DNA of 64,000 bases, taken from assembly GCA_027946365.1 (NCBI GenBank), contig JAPEUQ010000008.1, positions 1,550,001-1,614,000 on the forward strand, read 5' to 3'. Position numbers and translations under genes: made by a program. This document shows, piece by piece, positions 1 through 64,000 of this stretch; within the stretch, counting starts at the first letter, position 1, and each line of letters starts with the position of its first letter. The stretch is from Kalmusia sp. IMI 367209 (lineage: Eukaryota; Ascomycota; Dothideomycetes; Pleosporales; Didymosphaeriaceae). The notes beneath the pieces were generated by a model that saw nothing but the letters and a program-made list of their open reading frames with translations, did not search any database and was not told the DNA's origin.

Positions 1-193
1 ATCATAATCAATTAATATATTTCTATTTACGTCTTAGTCGTTTTTTTAATTATGATTATTGTTAAGGTGGATACTAGGGTAGCTAGGTAATATCAACTAT
101 CACGCATTTATTACAGTTAATTATAACAGTATAACTAGATTCATTGCTACTAGAGCTTCATGACCTATAACTACTACCCTAACAGGTTTCTCC

Positions 194-732
194 TTAATTT
201 GATAGAACGTGCAGGATATGGTATCTTTGGTAGTAACGCTTTGCCAAATAAGAATCTTTGACCTGAATTGTAACCCTCTTTGCATGGATCGCATTCATTT
301 GGCAGTCTAGGAAAATAAGTATTTACTTAATAGTTAATATACTGATTAGAGGTACATACCTTCAAGATATCCAACCATGAACGCCTCAGTAGCTTCTGAA
401 GAGCACTTAGTGCAGAAGCCTGGATGCGCAAGTCCGGCTTGCAGGCATGGACTAGCTCGCGAACAAGACGTGAGAATGGAAGCTTGCGAATAAGTAGCTC
501 TGCAGTTTTTTGATATTGCCTAATCTCTCTAAGCGCCACCGCTATATCCTATCAGCTTAAGAATGTGATTAGAAGCTGTGATAACTTACTGCCTGGCTTA
601 AAGCGCCGCTTTTCTTCGCATTGCCAGCGATCTTCTCGCGCAGCCTTACTAGCTAGATCTTTCTTGAGCTTTTCCGCCAGTTGCTAGCTTATGGCGAGGC
701 TTTTTAGTAGCAACTTGTTTAGATCTAGCCAT
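194..732 (-). CDS. Divergent histone H3-like gene carried by the hAT element (copy 1)
   Basis: The gene has three exons. Consensus of the copies gives a protein of about 147 residues, against 135-136 for canonical H3. The N-tail starts [11 protein letters not shown] and keeps K4 and a TGGKAP block. The globular part matches H3 through [31 protein letters not shown] and the end motif IHAKRVTIQ. Intron 1 (GTAAGT, branch CTGAT) splits the T codon of KPGTV. Intron 2 (GTATGT) follows the EAFMVGYLE segment. The tail after VKDSYLAKR is unrelated to the usual RRIRGERA. In this copy exon 1 and the end of exon 2 are out of frame through small deletions (for example one A lost from CAAGAAG). Loop 1 has the canonical H3 length, so this is an H3 derivative and not a CENP-A. 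It is transcribed away from the acidic-protein gene. Confidence 0.85.
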
Positions 733-1247
733 TATAGGTAGAGTTTGTAGAGCAGCGATAAAAGTTAGAGCAGTTGAAAGTAGAAGTAGAAAGTAGAAGT
801 AGAAAGTAGAAGTTTAGTCGCTGAGGCAATAGTTATATAGCGGTGAATATAGAAGCGAGAAAGTGAAGGTGAGAGGGAGAAAGTGAAGGTGAGAGGAAAT
901 ACAAAGTTGGGCAAGCTAATTTACAGACTCTATCAGCGTATATCACAACAACTCCGTGATAAATTTCCGTGATAATTCACATAGGAAAGAGCTTAAGATG
1001 CGCTTTCGATTGATACTCTTGCCGTAGTAATGCGACTTTTTTGGTCGCTGTATGCGTATGCGCAATATACGATTATTATTATTTATTGTTGTTGTACCGC
1101 GCTAGCATCGCGCACAGGCCACCAAATCTCGCTTAACTGCATCTATAGTCAGTCCCCTGTCAACTTTCTTCTACCTACCTTCTACTATCGCACTTTTGCA
1201 GGATCGCTCTATAAGTTACTACATACCTTTATTACAGTTTCTGCGCA
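733..1247. promoter_or_regulatory. Shared divergent promoter region of the H3-like and acidic-protein genes
   Basis: About 515 bp separate the two divergent start codons. Visible structure: an imperfect GAAGTAGAAAGTA-type purine repeat (about 774-813), a perfect tandem 20-bp repeat starting GAGAAAGTGAAGG (857-876 and 877-896), and two GTGATAA motifs (956-962 and 969-975) flanking an imperfect palindrome. A 73-codon ORF (1030-1251) ends in a TGA that overlaps the ATG of the acidic-protein gene; it could be an upstream ORF. Promoter function is inferred from position only. Confidence 0.5.
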
Positions 1248-2454
1248 ATGAAGTCTCCGCCTATTAAGCAAGAGCCTATTGAAGAGACCGATTATCTAGA
1301 TCGTCCTGAGGGTTTACTGCCCAGTATTAAGCGCGAGATACCAGCTGGATATGACTATGATGAGTGGGACAAGCTTACGAAGGTATTTATTCTAGTTTAT
1401 TATCACAGTATAAACTAATTTATATAGGGTTTTACTTCTGAAGAGCAAGAAATCGATCACGTCCTCTCACTACGTGGACAGAGCGGTTCTCGAAAAGGTC
1501 GTCCTACGAACTTATCAGTACCGTTTAAGGGCGTACTTAGTAATAGTGCTCGTGCTGTTCAGCAAAGAGATCGAGCTGCTCTACGTGATAGAGAGACCAA
1601 GGCTATTGAGAGCGCTAATGCTGCTGATCGTTCTGCCAAAAGTATGCTTAAGAAGAGACTTGAAAAACAAGACACGTACACTTCTCTGTCTGAGGATGCA
1701 AAGAAAACTACCTTAAGATGGAGCAGGAGAAGCTTTCAGATCAGCGCTTTCAGAATCAGAAGAGTAGTAAGTTATAACAGTAATTTATCACATGTTTATA
1801 CTTACAAGGTGTAGGTGAATGGCTAGTAGCTCAGCTACAACGAGTCCACCGGAAATGGGAGAAGCTTAATCACGAAGTTTCCTTAGGCAGCACCACAAAT
1901 CCTAGAGAAGCTAGCCCAGGCTAGTAAAAGCTCTCCTGATAGACAACTCCAAGGCCGTGGAGAGTTGCGACTCTATGGATCTGGCGGTGCCCTTGAGAAA
2001 ATTATGCGAGACACCTATGAAGACGGCAGCAAAGCTCAAAAGCAATACATTCGAAAGTAAAGAGGCTAAAGCTGATTGGCAACAATTTATAGATGGCCTT
2101 ACCAAAGAAGAGTTAGCTATGGTAACAGATAAGGACTGGCAGTAAGTTTATTACATTCTTTTATCACGCTTATATACTAATTACGCTAGACGTTGTGAGC
2201 CTACGTCTGTCCTTGAGTGTATATCTGGGGAGAAGATATTACGCTTGAAAGCAATTTGCCATATGTTCTTGGCGATGAGAGTGATGAGTGTGAAGAAGAA
2301 GTTGACTATGACTCTGAGATTGACGCTGCGTATAATGGGGGATGATGAATATGAGACCTCTACTGATAAAGATGAGGATGAGGATAATGATGATAGTGAG
2401 GAGGAGTTTGAGGGCTTTACAGATTTTGAGGGGTTTTCTGATGAAGACGATTGA
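1248..2454 (+). CDS. Unknown protein with strongly acidic C-terminal tail, hAT cargo (copy 1)
   Basis: I do not recognise the family. The inferred exons are 1248-1382, 1428-1766, 1809-2141 and 2190-2454; the introns are GT..AG and 42-48 nt long. With the homopolymer lengths of copy 2 the protein is about 359 residues. The N-terminus has two psi-K-x-E (SUMO consensus) sites, IKQE at K7 and IKRE at K28. The centre is Lys/Arg/Glu-rich and probably coiled-coil (RDRAALRDRETKAIESA, SLEKLAQASK). The last 80 residues are almost entirely D/E with spaced F and Y, ending FEGFSDEDD. Acidic-aromatic tails of this kind occur in histone chaperones. Because the gene is head-to-head with an H3 variant, I infer a histone-binding role, but nothing here proves it. 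Apparent frameshifts (AAAA for AAAAA near 1708, CC for CCC near 1885) match homopolymer shortening and not RIP. Confidence 0.7.
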
Positions 2455-2801
2455 GTGTCAGAGTCTACTACAGAATGAATACTCAAATATTAGGAGGTAG
2501 ATCTTAGTTAAGTTTTGGCACTCTGCTTAACTGCAATTAGCTAGTAATAGTTAATACAGCCAATAATCACAGATTGTTTACCTGGAATGTAAACATATCA
2601 TTTATGATTTTAATACTCACTTATTATGGAATGTACTTAGGAATGTAAACAGACGTACTAGAATATCATAAGCCCTGCACCTATCTTATAGTCATGAATG
2701 GAAACATACGCATTAAACCCTCTCAGGCCACCAACATATCTCACAACTCCTTTAGTTTTATCACATCTTTTATCACACCACTATCCTTATCCATTCTACT
2801 T

Positions 2802-5448
2802 ATGGCATCTGCTCTTCAATCCCCACAGTTTCCACCTATCCTTAATCAATTCCAATTAAGCGCCCCCAAATTGTTAGAGGGGAACTCAGAGCACCCTGAT
2901 ATTAATTAAATATCCATCTACGAATAACGAACACAATGAGGAACAAAGCGAAATTCGTTCTATATGGAATAAGTGGTGGAGTGAAACTACATGGGCTACG
3001 GATCCTTTAACTCATAACCCACGGTGGAATTCAACCTCTCGTTTTGGCCAAATCTGGACCCAATTTGGAGAGGCCGCACAGTATACAGATGGTCGCCCAT
3101 ATGTATTCTGTCTTAATTGCGGATTTGCACTTCAACATCCAACAGTCAAAACAATTGGAACTAAGCATCTTACGAATCACCTTAATACTCAATCTTGTAA
3201 GGAGACTCTAACTCCTATACATATTCAGTTACCTACACCTACGGCCCGGCCTCTACATTATCGAAATACTATAACACCAGTCCCATTGTATTCTCCTATG
3301 ACCTATGAGAATGAACTTGTACGGGTGGTAATAGACAACAACTGGTCTTTCCGAACAGTAGAGAGGCCATCCTTTCAACGCTTCCTTCAATACCTTAGGC
3401 CCAATACTGTGATAACGAGCCGTTATAAATTACAGTCGATATTCCAGGATCAAGTTAAAACAGCTAAAGCTTCTCTACTTTGTGATCTTTGTAAAACTAC
3501 GAAGATCTCAATTGCCTTAGATGCTTGGTCTGCAAGAAACCATCTTAGCTTTCTTGCAGTAAAGGGGTACTATATTAATAACAACTGGGAATTTTGTGAG
3601 AAGCTACTTGATTTTATCCCAATTCGTGGAAGCCATACAGGTACTTCTATGGCATTAGAAGTACTACAGGTTCTATCTGATACGAATACTAAGCAGCAAC
3701 TTCTAGCTATCACATGTGATAATGCTAGTAATAATGGAACACTGGCTCGTACTATCCAAACTCAACTACAAGAAGAAGGTATTAATTGGGATTCTACTGA
3801 GAATACGGTTCCATGCCTCGCTCATATCATCAATCTGGTTGTCCAGGATATCATTCAGCATCTTGAGCTAGCAGCTCCTAGTGAGCTAGAGGTTAAGAGA
3901 ATCTACAACGGCGCCATATAAATGAGATTCAATCAGAAATTTCAATACCGAATTCTCTTCGGAAGGTAAGCTAGCTTTTATCACAGGTATTTATTACAGA
4001 CTAAGTTATGGCTAGCTCCGGGCAATATGCAAAGCGATTGATCGATCCCACAACGTTTTGAACGTTTTATTGCTACTCAGCAATCCCTACCGCAAAGAAC
4101 GTCTCTCTGTTATACGAGACGTGAGAACTCGTTGGAATTCGACGTTCGACATGTGTGACCGCGCAGTTAAGCTCCAGTCATATATCGATGAATGGCTTAA
4201 ACAAGAAATCAACTTAAAACGACTCCTCATATTACTAGGGCTACCAGTAATAATGATAACGCGGAGGTAGATTTCCGTGACCTTAAACGACTTCGACTAT
4301 CTCATACTGAGTGGCACCACCTTGAGCTTATCACAGCTATGCTAAAGAGGTTTAAGGATGCAACCGACTCTTTGAGCCAGAACCAAAAACCACAGATCCA
4401 ATATATCTGGCTTATGTATAATCGACTCTTTGATTTTTTAGATAAGATGACGGAAGAGCTTAGTGAAGATTCAGAGAATAGAGATAACGCAGAGTGGCCA
4501 ACAGTAGTAAGAGCTGCAGCTAGAAAAGGACGAGCTAAACTAAGCAAGTACTATTCGAAAACAGATGCAGAGCGGGGCTTCTTATTCAACTGCGCAACTA
4601 TTCTCGATCCAACACAAAAGCTTACAGCATATGAGGTACTATTATCACAGCTATTTATTACAGTAATCACTAATACTATCTATAGGATGATACTTGGGAA
4701 GCTCAGGACAAGCATAACTACCGCCAGCAATTTCTTCCAATACCTTGATCGCTATGATAATAAAGAAACCAGAGATTTTACTCCAGTCTCAACTACCTAT
4801 CCTAGACGATCATCAGGTACAGAGTGGTTCGGAAGCCCCATCCTTAAACCAATCACAGTCAAGTAGTATTTCAGTATCTAGCCAAAACCAGGGTACTAGC
4901 TTACAACATATGGAAGAAGAGCAAGGGGCAGCACGTCAGGAAGGAGAAGCTTATCTAAGTACACCTCATATTATTATAGGTGAATCTTTGATATTTTACA
5001 GTGGTGGAAAGCAAATGAGGATACTTATCCTCATCTTGCCCAAATTGCAAAAGATATTCTACCTATTCAGATTACTGCAGTAAGTATTGAGCGTGTTTTA
5101 ATATTGCAAGAGATGTAATTGGAGATCGGAGACACCGTCTTTCAGCCCAGAGAATTCAGCAGATCATGTTTTTAAGCATGCAATTTTTCAAGAGAAGGAG
5201 CAATATATTATTACAGAGGATAGCCTAGCACCTTATGATGGAGTAAATGATCTTTTTGAGCTTCCAACCTATTCAGATCATATAGATAGTATAGAGGAGG
5301 AAAGAGATTACAGAGGAGGAAGAGGTTATAGATGAGGAAGATATTATAGAGCAGGAAAGATATTGTACATATTCCTAGTGTAAATAGAGCAAATACTCCA
5401 ACCACGTAAACGTCGAAGGTTCAACCTCCTTTACGTTACCGTGTTTAA
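2802..5448 (+). CDS. hAT family transposase (copy 1, frame interrupted)
   Basis: This is the element's own transposase, which would excise and reinsert it by DDE chemistry. The N-terminal part has a BED-like finger (CLNCG ... HLTNHL). An RNase H-like core follows, with ISIALDAWSARNHLSFLAV, then CDNASNNGT and PCLAHIINLVVQD, then RTRWNSTFDM. The C-terminal dimerisation region reads DILQWWKANEDTYPHL, then ITAVSIERVFNIARDVIGDRRHRLS. A Glu-rich segment and QPRKR end the protein. Likely introns lie at about 3966-4015 and 4636-4685 (acceptors GGCTAG and TCTATAG). The start at 2802 is chosen because, with copy 2's homopolymer lengths, the frame stays open into the finger. Breaks in copy 1 are small indels (5 versus 6 C near 2870, a lost base near 3890, 4 versus 5 A near 4218). 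An upstream ATG at 2694 is an alternative start. Confidence 0.85.
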
Positions 5449-5589
5449 TAGCTGTTATAAATAAATAGTTCATATCTCTGACTTCCGCTAGTAGAGTGTT
5501 CTACAAAAGTTATAGACGTTTCCCTAAATATACTTTCTAGTAATAGAATTATATAAAATATCAATATAAATTACCGTTATATAAATCCA

Positions 5590-5785
5590 ACCTAGATAGG
5601 AACCCTTAACTCAACCTATACCCAAGGTCCGTGCGACCCAACCCTAACCTGCACCTAGGTCCGTGCGACCCAACTCAACCTACACCTATAAGTTCCAGTG
5701 ACCCAACCTAACCTATACCCAATGCTTAGTAATATAACCCAACCCCAACCTGGCCTATGTTAACCCCAACCCATTTGCCAGTCTA
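5590..5785. repeat. Right subterminal repeats and terminal inverted repeat of hAT copy 1
   Basis: The region contains tandem degenerate units of about 33 bp built on GGTCCGTGCGACCCAACC, then CCCAACCCATTTGCCAGTCTA at the edge. Subterminal repeats of this kind are typical transposase-binding regions in hAT elements; the binding role is inferred. The AACCCTAACC strings resemble telomere repeats but are part of the element. Confidence 0.7.
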
Positions 5786-6262
5786 ATTAGGGCCTATTTA
5801 TACTAATTTATTAATATTATTCCCTAATGATTCCGAATCTTCAGTCTCTAGCCCCTCTTAATCTTTAAGTATAGAGAGGTCGTCCTATCTTCCTTTATCC
5901 TTTCCTTAAAGCGTTGAATTTGGCTATTTAGAGCCTAATCACGTTTCTACGCGTTACGCGCTCTTATAGTAACTATAGACACGAGGGCCCCTTTAGCGTC
6001 CTATTAAGCTAATAGCTTACCTAAGGGTTTTATAAATGTCTTATTATTTTTTTCTACTTAGGCTTACTAACTATAAGTATATAATCTAGGCGGTGAGATA
6101 ATCCATTCACTAGATTTATAGATTCTAAATAGTAGGTTATAATAAAATCGTATTCTAAGAGGGTTAAGTATAACTAAATATAACGTGCTATAAGGATTTT
6201 CATCTCTATAAACTACTAAAGGTTATAATAATCTATAAGAATCTTAAAATAATATCTTTATA
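5786..6262. other. AT-rich RIP-type sequence between hAT copies 1 and 2
   Basis: No intact gene is visible. The sequence is AT-rich and full of TA dinucleotides, in the same style as 12270-14483. Because copy 2 inserted here with an 8-bp duplication, this sequence and 12270 onward were contiguous before that insertion, so it is probably more of the dead minus-strand gypsy element. I found no diagnostic motif in this piece. Confidence 0.5.
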
Positions 6263-6270
6263 AATACTAT
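6263..6270. repeat. Target site duplication AATACTAT, left of hAT copy 2
   Basis: The eight bases AATACTAT immediately precede TAGACTGGCAAATGGG and recur directly after the right end at 12262-12269. Eight bp is the hAT signature. Confidence 0.95.
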
Positions 6271-6636
6271 TAGACTGGCAAATGGGTATAGGTTGAGTTG
6301 GGGTTGGGTCAGATTACATAAGACCTAACCTAACCTATACCTAAACCCATTAATTTAGCGCTAGTAATGGGTATAGGTTAGGTTAGGTTACTAAAATCAG
6401 GGTTGGGTTAGGTTAGGGATATAGTTATGTCTAGGGTCTGAGTAATCATAATCAATTAATATATTTCTATTTACGTCTTAGTCGTTTTTAATTATGATTA
6501 TTGTTAAGGTGGATACTAGGGTAGCTAGGTAATATCAACTATCACGCATTTATTATAGTTAATTATAACAGTATAACTAGATTCATTGCTACTAGAGCTT
6601 CATGACCTATAACTACTACCCCTAACAGGTTTTTCC

Positions 6637-7179
6637 TTAATTTGATAGAACGTGCAGGATATGGTATCTTTGGTAGTAACGCTTTGCCAAATAAGAATCT
6701 TTGACCTGAATTGTAACCCTCTTTGCATGGATCGCATTCATTTGGCAGTCTAGGAAAATAAGTATTTACTTAATAGTTAATATACTGATTAGAGGTACAT
6801 ACCTTCAAGATATCCAACTATGAACGCCTCAGTAGCTTCTTGAAGAGCACTTAGTGCAGAAGCCTGGATGCGCAAGTCCGGCTTGCAGGCATGGACTAGC
6901 TCGCGAACAAGACGTGAGAATGGAAGCTTATGAATAAGTAGCTCTGCAGTTTTTTGATATTGCCTAATCTCTAAGCGCCACCGCTATATCCTATCAGCTT
7001 AAGAATGTGATTAGAAGCTGTGATAACTTACTGCCTGGCTTAAAGCGCCGCTTTTTCTTCGCATTGCCAGCGATCTTCTCGCGCGCAGCCTTACTAGCTA
7101 GATCTTTCTTGGGAGCTTTTCCGCCAGTTGCTAGCTTATGGCGAGGCTTTTTAGTAGCAACTTGTTTAGATCTAGCCAT
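6637..7179 (-). pseudogene. Histone H3-like gene, copy 2
   Basis: It has the same three-exon structure as in copy 1. Exon 1 (from 7179) is open and reads [20 protein letters not shown] and on to KKRRFKPG. Exon 2 lacks two bases (CTCT instead of CTCTCT near 6970), which breaks the VALREIR frame; an Arg-to-His type change occurs in LLIRKL. The final exon retains the IHAKRVTIQ block and the stop at 6637-6639. The tail substitutions at the K9 and K27 contexts are identical to copies 1 and 3, so they are ancestral to the element and not recent damage. Confidence 0.85.
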
Positions 7180-7698
7180 TATAGGTAGAGTTCGTAGAGC
7201 AGCGATAAAAGTTAGAGCAGTTGAAAGTAGAAGTAGAAAGTAGAAGTAGAAAGTAGAAGTTTAGTCGCTGAGGCAATAGTTATATAGCGGTGAATATAGA
7301 AGCGAGAAAGTGAAGGTGAGAGGGAGAAAGTGAAGGTGAGAGGGAAATACAAAAGTTGGGCAAGCTAATTTACAGACTCTATCAGCGTATATCACAACAA
7401 CTCCGTGATAAATTTCCGTGATAATTCACATAGAGAAAGAGCTTAAGATGCGCTTTCGATTGATACTCTTGCCGTAGTAATGCGACTTTTTTTGGTCGCT
7501 GTATGCGTATGCGCAATATACGATTATTATTATTTATTGTTGTTGTACCGCGCTAGCGTCGCGCATGGGCCACCAAATCTCGCTTAACTGCATCTATAGT
7601 TAGTCCCCTATCAACTTTCTTCTACCTACCTTCTACTATCGCACTTTTGCAGGATCGCTCTATAAGTTACTACATACCTTTATTATAGTTTCTGCGCA

Positions 7699-8913
7699 AT
7701 GAAGTCTCCGCCTATTAAGCAAGAGCCTATTAAAGAGACCGATTATCTAGATCGTCCTGAGGGTTTACTGCCCAGTATTAAGCGCGAGATACCAGCTGGA
7801 TATGACTATGATAAGTGGGACAAGCTTACAGAGGTATTTATTCTAGTTTATTATCATAGTATAAACTAATTCATATAGGGTTTTACTTCTGAAGAGCAAG
7901 AAATCGATCACGTCCTCTCACTACGTGGACAGAGCGGTTCTCGAAAAGGTCGTCCTACGAACTTATTAGTACCATTTAAGGGCGTACTTAGTAATAGTGC
8001 TCGTGCTATTCAGTAAAGAGATCGAGCTGCTCTACGTGATAGAGAGACCAAGGCTATTAAGAGCGCTAATGCTGCTAATCGTTCTGCCAAAAGTATGCTT
8101 AAGAAGAGACTTGAAAAATAAGACACGTACACTTCTCTGTCTGAGGATACAAAGAAAAACTACCTTAAGATGGAGCAGGAGAAGCTTTCAGATCAGCGCT
8201 TTTAGAATCAGAAGAGTAGTAAGTTATAATAGTAATTTATCACATGTTTATACTTACAAGGTGTAGGTGAATGGCTAGTAGCTCAGCTACAACGAGTCCA
8301 CCGGAAATGGGAGAAGCTTAATCACGAAGTTTCCCTTAGGCAGCACTACAAATCCCTAGAGAAGCTAGCCCAGGCTAGTAAAAGCTCTCCTGATAGACAA
8401 CTCCAAGGCCGTGAAGAGTTGCGACTCTATGGATCTGGCGGTGCCCTTGAGAAAATTATGCAAGACACCTATGAAGACGGCTTAGCAAAGCTCAAAAGCA
8501 ATACATTCGAAAGTAAAAAGGCTAAAGCTAATTGGCAACAATTTATAGATAGCCTTACTAAAGAAGAGTTAGCTATAGTAATAGATAAGGACTGGCAGTA
8601 AGTTTATTACATTCTTTTATCACGCTTATATACTAATTACGCTAGACGTTGTGAGCCTACGTCTGTCCTTGAGTGTATATCTGGGGGAGAAGATATTACG
8701 CTTGAAAGCAATTTGCCATATGTTCTTGGCGATGAGAGTGATGAGTGTGAAGAAGAAGTTGACTATGACTCTGAGATTGACGCTGCGTATAATGAGGGGG
8801 ATGATGAATATAAGACCTCTACTGATAAAGATGAGGATGAGGATAATGATGATAGTGAGGAGGAGTTTGAGGGCTTTACAGATTTTGAGGGGTTTTCTGA
8901 TGAAGACGATTGA
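7699..8913 (+). pseudogene. Acidic-tail protein gene, copy 2
   Basis: The exons are at about 7699-7833, 7879-8218, 8261-8597 and 8646-8913, matching copy 1. Exon lengths are consistent with one 360-codon frame, which is why this copy was used to place the introns. RIP-type stops are present (for example CAG-to-TAG and CAA-to-TAA in exon 2). The acidic last exon is still open and ends EGFTDFEGFSDEDD. Confidence 0.75.
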
Positions 8914-9262
8914 GTGTCAGAGTCTACTGCAGAATGAATACTCAAATATTAGGAGGTAGATCTTAGTTAAGTTTTGGCACTCTGCTTAACTGCAATTAGC
9001 TAGTAATAGTTAATACAGCCAATAATCACAGATTGTTTACCTAGAATGTAAACATATCATTTATGATTTTAATACTCACTTATTATGGAATGTACTTAGG
9101 AATGTAAACAGACGTACTAGAATATCATAAGCCCTACACCCTATCTTATAGTCATGAATGGAAACATACGCATTAAACCCTCTCAGGCTACCAACATATC
9201 TCACAACTCCTTTAGTTTTATCACATCTTTTTATCACACCACTATCCTTATCCATTCTACTT

Positions 9263-11921
9263 ATGGCATCTGCTCTTCAATCCCCACAGTTTCCACCTAT
9301 CCTTAATTAATTCTAATTAAGCGCCCCCCAAATTGTTAGAGGGGGAACTCAGAGCACCCTGATATTAATTAAATATCCATCTACGAATAACGAACACAAT
9401 GAGGAACAAAGCGAAATTCGTTCTATATAGAATAAGTGGTGGAGTGAAACTACATGGGCTACAGATCCTTTAACTTATAACCTACGGTGGAATTCAACCT
9501 CTCGTTTTAGCCAAATCTAGACCCAATTTGGAGAGGCCGTACAGTATATAGATGGTCGCCCATATATATTCTGTCTCAATTGCGGATTTGCACTTCAACA
9601 TCCAACAGTCAAAACAATTGGAACTAAGCATCTTATAAATCACCTTAATACTCAATCTTGTAAGGAGACTCTAACTCCTATACATATTCAGTTACCTACA
9701 TCTACGGCCCGGCCTCTACATTATCAAAATACTATAACACCAGTCCCATTGTATTCTCCTATGACCTATGAGAATGAACTTATACGGGTGGTAATAGACA
9801 ACAACTGGTCTTTCCGAACAGTAGAGAGGCCATCCTTTCAACGCTTCCTTTAATACCTTAGGCCCAATACTGTGATAACGAGCCGTTATAAATTACAGTC
9901 GATATTCTAGGATCAAGTTAAAACAGCTAAAGCTTCTCTACTTTGTAATCTTTGTAAAACTACGAAGATCTCAATTGCCTTAGATACTTGGTCTACAAGA
10001 AACCATCTTAGCTTTCTTATAGTAAAGGGGTACTATATTAATAACAACTGGGAATTTTGTGAGAAGCTACTTGATTTTATCCCAATTCGTGGAAGCCATA
10101 TAGGTACTTCTATGGCATTAGAAGTACTACAGGTTCTATCTGATACGAATACTAAGCAGCAACTTCTAGCTATCATATATGATAATGCTAGTAATAATGG
10201 AACACTGGCTCGTACTATCCAAACTCAACTATAAGAAGAAGGTATTAATTAGGATTCTACTGAGAATACGGTTCCATGCCTCGCTCATATCATTAATCTG
10301 GTTGTCCAGGATATCATTCAGCATCTTAAGCTAGCAGCTCCTAGTGAGCTAGAGGTTGAAGAGAATCTACAACGACGCCATATAAATGAGATTTAATTAG
10401 AAATTTCAATACCGAATTCTCTTCGGAAGGTAAGCTAGCTTTTATCACAGGTATTTATTACAGACTAAGTTATGGCTAGCTCCAGGCAATATGCAAAGCG
10501 ATTAATCGATCCCTATAATGTTTTGAACGTTTTATTGCTACTCAGCAATCCCTACCACCAAAAGAACGTCTCTCTATTATACGAGACGTAAGAACTCGTT
10601 GGAATTCGACGTTCGACATGTGTGACCGCGTAGTTAAGCTCCAGTCATATATCGATGAATGGCTTAAATAAGAAATCAACTTAAAAACGACTCCTCATAT
10701 TACTAGGGCTACCAGTAATAATGATAACGCGGAGGTAGATTTCCGTGACCTTAAACGACTTCAACTATCTCATACTGAGTGGCACCACCTTGAGCTTATC
10801 ACAGCTATACTAAAGAGGTTTAAGGATGCAACCGACTCTTTGAGCTAGAACCAAAAACCATAGATCCAATATATCTGGCTTATGTATAACCAACTCTTTG
10901 ATTTTTTAGATAAGATGACGGAAGAGCTTAGTGAAGATTCAGAGAATAGAAATAACGCAGAGTAGCTAATAGTAGTAAGAGCTGTAGCTAGAAAAGGACG
11001 AGCTAAACTAAGCAAGTACTATTCAAAAACAGATGCAGAGCGGGGCTTCTTATTCAACTGCGCAACTATTCTCGATCCAACACAAAAGCTTACAGCATAT
11101 AAGGTACTATTATTACAGCTATTTATTACAGTAATCACTAATACTATCTATAGGATGATACTTGAGAAGCTTAGGATAAGCATAACTACCGCTAGTAATT
11201 TCTTCAATACCTTGATCGCTATGATAATAAAGAAACTAGAGATTTTACTCTAGTCTCAACTACCTATCCTAGACGATTATTAGGTACAGAGTGGTTCTGG
11301 AAGCCCCCATCCTTAAACTAATCACAGTCAAGTAGTATTTTAGTATCTAGCCAAAACCAGGGTACTAGCTTACAACATATGGAAGAAGAGCAAGGGGCAG
11401 CACGTTAGGAAGGAGAAGCTTATCTAAGTACACCTCATATTATTATAGGTGAATCTTTTGATATTTTACAGTGGTGGAAAGCAAATGAGGATACTTATCC
11501 TTATCTTACCCAAATTATAAAAGATATTCTACCTATTTAGATTACTATAGTAAGTATTAAGCATGTTTTTAATATTGTAAGAGATGTAATTGGAGATCGG
11601 AGACACCGTCTTTCAGCCTAGAGAATTTAGTAGATCATGTTTTTTAAGCATGCAATTTTTCAAGAGAAGGAGCAATATATTATTATAGAGGATAGCCTAG
11701 CACCTTATAATAGAGTAAATGATCTTTTTGAGCTTCCAACCTATTCAGATCATATAGATAGTATAGAGGAGGAAGAGATTACAGAGGAGGAAGAGGTTAT
11801 AGATAAGGAAGAGATTATAGAGCAGGAAGATATTGTACATATTCCTAGTGTAAATAGGGAGCAAATACTCCAACCACGTAAACGTTGAAGGGTTTAACCT
11901 CCTTTACATTACCGTATTTAA
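9263..11921 (+). pseudogene. hAT transposase, copy 2 (RIP stops)
   Basis: It is colinear with the transposase of copy 1. The finger, RNase H-like core and dimerisation region are recognisable, but CAA/CAG codons have become TAA/TAG in many places, and some Trp codons have become TAG. The C-terminal 83 codons (11637-11888) remain open and include the Glu-rich segment and QPRKR. Non-functional as it stands. Confidence 0.85.
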
Positions 11922-12261
11922 TAGCTGTTATAAATAAATAGTTTATATCTCTGACTTCCGCTAGTAGAGTGTTCTACAAAAGTTATAGACGTTTCCTAAA
12001 TATACTTTCTAGTAATAGAATTATATAAAATATCAATATAAATTACCGTTATATAAACCAACCTAGATAGGAACCTCTTAACCTAACCTATACCTAAGGT
12101 CCGTGCGACCTAACCCTAACCTGCCTAGGGTCCGTGCGACCTAACCTTAACCTACTTTTAAGGTTCGTGCGACCCAACCCCAACCTTATACCCAATGCTT
12201 AGTAATAGCTAACCTAACCCCAACCTATCTATGGTTAACTCCCAACCCATTTGCCAGTCTA

Positions 12262-12269
12262 AATACTAT
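12262..12269. repeat. Target site duplication AATACTAT, right of hAT copy 2
   Basis: Identical to 6263-6270 and immediately after CCAGTCTA. Confidence 0.95.
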
Positions 12270-14483
12270 TACTAATACTTTATACTTTTAATAATAATAA
12301 GTAGTTCTTTATTATATATATTATAATGATACTGGGTATCGTTAAGCTTCCTTAAAAGAAGTTAATAGGCCACTATATAACTTAGCTATCCCTATTAGGG
12401 ACTAGCTAGCTATAAATAGTACTAATTACCCTCTAGATATATCTATCTCTAAGCGTGTCCGTCTATCATTCTTATAATAAGTAAGTATTAGTACCTTAAG
12501 AAACGTATTTTTAAGGTCCTGAAAAGCTTAGCGGCCTTTAGGTTCTAAGTCTAGCTAAAAGCTCTCCTCCTTCTTATAGTTAACCCTAATAAATACTATC
12601 TAGACCTTTCTTCATTAGACTGGTTAAAGGAAGGGTAATCTGGGAGAAATTAATTATAAATTTATAATAATAGTTTATAAAGCTAATAAATACCCTTATA
12701 TTATATATATAAATTAATATTAGCTATAACTAGATTACCTCTATATAATCTAGGTTAATCATGAGGCCTTTAGCGGTAATAATAAAGCCTAGATACTTAG
12801 TTATACTAGTATACTATTTATATTTTTTAGGTTAATAAATAACTTTGTATTATATAAACGTTAGAGTACCTCCTATATATAATATATATGGTCCTCCTCG
12901 TTATTAGAGAAGACTAAGATGTTATTAAGGTATATAATATAACTTACGTCTACTAATCTAGCTAGTATTTAGGCGATAAGTCCCTAGAACTATACTAGAA
13001 TATTAGTAAGTCTAAAAGATATTACTAAGTATTTAAAGTAACTATAGTGGGTCCTAAATATAGTCTTCTACTTATTCCTCTTTATAATATATATATAGTA
13101 ATATACCTCCTTTAGATTAATTTTTATAAAAATTTTCGCCTATTGGAGCCGATTTAGTAACTTAGTAATTAATAAAAGTAACCCGCGATTTTTAATTATA
13201 ATCTTATTTAGTCCTCTATAGTCTATATATAGTCTAAGACTACTATCTTTCTTTTTATAAAGAGTATTAGCGCCTCTACTAGTAATTTTATGACGAATCT
13301 ACCCTCTTATAAGATATTTTTAATATACTTCTAGAGAGTCTCTAATTCTAAGATCAATAGATTATATATAGGAAAGTATAATAGTTACTAGCCTAATTTA
13401 AGCTCTATATATAAGTTATACTTACTATAATCTGGTATAGCCTTAAAGTCCTTACTAGAGCCTAGGTCATTAAAGTTAGAGTAAGTATCTGGTATTAAGC
13501 CCTCCCTATCCTTAGTAGATTTATTTAGCGCCAGATTACCCACTATAGATATAATATAGGCGTAAATAGCTATATTTATATCTTAGAGTATACGATTAAA
13601 CTCTTCTACGTCTTCTATAGTAATCTTTTTTAAAGGGATGTTATAGCTTTACGATCTCTCCTTAGAAAAGAATATATTAATTTATAATATTAACCTTTAG
13701 GTTTACCTAGTTAAACTATAGTAAGCCTAAAAATATATTATATCCTAAGAGGTCTACTACATTATAAAAGGTATTACTTAGAGCTATTTATATCTCCTTA
13801 AGTCCGTAAGCTTTATATTAAGTACTATAGTACTATATATTATTATCTTAAATCCATTTACCACTTTTACTAGTAAATTATTTAAGGATATTACGTCTAC
13901 CTTAGCCCGTTTTTAGTCTTTTTAAGGATAATAGATTTAGCGTAGACGCTAAATTTATAAAAGCATCTATATCTATTAAGTTATTTAACTCTAGCCTTTA
14001 AAAGTGAGTATCCCTTTTGGCTTTTATAAAGCTAGTTAAATAGATAGCCTATATTATAAACCTCTGGAATTCGATTAATATAGTTAATAACTAATTTAAT
14101 ATAAGTAGATAGGGCTATTAATAGTCCTTCTACCCTTTATCTTTTCCTAATAGGTCCTGAAGTGCTTGCTCCTTATTAAATTAAGCATTCTTAACCTAGG
14201 CACTACTGGTTTGTTTAAGGTGGGGTAATCTAGACGTATATACCCTAATTTATTATAATACTAGTAGGTTAGTACGTTAGGGTTCTTAGTAACGTCTAAT
14301 AGTATCTAATTAGATCCTTTTAGACTATTACCCTATATATTAGTTATCTTAGCCTTTTTCTGTAATCTTTTCGTTTCTTAAAATCTGGCCTCTACTAGCG
14401 GTCCTTAGGCGGCCGTCCCTTTCCTAGAGAGACTTCTTAAACTTATATAGATCTTTTTATTTAAAAGATAATTAACGCTTAAA
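12270..14483 (-). pseudogene. RIP-destroyed Ty3/gypsy gag-pol remnant (gypsy A)
   Basis: Read on the minus strand, three diagnostic blocks survive once G-to-A and C-to-T changes are allowed for. At about 14222-14270 there is a gag zinc knuckle (YNKLGYIRLDYP from C..C....GH....C). At about 13200-13320 the RT block reads KKKDSSLRLYIDYRGLNK, from DGSLRLCVDYRGLN. At about 12907-12933 it reads YLNNILVFS, from the catalytic YLDDILVFS. The order gag, then RT on the minus strand, fits one element. No open frame remains. hAT copies 2 and 3 interrupt it, so further parts are expected at 5786-6262 and 20501-21649. Confidence 0.75.
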
Positions 14484-14491
14484 GTTCTATA
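14484..14491. repeat. Target site duplication GTTCTATA, left of hAT copy 3
   Basis: GTTCTATA precedes TAGACTGGCAAATGGG and recurs at 20493-20500. Confidence 0.95.
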
Positions 14492-14670
14492 TAGACTGGC
14501 AAATGGGTTGGGGTTAACCATAGATAGGTTGGGGTTGGGTTAGCTATTACTAAGCATTGGGTATAGGTTGGGGTTGGGTCACACGAACCTTAGGTGTAGG
14601 TTAAGGTTGGGTCGCACGGACCCTAGGTGCAGGTTAGGGTTGGGTCGCACGGACCTTGGGTATAGGTTGG
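14492..14670. repeat. Subterminal tandem repeats of hAT copy 3 (transposase-distal end)
   Basis: After the terminal TAGACTGGCAAATGGG there are about three 33-bp units carrying GGTTGGGTCGCACGGACC (roughly 14561-14660). Unit sequences differ by a few transitions. They are the inverse of the repeats at 5590-5785. Confidence 0.7.
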
Positions 14671-14832
14671 GTTAAGGGTTCCTATCTAGGTTGGATTTAT
14701 ATAACGGTAATTTATATTGATATTTTATATAATTCTATTACTAGAAAGTATATTTAGGAAACGTCTATAACTTTTTGTAGAACACTCTACTAGCGGAAGT
14801 CAGAGATATGAACTATTTATTTATAACAGCTA

Positions 14833-17491
14833 TTAAACACGGTAACGTAAAGGAGGTTGAACCCTTTGACGTTTACGTGGTTGGAGTATTTGCTCCCTAT
14901 TTACACTAGGAATATGTACAATATCTTCCTGCTCTATAATCTCTTCCTCATCTATAACCTCTTCCTCCTCTGTAATCTCTTCCTCCTCTATACTATCTAT
15001 ATGATCTGAATAGGTTGGAAGCTCAAAAAGATCATTTACTCTATTATAAGGTGCTAGGCTATCCTCTGTAATAATATATTGCTCCTTCTCTTAAAAAATT
15101 ACATGCTTAAAAAACATGATCTGCTGAATTCTCTGGGCTAAAAGACGGTGTCTCTGATCTCCAATTACATCTCTTGTAATATTAAAAACACGCTCAATAC
15201 TTACTACAGTAATCTGAATAGGTAGAATATCTTTTGTAATTTAGGTAAGATGAGGATAAGTATCCTCATTTACTTTCCACCACTGTAAAATATCAAAAGA
15301 TTCACCTATAATAATATGAGGTGTACTTAGATAAGCTTCTCCTTCCTGACGTGCTGCCCCTTGCTCTTCTTCTATATGTTGTAAGCTAGTACCCTGGTTT
15401 TGGCTAGATACTAAAATACTACTTAACTGTGATTGGTTTAAGGATGGGGGCTTCCGGAACCACTCTGTACCTGATGATCATCTAGGATAGGTAGTTGAGA
15501 CTGGAGTAAAATCTCTGGTTTCTTTATTATTATAGCGATCAAGGTATTGAAGAAATTACTGGCGGTAGTTATGCTTGTCCTGAGCTTCCTAAGTATCATC
15601 CTATAGATAGTATTAGTGATTACTGTAATAAATAGCTGTGATAATAGTACCTTATATGCTGTAAGCTTTTGTGTTGGATCGAGAATAGTTGCGTAGTTGA
15701 ATAAGAAGCCCCGCTCTGCATCTGTTTTCGAATAGTACTTGCTTAGTTTAGCTCGTCCTTTTCTAGCTGTAGCTTTTACTACTGTTAGCCACTCTGCGTT
15801 ATCTCTATTCTCTGAATCTTCACTAAGCTCTTCCGTCATCTTATCTAAAAAATCAAAGAGTCGGTTATACATAAGCTAGATATATTGGATCTGTGGTTTT
15901 TGGTTCTGGCTCAAAGAGTCGGTTGCATCCTTAAACCTCTTTAGCATAGCTGTGATAAGCTCAAGGTAGTGCCACTTAGTATGAGATAGTCGAAGTCGTT
16001 TAAGGTCACGGAAATCTACCTCCGCGTTATCATTATTACTGGTAGCCCTAGTAATATGAGGAGTCGTTTTTAAGTTGATTTCTTGTTTAAGCCATTCATC
16101 GATATATGACTGGAGCTTAACTACGCGGTCACACATGTCGAACGTCGAATTCCAATGAGTTCTTACGTCTCGTATAACAGAGAGACGTTCTTTTGGTGGT
16201 AGGGATTGCTGAGTAGTAATAAAATGTTTAAAACGTTGTAGGGATCGATCAATCGCTTTGCATATTGCCTGGAGCTAGCCATAACTTAGTCTGTAATAAA
16301 TACCTGTGATAAAAGCTAGCTTACCTTCCGAAGAGAATTCGGTATTAAAATTTCTAATTGAATCTTATTTATATAGCGCCGTTGTAGATTCTCTTCAACC
16401 TCTAGCTCACTAGGAGCTGCTAGCTTAAGATGCTGAATGATATCCTGGACAACCAGATTAATGATATGAGTGAGGCATGGAACCGTATTCTTAGTAGAAT
16501 CCCAATTAATACCTTCTTCTTATAGTTGAGTTTGGATAGTACGAGCCAGTATTCCATTATTACTAGCATTATCACATATGATAGCTAGAAGTTGCTGCTT
16601 AGTATTCGTATCAGATAGAACCTGTAGTACTTCTAATGCCATAGAAGTACCTGTATGGCTTCCACGAATTGGGATAAAATCAAGTAGCTTCTCACAAAAT
16701 TCCCAGTTGTTATTAATATAGTACCCCTTTACTACAAGAAAGCTAAGATGGTTTCTTACAGACTAAGCATCTAAGGCAATTAAGATCTTCGTAGTTTTAC
16801 AAAGATCACAAAGTAGAGAAGCTTTAGCTATTTTAACTTGATCCTGGAATATCGACTGTAATTTATAACGGCTCATTATCACAGTATTGGGCCTAAGGTA
16901 TTAAAGGAAGCGTTGAAAGGATGGCCTCTCTACTGTTCGGAAAGACCAGTTGTTGTCTATTACCACCCATACAAGTTCATTCTCATAGGTCATAGGAGAA
17001 TACAATGGGACTGGTGTTATAGTATTTTAATAATATAGAGGCCGGGCCGTAGGTATAGGTAACTGAATATGTATAGGAGTTAGAGTCTCCTTACAAGATT
17101 GAGTATTAAGGTGATTCGTAAGATGCTTAGTTCCAATTGTTTTGACTATTAGATGTTGAAGTGCAAATCCGCAATTGAGACAGAATACATATGGGCGACC
17201 ATCTGTATACTGTGCGGCCTCTCCAAATTGGGTCCAGATTTGGCCAAAACGAGAGGTTGAATTCCACCGTAGGTTATAAGTTAAAGGATCCGTAGCCCAT
17301 ATAGTTTCACTCTACCACTTATTCCATATAGAACGAATTTCGCTTTATTCCTCATTATGTTCGTTATTCGTAGATGGATATTTAATTAATATCAGGGTGC
17401 TCTGAGTTCCCCCTCTAACAATTTAGGGGGCGCTTAATTGGAATTAATTAAGGATAGGTGGAAACTGTAGGGATTAAAGAGCAGATGCCAT
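14833..17491 (-). pseudogene. hAT transposase, copy 3
   Basis: Minus strand, colinear with copies 1 and 2. Long open stretches survive: 15876-16136 (with DEWLKQEINLK and ELITAMLKRFKD) and 15438-15872 (with KGRAKLSKYYSKTDAERGF and NYATILDPTQKLTAY). The frame is interrupted by RIP-type stops (for example at the start of the catalytic core) and by a changed intron 2 acceptor context. Non-functional as it stands. Confidence 0.85.
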
Positions 17492-17840
17492 AAGTAGAAT
17501 AGATAAGGATAGTGGTGTGATAAAAAGATGTGATAAAACTAAAGGAGTTGTGAGATATGTTGGTGGCCTGAGAGGGTTTAATGCGTATGTTTCCATTCAT
17601 GACTATAAGATAGGGTGCAGGGCTTATGATATTCTAGTACGTCTGTTTACATTCCTAAGTACATTCCATAATAAGTGAGTATTAAAATCATAAATGATAT
17701 GTTTACATTCCAGGTAAACAATCTGTGATTATTGGCTATATTAACTATTACTAGCTAATTGCAGTTAAGCAGAGTGCCAAAACTTAACTAAGATCTACCT
17801 CCTAATATTTGAGTATTTATTCTGCAGTAGACTCTGACAC

Positions 17841-19055
17841 TCAATCGTCTTCATCAGAAAACCCCTCAAAATCTGTAAAGCCCTCAAACTCCTCCTCACT
17901 ATCATCATTATCCTCATCCTTATCTTTATTAGTAGAGGTCTTATATTCATCATCCCCCTCATTATACGCAGCGTCAATCTCAGAGTTATAGTCAACTTCT
18001 TCTTCATACTCATCACTCTCATCGCCAAGAACATATGGCAAATTACTTTCAAGCGTAATATCTTCTCCCCCAGATATACACTTAAGGACAGACGTAGGCT
18101 CACAACGTCTAGCGTAATTAGTATATAAGCGTGATAAAAGAATGTAATAAACTTACTGCTAGTCCTTATCTATTACCATAGCTAACTCTTCTTTGGTAAG
18201 GCCATCTATAAATTGTTGCCAATCAGCTTTAGCCTTTTTACTTTTGAATGTATTGCTTTTGAGCTTTGCTAAGCCGTCTTCATAGGTGTCTTGCATAATT
18301 TTCTCAAGGGCACCGCCAGATCCATAGAGTCGCAACTCTCCACGGCCTTGGAGTTGTCTATCAGGAGAGCTTTTACTAGCCTGGGCTAGCTTCTCTAGGG
18401 ATTTGTAGTGCTGCCTAAGGGAAACTTCGTGATTAAGCTTCTCCCATTTCCGGTGGACTCGTTGTAGCTGAGCTACTAGCCATTCACCTACACCTTGTAA
18501 GTATAAACATGTGATAAATTACTATTATAACTTACTACTCTTCTGATTCTGAAAGCGCTGATCTGAAAGCTTCTCCTACTTTATCTTAAGGTAGTTTTTC
18601 TTTGCATCCTCAGACAGAGAAGTGTACGTGTCTTGTTTTTTAAGTCTCTTCTTAAGTATACTTTTGGTAGAACGATCAGTAGCATTAGCGCTCTTAATAG
18701 CCTTAGTCTCTCTATCACGTAGAGCAGCTCGATCTCTTTGCTGAATAGCATGAGCACTATTACTAAGTACGCCCTTAAACGGTACTAATAAGTTTATAGG
18801 ACGACCTTTTCGAGAACCGCTCTGTCTACGTAGTGAGAGGACGTGATCGATTTCTTGCTCTTTAGAAGTAAAACCCTATATGAATTAGTTTATACTATAA
18901 TAATAAACTAGAATAAATACCTCTGTAAGCTTGTCCCACTCATCATAGTCATATCCAGCTGATATCTCGCGCTTAATACTAGGCAGTAAACCCTCAGGAC
19001 GATCTAGATAATCAGTCTCTTCAATAGGCTCTTGCTTAATAGGCGGAGACTTCAT
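17841..19055 (-). pseudogene. Acidic-tail protein gene, copy 3
   Basis: Same four-exon layout on the minus strand, start codon at 19055. Exon 1 is intact, with both SUMO-consensus sites. Exon 2 has a RIP-type stop where the element consensus has MEQEK (EQ became K-stop). The acidic exon is open and ends FEGFSDEDD at 17841. Confidence 0.75.
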
Positions 19056-19573
19056 TGCGCAGAAACTGTAATAAAGGTATGTAGTAACTTATAGAGCGAT
19101 CCTGCAAAAGTGCGATAGTAGAAGGTAGGTAGAAGAAAGTTGACAGGGGACTGACTATAGATGCAGTTAAGCGAGATTTGGTGGCCCGTGCGCGACGCTA
19201 GCGCGGTACAACAACAACAAATAATAATAATCGTATATTGCGCATACGCATACAGCGACCAAAAAAGTCGCATTACTATAGTAAGAGTATCAATCGAAAG
19301 CGCATCTTAAGCTCTTTCTCTATGTGAATTATCACGGAAATTTATCACGGAGTTGTTGTGATATACGCTGATAGAGTCTGTAAATTAGCTTACCCAACTT
19401 TTGTATTTCCCTCTCACCTTTACTTTCTCCCTCTCACCTTTACTTTCTCGCTTCTATATTCACCGCTATATAACTATTGCCTCAGCGACTAAACTTCTAC
19501 TTTCTACTTCTACTTTCTACTTCTACTTTTAACTGCTCTAACTTTTATCGCTGCTCTACGAACTCTACCTATA

Positions 19574-20118
19574 ATGGCTAGATCTAAACAAGTTGCTACT
19601 AAAAAGCCTCGCCATAAGCTAGCAACTGGCGGAAAAGCTCCCAAGAAAGATCTAGCTAGTAAGGCTGCGCGCGAGAAGATCGCTGGCAATGCGAAGAAAA
19701 AGCGGCGCTTTAAGCCAGGCAGTAAGTTATCACAGCTTCTAATCACATTCTTAAGCTGATAGGATATAGCGGTGGCGCTTAGAGAGATTAGGCAATATTA
19801 AAAAACTGCAGAGCTACTTATTCGCAAGCTTCCATTCTCACGTCTTGTTCGCGAGCTAGTCCATGCCTGCAAGCCGGACTTGCGCATCCAGGCTTCTGTA
19901 CTAAGTGCTCTTCAAGAAGCTACTGAGGCGTTCATGGTTGGATATCTTGAAGGTATGTACCTCTAATCAGTATATTAACTATTAAGTAAATACTTATTTT
20001 CCTAGACTGCCAAATGAATGCGATCCATGCAAAGAGGGTTACAATTTAGGTCAAAGATTCTTATTTGGCAAAGCGTTACTACTAAAGATACTATATCCTG
20101 TACGTTCTATCAAATTAA
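19574..20118 (+). pseudogene. Histone H3-like gene, copy 3 (clearest exon structure)
   Basis: The exons are 19574-19721, 19770-19952 and 20006-20118. Intron 1 (48 nt) and intron 2 (53 nt) are GT..AG. Exon 1 gives the full tail [35 protein letters not shown] and KRRFKPG. Exon 2 gives VALREIRQY, then a RIP stop (CAA to TAA), then [15 protein letters not shown] and [22 protein letters not shown] sequence. Exon 3 reads [13 protein letters not shown], a second CAG-to-TAG stop, then [11 protein letters not shown]. Only RIP-type changes disable it, so the ancestral gene is easy to read. Confidence 0.88.
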
Positions 20119-20492
20119 GGAGAAAACCTGTTAGGGGTAGTAGTTATAGGTCATGAAGCTCTAGTAGCAATGAATCTAGTTATACTGTTATAATTAACTA
20201 TAATAAATGCGTGATAGTTGATATTACCTAGCTACCCCTAGTATCCACCTTAACAATAATCATAATTAAAAAAACGACTAAGACGTAAATAGAAATATAT
20301 TAATTGATTATGATTACTCAGACCCTAGACATAACCATATCCCCTAACCCTAACCCAACCCTGATTTTAGTAACCTAACCCTAACCTATACCCATTACTA
20401 GCGCTAAATTAATGGGTTTAGGTATAGGTTAGGTTAGGGTCTTATGTAATCTGACCCAACCCCAACCCAACCTATACCCATTTGCCAGTCTA

Positions 20493-20500
20493 GTTCTATA
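20493..20500. repeat. Target site duplication GTTCTATA, right of hAT copy 3
   Basis: Identical to 14484-14491. Confidence 0.95.
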
Positions 20501-21649
20501 TTAGAGATCGTCTTTTTAAGCTTAGTAGAAACTAACTATAGTCGCTGGCGGATATAGAGAGTTAGATACTCTATAAATTTTAATTTCTATTATTTAATAT
20601 TAATAACTTCTAGTTCCTCCTAATAGCCCTAAAGGTAGTCTAGTAGATCTAAAAAGGCTTACTCTAGCTTTTACTAGTACTATTTAAGCTAATTATACAC
20701 TAACTAGTATCACTCATTAGGAGATTCTAGAGCTTGTAGCATCTTTCCCTTTAATGCCTCCCATGTCTTCTACTAGTATAGATCCTAAGATTATTAAGAC
20801 TAGACCTTAGTTTTCTATATTATATAGAGAACATTAGTTATAAATTATAAAGTATAGTTAACCTTTAATTACTTATATATAAAGTAGACCTCTAAGGCTT
20901 AAAAATAGAGTTTATAGTCATTCTTCTAATAATTAAAATTATATTAATCTTTTGGGTATATTTATATAGTTACTTCTACGTTAGTAGGTATAAGGATGGG
21001 GCTTTTAAGTTATAATAGATATTTCTAAGGTTCTTATTAGCTTAAAAAGTACTTTAGTATTATCTATATTATATTAGCGTCAAATCTCATTAATACGCTG
21101 AAGTTTAATAGTATTTCTTTAATTATTTAGTTATTTTTAGACCGTATCTAAGTTTTTAAACGTGCTATTAATTAGTATATTTTAACTAGTAATAGTAGTT
21201 ATTTAGGGGTCTACTTTATTATTAGTAGGTCCTAATAGGTGCTGACTGGCGGAAGGCGTTGCCTAATAATAAATAATTAGTAGAGTAAGTAGAGATAGAA
21301 TTAATTATAATCCCTTATCTACTAAATTAGGACTTTCTTTAACTATCGTAATATGTATATCCTACGTAGTAGGAGCGCTTTTAAACTCAGGTTGTCTAGA
21401 GCTTATAGAGGTAAGTTAATCTAGACTATTTATTAGAATTTCTAAGTAATTTAAATGTCACGTTACTAAATATAGTAGTATAGCCTTAACTTTAGAGAAT
21501 TAATAATAGATTATAGGATAGATGAATCGCTAATGGTTGGAGCCAGTCAGCTTTCCTAATATATAGCCCCACATTACATGATAGGTCTAAATAGCACCCA
21601 ATAGCGCCAGATAGCGCTTACTAAGTACTATAGACCTCAATATGTGATA
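20501..21649 (-). pseudogene. Probable gag end of RIP-destroyed gypsy A, plus unassigned AT-rich DNA
   Basis: The insertion duplication shows that this piece was continuous with 14483 before copy 3 arrived. On the minus strand around 20590-20720 a stop-riddled frame reads as a gag-like helical region (KLE.AFLDLLDYL.GY.EELEVINIK) if TAG/TAA are read as former Gln or Trp codons. From about 21540 the sequence changes character and abuts the truncated hAT copy 4; I cannot define an LTR. Confidence 0.45.
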
Positions 21650-22574
21650 ACTAATCGTTCTACTAAAAGTATACTTAAGAAGAGACTTAAAAAATAAGAC
21701 ACGTACACTTCTCTATCTAAGAATATAAAGAAAAACTATTTTAAGATAGAATAGAAGAAGCTTTTAGATTAACGCTTTTAGAATTAGAAGAGTAGTAAGT
21801 TATAATAGTAATTTATTATATATTTATACTTATAAGGTATAGGTAAATGGTTAGTAGCTTAGCTATAATAAGTCTACTAGAAATAGGAGAAGCTTAATTA
21901 TAAAGTTTCCTTTAGGTAGTACTATAAATCCTTAGAGAAGCTAGTCTAGGCTAGTAAAAGCTCTCCTAATAGATAACTTTAAGGCTATAAAGAGTTACGA
22001 CTCTATAGATCTAGTAGTACCCTTAAGAAAATTATATAAGACATTTATAAAGATGGCTTAGTAAAGCTTAAAAGTAATATATTTAAAAGTAAAGAGGCTA
22101 AAGCTAATTAATAATAATTTATAAATAGCCTTACTAAAAAGAGTTAGCTATAGTAATAGATAAGGATTAGTAGTAAGTTTATTATATTCTTTTATTATGC
22201 TTATATACTAATTACGCTAGATGTTATAAGCCTATATCTATCCTTAAGTATATATCTAGGGAGAAGATATTACGCTTAAAAGTAATTTACTATATATTCT
22301 TAGTAATAAGAGTAATAAGTATAAAGAAGAAGTTAATTATAACTTTAAGATTAATGCTACGTATAATGAGGGGATGATAAATATAAGACCTCTACTAATA
22401 AAGATAAGGATAAGGATAATAATAATAGTAAGGAGGAGTTTAAGGACTTTATAGATTTTAAGGGTTTTCTAATAAAGATGATTAAGTATTAGAGTCTACT
22501 ATAGAATAAATACTTAAATATTAGAAGATAGATTTTAGTTAAGTTTTGGCACTCTACTTAACTGCAATTAGCTA
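21650..22574 (+). mobile_element. hAT transposon copy 4, left part (truncated, heavily RIPed)
   Basis: Homology to the element begins abruptly inside exon 2 of the acidic-protein gene (CTAATCGTTCTACTAAAAG, compared with CTGATCGTTCTGCCAAAAG in copy 1). The H3 gene and left terminus are missing. Nearly every CA has become TA. The copy continues to the gypsy insertion at 22575-22580 and resumes at 29489. Confidence 0.85.
21651..22485 (+). pseudogene. Acidic-tail protein gene remnant, copy 4
   Basis: Contains exon 2 (partial) to exon 4. Saturated with RIP transitions; many Asp/Glu codons have become Asn/Lys codons (GAT to AAT, GAG to AAG), so the acidic tail is lost. Recognised only by alignment with copies 1-3. 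Confidence 0.75.
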
Positions 22575-22579
22575 GTAAT
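22575..22579. repeat. Target site duplication GTAAT, left of gypsy B
   Basis: GTAAT directly precedes the LTR 5' end TGTAAGG and recurs at 29489-29493. Confidence 0.92.
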
Positions 22580-22774
22580 TGTAAGGAGTGAAGTGCGTGA
22601 TCCCGTGACAACATAATCACGTGATGGTTCCTTGCCAAGAGCGCCGCGCAAGCGAGGCGCTAGGAACGCGCTAGCGCAACACCCCTTAAAACGCGGGGGA
22701 AGATAGAGGGTAGAAGACAGATTTCAATCTTATCATTACTTGAGGAATGCTCGCTGCTATATTTAATCCTAACA
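22580..22774 (+). repeat. 5' LTR of gypsy B
   Basis: Runs from TGTAAGGAGTG to ATCCTAACA, 195 bp. It contains AGATTTCAA at 22719-22727, complementary to the segment just after the LTR. It is longer than the 3' LTR in runs of G, C and A. Confidence 0.93.
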
Positions 22775-22790
22775 ATTTTGAAATCTCTCC
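22775..22790 (+). other. Putative primer binding site of gypsy B (self-priming type)
   Basis: Immediately after the LTR, TTGAAATCT (22778-22786) is the exact complement of AGATTTCAA inside the LTR (22719-22727). Tf1 and related chromoviruses prime reverse transcription with the 5' end of their own mRNA folded onto such a site. I saw no obvious tRNA 3'-end complement. The role is inferred. Confidence 0.45.
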
Positions 22791-22854
22791 CTACCTTGTA
22801 GGATAGCGGCTCAGCATCCCGCAACAGAAACGCCGGAGAAACGCAGGCGCGTCG

Positions 22855-23991
22855 ATGGAGTACCACGAAGGACCCACCGAAGACCACGCGCGAACAGGCG
22901 AAGACGAGCCGGAGATAGAGCTGACAGAAGAGCCTATTCCCCTGCAAGAGCAACTGACAAGGCTCAAGCGGCGTCGAGATGAGCTAGCGGAGCTAGAGGA
23001 GATTCGCGTTTTAAAAGCTGAAATTGCAGACAGAGAGCGCAGGCTGGCACCCGACTTTACGCCGGAGGGCAGCGTGCGAAGCGCATCCGTAGCCCCTACG
23101 CTGAGGACGATAGACAGCGACGAATACGAGCACCCATCGCAGCGACGGCGGCTATATAGCGATACGACAGAGCTACCCCGTCGAGGCCCGAAGATTGAAC
23201 CGATCCCCATCTTCAAGGGGCAGAGCATTAGGGAATACTATGACTTCGAGACCCGGGTACAGATCGCGTTCAGGCTAGATCCTCAGGCGTTCACGACTGA
23301 AGACCAGCGGATCGCGTTTACGCTACAATCCTTAGAGCCGACACTGCGCCAGCTATGGCTACAGCGCGAACTCGAAAGCGACGCCGAGACGCTGGATTGG
23401 CGACAGATGATGAGCTTCTTGCTTGATCAGATAAAGAGCCCTATCAATCGCGAGCTGCAAGTGACCATGCAATACCAACGGGCCACGCAGAGGGAGGGCC
23501 AATCAGTGAATGAATTTGCAGCTCACCTAGCTACGCTGGAGAACCAGATCAGCCCCGCCTACGAACAGAAACACCTTATCATGCACCTATACAGCAAGCT
23601 GCGACAAGAACTACGAGTGGCAGTAGCTAACTACAACGATTTTCCAAAAACGCGAAGGGAGCTAGTAGAGCGCGCAGCCACTCTGGAAGACAACTTGCGA
23701 GGGCCCGGCGCCACGATGGCGATGCCGCGGCGAACACTAAGTCGCGGCGCTAGCGCGAAGCTTGCAATGCCACAGGGAGGCACGCCGGCGCAACCCTATC
23801 GAAACACCACCATCCCGACGGCGCAGCGAGACAGAGCAGCGGGCTCAACACTTTCAAGGGATCAATGTAGACACTGCGGGAAAACGGGACACTGGGAAAG
23901 GGACTGCTGGGCGAAACGCGGCGAGTCGAGCCGACCCAGAGCCCCCACCGCAGGCGTCAACGCCATCGATACGAAAAAAGGGCGAGCCTAG
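22855..23991 (+). CDS. Gag polyprotein of gypsy B
   Basis: The frame is intact (378 aa). The N-terminal third is acidic with a Leu/Glu/Arg-rich helix (LTRLKRRRDELAELEEIRVL). The middle resembles gypsy capsid (IPIFKGQSIREYYDFETRV, LLDQIKSPINRELQ, ATQREGQSVNEFAAHLATL). A CCHC zinc knuckle, CRHCGKTGHWERDC, lies at about residues 338-351. The gag stop (TAG) follows a run of six A (23974-23979). The protease frame lies in the -1 register downstream, so ribosomal frameshifting near this run is likely. Chosen start: the first ATG of the frame, 80 bp after the LTR. Confidence 0.9.
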   Translation: MEYHEGPTEDHARTGEDEPEIELTEEPIPLQEQLTRLKRRRDELAELEEIRVLKAEIADRERRLAPDFTPEGSVRSASVAPTLRTIDSDEYEHPSQRRRLYSDTTELPRRGPKIEPIPIFKGQSIREYYDFETRVQIAFRLDPQAFTTEDQRIAFTLQSLEPTLRQLWLQRELESDAETLDWRQMMSFLLDQIKSPINRELQVTMQYQRATQREGQSVNEFAAHLATLENQISPAYEQKHLIMHLYSKLRQELRVAVANYNDFPKTRRELVERAATLEDNLRGPGATMAMPRRTLSRGASAKLAMPQGGTPAQPYRNTTIPTAQRDRAAGSTLSRDQCRHCGKTGHWERDCWAKRGESSRPRAPTAGVNAIDTKKGRA

Positions 23992-24014
23992 AAGGGACGC
24001 CCACCCTCATAGGC

Positions 24015-24674
24015 GTGTGCAAGCAAGGGCGTTTTCAGGTAGAAGGAACGATTCGAGACGGCGAAGGCAAGGAGCAGGCGACGCGCCTCTTGCTCGACTC
24101 CGGAGCGACAGTGAACACCATTGATGAAAAACTGGCAGTAGAGCTGTGCCTGACAGAAATCGCGGATGCAGCGCTGCCCTCCCTAAAGATGGCGAACTCC
24201 ACGCTGGCGAGGAGCCACCACGCCTACCGAGTGACCGCGAGCGCAAAGGATAGCTGGGGCGCACTACGCCAAGTAACTACTATAATCTATGGAGTACCTG
24301 ACTGCGCAGACCCGGTGACTCTAGGAATGCCAGCTTTGATGGAGGGAAACGTTCTCCTCGACTGCGGCGCGACAAGGTGGCGCTGGGGAGTCGAAGAAAC
24401 AGCGCTCCAGGTAGAGAATGCCGCTAAGTTCACGGAATCAATGGAAGACCAAACAGAGGTATACGCCGTGGTAGTTGGCAGCATAAGAGAAACAGAAGGA
24501 GAAAATAGAGACCCAACTGTACTACCTGAAGCGTTGAGGGATTTTGAAGACGTCGCAAGCGAGGACGTTGCCGGAACGCTGCCGGAACACCAGTGTACCG
24601 ATCATGCGATAGAACTAGAAGAAGGCACCTCTGTACCCTTTGGACCACTATACAACTTATCCCCAAAGAACTAG
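24015..24674 (+). CDS. Aspartic protease region of gypsy B pol
   Basis: The segment is in the -1 frame relative to gag and open for about 220 codons. The catalytic motif is LLLDSGATVNTIDEKLA (DSGA) and a second conserved block reads LGMPALMEGNVLLDCG. It ends with the linker FGPLYNLSPK that precedes RT in most gypsy elements. The frame then breaks at AAAGAACTAG, where one missing G (AAAGG) would restore the usual LSPKELETLRDYI continuation. The frame is open upstream of the ATG as well, as expected for a frameshift product. Confidence 0.85.
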   Translation: MCKQGRFQVEGTIRDGEGKEQATRLLLDSGATVNTIDEKLAVELCLTEIADAALPSLKMANSTLARSHHAYRVTASAKDSWGALRQVTTIIYGVPDCADPVTLGMPALMEGNVLLDCGATRWRWGVEETALQVENAAKFTESMEDQTEVYAVVVGSIRETEGENRDPTVLPEALRDFEDVASEDVAGTLPEHQCTDHAIELEEGTSVPFGPLYNLSPKN

Positions 24675-26421
24675 AGACCTTGCGCGACTATATAGCGAAG
24701 GCAAAGGAGCGAGGTTGATTCAGGAAAGTACTACACCAGCAGGGGCCCCAGTACTGTTTGTCCCTAAGAAGGATGGCACGCTGAGGCTCTGCGTAGACTA
24801 TAGAGGCTTAAACAAAGTCACTAGAAAGAACCGGCTGGCCTTACCGCTGATTAGTGAAACACTAGACAGGCTATCAGGCTCAGTGCGCTTCACAAAGCTA
24901 GACCTGAAGGATGCCTATCACCGAATACGGATCCGGCGAGGCGACGAGTGGAAGACGGCGTTTCGCACGCGATACGGCCACTTTGAGTATACAGTGATGC
25001 CTTTCGGCCTCACTAACGCCCCAGCAACTTTTCAAGGCTATATCAACCGCGCACTAGCTGGGTATGCTGACATCTTTTGCGTAGTCTACCTGGACGATAT
25101 CCTTATCTTTTCGAGAAAAGGGGAAAACCACTGGGAGCACGTACGAAAAGTCCTTGAGAGGCTGCGACAATACAGCCTATTTATAAACCTAAAGAAATGC
25201 GTCTTTGGGACTGATCAGGTCGAGTTCCTGGGGTTTATCGTGCGACTCGACGGCGTGCAGATGGATCAAAGCCGGGTAGAGGCAATAGTGGCCTGGCCGA
25301 AGATCGAGTCCACCAAGGACATTCAAGTATTTATAGGCTTCGCAAACTTTTATAGACGATTTATTAAGGGGTTCTCCCTTATCGTGAAGCCTATCACGGA
25401 TCTGCTGAAAGGCTCGAAAGAAGAAAAGAAGCGGAGCTCCTTCAGGTGGACCGCAGACGCTGAGGAGGCGAAGCGCCAGCTATGCGACGCCTTCTCGACA
25501 GCACCACTTCTGCGACATTACGATCCTACATTGCCCTCACGCCTGGAAACGGACGCCTCAATCTGTGGATTAGCAGGAATCTTCTCACAAAAGGCAGAAA
25601 CAGGGAATTGGCACCCCGTTGCTTTCTGGTCAAGAAAGCTAACGCCGGCAGAGGGCAATTACCACACACACGATTTAGAACTAGCAGCCATCGTAGAGGC
25701 GATGAAGCACTGGCGCCACTACGTCGAGGGGCTGGCACACACCCTAGAAGTCCTCACGGACCACAACAACTTGCGTGGCTTCATGGGAACGAAAGCCCTA
25801 TCACGCAGGCAGGCCGGGTGGGCGGTCTTCTTAGCAGCATATGACTTTGAGATAAAGCATAGGGCAGGAAAGACTAACCCTGCGGACGGACCGTCGAGAC
25901 GACCGATAGGCGCAGGCGGGGAGACGGCGCCTCTGGGTAGGGACATGCTCCCAACACTGCAGAGTCTGCTGAAGCTGGAAGAACACCGGTCCGTGTTTCC
26001 GAGGGCCCCGGAACCGGCGGTGGAAGATGAAGTTAGAACAGCCAGTATAGGCTTTCTACAGCCCAATCCTAACAAGGATAGGGGAGACAACTGGCGCAGT
26101 GACGCCCAAAGAGGAATTGGGAGTAGCCAAGAGCTAGCCCAAGAGTTGTCAGAAGTCAGTGCCACGTCAGTATTGAGGCGGGTAACTAGACGGCAGGCTC
26201 AAGAGGCCCTAAAGACCCAACAAGCATATGAGCCACTGGGCGAATCGCTCCTAGAACTGATCCGAAAGTCGCAAGCTTCTGATGCGTTTGTGGCGCAGAA
26301 GCGTGCCGACATCGTCACCCCGTCGCCGCGAAGGCGAGGCAGGGGGTGGGCGGTCGGAACAGTGGAAGCTGGGAGAGAGAGGCATACTACTCCACGGAAA
26401 CAGGGTGTATGTGCCAAATGA
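24640..26421 (+). CDS. Reverse transcriptase and RNase H region of gypsy B pol
   Basis: Functional homology starts at about 24700. RT blocks: PVLFVPKKDGTLRLCVDYR, GLNKVTRKNRLALPLI, FTKLDLKDAYHRIRI, MPFGLTNAPATFQ, catalytic VVYLDDILIFS and NLKKCVFGTDQVEFLGFIV. RNase H follows with LETDASICGLAGIFSQ, ELAAIVEAMKHWRHY and LTDHNNLRGFMG. The YLDD box and RNase H Asp/Glu/Asp residues are present. Two one-base shifts (about 24665 and 24705) separate it from protease, and another near 26330 separates it from integrase. The N-terminal methionine reported here is incidental; the natural product is part of Pol. Confidence 0.9.
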   Translation: MDHYTTYPQRTRDLARLYSEGKGARLIQESTTPAGAPVLFVPKKDGTLRLCVDYRGLNKVTRKNRLALPLISETLDRLSGSVRFTKLDLKDAYHRIRIRRGDEWKTAFRTRYGHFEYTVMPFGLTNAPATFQGYINRALAGYADIFCVVYLDDILIFSRKGENHWEHVRKVLERLRQYSLFINLKKCVFGTDQVEFLGFIVRLDGVQMDQSRVEAIVAWPKIESTKDIQVFIGFANFYRRFIKGFSLIVKPITDLLKGSKEEKKRSSFRWTADAEEAKRQLCDAFSTAPLLRHYDPTLPSRLETDASICGLAGIFSQKAETGNWHPVAFWSRKLTPAEGNYHTHDLELAAIVEAMKHWRHYVEGLAHTLEVLTDHNNLRGFMGTKALSRRQAGWAVFLAAYDFEIKHRAGKTNPADGPSRRPIGAGGETAPLGRDMLPTLQSLLKLEEHRSVFPRAPEPAVEDEVRTASIGFLQPNPNKDRGDNWRSDAQRGIGSSQELAQELSEVSATSVLRRVTRRQAQEALKTQQAYEPLGESLLELIRKSQASDAFVAQKRADIVTPSPRRRGRGWAVGTVEAGRERHTTPRKQGVCAK

Positions 26422-27496
26422 GCCGGCGCTCAGGGCGGAAATCCTACGGAATAGCCATGACGACCCACTAGCAGGCCACTTTGGGCGGGCAAAGACCCTA
26501 GAACTGATAGGCCGTCAGTACTTCTGGCTGAACATGGAGGCTACAGTAAAGGAGTATATTGACTCCTGCGCAGTATGCTTAAGGATAAAAGCGCCAAAGC
26601 AGCGCCCTGCAGGGGAGCTCAACTCACTACCCATACCCACAGGACCATGGCAAGAGCTAACTATGGATTTCATCACAGGACTGCCGCCAAGCAGGCGCCA
26701 CGGCTGCGTCTATGATGCGATCCTCGTGGTAGTCGATCGCTACACCAAGATGGCGCGCTATCTCCCTACAACAAAAGATACGGACGCAGCTGGCCTGGCT
26801 GATATCTTTGTAGACCAGATTGTTAGATTTTTCGGGTTTCCAAAAGGCGTAGTATCAGATAGGGGACCTACGTTCACGTCAGCGTTCTGGTCAGAGTTCT
26901 GCTTCGCGACGAAGGTGAAGCGACGGCTGAGCACCGCCTTCCACCCACAAACTGATGGGCAGACGGAACGACAAAACCAAACCCTAGAACAATACCTACG
27001 AGCGTACGTATTGGAGGATCAAAAGAACTGGCCACACCTACTGCCCTTAGCAGAGTTCGCATACAATAATTCAAAAAACGCAACTACGGGGTACTCTCCA
27101 TTCTTCGCGTGCTACGGGTTTCACCCGCGACTCGACTGCGAAACGACAGCGCGACCCGATATCCCCTCTGTCGCGGAACGGGTGAGTCGCCTGGAAGGAG
27201 ACCGCCAGAAACTGGAAGAACAGTGGGCTACCGCAGTAGAAGCCCAAAAACGGCACTACGACAAGAAGCATAAGCCGCAAGTGTTTAAAACGAATGAGCA
27301 AGTTCTATTATCGACTAAGAACTTAAAGCTACGGTACCCAAGTAAAAAGCTATCTCCGCGATATATTGGGCCGTTTTCAATAGCAGAACCCGTAGGTAAA
27401 CAGGCTTATAGGCTCCACTTGCCGCCAGGTTCAAGGATTCACCCCCGTATTTCACACCTCAGTACTAAAGCCATATCGGAAAAGGCCGGAAGATGA
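26282..27496 (+). CDS. Integrase region of gypsy B pol
   Basis: HHCC zinc-binding N-domain (NSHDDPLAGHFG ... CAVCLRIKA). DDE catalytic core with TMDFITGLP, VVSDRGPTFTS and HPQTDGQTERQNQTLEQYL. The GPY/F module is KLSPRYIGPFSIAEPVGKQA. It corresponds to the full gypsy integrase of about 390 residues. The frame is lost near 27455: the following chromodomain is in another register, with two bases apparently missing in CTCAGTACTAAAG. Confidence 0.9.
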   Translation: MRLWRRSVPTSSPRRREGEAGGGRSEQWKLGERGILLHGNRVYVPNEPALRAEILRNSHDDPLAGHFGRAKTLELIGRQYFWLNMEATVKEYIDSCAVCLRIKAPKQRPAGELNSLPIPTGPWQELTMDFITGLPPSRRHGCVYDAILVVVDRYTKMARYLPTTKDTDAAGLADIFVDQIVRFFGFPKGVVSDRGPTFTSAFWSEFCFATKVKRRLSTAFHPQTDGQTERQNQTLEQYLRAYVLEDQKNWPHLLPLAEFAYNNSKNATTGYSPFFACYGFHPRLDCETTARPDIPSVAERVSRLEGDRQKLEEQWATAVEAQKRHYDKKHKPQVFKTNEQVLLSTKNLKLRYPSKKLSPRYIGPFSIAEPVGKQAYRLHLPPGSRIHPRISHLSTKAISEKAGR

Positions 27497-27715
27497 CCCC
27501 GAACCTCCTGGCCCTATCAACCTTGACGACGGCGAGGAGCAAGAGGAACGATATGAAGTCGACCAGCTATTAGGCAAGAGAAAAATAAGGGAGTGATGCA
27601 GTACTTGGTCAAATGGAAAGGCTGGGCAGAAGAATTTAACCAATGGGTACCTGAAGAAGACATCAGTAGCGAGCTGACATCACAGTTCAATCAGAAAAAG
27701 AACAGGAAGACATGA
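27460..27715 (+). CDS. C-terminal chromodomain of gypsy B integrase
   Basis: After a linker (RPEDDPEPPGPINLDDG) the chromodomain reads YEVDQLL, then, after a one-base shift near 27592 (GGGAGTGATG), MQYLVKWKGWAEEFNQWVP. Chromodomains at this place define chromoviruses and guide integration to methylated-histone chromatin. Insertion into RIPed, presumably H3K9-methylated DNA agrees with that. It ends KKNRKT, stop 27713-27715. Confidence 0.85.
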
Positions 27716-27850
27716 AATTTCATTTTTGATAAGGTCCGAAGACCGTCGCTACAACGTCGACCTCACTGCGCGAACATTGTGCGTCAGAGAAACTAGAAGT
27801 GGCTGCGCCGTAAGGCGACTTAGGCCTTGGCCTTGCCTTTGCCCTTGCCC

Positions 27851-29006
27851 TTACTCCCTGCCTTGCCACCGGCGGGAGCGGGCCTTAGGCGCCGGAGCTG
27901 GGGGCGCCGAATCCTTCTTCTTCTTCTTCTGCTGGCCGGCGGAGGAGGCCTCCCCAGCGCGCTCCGCAGGCGGCGCGCCGTCGCTACGCTTTCGCTTCCC
28001 TGCAGAAGCGGCAGCTTCACGAGCGGCGCCCGCCCGCGAGGACTCACCAGGGTGCTGACCCCGACGCAGCATGCTGCTGAGGGAGGAGCGGGGAGGGGGC
28101 GGAAACACGGGGGTCCGGACGGGGGCGGACGGGGGTGGGACGGGGGTGGACGGGGCGCGGGGTTGGGCTTGGTATAACCACCGCCCCTGATCCACCTCTC
28201 CTCCTCCTTGTTCCTCTGGCGGCGAGTCGGCGTCGCTCGACTGCGAATCGGCGGAGCTGCTGCTTGAAGTCGACGGAGAAGAAGCGGAAGCTTCCTCCTG
28301 AAGCGGCGGTTCGACGGCGTTCGACGGGGGCGACGGGGAGTGAGGCGGGGGCGACGCAGAGGCGGCGGGTGAAGGATCGGTCTGCGCATCGACGGAGCCG
28401 AGAGGCGCCTGCCCAGACTACTCGACGTTAGAACGACGGCGGAACGCCTGATAAAAAGAGAAAGGACATACCAGGAAGCGGAAGATGTCCAAAATGCCCT
28501 CAGTAGCGGCAGCGAGGCGGTTGGTTGCATCCACCTGGAGGAGGGCAACCTCTGCTCCAGTCGGCTTACGGGTGCCACCCCGCTTCGCCTCCTTTCGCAA
28601 GGTGCCCTCTACCAGGGCCTTGTAGTCTTTGCAAGAGTCCAGGAGAGCCCTGCGCGCAACGGCGTTGTCACCGCCGGGAAGCGCAAGGGCCTCGGCGGCG
28701 CGGAGCAGGGTATTCACCTCTCTCACAAAATTGACGGGGACAGGCTCGCAAGGTTTGCGCAAGCTCACGCAATACGCACACTTCTTGTAGGGGAGGGCGT
28801 TGCACTCCCATCCTTCAGCGCCGATGCGCTTCGAACAGCGGAGACAGCAAGGCCGCCGGAGTTTCACCTCCGGGGCGAGGCGACGGGAGAGAGGAGTCTG
28901 CGCGAAGGATTAGCGACAGCGAAGCGTAATCGAAGAGCGGGCCTACGGTAGGAGAGCCCGGGGGCGCCGGGGCCGCAGCGATAGGCAGGAGAGGGTTGGA
29001 CGACAT
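27851..29006 (-). CDS. Antisense spliced gene inside gypsy B: Cys-rich protein with basic tail
   Basis: The frame runs opposite to gag-pol, between the chromodomain and the 3' LTR. Exon 1 (about 29006-28472) starts MSSNPLLPIAAAPAPP and contains a zinc-binding pattern, CCLRCSKRIGAEGWEC, then KKCAYCVSLRKPC, followed by a helical region (VNTLLRAAEALALP). One frameshift is needed near 28890-28910. The intron is 28418-28471 (GTATGT, branch CTAAC, TAG). Exon 2 is Ser/Pro-rich, with PPPRSSLSSMLRRGQHPG, and ends with likely nuclear signals GKRKRSDG and KKKKKDSAPP; stop at 27851. I do not recognise a named family. Similar Cys-rich proteins of unknown role are, as I recall, repeated in fungal genomes. 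A Zn-binding nuclear or gag-like accessory function is possible. Confidence 0.6.
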
Positions 29007-29282
29007 GATGGCGACGGCGAGACGCGGGGAGTCGACAACGAATTCAAGCCAAAAGAAAAAAAAGAGACAGGAGCGGCAGAGGGCTTGAGGATATATATAT
29101 GTTTCTCTCCTCACCGCCGTCGCCCCTAACAACAACAGCAATTTCGCAGCCTCTACTTCACCACAGCAACAGACACAGTGACTGCCTCACTATGGAGCGA
29201 CGGCGAGGCGACAGTGTCACCCCATCGTAGCACTACGAATCTATCACAGAGAGCAATTACGAGTGGCTGAGACAGCCATTAG

Positions 29283-29298
29283 CAAGAGAGGGGATAGT
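29283..29298 (+). other. Polypurine tract of gypsy B
   Basis: AAGAGAGGGGATAG lies directly before the 3' LTR TGTAAGG; the purine-rich part is 29283-29294. The position is typical for plus-strand priming. Confidence 0.6.
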
Positions 29299-29488
29299 TG
29301 TAAGGAGTGAAGTGCGTGATCCCGTGACAACATAATCACGTGATGGTTCTCTGCCAAGAGCGCCGCGCAAGCGAGGCGCTAGAACGCGCTAGCGCAACAC
29401 CCTTAAACGCGGGAAGATAGAGGGTAGAAGACAGATTTCAATCTTATCATTACTTGAGGAATGCTCGCTGCTATATTTAATCCTAACA
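29299..29488 (+). repeat. 3' LTR of gypsy B
   Basis: 190 bp, same ends as the 5' LTR. Compared with it, this LTR has GG to G, CCCC to CCC, AAAA to AAA and GGGGG to GGG, and almost no substitutions. Confidence 0.93.
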
Positions 29489-29493
29489 GTAAT
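29489..29493. repeat. Target site duplication GTAAT, right of gypsy B
   Basis: Identical to 22575-22579; after it the hAT copy 4 sequence resumes (GTAATAGTTAATA). Confidence 0.92.
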
Positions 29494-32400
29494 AGTTAAT
29501 ATAATTAATAATTATAGATTATTTATCTAGAATATAAATATATTATTTATAATTTTAATACTTACTTATTATAGAATATACTTAGGAATATAAATAGACG
29601 TACTAGAATATTATAAGCCCTATACCCTATCTTATAGTTATGAATAGAAATATACGCATTAAATCCTTTTTAGATTATTAATATATTTTATAACTCCTTT
29701 AGTTTTATTATATCTTTTTATTATACTACTATTTTTATCTATTCTACTTATGGCATCTACTCTTTAATCCCCATAGTTTCCACCTATCCTTAATTAATTC
29801 TAATTAAGCGCCCCTAAATTATTAGAGGGGAACTCAGAGTACCCTAATATTAATTAAATATCTATCTATAAATAACGAATATAATAAGAAATAAAGCGAA
29901 ATTCGTTCTATATAGAATAAATAGTAGAGTAAAACTATATAGATTATAGATTCTTTAACTTATAACCTATAGTAGAATTTAACCTCTTATTTTAGCCAAA
30001 TCTAGACCTAATTTAGAGAGATTATATAGTATAAATAGTCGCCTATATATATTCTATCTTAATTGCGGATTTACACTTTAATATTTAATAGTTAAAATAA
30101 TTAGAACTAAGCATCTTATAAATCACCTTAATACTTAATCTTATAAGGAGACTCTAACTCTTATATATATTTAGTTATCTATACCTACGGCCTAGCCTCT
30201 ATATTATTAAAATATTATAACACCAGTCCTATTGTATTCTCCTATAACCTATGAGAATGAACTTATATAGGTAGTAATAGATAATAACTAGTCTTTTAAA
30301 TAGTAGAGAGGCTATCCTTTTAATACTTTCTTTAATACCTTAGGCTTAATACTGTAATAATGAGTCATTATAAATTATAGTTAATATTCTAGGATTAAGT
30401 TAAAATAGTTAAAGCTTCTCTACTTTATAATCTTTATAAAACTATAAAGATCTTAATTATCTTAGATACTTAGTTTATAAGAAACCATCTTAGCTTTCTT
30501 ATAGTAAGGGGTACTATATTAATAATAACTAGAAATTTTATAAGAAGCTACTTGATTTTATCTAATTCGTGGAAGCTATATAGGTATTTCTATAGTATTA
30601 GAAGTACTATAGGTTCTATCTAATATGAATACTAAGTAGTAACTTCTAGCTATTATATATAATAATACTAGTAATAATAGAATACTAGCTTATACTATCT
30701 AAACTTAACTATAAGAAGAAGGTATTAATTAGAATTCTACTAAGAATATAGTTCTATGCCTCACTTATATTATTAATCTAGTTATCTAGGATATCATTTA
30801 GTATTTTAAGTTAGTAGCTCCTAGTAAGCTAGAGATTGAAGAGAATCTATAATGGCGCTATATAAATAAGATTTAATTAAAAATTTTAATACTAAATTCT
30901 CTTTAAAAGGTAAGCTAGCTTTTATTATAGATATTTATTATAGACTAAGTTATAGCTAGCTTTAAGTAATATATAAAGTAATTAATTAATCCTATAATAT
31001 TTTAAACGTTTTATTACTACTTAGTAATTCCTACCACTAAAGAACGTCTCTCTATTATATAAGATATAAGAACTTATTAGAATTCGACGTTTAATATATA
31101 TAACTACGTAGTTAAGCTCTAGTTATATATTAATAAATAGTTTAAATAAGAAATTAATTTAAAAACGACTCCTTATATTACTAGGGCTACTAGTAATAAT
31201 AATAACGTAGAGATAGATTTTTATAATCTTAAATAACTTTAACTATTTTATACTAAGTAATATTACCTTGAGCTTATTATAGCTATACTAAAGAGGTTTA
31301 AGGATATAACTAACTCTTTAAGCTAGAACTAAAAACTATAGATTTAATATATCTAGCTTATATATAACTAACTCTTTAATTTTTTAGATAAGATAACGGA
31401 AGAGCTTAGTAAAGATTTAAAGAATAGAGATAATATAGAGTAACTAATAATAGTAAAAGCTATAACTAGAAAAGGATAAACTAAACTAAGTAAGTACTAT
31501 TTAAAAATAGATATAGAGTAGGGCTTTTTATTTAACTACGTAACTATTCTTAATCTAATATAAAAACTTATAGTATATAAAATACTATTATTATAGCTAT
31601 TTATTATAGTAATTACTAATATTATCTATAGGATAATACTTAGAAGCTTAGAATAAGTATAACTACTATTAGTAATTTGTTTAATACCTTAATTACTATA
31701 ATAATAAAGAAACTAGAGATTTTACTCTAGTCTTAACTATCTATTTTAGATAATTATTAGGTATAGAGTAGTTCTGGAAGCCCCTATCCTTAAACTAATT
31801 ATAGTTAAGTAGTATTTTAATATCTAGCTAAAACTAGGGTACTAGCTTATAATATATAGAAGAAGAGTAAGGGATAGTACGTTAGAAAGGAAAAGCTTAT
31901 TTAAGTATACCTTATATTATTATAGGTGAATCTTTTAATATTTTATAGTAATAGAAAGTAAATAAGAATATTTATCCTCATCTTATCTAAATTATAAAAG
32001 ATATTCTATCTATTTAGATTACTATAGTAAGTATTAAGCGTATTTTTAATATTATAAAAATATAATTAGAGATTAGAGACACCATCTTTAGCCTAGAGAA
32101 TTTAGTAGATTATATTTTTAAGTATATAATTTTTTAAGAGAAGGAGTAATATATTATTATAAAGAATAGTCTAATACTTTATAATAGAGTAAATAATCTT
32201 TTTAAACTTCTAACCTATTTAGATTATATAGATAGTATAGAGGAGGAAGAGATTATAAAGGAGGAAGAGGTTATAGATAAGAAAGAGATTATAGAGTAGG
32301 AAGATATTATATATATTCCTAGTATAAATAGGGAGTAAATACTCTAACTATATAAATATTAAAGGGTTTAACCTCCTTTATATTACTATATTTAATAGCT

Positions 32401-32733
32401 ATTATAAATAAATAGTTTATATCTCTAACTTCCGCTAGTAGAGTGTTCTATAAAAGTTATAGATATTTCCTAAATATACTTTCTAGTAATAGAATTATAT
32501 AAAATATTAATATAAATTACCATTATATAAATTTAACCTAGATAGAATCTTTAACCTAACCTATACCTAAGGTCCGTGTAATCTAACCCTAACCTACATC
32601 TAAAGTCTATATAACTTAACCTTAATCTATACCTAAGGTTCATGCGACCTAACCCTAACCTATACCTAATACTTAGTAATAGCTAATCTAACCTTAATCT
32701 ATCTATGGTTAACCTAATCTATTTACTAGTTTA
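29494..32733 (+). mobile_element. hAT transposon copy 4, right part
   Basis: Contains the transposase remnant and right terminus. The right end reads AATCTATTTACTAGTTTA, the RIPed form of AACCCATTTGCCAGTCTA. The subterminal repeats (CCTAACCTATACCTAAGGTCCGTG and relatives, 32537-32700) are present but decayed. Confidence 0.88.
29750..32393 (+). pseudogene. hAT transposase remnant, copy 4
   Basis: Aligns over the whole transposase, from the ATG region to the stop region, but nearly all CA/TG sites are mutated and stop codons are everywhere. No function is possible. It is the oldest or most exposed copy in the window. Confidence 0.85.
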
Positions 32734-34400
32734 TACTATCCTATGTCTTTGCTCATATTTAAATACTATACCTATAAAATCTTATCCTTAAGGCTAATAG
32801 ATAATTCGCTATTTACGTATAATTATTAATATTTAATTAAGGTTATTAAACGAAATATAGAGATCTTATAATATTTAAATATTATTCTATTAATAGTATT
32901 ACTAAAGTAAGAGGCTCCGAAGAAATATATCTAGGAAGGTTATTAATATATTATAAATAGCTTTTAAACATATTCTAAACCTATTATTAACCCTAAATCT
33001 CTTATAGATTTTATAAACTTCATAATCTCATAGATAATAGATTCTAGCGGCTTATTTAGTGGCGGTAGTAGATATATATACTCTCTAATTAATATTAAAA
33101 GGATATATAGTATAGTAAAAAGGTCCTTAGATATAAATAAATAGAAAACTATATTATAGGTTTTTATAAGAAGTTTTCTAGAGCCTTATAAATAGTTAAT
33201 ATCTATTAAATAGTTTAGAACGTATTTAGAACTTACTTTAAATAGTTTACTATAATTCTTTCTTTAATAGCTTCGTTATTCTATTATATAATAGCTAGTT
33301 AAAGAAGTAGTACTTTCCTTTATAGAGAATAGTAGTTCTTCTAGATAAGATATATTATATTTTATAATAGAGGATAATAATTTTAGTAAATAAGGGTTCT
33401 TTACTGTATTATATAATTCTTATAGTATAAGAAATACTAGGATTAGTTATTAATATCCTAAAACGTTAGAAACGTGTTTATATTATATTTATAATATAAT
33501 TTTAAGGTAGTTATCTATATTATACCTTACTTTTTATAAACATAGTATATATATAGATTATTAATCTATATAAATAATTTCTTACTAGAATCGTCTTTAA
33601 AAACTTATAAATAGACTATTTATAGTAAGTATATTTATAACATACTCTAAACGTATTATAAATGTATTTATATCTTAGTAGATTAGATTAGAATCTAAGT
33701 AGTTAATAACCTATTAAAGCTCTTAGATTAATTTCTAAATAGAATTCTCTACTTTAGTATATATTAACGTTTATAAGGTATTATGAATATATTTATAATA
33801 TAATATATCTATATAACGTAACTTTCATTTTGTTCTTCAGGTGCTATTTAAGAAAGGTGAGGTTACTATAGTTGCTTAATAGATTTGGCTCCAGCTATAT
33901 TACACCTATTAAAGCGTAATTATATTAGTATATATATAGAATATCTTATAAATATCTTAATAATATATTTTTATATAGTAGACGCTACTTTGTATAGGAT
34001 TATATTAAGAATATGTTAGGAACTACTTACTAATACCTATTTAAGATCGAGGATATCAGTTATATTTATATAATATATATAGCTATCCTTATATATTTAT
34101 AGATATTCTAGTATATATAAAGCAAATTTAAGCTCTATAGTAATAAGAGGGCTAAACTATACTATGATAAGTATAATAGACGTCATAGGTTCCTTCTAAA
34201 AGAATATTAACGTATTATAAATATATTTAGAATATTATAGTTTTAATCTATCTCTTTCTTTAATATAGTAGTATTTAACTCTTTAATCTCTAGGTTAACT
34301 TGCTATAAAATACTATCCTTAATATTAGATAGCTTAGAGATATCTATTTAGTAAGGAATAGCTTTAGAATATGTTTAGAATATATTACCATAGGTTGTGA
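32734..34400. other. RIP-degraded AT-rich DNA with an integrase-like trace
   Basis: There is no intact gene. On the plus strand near 34150-34200 a frame reads NKRAKLYYDKYNRRHRFLLK, similar to the region between core and GPY/F module of gypsy integrases, so another dead retroelement fragment is likely. The rest is TA-rich and unassigned. RIP character ends close to 34,390. Confidence 0.4.
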
Positions 34401-34469
34401 TATGTGAAGAATCACAAAATATGGGGGGCAAAAGAATACTATTATAAAGTGAAAATTTTTTATTAGTAA

Positions 34470-34574
34470 AGCTCAGCTAACTAGTTAGTTAATTTAAAAG
34501 CTAAGCCTACTGCTTGGCACGAGGAAGCTCGGACCCCACCAGTAGGCTTGGCTTTTTGACCAGTCGGCTGAGCT
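34470..34574. repeat. Imperfect inverted repeat at the transposon/gene boundary
   Basis: The left arm (34470-34512, AGCTCAGCTAACTAG ... AAGCCTACTG) and right arm (34539-34574, CAGTAGGCTTGGC ... GGCTGAGCT) are inverted. Mismatches are mostly transitions in the left arm (CCGACTGG versus TAACTAG), as if one arm had been hit by RIP. It may be a small MITE or the solo end of a TIR element. Confidence 0.5.
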
Positions 34575-34630
34575 GTATGCTCGTACCTTGCATATATCGT
34601 CACAGTCCTGGATCTGTTCTCACATATATT

Positions 34631-35653
34631 TTACACGGGCTTCCGCTTCCCTCGTGACTGCATCGGCAGCGACCTCGTTTTTATCTTCGGCTCCGCTAAC
34701 AGCTGTAATGGCCTCTGACACGCCATGAAATCGCGCGGTGCCGGATATCTCCAATCTAGCCAGAAATTCCATAATATCACGCTCGTTGTGCTACTGGCCC
34801 AATAGAGCATCAAAGCCGCGGGAAGATTCTGACATAGCGGGCCAATCAGCAGGCTCACGCTCAGCAAAGTTCCTCTCAGATATCTAGCGAACTTTGGGGC
34901 TTTGGTCGGGTCCGCGCTGACTCCATTCTTCGACATGTAAACGTTGGTGAACATAAGGCCGGAGACGATGAAAGGTAAGAAAGGGTCTGGAAGAAGGAGG
35001 TCAGGGAACCAGAGCATGCCTTCGCCAGAGAGAGAAGGCTGAAACCATGGGCTCATTTCAGACAGTGAGACACCATGCACGCTCTCTGTTGAGCTCCCAT
35101 TCAACGCCATGCCGAGAAGTCCATCCCGCGTACCACACATCTTTCGAATAACCTCAGCCATGGTGAAAAAAATGGGCAATTGGGCAAACGTCCAATTTAC
35201 CTGGCCCCAAATGGTGCAATTCCACCGCTTGTCCAGCGCACCTGTTTCTTTCCTGACAGCCGAGGCAATGGCGGCTTTGGCCTGTTTGGGATTGGTGTAG
35301 CCGCCTTTAAGCATGAGCTCGTTGCGCTTTTGGTAGGCGAGGGCTTGTCGCACGGGTTGCGTGCCTATGTAGCGCGCGGTGAGGGCGCGCACGTAGGAGC
35401 CGGCGGTGGTGACGAGTAGGCCACGAATAATGAAGGCGGAGAGTGGGATGGTGGCGTACCAGGGGAGCTGGGTATGGATCATGGACATCATCTCGTGGGG
35501 GAGGTAGAGAAGTGCGTCGAGGATGGCATTTTTGCGGGGGGCTGTTGCGTGGAAGGTCCGTATTCGGGGGCGGATGAGCGCTGATGGAGCTATGCTGGGG
35601 TTCCCAGCGAGCAATTGGCGGCCCTGTGGCCGTAGTAACCGCGAAGATAACAT
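34631..35653 (-). CDS. COX18: Mitochondrial inner membrane insertase, Oxa1/YidC family (COX18/OXA2-like)
   Basis: A protein of this family inserts hydrophobic subunits, especially the Cox2 C-terminus, into the mitochondrial inner membrane. The chosen start at 35653 (MLSSRLLRPQGRQLLAGN) gives 340 aa with an Arg-rich, acid-free mitochondrial presequence; a longer in-frame start at 36172 would add low-complexity sequence overlapping the promoter of ALG11. The family core is visible: PWYATIPLSAFIIRGLLVT, then RNELMLKGGY, WGQVNWTFAQLPIFFTMAEV, LLPDPFLPFIVSGLMFTNVY and LRGTLLSVSLLIGPLCQNLP. It resembles Cox18 more than Oxa1 in its short C-terminus. Single exon. Divergent from ALG11 with about 200 bp between starts. 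It is the first gene beyond the RIPed block. Confidence 0.8.
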   Translation of the reverse strand: MLSSRLLRPQGRQLLAGNPSIAPSALIRPRIRTFHATAPRKNAILDALLYLPHEMMSMIHTQLPWYATIPLSAFIIRGLLVTTAGSYVRALTARYIGTQPVRQALAYQKRNELMLKGGYTNPKQAKAAIASAVRKETGALDKRWNCTIWGQVNWTFAQLPIFFTMAEVIRKMCGTRDGLLGMALNGSSTESVHGVSLSEMSPWFQPSLSGEGMLWFPDLLLPDPFLPFIVSGLMFTNVYMSKNGVSADPTKAPKFARYLRGTLLSVSLLIGPLCQNLPAALMLYWASSTTSVILWNFWLDWRYPAPRDFMACQRPLQLLAEPKIKTRSLPMQSRGKRKPV

Positions 35654-35857
35654 GGAGTGATGGGATAGGCGTTGTGAAACTTCGAAGCTTTCGCGACGAT
35701 GCAGCTTCGACGGGAAGCTTGGGCCAGTGGAACCACGCTGTCGGGCCGCCGCTACGCAAGCACTGGCAAGACACCATCCCACCTCTAGCTGTTCTTTCTT
35801 TGCAACCACATGTCTCTCCCACTGCATTTCCTTCGTGTGTGATACCCCGGCTCGGCG

Positions 35858-37630
35858 TTGCCCCGCATGGCATTCTTCCTCATTTTTCTCTCGCTTCTGC
35901 TTTCTGTCGTTGTCTCGCTTGCTTTCGTTCCTAGGACCCTGCGTTTTGCTGGCGAGCTGCTGGGCCACTACCTCCGCCGATCGTCCCGCACCAGACGCGA
36001 GCTGCTGCTCGCCCGAGTTGCCAAAGAGCAACAGGCGTACGATGCAAAGTCCAAGGATGAAAAGAGCAAAGGAGACGACGAGTGGGAAGAGGTGGAGACT
36101 TCCATGGTGGGGAGCGCAGTGAATGGCGGAAAGGCGGACAAGGACTGGAGTGGCATTGTGGGCTTCTTCCACCCGTTCTGGTAGGCCGAGCTATACTATA
36201 CTGGAAGGCTGTGATCCCTAACATGTATATGCTATAGTAATGCAGGAGGCGGCGGTGAACGTGTCCTCTGGGCAGCTATCCGCGCGACTCAAAAGCGTTG
36301 GCCCGAGGCCGTCTGCGTAGTTTATACTGGCGACCACGACGTCGATAAGGACGCAATCCTTAAGCGCGTTAAAGACCGTTTTAACATCCATCTTCACCCG
36401 CCGAGCGTGCACTTCCTATACCTTACGACACGCCACTACGTGCTCAGCAGCACCTGGCCTCGCTTCACACTGCTCGGCCAGTCGATAGGCTCCATCATCC
36501 TCGCATACGACTCCTTCACGCTACTGGTACCGGATATCTTCGTCGACACAATGGGCTACGCTTTCTCGCTCGCTTTTTCCACCCTCCTCTTTCCATCCGT
36601 GCCTACCGGCACCTACGTCCACTACCCCACCATATCCACCGACATGCTTGATTCGCTAGACGCAGGAGGCCAAGGCATGAATGCAGGGACAGGACAGGGC
36701 TACCGCGGCCTAATAAAGCGCCAGTATTGGGCCCTCTTCGCCGCCCTATACAGCAAAGTTGGCAGCACCATTGACGTTGTCATGACAAACTCCACCTGGA
36801 CTCAAGGCCACATCAAATCACTATGGGGGCCCTACCGCAACCGGCGCAACAAGACCACGGACCACGACATCGATGTCGTCTTCCCACCTGTCGCTGTCGA
36901 AGAACTTGAATCCGAGATCGCCGTTGACGAAAAGAGCGAGAAAAAGCGCGGTCCCTACCTGCTTTACATAGCGCAATTCCGCCCAGAGAAAAACCACCAA
37001 CTTATCCTACAAGCGTTCTCCACCTTCATCGGCGCAAACCCTAAACTCTCTGCCTACCCGTCGCAGCGCCCAAAGCTCGTCTTGATAGGGTCCGTACGAG
37101 ATTCTGATGACGCTACTCGCGTGTACAAGCTCCGTCTCCTGGCTCACGAACTCCACATCAAAGACGACGTCGAATTTGTTTGCGACGCCACATGGCCTCA
37201 AATGCTCGAGTGGATGCGCAAAGCCAGCGCCGGCGTCAATGGCATGTGGAACGAGCACTTCGGCATCGGCGTCGTCGAATACCAGGCTGCGGGGCTCATA
37301 TCTGTAGTTAACAACTCTGGTGGACCAAAGCTGGATATCGTTGTTCCCATCGATGGACAACCAACTGGTAAGTTCTTTTAGTCGCATGAGAAAGGAATGA
37401 TTGTAGAGGTGGTTATGGCTAACGTTTGGATAGGATTCCATGCCTCCACAGCTGAAGAGTACGCCGAGGGATTCCGGAAGGCGCTCAGTATGAGTAAGGA
37501 GGAGACATTAGCCATGCGAAGGCGGGCGAGACAGTCTGCGGGTAGGTTCACAGACAGGGGGTTCGCGGAGAGGTGGCTGTTGAACATGGATCGGTTGGTC
37601 AAGCTGCAGGTTGCTAGAGCGGATAGTTGA
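35858..37630 (+). CDS. ALG11: GDP-Man:Man3GlcNAc2-PP-dolichol alpha-1,2-mannosyltransferase
   Basis: Adds the fourth and fifth mannoses to the lipid-linked oligosaccharide on the cytosolic face of the ER. Exons are 35858-36180, 36238-37367 and 37434-37630 (introns 57 and 66 nt, both GT..TAG), giving 549 aa, the usual length. The N-terminal membrane anchor is FFLIFLSLLLSVVVSLAF. The GT4 glycosyltransferase parts are FFHPFCNAGGGGERVLW (spanning intron 1), LYIAQFRPEKNHQLILQAF, and the EX7E-type motif NEHFGIGVVEYQAAGL, followed by NNSGGPKLDIV. The exon 3 register is fixed by TGFHAST across intron 2. An internal Met at 35867 is an alternative start. Confidence 0.93.
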
Positions 37631-38041
37631 TGCGGTGTGCTTCAAGATCTAAATGGAAAAGTAACAAGGGAACACCTGAATGTTCTGCATGTGTGAAAAA
37701 AGTGCATGATGTGCGGGTTCTTCTGGTGATGCTACTTTTGTAGAGTGGAAGTTAGACTGGTATGCGGCAGCGCATTCTGGAGATACATCAAGACACGCGA
37801 AACGTTTTCAGCAAACAGAACGTATAGGCGCCTTATAGCAATGCATGCCGGTTCGAGCCAAGACTCCATATTCACAATTCATCTACAGAAAGGAAATTAT
37901 GCACCCCTCACTTCGCGCACTGGTATATGAACTAGAACTCGCACTATCTTCACATCTCCAAAGATCCTTGTATACAAACATACCCGTTGCGTCCTCAGAC
38001 CCTAATCACGCCACCTACCCTACACAGCTAATACCTTCCAT
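37631..38041. other. Convergent intergenic region between ALG11 and the GPI-protein gene
   Basis: Holds the 3' ends of two convergent genes. No ORF or RNA gene is convincing. Confidence 0.5.
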
Positions 38042-38693
38042 CTACAACGCAGCAACCACGATACCGAAGGAAGCCAACAGCGCGGCAGCACTGAGGTCAA
38101 GTTTGCCTGCCGCACTGCCAGAGGGCTGCGTCTCCGGGCTTGAACCGGTCGCGGAGGGGGAGGTCGCGGCGTTCTCTGTGGAGCCGGATGAAGAGGGGGA
38201 TGCAGCACCGGTGCTGGACGCGCTGCCAGAGTTCTTGCTCGAGGAGCCAGTACCAGTGGGCGATGCGCTGCCGGAGGCAGTGGAGGGCAATTTGGTGGCT
38301 ATATATCTCATCAGCACTGCATCATATACGCAATTTCGACCACGCCTATCTGTCCTTCTATCCGTCTATCCATCAATCCTCTTCACCTGCTTCCAGGCGT
38401 TGATAGGACGAATAGACAGATTTCTACACGGTCGTCGGGTGCGGGCAAACGTACAGACTTCGACACCAGCGTCGTTGCAGATGTCTGCCAAAGCATCGAG
38501 CGCATCCTGCGCCTTGTCACCGCACTTCTTGGAGATCTGGGAGGTGATATCCTTGGCGCTGCACACGGCTTTGATGTCCCCGGGCGTGTCATAGGTGTTC
38601 ACCGCGCCGAGGAGGCAGCCTGGGGGGGCTGGCAGCGATAACAACGGAGGAGATGGCCGCGAAGGCGGTGATGAAGAGGGTCTTGGAGAACAT
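38042..38693 (-). CDS. Small secreted GPI-anchored Ser-rich protein
   Basis: Exon 1 (38455-38693) begins MFSKTLFITAFAAISSVVIA, a clear signal peptide, followed by a four-cysteine module (PPGCLLGAVNTYDTPGDIK, AVCSAKDI, KKCGDKA, ADICNDAGVEV). The intron is 38299-38454 (GTACGT..TAG). Exon 2 is Ser/Thr/Gly-rich (TASGSASPTGTGSSSKN) and ends with a hydrophobic GPI-type tail (LSAAALLASFGIVVAAL). It is likely a cell-wall or surface protein; the four Cys are too few for a CFEM domain. The signal peptide and Cys module are one base out of frame at a run of seven G on the plus strand (38622-38628); six would join them. Confidence 0.7.
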
Positions 38694-39908
38694 GTCGTCG
38701 GTAGGTGGTAGACGTATCGAGTGATCGGGTCAAAAAGTCTTCGTGGACAATGTTGCTGAAGAGCGCGTATGTTGGAAGAGTATTAGTCCGGAGATAAACC
38801 GCGTAAAGAGTGACGGCAGAGCGAAAAGAATGTTCAAAGAATGAGTGAGTGAATGACTAGAAAGCGGGTGCTCGGTGGAAGGTCGACGTTGGAGTTGAGG
38901 CGACCAGCGTAAGGAGGCGCGATGGCGCACGGGCCAGCGGACCTGGGTCAACTATTTCAGGGCGCTTGGGGTAAAACGCGCTAGTCTAGTCAGGAACGGA
39001 CTGGCAGAATGAAATGAAACGCGCCTGTTTGTTGATGTGATGATATCTGGAAATGGAAGATTGTGTCGCGACGTATAGAAAAGGGTGTATCTTCTATATA
39101 CTATCGTACTAAATCTTGCATTGGCTTTCTGCTCGGGCTCACGGTGTGAGACGAGGACTCCCACGAGGCGTCACAAGAAGTCCGTGAAACGACTCCGATC
39201 CGATGCCTCTTGCGCTCATGCACCGTACACAGCACTGTATACAGCAGGCCAGACCATTACTAGTCCGATATTTATGGCGCAAGTTTATTGCCAATCATCG
39301 TAGAAATCAAGTAGTCACAAGCAAGAAACCCGATTCATCATCGTAAACAAATGAGCAGCGGCTTCCATTCAATCATTCTGCAAGGCTCGACCAAGTCTCA
39401 TAGCCTCCGCTCTTCGCCCCCATAGCTCTTAGCTACTGAGAACGGGATATTACCATGGTATATAGAAGAAGCCTTCAAAAAAGCCAGGCCGCAGCAGACA
39501 TCGCAGCCCAGCTCGCGGATAGGACAAGCAAAACCTCGCAAGAAAGACTAAAACACCAAAGACAACTTTCCCCGCGCGCATCAGAAACGAGCCGCCAGCA
39601 TTTGCTCCTGTGCAACGTAATGGGGTATCCAAAGCAGAGCAAGCAGAGCAAAACCAAACAAATTCAAAGGCCAAGTTCTCTCCACACCAAGACTAGCCGA
39701 CTCATGCCAGAAACCCTTAGATGCGAAAAGTGGATTGATTTGAACCAGAAATCAATCGGCGGAAGGTTATCGACTAAGCAAACTCCAGAAGCTCCGTCGC
39801 TCATATAGTGTACAGAAGGTGCAGAAAAGAAAAGAGACATGAAGAGAGGCGTAGTGAGTGGGTATTGGATACGTTTCGTTCGGTCATAGCAAAGTGGTGT
39901 ATGTGATA
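38694..39908. other. Intergenic region with no supported gene
   Basis: Contains the promoter of the GPI-protein gene at its left and the 3' flank of the DENN gene at its right. Several ORFs under 130 codons on both strands show no recognisable domain. Confidence 0.5.
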
Positions 39909-42900
39909 TCATGAGGGTGGAGTTACGGGGTGTTGGCCCAACATCGAGGGTATGGGTTTTCGACGGGCTTTCGCCATCGGTATTCGTGGGACGCCCTGAA
40001 TAACGCGAGGTTCTTTCATCAAGGTAGGGTCTAGTTTCGCAGGAACTGCACACTTGTTAAGATATGCTCCGACGTCATGAAGATGGCGACTTACTGCGAC
40101 TAACGACAGTGCGATAATCTCCTGGAAATCTTGAGTTCGGAGGAGTTGCCGAGGCGGTGCGCCACAGATGATCGCTCGTGTCAGATAGGAAGTCGGCTCT
40201 CGACTTATGGAAGAATGACGATTTTCCACGGTTCCGCTTCGCTAGGATCACTTCATCGAACAATTTAATAGAGGGATCATCCGAACGTGTGCTCTCACGT
40301 TCATGGATAAACTCGTTAAAGGCTGTTTGAATCAGCATGCGTTTCGAGATGTTGAAGTGCGTCTACATACCCTGGGTTTGCTGAAGCATGGTAATATATT
40401 GGACGTTCTCATGTGGCATACTCTTGATGAAGTCGTCCATCTTGAAGTGGTAAATCAAACCCGACTTCTTTTGGTCACCTGTTGCAGGAGCCATATATCT
40501 CCTGTAGGTATACAAAAGGCTCGCGAAGCATCTTACAAACGAGGCTCGAACTTGGTCAGCGCGGAAAGCGGTTGGGCAGACCATGCTTATTGTGTCCACA
40601 CATCGCCCATGCGCATAAGTACTACAGCCTTCACACACACAAAGTCAGACCAGTCTACAATTCAACAAACATTAGACTCACCAGCGCAGCGGTACAAGCC
40701 CTCGTCAGACTTCTCATCGCAAACAGAGCAAGATGCCTTCATTTCGGACGGTCTCCACTGCATACAGTGCCCTTCTTGCCAGCGTGTCGTGTCCGTATTC
40801 CTCACCGGTTGCATTGCCATGCCAGGCATAATGGTAGATGCTGCCAGTGTCGATTGTGCATACACCGAAGGCGCGTATGTCGATGGGGCACGAAGCTCGT
40901 AGCTTAGAGATGATGTAGAACCACTGGGCGCATGCCCGAGGAAGGTCTGACTAGGTCTTCTCATGTTTGGAGGTACACGATCAAACCCGAACTAAGGAGA
41001 ATCATCAGCAATCGCCCGTAAGTATTTTTAACACTCAAGCATGCTCACCGATGAACTGCGGCGGGAAGCCGTGTCGAAATGACCCGACCTCTTCTCCCGC
41101 AAGTCTCGTAGATTGGCCTGCAGAGCATAGCCAGAGTCGCTACGTGATATAGGCGTACTAGGTAGAGGGGGAAAAGTCGTCGACACTGGTGATGTCCTTG
41201 GAGACGGAGGTGAGTTTGTTTTTACTGTACTTGCTGTAGATGGTCTATCACTCCCTCGACTTGACACACTCGACTGCAAGAATGCATTGTAGATCAAAGG
41301 CCGCGAGCTAGATGGTAAAGGACCTGTTCCAAATGAAGTTGAGTTCATGCCAATATATTGTTGTATTGACGACGGATGCGCTCGGTGCGTGAATACTCCT
41401 GGGTTTTCGGAGCAGAACGTGTCGTACGGATATGATTCGATAGCGTAAGCTGGAGGACCCGTTGGCACCCCAAATCTAGTATGATGCGGGGCAGAATGCT
41501 GCAATAGGGATGTCAGTTTGCGCCGTTGCTGCCTCGGAAGTGGTGGAGCTTGTCCACCATTAGTGCCAATCATGTCATTGTCCAGATCGACCAAGACGTA
41601 GTCATCTTCAGGATAGTCGGCGGGTTCGTATCTGCGCTCGATGCCAACAATATAGGGGCAAGGCGCTTCGATAGTCTGAACCAGGCGTGCGGGCAGGACT
41701 GGAATAAATACACCGGCCCACTTGAAGGGGTATATCAAGTTGACTATGGCCATGCTTGCAAGATGAAGCATAGCGGTATGTGATGAGAGGAGGATGATTT
41801 TCGATTCGGCCAGGACATACTCGAATAGAGAAACGATGTTGGGAATGGATAGACACCTGAAGAGCGCGTAGATGTCGATGTTGCGTGATCCGGGAAGCTC
41901 GTTGACGGCCTCTTTGCGGGCGTACAGTCGAAGTTCGCGGATTGCAATCTCTACCTGCGTGATTGAAGTGATGGGGCTCAGTGCCTCTGCGCATAAATTG
42001 ACGACATAGCGTTCGAGAGGCTGCCACATGCCGATTCGTGGAGAACTTGGAGGTACTCTTTGTACCACGCCGTTGGTCATAGGAACGACGACTGCCTTCA
42101 GCCACTCTTTCCAGAAGGGAGTCAAACTCGCATCACGACCCATGACGCCGTAAGCGCGGGGGATCCAAAGTCCCGTCTCTCCATCCGTAAGACCTTCGAT
42201 CTTGGATGCGGCACCATGCCTTACAGGCCGCAACAGGTCTGTCATGAGCCCAATCTTCTCTTCAACCGCGCTGATCTCGTCCTCTAGGGCCTCCCGATCG
42301 TCAGACTCAGACGCTACAGTGGGAAGCTTGGCTAAAAGCCTAGACAACTTTGCTCTTTCTAGTGCCAGTCGCTCTCCCAAGCTACTAGCTAACTCGCGCT
42401 CTTCTTGGTTCATGTGCAATCTGCGCCATTCTTCGCATTGTCGCTCGAGCCCTTCAGCAGCGTCAGCGTTCAGCGGCTGCCAGACGATCATACAGATGCC
42501 ATATAACTTGGAACTGTCGGCATTGGTCATAGCGAACCCATGCCATCCAGTTTTCGGCCGCTCATCTGCCGAAACGACCGTAACATCGTTGGGAAAAGCA
42601 AACATGGGCACATAGTCTGGAAAGGGATTTCTGCGCTTCAATTCCTCTACCATGTTTTTGGGCGGATAGCGATCCATTAGAACGGGCTCGTATCGACGCA
42701 ACAAGGGATGCATGTTCGGTTCCGGGTTGAAAGGTTGTGGGGCTGGGATGACGGAATTGTAACCAGACATTCGTTTTGACGTGCGTACCGATGCTGGACC
42801 CATGTCAGTAACGCTGCGATCCCCAAAGTAAACACACAACGCGGAACATGGGTCGTGCTCATTGCAGACCCCCGCACCACGCATTGCACACGCACTTACC

Positions 42901-43533
42901 TTGCCGTGCCATGGATGAGTTCCTCTTGAGACTGCTCTGCATGGTCGACAGACGCCGCCGAATGCTGCCCACACCAGACCTGAGATTGCCACTCTCGTCC
43001 TGCTGTTGCTGGATCCGCTGTGGTCGTGGACGCGGTTTGGTGGGGGTGGGCCGGTTCTGTTGCGCTACGCCTGCTGTGAACTGTATTTCCTCCAGAAACG
43101 TATCGCGTTCCGACGCGAACTTTCTCAGTGCATTCTCGAAATCCACATCGCTGAGCCCCGAACCCCCAATCTGCACGCCTTTTATGGTCGTGCTGCTTCT
43201 ATTGCTGGCAGACTGCTTGGCATCAGGACCGACAATGGTGCTGGTAGATTTGCGATGCTCGAAGCTCAGACGCTGTGACCGGCGGTTGGTGGCATCGCCG
43301 TTGGACAGGCCTTCCTGGGACTTTGGGCGAATCGAGTCAGTCTCCAGAGCGCGATCCTCCTCAATGGTCTCGTCCACGTCCAAGGGCGGGGGAGACGACA
43401 GCGGGGAAGGAATGCCGTTGAGACCGTTTGGCTTTGGTTGCGAGCGTTTGTCGTACACTTGCGAGGACTCAATGCCAGATATGAAGAAATAGTCGGCGAG
43501 AGGCGGGGAGGCGTCGGCGGGAGCGGGAGCCAT
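39909..43533 (-). CDS. DENN-domain protein with C1 zinc finger (putative Rab GEF)
   Basis: DENN proteins activate Rab GTPases in membrane traffic. Six exons: 43533-42900, 42793-41049, 40991-40682, 40628-40371, 40322-40095 and 40045-39909. All introns are GT..AG and the frame closes at 1103 aa. The N-terminal 200 residues are low-complexity (PLADYFFISGIESSQVYDKR, part of uDENN). uDENN continues with RKNPFPDYVPMF-like sequence, here RRNPFPDYVPMFAFPNDV, followed by a coiled coil (SLGERLALERAKLSRLLAKL). cDENN has FRCLSIPNIVSLFEYVL, ESKIILLSSHTAMLHLASMA and YPFKWAGVFIPVLP. A C1 finger (HX12CX2CX10CX2CX4HX2CX7C, about residues 869-905) spans intron 3. dDENN follows (FVRCFASLLYTYRRYM, AFNEFIHERES). 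The last intron is the least certain; without it the protein ends at 40075. Confidence 0.85.
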
Positions 43534-46105
43534 GGTAAATGCTAGGACATATGATATCCAAAAAGGGTAGAGCGCACGAGGGAGCGTCGTTTTTGCAAAA
43601 GTGCACGTCGGGGAGGGCGTCAGATGGGCCGATGGATCAAGTCATTTGGATTGGGCGGCAGCTCCAACGGTTTTTGTTGTGCGGCGTGCAGATTATGCAC
43701 GGGAAGCTTGAGACTGTGCGACGGTGACGGGCGGTCGCAAGCGTTATCGCGTAGCACAGGCGGAGGCGGCGGGGCTTGGGGGAGGGTGTGCGAGTGTAGT
43801 TGTTGTTGCAGGTGGCGGGCACAGGGCAGGCGAGTCGCGCAGGACGGAGGAGGATTGGACGTGGAGAAGTTCAGCGCAGGAGACAATGGGTTCGCAGAGA
43901 GATTTTGGGACTTGCTGGCCCAAGCCCGCGGTTAGGGCACGTCTACTGATTAGCGGCTTATCGGCTCGTCTGCAGGTGGCATCGAAGATTTGAAAAGACA
44001 CGGCGGATGGCGCGTCGCTAGGGTGCCAGAGAGGGTCCCCAGCTGTCAGATGGAAATTGGACGATACAGCGCGCGCCCCGTCTGGCTCCTCGGTCGTCCA
44101 TTCGTCCATTCACCCGCACGCCCTGGGAGCATCGAGGGCCGAACACAAACAATTCACCGTTCGCCCTGCCGCGGTCGACGGCAGGCTCGACCCAGAGTCC
44201 GCCTGTGGCCCTTTTGGGTCGGACGCCCAAGCCCTCATCCCTACGTGCCTGCCCGAAGCGGATGCTCCCCTGACCACGCGCTTTTGGTGAAGTCCCCATC
44301 AAGCCCGCACCCCCGCCGCCATCCAATATAAATAGAATGTATCAGATGCTTTCGACGTCCGGGATAGAGGCGTCTTCTGCCAGGGCAGGAATAGGGGGGC
44401 GTGCGACCTCAACAACGCGCTGTCAACCGTCACTCGCGTCTCTCTCTCATCTCTCTCATGCGCGGGGCCGCTCTCCCCTGCTGCCGCAGACGGTGAATGG
44501 CACCACGCAATGCAGCGCTGCGTGGACCGGTCCCTGTCGATGGATGGATGCTGGCTGGCATGCCCGCCAGGGTGCGCCGTGGCCCTGCGTGCGATTGTGG
44601 ACTGTCTGAATATCGATTCCCCTCCGCTATGCTCATCGTGGCCGTGAGACCCTTGTGTCCACGAATGTCGAGCCGGGTCACGGCTCACCACGCTGGCGAT
44701 CCTGACCATCGCAATCCACCGCAAGCTTCACCTCGGCGAGCGCACTCACAAACCTTAAAGGCACTTGTCGCGCGTCCAATCTCGTCCCGCGTCGATCGTC
44801 CACCCTCATCTCGTCTCGCCAGGGTCGCGCCGATAGCCAGACCCTCAACCCGTTCGCTCGCATCTCGGCGTCGAGGCTGCCCAGTGCTGTCTTAAGACAG
44901 GCCCACCACAAGCGCGGATCGGTTTCACGGAGCTCAGTCCGGGGGGCAGCCCCGGTCCTCTCCATGTCCTCTAGCGCCGCCTATCCCCTCCAATCCATCG
45001 CTGGTCCTGCAAGAGTCCGGTCCGATAGAGATGCCGATGTCATGTCCGTCTCCACGCTTGTATGTAGGCTTCCGGCTGACTGCTGCAGCGGCGTTTAATC
45101 TACTCGCTGATTACGCAATTAATCTTCCGCATGCGTATGCATCTTCGTACAGCATGCTAGCCGCGGGCCGCCCCATCCAGCAACATCCCTGTGGGCTGGA
45201 TAGCAAACACGTTACCTTGGGTTGGAAGACTTCGATAAACTTTCGACGAGCCTTGCCTGTCTTCCGCAATGACCGTCATCCACACTATTGGGATGCATTG
45301 TCGCGATCTCGGGTCGTCAGCCCGCAAGGAAGCCTCGGTCGCTTAAATGCAGGTACGAAGAAGGATCAATATATTATAGTGTGTGTAAGGAAATGAAAAC
45401 CATGGATTTTCCGAAGCCACATAACAATCTTCCAAGCCTACAGCTCTACAGACGGGCCCATACTCGTAATGTGAAACGGTCAAGAAGCAGTAAGACAGGG
45501 TTCTCGTGGCTGAATATATCGTCGTTTATATATTAATACCAGGCTACTAGCCGACATCTGCGCCTTTAATTTTTTTTTACTCGCTTCGGTTGCTGTACCA
45601 TGATTTCGCGCGCTTGTAAGGCTTGCCATCGGTGCAATGTTGGGAAGACTCCAAGCAAATTCGAATGATTAAACCCTCACGGAGGTTGAAACTAGGAGCG
45701 ACATTGCGAACGGCTAAAATTGCACCTATAGCGCCTGCGTGGTGACTTCCATACAAGGAACCCCTTTACACTTTCATCCATTCTCTTCGTGAATCTCAGA
45801 CCTGGATCGTGATAAAGGTATCTGATCATTGTGAATGAGTTGAACAGCTCACAGGACCAGTCCTCAATTGCTGTTTTTGTAGTCGTAATCTCATTAGGTC
45901 ACCAATGTCCCGGTAGCTGCTCTTCTAATCCGAGATCCTTACTTGGGGCATCTCAGTAGCATCCATTTCTCATGCAGTCGATGGAGCCTTTCTCGACTAG
46001 CATGAAAGTGTCGGGGTCCTTTGATCCAAAAAACCCTATCAGGTAGCCAAATCCGGTGTATCGCAACGCAAGATGGGAATCTTTCAACTTCTGAGGCAGT
46101 CCACA
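43534..46105. other. 2.6 kb without a confident gene
   Basis: Upstream flank of the DENN gene and downstream flank of TRAPPC13. The part 43,600-45,000 is GC-rich, so overlapping ORFs occur on both strands by chance; none shows a domain, a signal peptide or convincing splicing. A TATA-like AATATAAATAG lies at about 44,325. A short ORF at 45600 (MISRACKACHRCN) resembles the start of a Zn2Cys6 domain but stops after 22 codons. A long 5' leader or a non-coding transcript cannot be excluded. Confidence 0.4.
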
Positions 46106-47135
46106 TCATCGTTTCGCCGTCAACCATCCCGTACTCAAAGAGCCCCGATCGCCCAATGCCGTCCGCCACTGGATCGCCAACTGCCCCAATACCTTTCTAT
46201 TATCACCAAGTTGATCCTTCTTCTTCTCATCCTCTTCCGCCCCGCTACCAGTCTCTTCCTCGAGCAGGAATGCGACCTGAATAACCTCCCTGGCCTGCAG
46301 CACCGGCTTGATCGCACTCTTCGCCTCCCGCTCATCCACATCCAAATCCCAATTCAGACTCGTAGCTTTGTATATAGCGCTCGGTTTAACGCGTACATCC
46401 TCAAGGGACACCGCTCCCTCCCCATTATTCTCCAGCTGGGCTTCTAGGAGGAACCTGCCTTCGCCAACCTCTCCTGCCTTCGTCCTCACACTCAAAAGCT
46501 GCTGCGCTACAAACTGATACAACTTCCTGAACGTCCTGACTTTTCCACTCGCCGCTTTCCCCTCTCCCGCAAGTGCGGTTTCGGTATATGTGACAGTCAC
46601 CGCCAACACGTGGTTGCCTTCCTCTTTTAGCTCGAACCGAAGTATCTTCTGTAGACTCTCTCCCGGGCCGGGGTTCCGCTCGGCCTCGGCATCGCCATTC
46701 TCTCCAACAAGGTCGAGCGGTGCGCCGTTCGGTATCGAGGGTGTTTGCATATCCGCCTGAATGCGCACGCCGCTGACGGCTCGCGTGGCGTGGTCCGCTT
46801 CCAACTCATTGTTCGCGCATAGTGTGCAGGAAAACGTTTCGCCGACGTAGGCGCTACCGAAAGCTTCGGGAAGAGTCAAGACCGGGCTCAGTATGAACTT
46901 GTCGTCTACTCGGGGAGTGGGGTAGGCGAGAGAGGCCGTAGGGGCGATGCCGAGGGCGGTCGAGTTCGGAAGGGGGTATTGCGTCGCGAGAGAGTAGGTC
47001 GGGAGAGTCTATGAGAAAGTAAGAATGATACCATATGTTGTGCAGTGGGACTTGGAAATACCGGAGGACTTTCAAGCTCACCGAGTGGGGGGTCTTGAGG
47101 GATTCGGCTGTTGAGGCATGGCGGTTGTGGGCCAT
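46106..47135 (-). CDS. TRAPPC13: TRAPP complex subunit 13 homologue (DUF974)
   Basis: A TRAPP complex subunit acting in ER-Golgi and Golgi traffic. Exon 2 (46106-47008) holds most of the protein: LPEAFGSAYVGETFSC, CANNELEADH, GVRIQADMQTPS, NHVLAVTVTYTE, FRKLYQFVAQQLLSVRTKA, FLLEAQLENN, LGQLAIQWRTALGDRG and the C-terminus LSTGWLTAKR. Exon 1 begins MAHNRHASTAESLKTPHS. Two models join them. Donor GTGAGC (intron 47009-47081) keeps the frame but loses VSLKVLR. Donor GTATTT (intron 47009-47061) retains HSVSLKVLRLSRP, the motif expected in the family, but then the frame fails by one base at CGACCTAC near 46996. A missing C there would explain it. Divergent from the SET gene. Confidence 0.85.
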
Positions 47136-47444
47136 GTTCACGCGCGGCTGGGAGCAAAAGTAGGAGAGTGGTTATAAGCGTATGGCGCTGTTGTATGAAT
47201 ACATCAAATATCTCGTAAAATATATATGCTGGGTTGCGACATCGAAATCGCTGGCGCAGGATGAAGTCGTGCTAAGCTGTCAGACCCCTGTCTCATTCTG
47301 TGGATCCTTTGTTCCCCGCCGCCGCTAAGCCCTGCATCCAACTCGTGTTAAAAAAAATGCTCTTTTCAACCCCATAGAAAGCCTAGCACCCTACTCTTCT
47401 ACGACGCGTTCCACTTGTGTACTCTCATTGTTTCTGTTCTCAAA

Positions 47445-48080
47445 ATGGATTCCGGAGATATCCGGTTACAACGCTGCCCCGATTTAACCATAATTACCAA
47501 CACACCAAAAGGCAACACCCCGTGGACCCCTCAATATTGTACCACCCGGACACAAGTGCTGATTAACTCGCAGGAAGAGGCGTATTCGCAACTAAAGATA
47601 TACCTGCCAAGACGATAATAGATACATGTCCTGTGGTGGTACTCGGCGTTGAAGAAAATGCGAAACACATAGAACATACATCGTTATATCACTATACATA
47701 GTAGGTTCCTCCAACTCCACTTGAACATGAGGCTGATTTTTGATAGTAACTGGCCTACAACAAACAGTTATGGAAGCAAAACAAAAACGCAGGCTGTGAT
47801 ATTGGGACTGGGCTCGATGTTCAATCACTCCTCGCAAGACCAGAATGTGGTCTGGGAACGCGATCTCTCTCGCCTCATAATCACGTACCGTGCATTGCGA
47901 GCCATCAAGGCTGGCGAAGAACTTTGTCAGGACAAAGCAGCATCAAAGTTGAGTTTATAATGCTGACATCAATTAGGTATATCTTATGGAGACCATTTGA
48001 CCTTTAAAGACGCAGACTGCCCACCTCCGCCTCGACCGGAGGATGAGATAGCACAGCTAAATCAAATTCAACTAGACTAG
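47445..48080 (+). CDS. Small SET-domain protein (putative protein-lysine methyltransferase)
   Basis: Four exons: 47445-47511, 47574-47700, 47747-47926 and 47978-48080; the joined frame gives 158 aa. Intron 1 starts with GC (AAAG/GCAACA) and ends CGCAG, a GC-AG intron; the others are GT..AG. The SET signatures appear only after splicing: PKGRGVFATKDIPAKTIID, then ALGLGSMFNHSS-like sequence (here ILGLGSMFNHSSQDQNVVW), then AIKAGEELCISYGDH. NHS and the ISYG tyrosine belong to the AdoMet and lysine pockets. The small SET-only size, without pre- or post-SET zinc modules, matches a family of short fungal and bacterial SET proteins whose substrate is generally not known. Its 3' end converges on UPF0662. 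Confidence 0.8.
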
Positions 48081-48390
48081 GCTAGACGGTAAAACAGCTA
48101 TGGATACAAAGAATCGAAACAAGACGGTCTAAGAACAAGCAGCCACCCGGCGAAAGAGCAATAAAGATGCGATGTGAACCGATACCGCCTATTTTCCACA
48201 CGCAATAACCATAACAAAAGACGCCTAGGTAAAGACAGCCAGGGCTCAGGAATCCATTGACCCTGTCACATTAGAATCCTTAAACAAAATGCAGAGTAGC
48301 CCTAGCCTTTGAAGCATGCCACTAACGGAGTATCATTGGACTTACCCGCAAGGATGTTGCTCAATACAGTGTACCTATAGAAGTACTAAT
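48081..48390. other. Convergent 3' flanks of the SET and UPF0662 genes
   Basis: A 310 bp stretch between two convergent stops. No further gene seen. Confidence 0.5.
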
Positions 48391-50223
48391 TTACGCTGTC
48401 AAACCTTCTGGTCCACTTTCGCTTGCTGGAGTTTGATCTGCCGAGCTGCTGTCTTCTGCGTCGTTACGAAGCTCATACGCGAGCTCGAAGCACTCCTCTA
48501 GGAGTTGGGTCACGCTTCCTTGCCCGTCGGGAATGTCGTCACCAACTACGAACTTGCCGTCAACACGCATGTTATCGATAGAGTTGAGCTAGCTGCAAGT
48601 CAGCGGATTCGACTAGTTACACCTTGGGGCGACCGACCTTCATGCTGTAAGGATACAGCTCGCGTGGAGAAGAGACACCTCCAAGCTTCTTCACTTCCAA
48701 GAGGCATTTCCGTAGTGTTGTAAGCTGGTTATAGATAGGCAACAGAGCCTCAGAAACAGGCTCAGATGAGACGATCAGCTGGAAGATCAACGCATAACTC
48801 TTTCGCAACAAGTACAGCAAGGTCCTCTGCTCATAAAGCTCAGACGGTCGCCCCAGGGCATCCAGAAAATTCCCATCGACGCGTGCCTCGTCGATTCTGT
48901 CAAGCTGTCGCTGGAAATTCCATAGGTCTGTCTCGCGAAGGGACCATGCCTGTGTAAGCGAAAGTTTCTCCAGCTTGTTACGGATACCCAACAGCTTGTC
49001 ATAGATTTCTTGAAAGGCCGGTGCTATCCTGCCCTTTTTTTCTTTCATCAAATTTGTCCACAAAAAGTTCCGTCGCAGGAGCGTTTCGATGAGGTCCTTT
49101 GCTGCTGGTGCTGGTTCCGGGTGCTGCTGGGCGAGCTGAAGCTTTTCCACCATTTCCGCTAGTTTATCTTCTTTCGTAGTGGAATCCTCGGAGAAAGCAT
49201 GGATCCCATATGGTCGGAGTTCGGACTGAAGTTCCTTCAGTTGTGCTAGATAGTCATCGACTTCTGCCTCCGGGAACTGTACGCAATTAGCGTATGGCAC
49301 AAGACTTCCTTGGTAACGACTTACTGTTGACCTGGTGTTGCAAGCACAGAGTGACCTGAGAATAGACACGAGCTTTTCATATTTTGGCGTTAGGTCTGGC
49401 GTAAGGTGGGACTGAGCAAGTTCTAGTCTCGCTAAGATTTCCTCGCAGATTTGAATTCGTGCCTCGAGTAGTGTCAACAGTGACGGGGTGTAGGTCTCCC
49501 GTCCCCGTTCCATATAACGCCGGGCATTTTGAACCATCTGGCCGATCGACTCGAGATCCTTGGGAGAGTAGAAGTGTGCTTCCTCAAGGTGGTCGAGTAG
49601 ACGCTGTAGATAGTTAGCAAAGGCACATTGCTGTAACATATCGTTAAGGCGAAGTGATTGACGTCTTAAATCGACGGAGGACCAATCATAAATAAAGAGT
49701 GATCGGCACACAGCTTTGATTCATAGCGAACGTGAAGGAAGAGTGGCAATATGGCCACCAAAGCCCTGCGGATGCTTACCTTAGCTGTGGATATACATGC
49801 GTATCTGTACAATAGTGAGCACGTGACCAATGGGATAAATTGTTAAGTGAGTGTACTTACACTGCAGGAGCTTCGTGATTCTTACCTATTGTCATATAGG
49901 CAAGTGAGACGAGTTGAAAGCAGTCATCTAAGACTGTGTCGACTGTTGAAAATGGCATTCATCAGCACACCGGCCCCCCAACATCGTTGCATGGACGAGG
50001 GCCTACCTCTATTTTGCTCGAGCCGCTTTGTCGTTCGGATGTGGTTCAATATTTCTACCTGCTCGATGACTTGGTCGTACAGGCCGATGACATCTTGGCT
50101 CTTGACATAAGTGGAGCGATCCTGCTTCAGCAGCTCGAGGTTCGTCCGCACAGCGAGTAGTTTGTCGAGTATGGGCTGCTCCTTCGGGTCCAGCGGAATG
50201 CGCGGCGCAGGTGAGTCCGTCAT
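48391..50223 (-). CDS. UPF0662 / DUF2408 conserved fungal protein
   Basis: Molecular function is unknown; the family is conserved in ascomycetes. Five exons: 50223-50007, 49927-49861, 49804-49780 (25 nt), 49603-48638 and 48588-48391; the joined frame is 490 aa. It starts MTDSPAPRIPLDPKEQPILD and has EVEILNHIR-like helices (here EQVEILNHIRTTKRLEQN). The exon 2-4 join YACISTAKRLLDHLEEA restores the family pattern, which supports the tiny exon 3. Then come FYSPKDLESIG, LLRRNFLWTNLMKE, RPSELYEQRTLLYLLRKSY and, in exon 5, NSIDNMRVDGKFVVGDDIP with an acidic Ser-rich tail. Mostly helical; no signal peptide or membrane segment. Divergent from RPP1. Confidence 0.85.
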
Positions 50224-50529
50224 GCTTGCTACAGATATCAAGAGCGCAATGTGGAGTGGTTCTGCAGTGATGTTGAGAAATTTGAGCTGGGGAGTGGAAA
50301 AGGCGCGCGAATCGGTGTGAAAGTGGACCGTTCGGGAAAGTCGCATGCATCTTGAGGGGGGGAAGTGACGTTGATCTCGCCCCGCAAATCACGTGAGCCA
50401 CAGCCTCGGCGTCTCGCTTACTTTTCGCCGACGCCCACGAGCCTCCACAAAGCCGCGCCAAAAAACACTCAGCAACCACCACCTCGATCCGACATCACCA
50501 CACACGACAACAACCGACCACCAGTCGCA
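50224..50529. promoter_or_regulatory. Divergent promoter of UPF0662 gene and RPP1
   Basis: A 306 bp region between start codons. The RPP1 side is C-rich and pyrimidine-rich just before the ATG, as is common for ribosomal protein genes. Function is inferred from position. Confidence 0.5.
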
Positions 50530-51012
50530 ATGTCTACCGCCGAGCTCGCTTCCTCCTATGCGGCCCTCATCCTCGCCGATGACGGTGTCGATATCACTGT
50601 ACGAGCTTCGTGCAGCTGCAATTGAGTCGCGGATGCTAATATACGCAGGCCGACAAGCTCCAGTCTCTCATCAAGGCCGCCAAGATTGAAGAGGTCGAGC
50701 CGATATGGACGTCGCTATTCGCCAAGGTGTGCACAGTTGAAGATCGTTAGAGGCATTTGTTCTGACGTGCGTGGTACAGGCTCTCGAGGGCAAGGATGTT
50801 AAGGACCTGCTCCTGAACGTCGGCTCAGGCGGAGGTGCCGCCCCCGCTACTGGCGGTGCTGCCGTCGGTGGCGACGCGCCCGCAGCAGAGGAGAAGAAGG
50901 AGGAGAAAGAAGAGGGTACGCTATTGCAATTCGGCAACCTTGCGTTGAAACTGACGATTATGCAGAAAAGGAAGAGTCCGACGAGGACATGGGCTTCGGT
51001 CTCTTCGACTAA
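50530..51012 (+). CDS. RPP1: 60S acidic ribosomal protein P1
   Basis: Part of the ribosomal stalk, binding P0 and P2 and recruiting translation GTPases. Exons are 50530-50598, 50649-50726, 50780-50915 and 50966-51012; the protein is 109 aa, the family length. It begins [20 protein letters not shown] and contains [33 protein letters not shown], an Ala/Gly/Pro hinge, an acidic Lys/Glu segment, and the universal end [11 protein letters not shown], which is split from the hinge by intron 3. All introns are GT..AG, about 50 nt. Confidence 0.95.
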
Positions 51013-51527
51013 GCGCCTTCCCTTCTTATTTCCTTCGCCATTTGCCTTTGTCGGGGTTTATAAAACGGACCAGCGGACGGATTCATGCATATTCCCAATC
51101 TTTGGGGCAGACAAGCCTCGAGTGTCTGTTATACTGGCATATCAACTGGGAGAATATATGACGGCGTCATGAGATATGTTAAGGTGGCAGGGTTTCAATG
51201 AACAACTTCGAAAGTGCAAGATTGCAAGGATGCCATGAGTGATGTTGGGTAGAAAACTGACAACAAGTCAGCTCCGCTAGTTGCGAAGTTTGCTTTCCTT
51301 TAGCTCACTGCACATGTTAAAAGCCAACTAATCCCGCACAAGAACTTATCGATACTTGCACTGTGCAAGACCTAGCTCGCAGCTACACAAAGGCTTACAT
51401 TTTATACCACGTACATATGTCATATGCTCCCAATTCAAATGCAACGCCACTCCTAATTTACACATACGCGTGAATCTTATCTTATCTTCTCTTCTATCTA
51501 CTGTATTGATACAATGCACGAAGTAAT
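51013..51527. other. Convergent 3' flanks of RPP1 and the aldo-keto reductase
   Basis: 515 bp with no supported gene; 3' UTRs are the likely content. Confidence 0.5.
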
Positions 51528-52548
51528 CTACAAAGCCGGAGTATCTGCATACAAAACGCTCATGTATGCGTCTGGGTATCTTTGACCACCAGCTTCTGCA
51601 GCCTCCACAGCCTGTCGAATCTCCTGTTCTTCTTCAGTACTAAGCTTGACATCCAAGGAACCAACATTCTCCTTGAGCCTCTCCAGCCTTTGTGTCCCAG
51701 GAATTGGGAAGATATCTTCACCCTGCGCCAGCAACCAGGCAAGCACTAGTTGTCCCGTCGCCACACTCTTCTTCTTCGCTAGCTCGGCCAAATGGTCAAC
51801 AAGTTTCAAATTCTTAGGGAAGTTCTCTTTTGAAAAGCGCGGTGCGAATTTGCGGAAGTCGCCATCCTCGAAATCATCAGGCGATGAATATTGACCGGTA
51901 AACATTCCACGTCCCAAAGGCGAATAGGCGACAATTGCAACGCCAAGCTCGCGCGCTGTGCGCATGAGATTGATCTGCTTCGACTCAATTTCCAGCGCGA
52001 AGGGGTTATATTCGACTTGCACGGCAGTTATGGGGTGCACCGCATGCGCGCGGCGGAGCGAGTCGGACGAGCATTCCGAGAGACCTAGGTACTTAAATTT
52101 GCCCTCATTCTTCAGCTCAACTAGCGCTTGTACCGTCTTCTCGATAGGCGTCTTCTTGTCAAGACGGTGTACGTAGTACAAATCGACATTCGGCAGACCC
52201 AACCTCTGCAGACTCTTTGCACAAGCTTGCTTTGCGTATTCTGGAGACGAGTCGATCTTGAAGGAACCGTCGTCCATTTTTCGGTTTGCGAATTTAGTCG
52301 CAAGGAAAATGTGTGAGCGTTTCTCAGGATTGGCTTTGAACCATTTGCCTAGGAGATCTTCATTGTCGCCGTACATATCTGCTGTGTCCCAAAAGCGTTC
52401 ACCTAGTTCGTAGGCAGCGTCGAGGAGGGCGAGGCGTTCCGAATCGGGCTTGGGCTTGCCGTAGAAAACGGAGAGTCCCATAAGGCCAAATCCCAGGCGG
52501 TTTACCTGGGGTCCGTTCTTTGCCTAAAGGAGCTGTGGGCAGAGACAT
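51528..52548 (-). CDS. Aldo-keto reductase (AKR13/YakC-like)
   Basis: NADPH-dependent carbonyl reductase fold. The clean frame starts at 52481 (MGLSVFYGKPKPD, 317 aa) and has the full tetrad: Asp32 and Tyr37 in WDTADMYGDNE, Lys63 in FLATKFANR, His105 in DLYYVHRLDKK. It also has KYLGLSECSSDSLRRAHAV, VEYNPFALEIE, VAIVAYSPLGRGMFTG, the coenzyme loop IPIPGTQR-like FPIPGTQRLERLKENV and QRYPDAYMSVLYAD. The family normally has some 20 more residues (MSLPTAPLG ... NGPQVNRLGFGL). These are encoded from 52548 but in another register, shifted by one base at AAAG (plus-strand TTT, 52519-52521). One A fewer would join them. The exact substrate is unknown. Confidence 0.85.
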
Positions 52549-54335
52549 ATTGTCAAGATTAAGGACGTATAGAGGAATTTAGTAGGTGGGAAGAGTGCAG
52601 GCGAATAGAAGAGTTAGATATATGATGACTGAGTGGACGTGATGAAGATCAATCGAACCCTTTATACCTCGAAGTCCTCGCGCCGGACTTGTTCGCTACC
52701 TCATAGCTCCGCAATTGCCCCGCTATGGCTAATTCATATTTTATCGTTCGGACGGTAGACCTTGGGTTTCAGTGTAGCGGCATTAACCAGGACCTGCACG
52801 GCTTGGTACTTAACGCCGACACAACCAATGCTGTCACGGGGGGTAACAGCAAGAATTAACGCGGCTACCAATAAAATCTACTAAGAGGACTGTAGCTGCA
52901 TGACGTATCCCGAGAAAGACGGTCGTCTTGTATGCGGGGTTAAAGTACTGGCGTATGGTGGTTATATCCGAGACCGGACTAAATCGATCAGCTAAACTCC
53001 AGTTGAACACGAAGATTAAGATTATCTCAGAATTAGTTTGGAACTTCACATGACTCTGCCATATATCATGCTATTTCTATAATCAACAGAAGTAAGATTA
53101 CCTAGGGTACATATGTACTATGACATGTACACCTTGCATATTGCGATTGTTTGCTTGGCGCCCCTTGAAGGGCTCAATTAATTCGCCAACTACGAATTCA
53201 TCGCCATACTGGTCATCTTACTAAGCTGAGTGTCGAATCATTGTACATCAGGCATTTGTTTTCAAACAACTATGTTGTAATAGTCGTGAATAGGTATCTA
53301 ATGAAATGAAGTTAAGGTTGACAGAAAGGACCTGAGATAATGAGGGCATGAGCAGAGCCCAAAGCGAATGACAACAGAGATAACAGATAAAATTAAAGAA
53401 ATTGATGATACAGATACAATATAGAAGAACGAGAGGTGGCTCACTGTGATACAGTGTCCGGAGAGGAAATCCGACCGTATACTTTCTTGTCTAGTCACAG
53501 TCACATACGCTTTTACTTTGATGAGCAATTCTCACAGGCCGTAAGACAACTTTGAAGGCTATCGTCGTCTGTATCATGGGGCCTAGACTCTGTCATACTA
53601 CTCCTTCTCAGTAGATTGAGTTTCTGCACGCCAGGCTATCTGTCCATTTAGGTGGATGCACATGATCAGCAACCACCGGATTTTGCTTGCGCGGTGGGTA
53701 TTATCTAGTCCCAAAGGAAGCCTTTCTCTTGATCTTTCGCACTCTTAGAATATTGATTGGCTTCCAAGGAGGAAGAAAACATGACAACAGTAGAAGAAGT
53801 TGCAAATAAAATAAGTTTATGTAGTCTTATTCCTAACGAGTGGAACGATCAGTCGAAATTCTCTTCGGGCTTATATTGGAGTATATTAAGTCTTCGTAAA
53901 TCTATACCCGGAAACCTTGCATAAATTAATTTGCCAGACGAACATGTCTATCGCGCTATAGACAGTGTGATTTTACACCAAGTGCCTCAGTGTGTCCGGC
54001 AGGGACAATTGGTCGGTGGTGAGTGCAATCAAGATAGCTCGACGAGAGTTAGAAGAGATTCGAATATACTATTTTTGTTTTTAGAATCGTCTCCAATGTA
54101 GGTGAAGTCGGGATCTTAGAGTTGCACTGGTCACGTGCGATGAGTCATGGACTTATGTCATCCATCATGCCGTTTCTTGCATCGTCTTGCAAGGCTTACA
54201 AACTCTCCACGACAATTGGCCTCCACAACAATTAGAATACGTATGAAGACACACAATCCAGCGTATTCATCACAACACAGTGCTAAAATCCACCGGCTAA
54301 CACGCTGAAGGCCACTAACGTCTCGCAGCGACAGC
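52549..54335. other. Intergenic region between AKR and PPCDC genes
   Basis: 1.8 kb between divergent starts. No ORF longer than 76 codons has support. Composition is moderately AT-rich without the RIP pattern of the repeats. It holds both promoters; nothing else seen. Confidence 0.45.
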
Positions 54336-55109
54336 ATGTCCATCTTCATAGAGAATCTCATACCGCTTAAACTAAAACCGGTGCGCAACTCAGACCCACA
54401 TGCGCTTCCCCTCGAGGATGAGAAGTTACATCTTCTGCTATGCGCCACAGGCTCAGTAGCCACCATCAAGATACCGAACATAGTGCAGATGCTATCGAAA
54501 CACACAAATCTCTCGGTTCGCCTTGTTTTTACCGAAGCTGCGAGGAAATTCCTGTGCGGGCAAAGCGCGGAACAGCCTTCGATAGAAGACATAGAAGCCC
54601 TTCCAAATGTAGACGGCATATACTTCGATGAGGATGAGTGGAGTGAACCCTGGGTGCGCGGCAACAAGATCCTGCATATTGAGCTCAGGCGCTGGGCCGA
54701 TATCATGGTTGTTGCACCGCTTAGTGCTGATATGCTCGCAAAGATTACGCAAGGTTGGTCGGACAATCTTCTCCTCTCTGTTGTACGCGCATGGGATACA
54801 ACTGGGGAGCTAGATCCGGTACGCGACCTTCCTGGTGTCGAAAGCTTTCAGAATGGAGCTAGGAAGAAGAGGATACTGGTCGCACCTTCGATGAATACGG
54901 CTATGTGGAAGCAACCAATCACAAGCAAGCAGGTGGACATATTGGATGATGAGTGGGGTGTTAATAACGGGGGATGGTTTGAGGTGCTCTTGCCCATGGA
55001 GAAGCAATTGGCATGCGGGGACGTGGGAGGCGGGGCTATGAAAGATTGGAGGGAAATTGTGGAGGTCATAGAAGATAGACTGGGGCTAAGTAGTGCTGTC
55101 GCGACATAA
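54336..55109 (+). CDS. Phosphopantothenoylcysteine decarboxylase (flavoprotein, HAL3/CAB3 family)
   Basis: Converts 4'-phosphopantothenoylcysteine to phosphopantetheine in coenzyme A synthesis, using FMN. Single exon, 257 aa. It has the flavoprotein fold start LHLLLCATGSVATIKIPNIV (residues 31-50), the catalytic His114 in ILHIELRRWADIMVVAPLS, the substrate-clamp motif PSMNTAMW (Asn187) and Cys227 in the ACGD motif (QLACGDVGGGAM). All key residues are present in a single chain. In yeast the activity is split between Cab3 and Hal3/Vhs3 subunits with long acidic tails; this protein lacks such a tail, so it could form a homotrimer as in plants and animals. Confidence 0.92.
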   Translation: MSIFIENLIPLKLKPVRNSDPHALPLEDEKLHLLLCATGSVATIKIPNIVQMLSKHTNLSVRLVFTEAARKFLCGQSAEQPSIEDIEALPNVDGIYFDEDEWSEPWVRGNKILHIELRRWADIMVVAPLSADMLAKITQGWSDNLLLSVVRAWDTTGELDPVRDLPGVESFQNGARKKRILVAPSMNTAMWKQPITSKQVDILDDEWGVNNGGWFEVLLPMEKQLACGDVGGGAMKDWREIVEVIEDRLGLSSAVAT

Positions 55110-56566
55110 TGCACTTGGGCTTCCAGTCTGAAGAATTCACATTCCCGAAATTCAAGGATGTATGGCTACGAAAGCGCCCCGATAGATGTCTGCTGTAAAG
55201 TATGACCTATAATCATGGATATAGCTGCTAACCGCACCTTGACAGATTTCGAATTTTGTGGACGTCTGAGTCAAGCTGTATATATTCATCGATATCGAAC
55301 CTGCCACTTCGTCGAATCAAACCGGGATTCCTTGGTTTTCTTGGCCATGAATTTGGATAGGTTCAAACCCACAAGCGTATGCTGAACTCGTATGTCACGA
55401 AGAATTTTCGCTTTGAATTAATATTGAGAGGTGGAGCATGTTCAATCTGAGCGTAACAATCGCAGAGTAAGCTTGGCTTCATCCATGCACCCTGCCAAGT
55501 TCTTGGGAGACTCAAAATAGCCGTCGCGCGAAGCTTTCGCCAACACTGCGATGCCCGCTTGCCTCTCTTAGCTAGCATCAAGGTGCGCCAAGAATTTTCT
55601 GGTTCAGCTTGAGGTCGAGCCCGATCAGCTTTTTATGACTGCGTCAGCATGTTCAATTCTCTTTTGTACATCATATTACGTTCCATCGCATGTTGGGCAT
55701 ATTGCGGCGCTTACCCGCATCAAGGATCATGTGTCAAAAGTGCGAGGAAACAGTCGACACAGGAGTCCTGAGTAAATTCACTGGGTTCGCATGCCGCCTC
55801 GCGGAATGCCAAGCGGGTGTTCAGCGTCCAAAAGCCTAAAACGGTGATGCATCAGCGAAAGTTCGAAGCTTGGACTGTATAGGCCTTTAAGCTTGAATCC
55901 TCTAGCGTGCGTCTCATCCAGCTATCTGGTCTTTTTCAGCCCCCACAGACCTCCTATTGGCCCTTGACGTTCCCTTCATTGAGTGCTCGAATCACAGATG
56001 AAGTGCACCCTCATAAGATGCTCTCAAAGAACATACGCTCTCTACGAACACCTTTCACTCTGTCTTTACGTATGAGGATAGGACCGGTCTTGATTGTCGA
56101 AAAAGTCAGTACTCTACGGTCGGTTCCCACCCAAGACAGCAACATCATTCATCTGTTTAAATGAGCACCGACCTGTCGCGCGTAAGCCACACGCATTGAC
56201 CCTTTTTCGTACGTCGGCGTAATACGGACCATCTCTATCCAACGCCAACTCCTTTGCTCAGCCCTCTATACATGAGGCTCATTTCATCGCTTAGGGCGTA
56301 CCTCACGTTTTACTCGATAAGTACATGTTTGGGGCCAAATCATAGATACTTTTGGTGAAAGCCAAGACGGGGCACGGGCACAAGCTGTAGGTAGGATTCA
56401 GTTCTGCTTTGTTATATAGAATGAAGAAGTCCCTCAGTCACTTCACTTCGTGGGGTACGGGCCTCTCATTACGGTTACAGACCGCACGTTTCTTTTCGTC
56501 TTTCGTTTTGACGTTACGGAGACTTCGCTGTTTCTATTGTTCTGTTCTTTATATTGATACGGAAAA
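55110..56566. other. Intergenic region with no supported gene
   Basis: 1.46 kb between two plus-strand genes. The ORF at 55907-56164 has no domain. A pyrimidine-rich stretch at about 56480-56560 just before the protease ATG is compatible with a 5' UTR. Confidence 0.45.
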
Positions 56567-58913
56567 ATGTTGGGCAGAAGTCTTCTCCTGGCTTCGGCCG
56601 CTGCATTTGTGTCTGTTAAGAGCGAGGAGTCTACGAGTGATGAACCGTGTGCGGCTATTGCTGCTCTAGCAGCACAAAATGCTCTATCTTTCCCTGCTGG
56701 GCTCGCCTTCGATTGTTTGAACTCAGTACCGGTTGACGTGGAAGGCGATAAGAAACTCATTGATGATTTGAAGATTGCATGGCAGTGGCATTCGGATATC
56801 ACGTGGCTCAAAAACCCGCCTTCGGACTGGGAAAATGGGCCCCTGGATATGATGACCGAGTTGGACAACATCAAAGACCATTTGGATAAATTCGACAGCG
56901 AGTACCTCGTTCAACTCGCTATCCAAAAGATCGCTATGCGCACGGGCGATTACCATCTCAACTATGTCCCAGATATTCTGCAGGTGTTCCAGTGGAGGCG
57001 AGACATCAGTATCGTGGCGCTATCTGAGGACGGCGTCGCGTCGCCAAAGCTCTACATAACCTTCGACGCGCTCAAGGTCGCTGACGGAAACATCACCGAA
57101 TCGGAAATCTCGGATATCACGAAGATCAATGGAGAAGATGCGTTCCCATATCTAGAGAATTTGGCGCAGTGGGAGCAGTACAGAGATACTGATGGCCGTC
57201 TCAACAGCCTCTGGGCCAAAGGCGACACTCTTTCACCTGGTGCTTTCATGGTTCAGTCGCGATTTGACGGCGCTGAGACAAACATCACCTTCGCCAACGG
57301 TACAGAGATCGTTTTTGAGAACTCTGCGTGGACAAACGAGGATTTCACGGGTGTAAAGGATGGCAAATCATTCTGGGATACGTTCTGCCAGGGCGATATC
57401 TTCGGAGGGCATGCTGGTGACAACGACCAGGGAATTTGGAAGCCGACATATGGTCAGCCTCGCGAGGCAGCTGTAATCCCAAAAAATACCTACCACAAGC
57501 GTCACAACAAGCGCGCCATCGTACCTGCGCGCTTCCCAGAAGCTGTCGTTGAGGCTGTAAGCGGAGCGGTCGCGGGATACTTCTTGAATGGTGAGGGCTA
57601 CGATGACATCGCCGTACTAAAGATCATCACTTTCGACCCCAAGAACGATGAATACGGTTTCGAATTCCAGGCCGTTGTCTCGGAGTTCTTCAAGGCATGC
57701 ATCGACCAGGGCAAGTCACAACTGATCATTGACTTGCGCGAGAATCTAGGTGGCTCGGTCCAATTGTTCCTCGATGTTTTCATGCAGATGTTTCCTCACA
57801 GGACGCCATGGCAGGGCTCGAGGTACAGGGCGAACCCCCATTTCAAGCTCATCGGCGATGCTGTCAGCGAAATCTACAACAACGATACGATGCATGAATA
57901 TTACAAGGAGATGTGGAATGCGACTGTCAACGAGCACTATAGGTACTGGGCGTACTCGCACTTCACTGATGCACAGGGCAAACAATTCGAGAACTGGGAG
58001 CAGTTCAAGGGACCCGAGCTTTTCCACGATGACCAGTACACTAAGACGATGAGATACAATGTAAGCATCACCGCGACGCATATGTTGATGGATCTTTACT
58101 TACACATACCAGTACTCCAACGCAGATGACGTCTCAGTCCGCTGGGGTGACTTCAAATTCACCGACCCGACCGGCCTCCAAACCCCCTTCAACCACTCCA
58201 ACATCGTCATGTTCACCGATGCGCTCTGCGGCTCCGCATGCGCCGCCATACACGAAGAGCTCAAAAACAACGGCGGCATTCGCTCCGTCACCGTAGGCGG
58301 ACGCCCTATAGCCGGCCCTATCCAGGTCGTCTCCGGCACCAAGGGAGGCGAAGTCATCCCCATAATGTACGGAATCGAAGACGCAGAGCACATGCGCAAC
58401 ATGTCTCGCACTTTCGACTTGAAGTCGTACCCGGCGGGCGAGGCCACGCTGGATGAGCTCATCGGCACAGAGCAACTCCAGAAGCGTGCTGGAAATGCGC
58501 AGACCCGCCTTCAAGTGCAACTTGAGATGCGCAAGGGCGATAAGACATCTACCCCGCTCCAATATACTTACGAAGCGGCCGACTGCAGGATCTTCTATAC
58601 GCACGAGAGCTTTGCGGATCCTGATACAGCTTGGAAGCAGGTTTGGGACGCGTTCGTGGATACCAGCAAGTGTGTGGCGGGATCGACAGGCCATAATTCG
58701 AGTATTAGTGGCGGGTTCGTACCGTATGGACCGTGGGCGTTGAAGGATGAGGATTTGCCGGTCCCGCAGGGACAGGAGACTCCGGCAAGTGAGGAGCAGG
58801 CGACGACGACTGAGAAGCCGAAGCCGATCAAGTTTGACGGCGCTGGGAATCAGATGAGCTCTTCGGTTGGGGCGCTATTGATCGTGGTTTTGGTTGCGGT
58901 GATGCAATTGTAG
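56567..58913 (+). CDS. Secreted, probably GPI-anchored S41-family serine protease-like protein
   Basis: Exons are 56567-58060 and 58113-58913 (52-nt intron, GTAAGC..CAG), 764 aa. A signal peptide (MLGRSLLLASAAAFVSV) is followed by a Cys-containing leader (DEPCAAIAALAAQNAL). The N-terminal part has GDYHLNYVPDILQVFQWRR. The S41 fold is seen in LIIDLRENLGGSVQLFLDVF and NIVMFTDALCGSACA, with the probable nucleophile at Ser539, and GGRPIAGPIQVVSGTKGGE. The end (GNQMSSSVGALLIVVLVAV) is a GPI-type or membrane tail. It resembles the fungal CPAF-like tail-specific proteases thought to act outside the cell. Splicing is required to join the catalytic Ser to the rest. Confidence 0.88.
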
Positions 58914-59069
58914 GAGATTTAGAGAGATGTGATTTGAGTGTTTGTTCAATTTGATACCCTGGATGTAACCAATCGCTATCTAGTCGAGAGTGCAATATGT
59001 TCGCTTCGTAAACTTCTCGGTAAGAAGTAGGTAGGTCTCACTCGAACCTATGGCCGTACAGCTACACTC
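58914..59069. other. Convergent intergenic stretch between protease and large unknown gene
   Basis: Short 3' flanks only. Confidence 0.4.
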
Positions 59070-62000
59070 TCATTTCTCCATCTCATCCTCCTCCTCGTCA
59101 AGCAGCTCGTCGATCTCCCTTCTTCTCCTCTCCTTCTCAGCTTCTCCCTCACTTAGCTTGTCATTCTCATTCAACCTCTGATTGACCGTACACCCCGGTC
59201 CCCTCCTCTCCTCAGCACCCAACTCCACCCCTGATCAACGTAAACTCCCACCCTCCCACACACTCCCCTTCTCCTCTCAGTCATTAAACCCTTCCCCGTC
59301 TTCCACCTCTTGGTAAGCGCCTCCTCTCTCTCTTCACCCTCCCTAGATTTCGTCATCATCCCGAAGATTTGCACCAGCTTCTCATACACATATCGATGCG
59401 GCCCGCGCACATCCTCGGGGTTCTTCAATTGTTTCTTCTCAGTGCGAAAGCGCGGATGGTTGGGCGGCGGGGCGTACGTCTCCAGGACTTCGGCGTGATT
59501 GCGGCGCACACGAGTGAGGATGTTGTCCCAGATATTGGCTGGGAGGAAGATGGCTCTGGAAAGGGAAAAGACATTGGTAGAGGGATGCGTGTAGCCCAGG
59601 ATGAGACAGTCGGTTGCTGAGTGAAGTGAGGTAGGGGCGGTTTGGGGGAGCACGATCTTGGGTATATAGATCTGGATAGGAATTCCATTGGGGATGAGGG
59701 CGAATGGGGAGGCGAGGGAAAGATTGTTGGCGAGGTTGGCTAGAGGCGATAATGAAGGGAGTTGATTACTGATACCCGAAAAGGGTAAGGGAAGATCGGG
59801 TTGGGGTGGTTGGATGTTGGGAGGCGGAGGCGCTCGGTTGGAAGCCTGTGAAAGTGGTCGAAGTTGCCTATGGGAGAAAGATGTAAGACTTTGAGGGTCC
59901 GGTGTATTGATCAATGATGTGGAATGCGGAACCGTAGATGGTACCGCTTGCGAGGGTGAGGTCAGGCTTGAGGTCGGTGTTGGTAGCAGACTTTGAGTTC
60001 CTGATGCTACTGAGGAACCATTCGACAATCTCAAGGGTTGCGCCTGAACAGGCATCACTGATGGGATGCTGTTCAGATGTAGGTCTGGTATTGAACCTGG
60101 ACTGTACGATCCTTGATTATATGTAGGCTGTGACATTTGCCCTTGTACTGGAGGGTTCCATCTTAGCTGCGTGGTCGTGATAGCTGGTAAGTTTGATGGA
60201 GCAGATAATGCGGGTTGTTGCACCTCTTCCCTTCCTACAATGTCATTGCGTTGGTCTTCACTTCCTCCATGACCACCAGATCCTACCCTCTGTGGGGTTT
60301 GTATCCTCGAGTTCTGGGAGAGCTGTCCTCCTACAGAGCTTCCGATTGTTCCACCGCGCCTCCTTATAGCCTGAAGAGTCTGTAAGAAGACAATATGCGG
60401 GTTGAGAGTCTGTGAAAGCAGCTGAGAATGGGATCCCGTATATGGTGCTGCGCGAGGAATTGTCATGGCATTTGACAAACTGGAGCCGTTGTGCGTTTGT
60501 GGATTCAATGACGGCAACTGTACTCCATTGTTAGGAGGTAAAGGGGGTGGAGGCCGTGCTCCCACTGACTGTCCTGCATGACCCAACATTCCATTCAAGT
60601 GACCTGCAGTCTGTACTGATGACTGACCATATGCCTGTTGTTGCAGATATGATTGTCTTTGCATCATGGTCTGATCATTCGTTTGCCTATGCTGTTGCTC
60701 TATTTGTCGGCTCACTGGTAGCAGAGATATTCTACCAGGCGGAGGAACGGGCACTTGCGGTCGCGCTCCTATAGATGTTCTAGCTGAAGGAGCAGGTATT
60801 GTAAATTGAGATCTACCGGTCAACGCAGATTGTTGTGGTGTTTGATTTTGGGTGTTGAGTGTTGGATAAAGCCGACGTACAGCCTCTCGTGCCTGGGGGG
60901 TCAAAAACGGGATGAGGCTAGTTAGCTGTTCGGAGTCAAGATGCCGCACGAAGGAAGGAATAGCCGGATCCGTAGGTGAATCATACTGTGGAACCGAAGG
61001 AATAGCAGCTGGAAGAGGCTCTGGAGGTGCACTTGGCGTTGGGTCCATGGCATCTTCATCAGGATCGTCATCGTCGTCCAGATCATCCGAATAGTCTGAA
61101 AAGTCCGAATAGTCATCGTCGTCCATGGCCTCGCCGCTAGAATCACCATCTCGTAACGGCTGACTTGAAATATCGTGCGGCAGAGGATCAGTTGACGGAC
61201 ACGTAACGGCTCTTGCAAAAACTTTCGACCTCACTTTCCCAAGCATCGGCCTGGGAACGAACTTGATGGTGGGATCGCGTTGTTTAGTCATGCCTTTCAA
61301 TTTGGCCAGGAATGCAGCGAATGTAGCTGGGCGACTGGGCTGTGCTGGGGTTGAGGGTATCAGGGCCGATGGGAGCATTGAACCCTCGGATGATGATGTA
61401 CTAGTCGCTGCAGCTACACGCGCTTCTTCTGCCAATCGTCTGCTGATAGCAACTTCTTTTTGTTTCTCACGTAGCTCCTTGGTCCCCTGACTATCGATAA
61501 ATACCCAATGTGCATAGGACTCGTCTCGGTAGTAATTGAAGAAACCGTCTCCGTTAGCATCCTCTGGTGTTTCTTTTGGGCTCATCGATTGCAGTTTCTT
61601 GTAATTCGCAATCTGTCTTCCCGTGATCCCAGCCTCCTGTAAAAGCCAGAACGCTCGTTGCCGATTCTTGTAGCAGGCTGCGTAGTATTGTCTTTGCTTT
61701 CCATAGTCGTGTGGAATATTGATAAGAGGTGGGAGAGGTTCATCCTTCGGGTCTATAGGTCGTTGGATCCCGAACTTGACCTCTTGATACTCTAAGCGTT
61801 CGCTCTGCTCAGTCAGCTTTTCTATCTCGTCCAGGGCTGGTGGCTTCTTCCGCATAAGTCTCTCGCCCATCTTCTCCGCGGCTTTTTCAAGTCTGTCCTC
61901 TTCCTTATCTTTACTATCCTCGTTGAACAGAGGTAACGGGTGGTACTCGTACAGCCACAAGCTCGGAATTTCCTTCCTGAGCGCAGCCTTCAACGCTGAA

Positions 62001-62509
62001 CCCCCGCCTTCGTAGTAATCGATCCATTGGTATAGAAACTCGACAAAGTTGGGGACAAGCTTGCTGTGGACTTGCACAATGTCGATAAGAATTCGCAAGA
62101 TGTCATCCTCTTGAAACAGCTCCTGGTGAAGAGTACGTCGTTCACAAATTGTCAGCGCAGGCTCTTTCCGCTTTGCTGGCTCAGCATTTCTTGCCGCTTT
62201 GAACTGGACCTCCGTTCGCTGTTTCTTCACAGCAGGTGAAACGGGCGCATCTTGAGTGAGCTTCTCCACCTCCCACTGCACACACCACGTCCACACTTCT
62301 TTATGCTCCTTTCGCGCGAAGCGATCAGTAAAGTCCTGGAGCAGGCCCATATATATCTCGTGGTTGGAGTCAATTCGGTACACAATCATGTTTTCGACGT
62401 ACTGCTCGTACGGCACGAGTGTGGGAAAGGGTACCACATTGCCGACGACATCTTGTATGTTGAGATAGCGGTCGTCGAGCAGGTCGAGCACTTTACCGTA
62501 GGATGTCAT
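59070..62509 (-). CDS. Large conserved-looking protein of unknown function, low-complexity C-terminal half
   Basis: I do not recognise it. The open frame runs 62509-59171 (1112 aa). The N-terminal 400 residues look folded and helical (LLDDRYLNIQDVVGNVVPF, EVWTWCVQWEVEKLT, DDILRILIDIVQVHSKLVP, FLYQWIDYYEGGG, YYAACYKNRQRAFWLLQEA, FFNYYRDESYAHWVFID). An acidic patch follows (DDDDYSDFSDYSDDLDDDDD), then about 450 residues rich in P, Q and S, then a short conserved-looking segment (QTAPTSLHSATDCLILGYTH and DVRGPHRYVYEKLVQIFGMM). The frame's last 40 residues are Arg/Gly-rich noise. A better end is probably spliced: after an acceptor near 59160 the frame reads LNENDKLSEGEAEKERRR to a stop at 59070. 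Nuclear scaffold or transcription co-factor is a guess. Confidence 0.65.
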
Positions 62510-62951
62510 GGTGGCGGAGGCCGGGTAACAGCGAAGTGAGTTGAGAGTCGTGTAGGAAAAGAGGATAGGCGCTCAGCAGGGTGGGCAGTTGTTGTGGTGC
62601 TGCTGTAAACTCGGGGCCCGTGCGTTATAGTTGGTGATAGCAGCAATTGAGTGAAGTCGACACGACAAATATGGCGCTCAACTATAAAACGCGAGGGACA
62701 AGCGTGACGAGTTTCAAGTGAGAGAGAAGTGGAGCGATGCGCAGGTAGGGAGAAGATGTGCAAAGTAAAAAAATCGATAGAAACGCGCAGCATACCTAGA
62801 CCCTTGCCGTGTAAGGTAGCATCTCCAAGCCTAAGCTCTTTTTCGCTTGCGCGTTGCCATCATTTGCTACGTCTTCTGCAACGAAGGGTATATCCGTGGT
62901 TCTCTAACACACTCTACCTGCCTCCTTCCCCTCCTCGCGCCGCATGACCCT
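62510..62951. promoter_or_regulatory. Promoter of the large unknown gene and 3' flank of MIC12
   Basis: 440 bp between tandem minus-strand genes; no additional ORF has support. Confidence 0.4.
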
Positions 62952-63345
62952 CTACTTCCCATCCCTAACCTTCTCTACCAACGTTCCCACTCTATCTTCT
63001 GCGTTCTCCCTCACCCTCCTCCAATCCGTCTCATAAACACCCCTCAGCCCACCCTCCAACGCCCGATTCCACTTGTCCTTCGCCATTTCTGCGAGTCCTG
63101 CCGGCACGACCCTCGCAACCGGTTCAGGAGCTGGCGGCTCCGGCTCAACGACGTGAGTGAGTACGTTTCGCTGCTGGCGCAGCAGCGCCGCTTGTGTGAG
63201 GCGGTTCTTGGTGTGGAGGGATACTGTAAGGTAGAGGACTGAGGCAGTGAGGGTGAAGCCTCCAAGCTACGGAACACGTTAAACTCTATATTTCGGGCCG
63301 AAGGAGGTATTGGGGAGATCGTACGAAGCCGGTCGTGAAGCCCAT
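62952..63345 (-). CDS. MIC12: MICOS complex subunit MIC12
   Basis: Small inner-membrane protein of the mitochondrial contact site and cristae organising system, linking Mic60 and Mic10 modules. Exon 1 is only 21 nt (63325-63345, MGFTTGF), intron 63267-63324 (GTACGA..TAG), exon 2 62952-63266; total 111 aa. The joined N-terminus GFLGGFTLTASVLYLTVSLH is a Gly-containing membrane segment, followed by the family signature RNRLTQAALLRQQ-like sequence, here KNRLTQAALLRQQRNVL. A Pro-rich linker precedes LAEMAKDKWNRALEGGLRG, with the end VEKVRDGK. Because of the tiny first exon, this gene is easily missed. Confidence 0.9.
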
Positions 63346-64000
63346 GGTTGGGGCGTGGATGTGGTGAAGACCCGGCGGTCGCAAGCGTGTGTTGTAACTT
63401 GTGAGCCGTGCACAAGGTCAATGGATGAGGAAAGAACACGGGGCGATGCTCCAAAGAAACTGCCCGTAGCAGCAGGGTATAGCAAAGGAAGATTCGTGTC
63501 GTAGGAAAGGAAAGCCGATTGCGCGATCAAGTTTGGCGGACAGTGAGGTTAGACGTCCGCGTTGATACGGAGCGGGCCGCTGCGATTCGAAACTAGTCCC
63601 GATCTGCGTGCCTACCCATCAAGGAAGGATCAAGTCTGATGTTGAGAACAGCAGTGTGGCTCACCAAAATGCAGCCCAAGCAATGGGTGCATTGTGCCCT
63701 GTCTGCCGCTGCATCTATTGTGCTTGTAGCGGCCCAAAATCGTGAACAGCTCTAGACGTTTCGAAATCATTGTCAAGGTCCTAGCTAGCAGATGCACAAT
63801 GGGGTAAATTCTGACAAGTTCATATTATCATGTACAGAGAATATTAGGTTCGACACCTCTCATTCTTCCTATGGAGGTCTTTCTCTTTTTATTCTTTAGA
63901 GCCATCGGTGTCCGGCTCCACACACGTGCACGAGTGGCCTCAATCCTCCTCCTGATGCCCAGCCGCACAATGAACCGACCCATACCTAGACGACTACATT
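63346..64000. other. Upstream flank of MIC12, no supported gene
   Basis: No ORF with a recognisable domain; any neighbouring gene lies beyond the window. Confidence 0.4.

What the first reader, a model, noticed from the sequence alone, without database searches (positions are those of the whole stretch)
1..20492. A hAT transposon that carries a histone H3 variant plus an acidic partner gene
Three near-full-length copies contain the same three-gene set: divergent H3, acidic-tail protein head-to-head with it, and transposase. Both cargo genes keep introns and matching exon phases, and the differences between copies are mostly RIP transitions or homopolymer changes. This suggests the cargo was maintained as functional through spreading and was not a passive capture. 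I recall a report of H3 transduplication by a hAT element in Pyrenophora tritici-repentis; the acidic partner gene and the paired layout may not have been described.
Basis: partly seen in the sequence, partly recalled or inferred. Interest (0 to 1): 0.92.

Follow-up and report, generated by a model that had tools for sequence, protein, structure and literature searches.

The report
Old jumping gene carrying histone pair
A fungal jumping gene carries its own odd histone H3 and a conserved acidic partner protein; the same kind of element was described in a wheat fungus in 2013, but the sequences indicate that the histone is an old, shared part of this element family and not a recent copy of the host's own gene.

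Summary
The window has three near-complete copies (about 6 kb, 8-bp target duplications, matching ends) of a hAT element with an H3-like gene (H3L), an acidic "central" gene and a transposase, plus a fourth copy split by a retroelement. It is not a new kind: Manning et al. [quoted passage not shown] The window element is a clearly diverged relative (central protein 49%, H3L 66% identical over aligned residues). Copies here differ mainly by RIP changes and indels, so they cannot show selection on the cargo. Comparison between species is informative: nine H3L proteins form one clade apart from 17 other H3 sequences (support 100/100), and a recent origin from the host H3 is rejected (p-AU about 1e-5). 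H3L introns sit at positions unlike the host H3 gene. The central protein has named homologs in five genera and ends in an acidic tail with a conserved [DE]FEGF motif. Best reading: an old three-gene element whose H3L and acidic protein work together on chromatin. The pairing and the function are inferred, not shown.

The parts
1..5785 (+). hAT element copy 1 (true start 178 bases before the window, 5,963 bp), TSD ATTAGGGC
   Evidence: TIR TAGACTGGCAAATGGG at C29:1549823 and right end at window 5785, identical 8-bp flanks
194..732 (-). H3L gene, copy 1 (3 exons; frame broken by an indel in this copy)
   Evidence: read; intact 147-aa spliced frame in sister copy L016; PF00125 E 2.1e-32
733..1247 (.). 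region between the divergent H3L and central start codons (about 0.52 kb), possible shared promoter
   Evidence: gap of 520 bases in sister copy L010; promoter role is inference
1248..2454 (+). central acidic gene, copy 1 (4 exons; frame broken by indels in this copy)
   Evidence: intact 359-aa spliced frame in sister copy L010; 37 D/E and 1 K/R in the last 75 residues
2802..5448 (+). hAT transposase gene, copy 1 (introns; indels)
   Evidence: PF05699 Dimer_Tnp_hAT E 3.6e-18 in the same gene of sister copy L069; P. tritici-repentis transposase part matches this copy at 80% over its residues 2-123
6271..12261 (+). hAT element copy 2 (5,991 bp), TSD AATACTAT
   Evidence: ends and flanks
6637..7179 (-). 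H3L gene, copy 2 (frame broken)
   Evidence: locus L017
7699..8913 (+). central acidic gene, copy 2 (RIP-hit)
9263..11921 (+). transposase gene, copy 2 (RIP stops)
14492..20492 (-). hAT element copy 3 (6,001 bp), TSD GTTCTATA (plus strand)
   Evidence: ends and flanks
19574..20118 (+). H3L gene, copy 3 (frame broken)
   Evidence: L018
17841..19055 (-). central acidic gene, copy 3 (RIP-hit)
14833..17491 (-). transposase gene, copy 3 (RIP stops)
21651..22486 (+). copy 4, partial central gene, before a retroelement insertion
   Evidence: 83% DNA match at C29:1571651-1572486
29949..32046 (+). copy 4, transposase part, after the retroelement
   Evidence: 82% DNA match at C29:1579949-1582046

Best explanation
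The window holds copies of an old three-gene hAT transposon family of Pleosporales fungi (transposase, H3L, acidic central protein). Shown by sequence: the gene set stays together in this genome; the window H3L belongs to one clade with H3Ls of Pyrenophora, Paraphoma and environmental sequences, not with the host H3; the central protein is conserved across genera; intron positions recur in relatives; RIP then damages most copies. Inferred: the cargo genes are kept by selection on the element. Inferred: the central protein acts as a carrier (chaperone-like partner) for H3L, transcribed from the shared divergent upstream region, using its acidic tail for histone binding and its [DE]FEGF tail motif to dock on a TFIIS-N-terminal-domain protein of the Pol II elongation machinery. 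Inferred: H3L nucleosomes laid at or near the element would favour its expression or transposition. I give about 0.9 to the family and ancestry part and about 0.3 to the pairing mechanism.
For: TIRs, 8-bp TSDs, Dimer_Tnp_hAT. 28 of 36 central hits with left end and transposase; 28 of 29 transposase hits of 1,900 bp or more next to a central gene. Central homologs: 16 proteins at 39-52% identity; named sources are Pyrenophora (3 species), Bipolaris, Alternaria, Boeremia, Parastagonospora; 3 of 16 have no species name. H3L clade, 9 against 17 rows, support 100/100; window or P. tritici-repentis H3L as sister of host H3 rejected, p-AU 1.4e-5 each. In 11 H3L sequences (P0141, out of frame at its end, left out) all 11 have N where the host H3 has C before [A/S]IHA, S for I after [K/R]D, and Y[Y/F] for LR near the end. 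The H3L intron at E105/D106 appears unspliced (16 residues each) in P0139, P0142 and P0143; inserts read as unspliced central introns lie at the window's intron 1 place in P0005 and intron 2 place in P0014 and P0015. [DE]FEGF stands in the last 60 residues of 8 of 9 full-length central proteins, shuffle chance about 0.5% or less each; FxGF is the reported consensus of LEDGF-domain partners (PMC6877644 passages); the genome has 4 TFIIS-N-domain hits (PF08711). ESTs for H3L reported by Manning 2013 (section 20).
Confidence: 0.45

Rival explanations
1. Transduplication: a hAT element recently captured the host's H3 (or its transcript) and the gene has simply been copied along with no use to the element.
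For: This is the published view for P. tritici-repentis and, separately, an older capture for Mycosphaerellaceae (PMC3538342 section 20; PMC6710886). Host H3 introns are absent from H3L, as in a retrocopy. Raw identity of the P. tritici-repentis H3L fold to the host H3 is 72%.
Against: AU test rejects window H3L or P. tritici-repentis H3L as sister of the host H3 (p about 1.4e-5); the H3L clade holds two named genera of two families (Pyrenophora, Paraphoma), the unnamed window species and environmental sequences, with shared odd residues and a shared intron; frames stay open at 39-52% (central) and 57-72% (H3L) protein identity.
Confidence: 0.12
2. The central protein is an ordinary second transposition protein (DNA binding or complex assembly, as in other two-gene DNA transposons) and has nothing to do with H3L; H3L is a separate passenger or helps in its own way.
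For: Long-helix model with a basic part before the tail (pI 8.6 without the last 75 residues; helices); many autonomous DNA transposons carry a second gene (recalled knowledge); in the P. tritici-repentis short form the central N-terminus is fused to the transposase C-terminus (Manning 2013; P0016).
Against: The divergent head-to-head layout and the acidic tail point to histones, but only weakly; nothing tested here excludes this rival.
Confidence: 0.35
3. H3L and the acidic protein serve silencing escape: H3L tails with altered K9/K27 surroundings make element chromatin a poor substrate for heterochromatin marking.
For: The tail is remodelled at K9 and K27 in the window H3L (insertion after ATKK, AAREK for AARKS).
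Against: Other H3Ls keep the K9 context (ARKTTGG in P0075, PRKTTGG in P0071) and P0061 and P0069 keep KAARKS; elements here are heavily RIP-hit anyway.
Confidence: 0.12

Closest known systems
Pyrenophora tritici-repentis H3L hAT transduplication element (Manning et al. 2013, PMC3538342)
   Same: Same three genes (full-length hAT transposase, central ORF, H3L), TIRs, similar length (about 5.6 kb there, about 6.0 kb here); homologous proteins: central 49% over 344, H3L 66% over 126, transposase pieces 84.5%, 72% and 40% over 110, 61 and 65 aligned residues.
   Different: Diverged far beyond a strain difference; no hit here joins the central N-terminus to the transposase C-terminus as in the 2.3-kb short form (judged from hit positions only); older copies here are heavily RIP-hit, those there are reported as nearly identical.
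H3-carrying hAT elements of Pseudocercospora, Cercospora and Sphaerulina (Dhillon et al. 2019, PMC6710886)
   Same: hAT superfamily, 8-bp TSD, H3-like gene, heavy RIP.
   Different: About 9.5 kb with one or two H3-like sequences per element; reported as an independent event and without DNA similarity to the P. tritici-repentis element. Lead: a 16-residue insertion they report in the second H3 copy has the length of the unspliced intron seen here in P0139, P0142 and P0143.
LEDGF/IWS1-type FxGF docking motif (JIL-1/JASPer, PMC6877644)
   Same: Acidic-F-x-G-F sequence in a disordered stretch.
   Different: Resemblance of a short motif only; binding untested; no LEDGF-domain hit in this genome, and that search is not informative (its controls did not ring).

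Membership tests
[quoted passage not shown]
   3 of 3 window copies with both ends
hAT superfamily DNA transposon | transposase with hAT C-terminal dimerisation domain | tested here: met
   PF05699 E 3.6e-18, over its cut-off, in sister copy L069; hAT-like RNase H PF14372 E 2.7e-4, below its cut-off
P. tritici-repentis H3L element family | three homologous genes in the order H3L, central, transposase | tested here: met
   homology; order here; that the central ORF lies between is taken from its name and figure legend in PMC3538342
P. tritici-repentis H3L element family | similar TIR sequence | not tested
   the passages read give no TIR letters
histone H3 variant | H3 histone fold and H3-type tail | tested here: met
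   PF00125 E 2.1e-32; the 60 listed PDB hits are H3 chains
centromeric H3 (CenH3) | groups with CenH3 in a tree | tested here: not met
   host CenH3 fragment falls with the 16 other non-H3L rows, H3L apart, 100/100; only one CenH3 row, half filled
recent copy of the host H3 gene | sister to host H3 and same introns | tested here: not met
   p-AU 1.4e-5; host introns near K9 and after I119, H3L introns at T45 and D106
known histone chaperone families (central protein) | recognised chaperone fold or domain | tested here: inconclusive
   no significant Pfam, PDB sequence or fold match
FxGF / TFIIS-N-domain-interacting motif protein | acidic-FxGF motif in a disordered tail | tested here: met
   8 of 9 full-length homologs; tail of the P0004 model has pLDDT under 50
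FxGF / TFIIS-N-domain-interacting motif protein | physical binding to such a domain | not testable with these tools
   needs a binding assay

The most novel reading that the evidence does not exclude
One ancient hAT lineage, present in Pleosporales and perhaps also the source of the Mycosphaerellaceae H3 elements, encodes its own chromatin system: a variant H3 with a changed H3-H3'/chaperone face and a dedicated acidic carrier that docks on the transcription elongation machinery, so that the element writes its own nucleosomes. The published independent, recent captures would then be one old inheritance.
Probability: 0.2. Interest if true: 0.85.

Novelty: new member of a known kind. Interest (0 to 1): 0.6.

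Why it matters
The published account treats H3 amplification by hAT elements as transduplication, recent in P. tritici-repentis. A conserved clade of element-borne H3 with its own introns and a conserved partner gene would make it a maintained element function, and it makes a direct question testable: does a mobile element deposit its own variant nucleosomes? H3L would also be a natural set of divergent H3s for studying what the H3-H3' interface tolerates.

Tried and rejected
Within-genome selection test: dropped. In 22 of 30 loci there are at most 9 non-RIP substitutions, too few to test. L038/L073 looked like a diverged subfamily (2-16% non-RIP changes by region in its first 2.2 kb), but it lies within the first 6.3 kb of contig C6, is gap-rich and has flat codon-position rates, so I read it as unpolished sequence; only the first 190 central codons could be used there. 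Two other low-identity copies, L071 and L072, have 0-3% non-RIP changes in the gene parts that aligned. L028, L033 and L037 have their non-RIP differences in blocks, probably other sequence.

Fold of the central protein: AlphaFold on 13 sequences gave a helical model of middling confidence (pLDDT 72, pTM 0.51); PDB, viral and VIA-align searches gave no convincing match. Rows such as dynein stalk, APLP1 E2 and RNA polymerase helices are common arrangements. FACT SPT16 at E 0.85 and Elongin A at E 0.003 in 1 of 13 members (below Pfam's cut-off) were not taken as evidence.

A host copy of the central gene was looked for with the P. tritici-repentis protein P0004: 49 hits, 49 of 49 inside the central-gene places; no separate host gene was found at that sensitivity.

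H3L search by full length was swamped by ordinary H3 (7,989 hits, best 120 listed), so only P0061, P0069, P0071 and P0075 were picked from it by eye; the search by C-terminal region gave 8 hits. Tree rows were chosen by me: 9 H3L (P0138, P0139, P0141 left out as near-copies or fragments of P0137) and 17 others. For the FEGF count, 9 sequences were used (P0001-P0006, P0010, P0012, window L010); P0007, P0008, P0009, P0011, P0013-P0016 were left out as truncated, fused or near-copies.

Indels: 176 deletions against L010 in 9 young copies, 126 of one base, 75 in homopolymers of three or more, which hold 14% of bases; insertions were not counted. Probably assembly error in repeats, not tested with reads.

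No paper on the acidic nature of the central ORF, H3L monophyly or the FEGF motif turned up in the paper searches; subscription journals and supplements were not searched.
Full report
What is there. The window is C29:1550001-1614000 of a 42.8-Mb fungal assembly in 30 contigs. Three near-complete copies of one element lie at 1-5785 (starting 178 bases before the window), 6271-12261 and 14492-20492 (the last on the minus strand). Each has the termini TAGACTGGCAAATGGG...CCCATTTGCCAGTCTA and identical 8-bp flanks, and the transposase of a sister copy has the hAT dimerisation domain. Inside are three genes: H3L (147 aa, three exons), a 359-aa central protein in four exons starting head-to-head with H3L about 520 bases away, and the transposase. 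A fourth copy is split by a retroelement with gag-like and protease-like frames.

Genome-wide. The central gene has 36 hits, a lower bound: 12 at 95-100% and 24 at 72-88% DNA identity to copy 1. 28 of 36 have the left end and the transposase on the expected sides; central-to-transposase distance is 540-550 bases in most, with exceptions of 1,776 and 2,114. 28 of 29 transposase hits of at least 1,900 bp have a central gene upstream within 3 kb. So no cargo-less full element was seen. In 22 of 30 loci compared, all but at most 9 substitutions are C-to-T or G-to-A, in older copies mostly at CpA, i.e. RIP; eight loci are exceptions. Young copies carry many short deletions (176 in nine copies), probably assembly error; H3L reads through in 1 of 10 and the central gene in 1 of 7 readable young loci. 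One source plus RIP leaves too little information on selection inside this genome.

What is known. Manning et al. 2013 (PMC3538342; [quoted passage not shown] Dhillon et al. 2019 (PMC6710886; four of seven parts read plus passages) described H3-carrying hATs in Mycosphaerellaceae as a separate event, and states that the P. tritici-repentis event was recent and took a transcript. The anatomy is therefore not new.

What is new here. First, the window element is a far relative: central protein 49% identical to that of P. tritici-repentis, H3L 66%. Second, central homologs (16 proteins) come from Pyrenophora, Bipolaris, Alternaria, Boeremia and Parastagonospora, three of the 16 being unnamed; Boeremia exigua, Alternaria panax, Paraphoma chrysanthemicola and P. 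seminiperda were checked as Pleosporales, Bipolaris and Parastagonospora are placed there from memory. Third, H3L is one lineage: nine H3Ls against 17 other H3 rows, 100/100, and forcing the window or the P. tritici-repentis H3L next to the host H3 is rejected (p-AU 1.4e-5). Against this, raw identity of the fold does not separate them (P. tritici-repentis H3L 72% to host H3, 70.5% to the window H3L), and seven of the H3L sequences came from a search with the region that carries the shared residues. All 11 H3L sequences compared (P0141 left out) have N before [A/S]IHA where the host has C, KDS or RDS for KDI, and an aromatic pair after LAxx. By recalled canonical numbering these are positions 110, 124 and 130-131, near the H3-H3' contact and the Asf1 face; that is structural knowledge from memory, not tested. 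Fourth, introns: the host H3 is interrupted near K9 and after I119, H3L at T45 and D106; three relatives keep the D106 intron unspliced as 16 residues, and inserts at the places of central introns 1 and 2 appear in P0005, P0014 and P0015. Fifth, the acidic tail (37 D/E and 1 K/R in 75 residues) ends in [DE]FEGF in 8 of 9 full-length proteins. This matches the FxGF consensus reported for partners of the LEDGF domain (PMC6877644 passages); TFIIS N-terminal domains bind short motifs of this general kind (PMC13175633 and PMC12278311 passages; the exact FxGF wording is not in those passages). The genome has four PF08711 hits.

Reading. An old element family kept H3L and the acidic protein over genus-level divergence, which for open reading frames under RIP is hard to explain without selection on the element; but dN/dS was not measurable here. 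That the acidic protein serves H3L is an inference from layout, charge and co-conservation. P. seminiperda central and H3L proteins come from contigs of equal length (675,226), which suggests linkage there too. The main rival is a plain transposition accessory protein. A lead against the published two-event view: the 16-residue insertion reported in the second H3 copy of P. fijiensis elements is exactly the length of the unspliced D106 intron; its place was not given in the text I read.

Noticed in passing
window 22807-24674: Retroelement inside copy 4: gag-like frame with zinc knuckle (PF00098 E 3.8e-4) and a protease-like frame (PF13650 E 1e-4, just below cut-off), in a stretch of 53-66% G+C, so little touched by RIP.
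   Followed up: partly
window 1-5785: The hexamer TATCAC/GTGATA occurs 17 times in copy 1 against 3.1 expected in 200 shuffles (highest shuffle 11), also in introns and between genes; possibly a transposase or regulatory site.
   Followed up: partly
L073 (C6:3800-9400), about its first 2.4 kb: Scattered non-RIP substitutions and gaps end abruptly; looks like unpolished sequence near a contig end rather than a diverged subfamily.
   Followed up: partly
loci L009-L020: Young copies carry many short indels, often in homopolymers, that break frames although substitutions are rare; likely long-read assembly error in repeats, so gene-breaking counts in this assembly should not be trusted.
   Followed up: partly
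window 30001-34000: G+C content 21-23%, a strongly AT-rich block that includes the rest of copy 4, as expected from repeated RIP.
   Followed up: no
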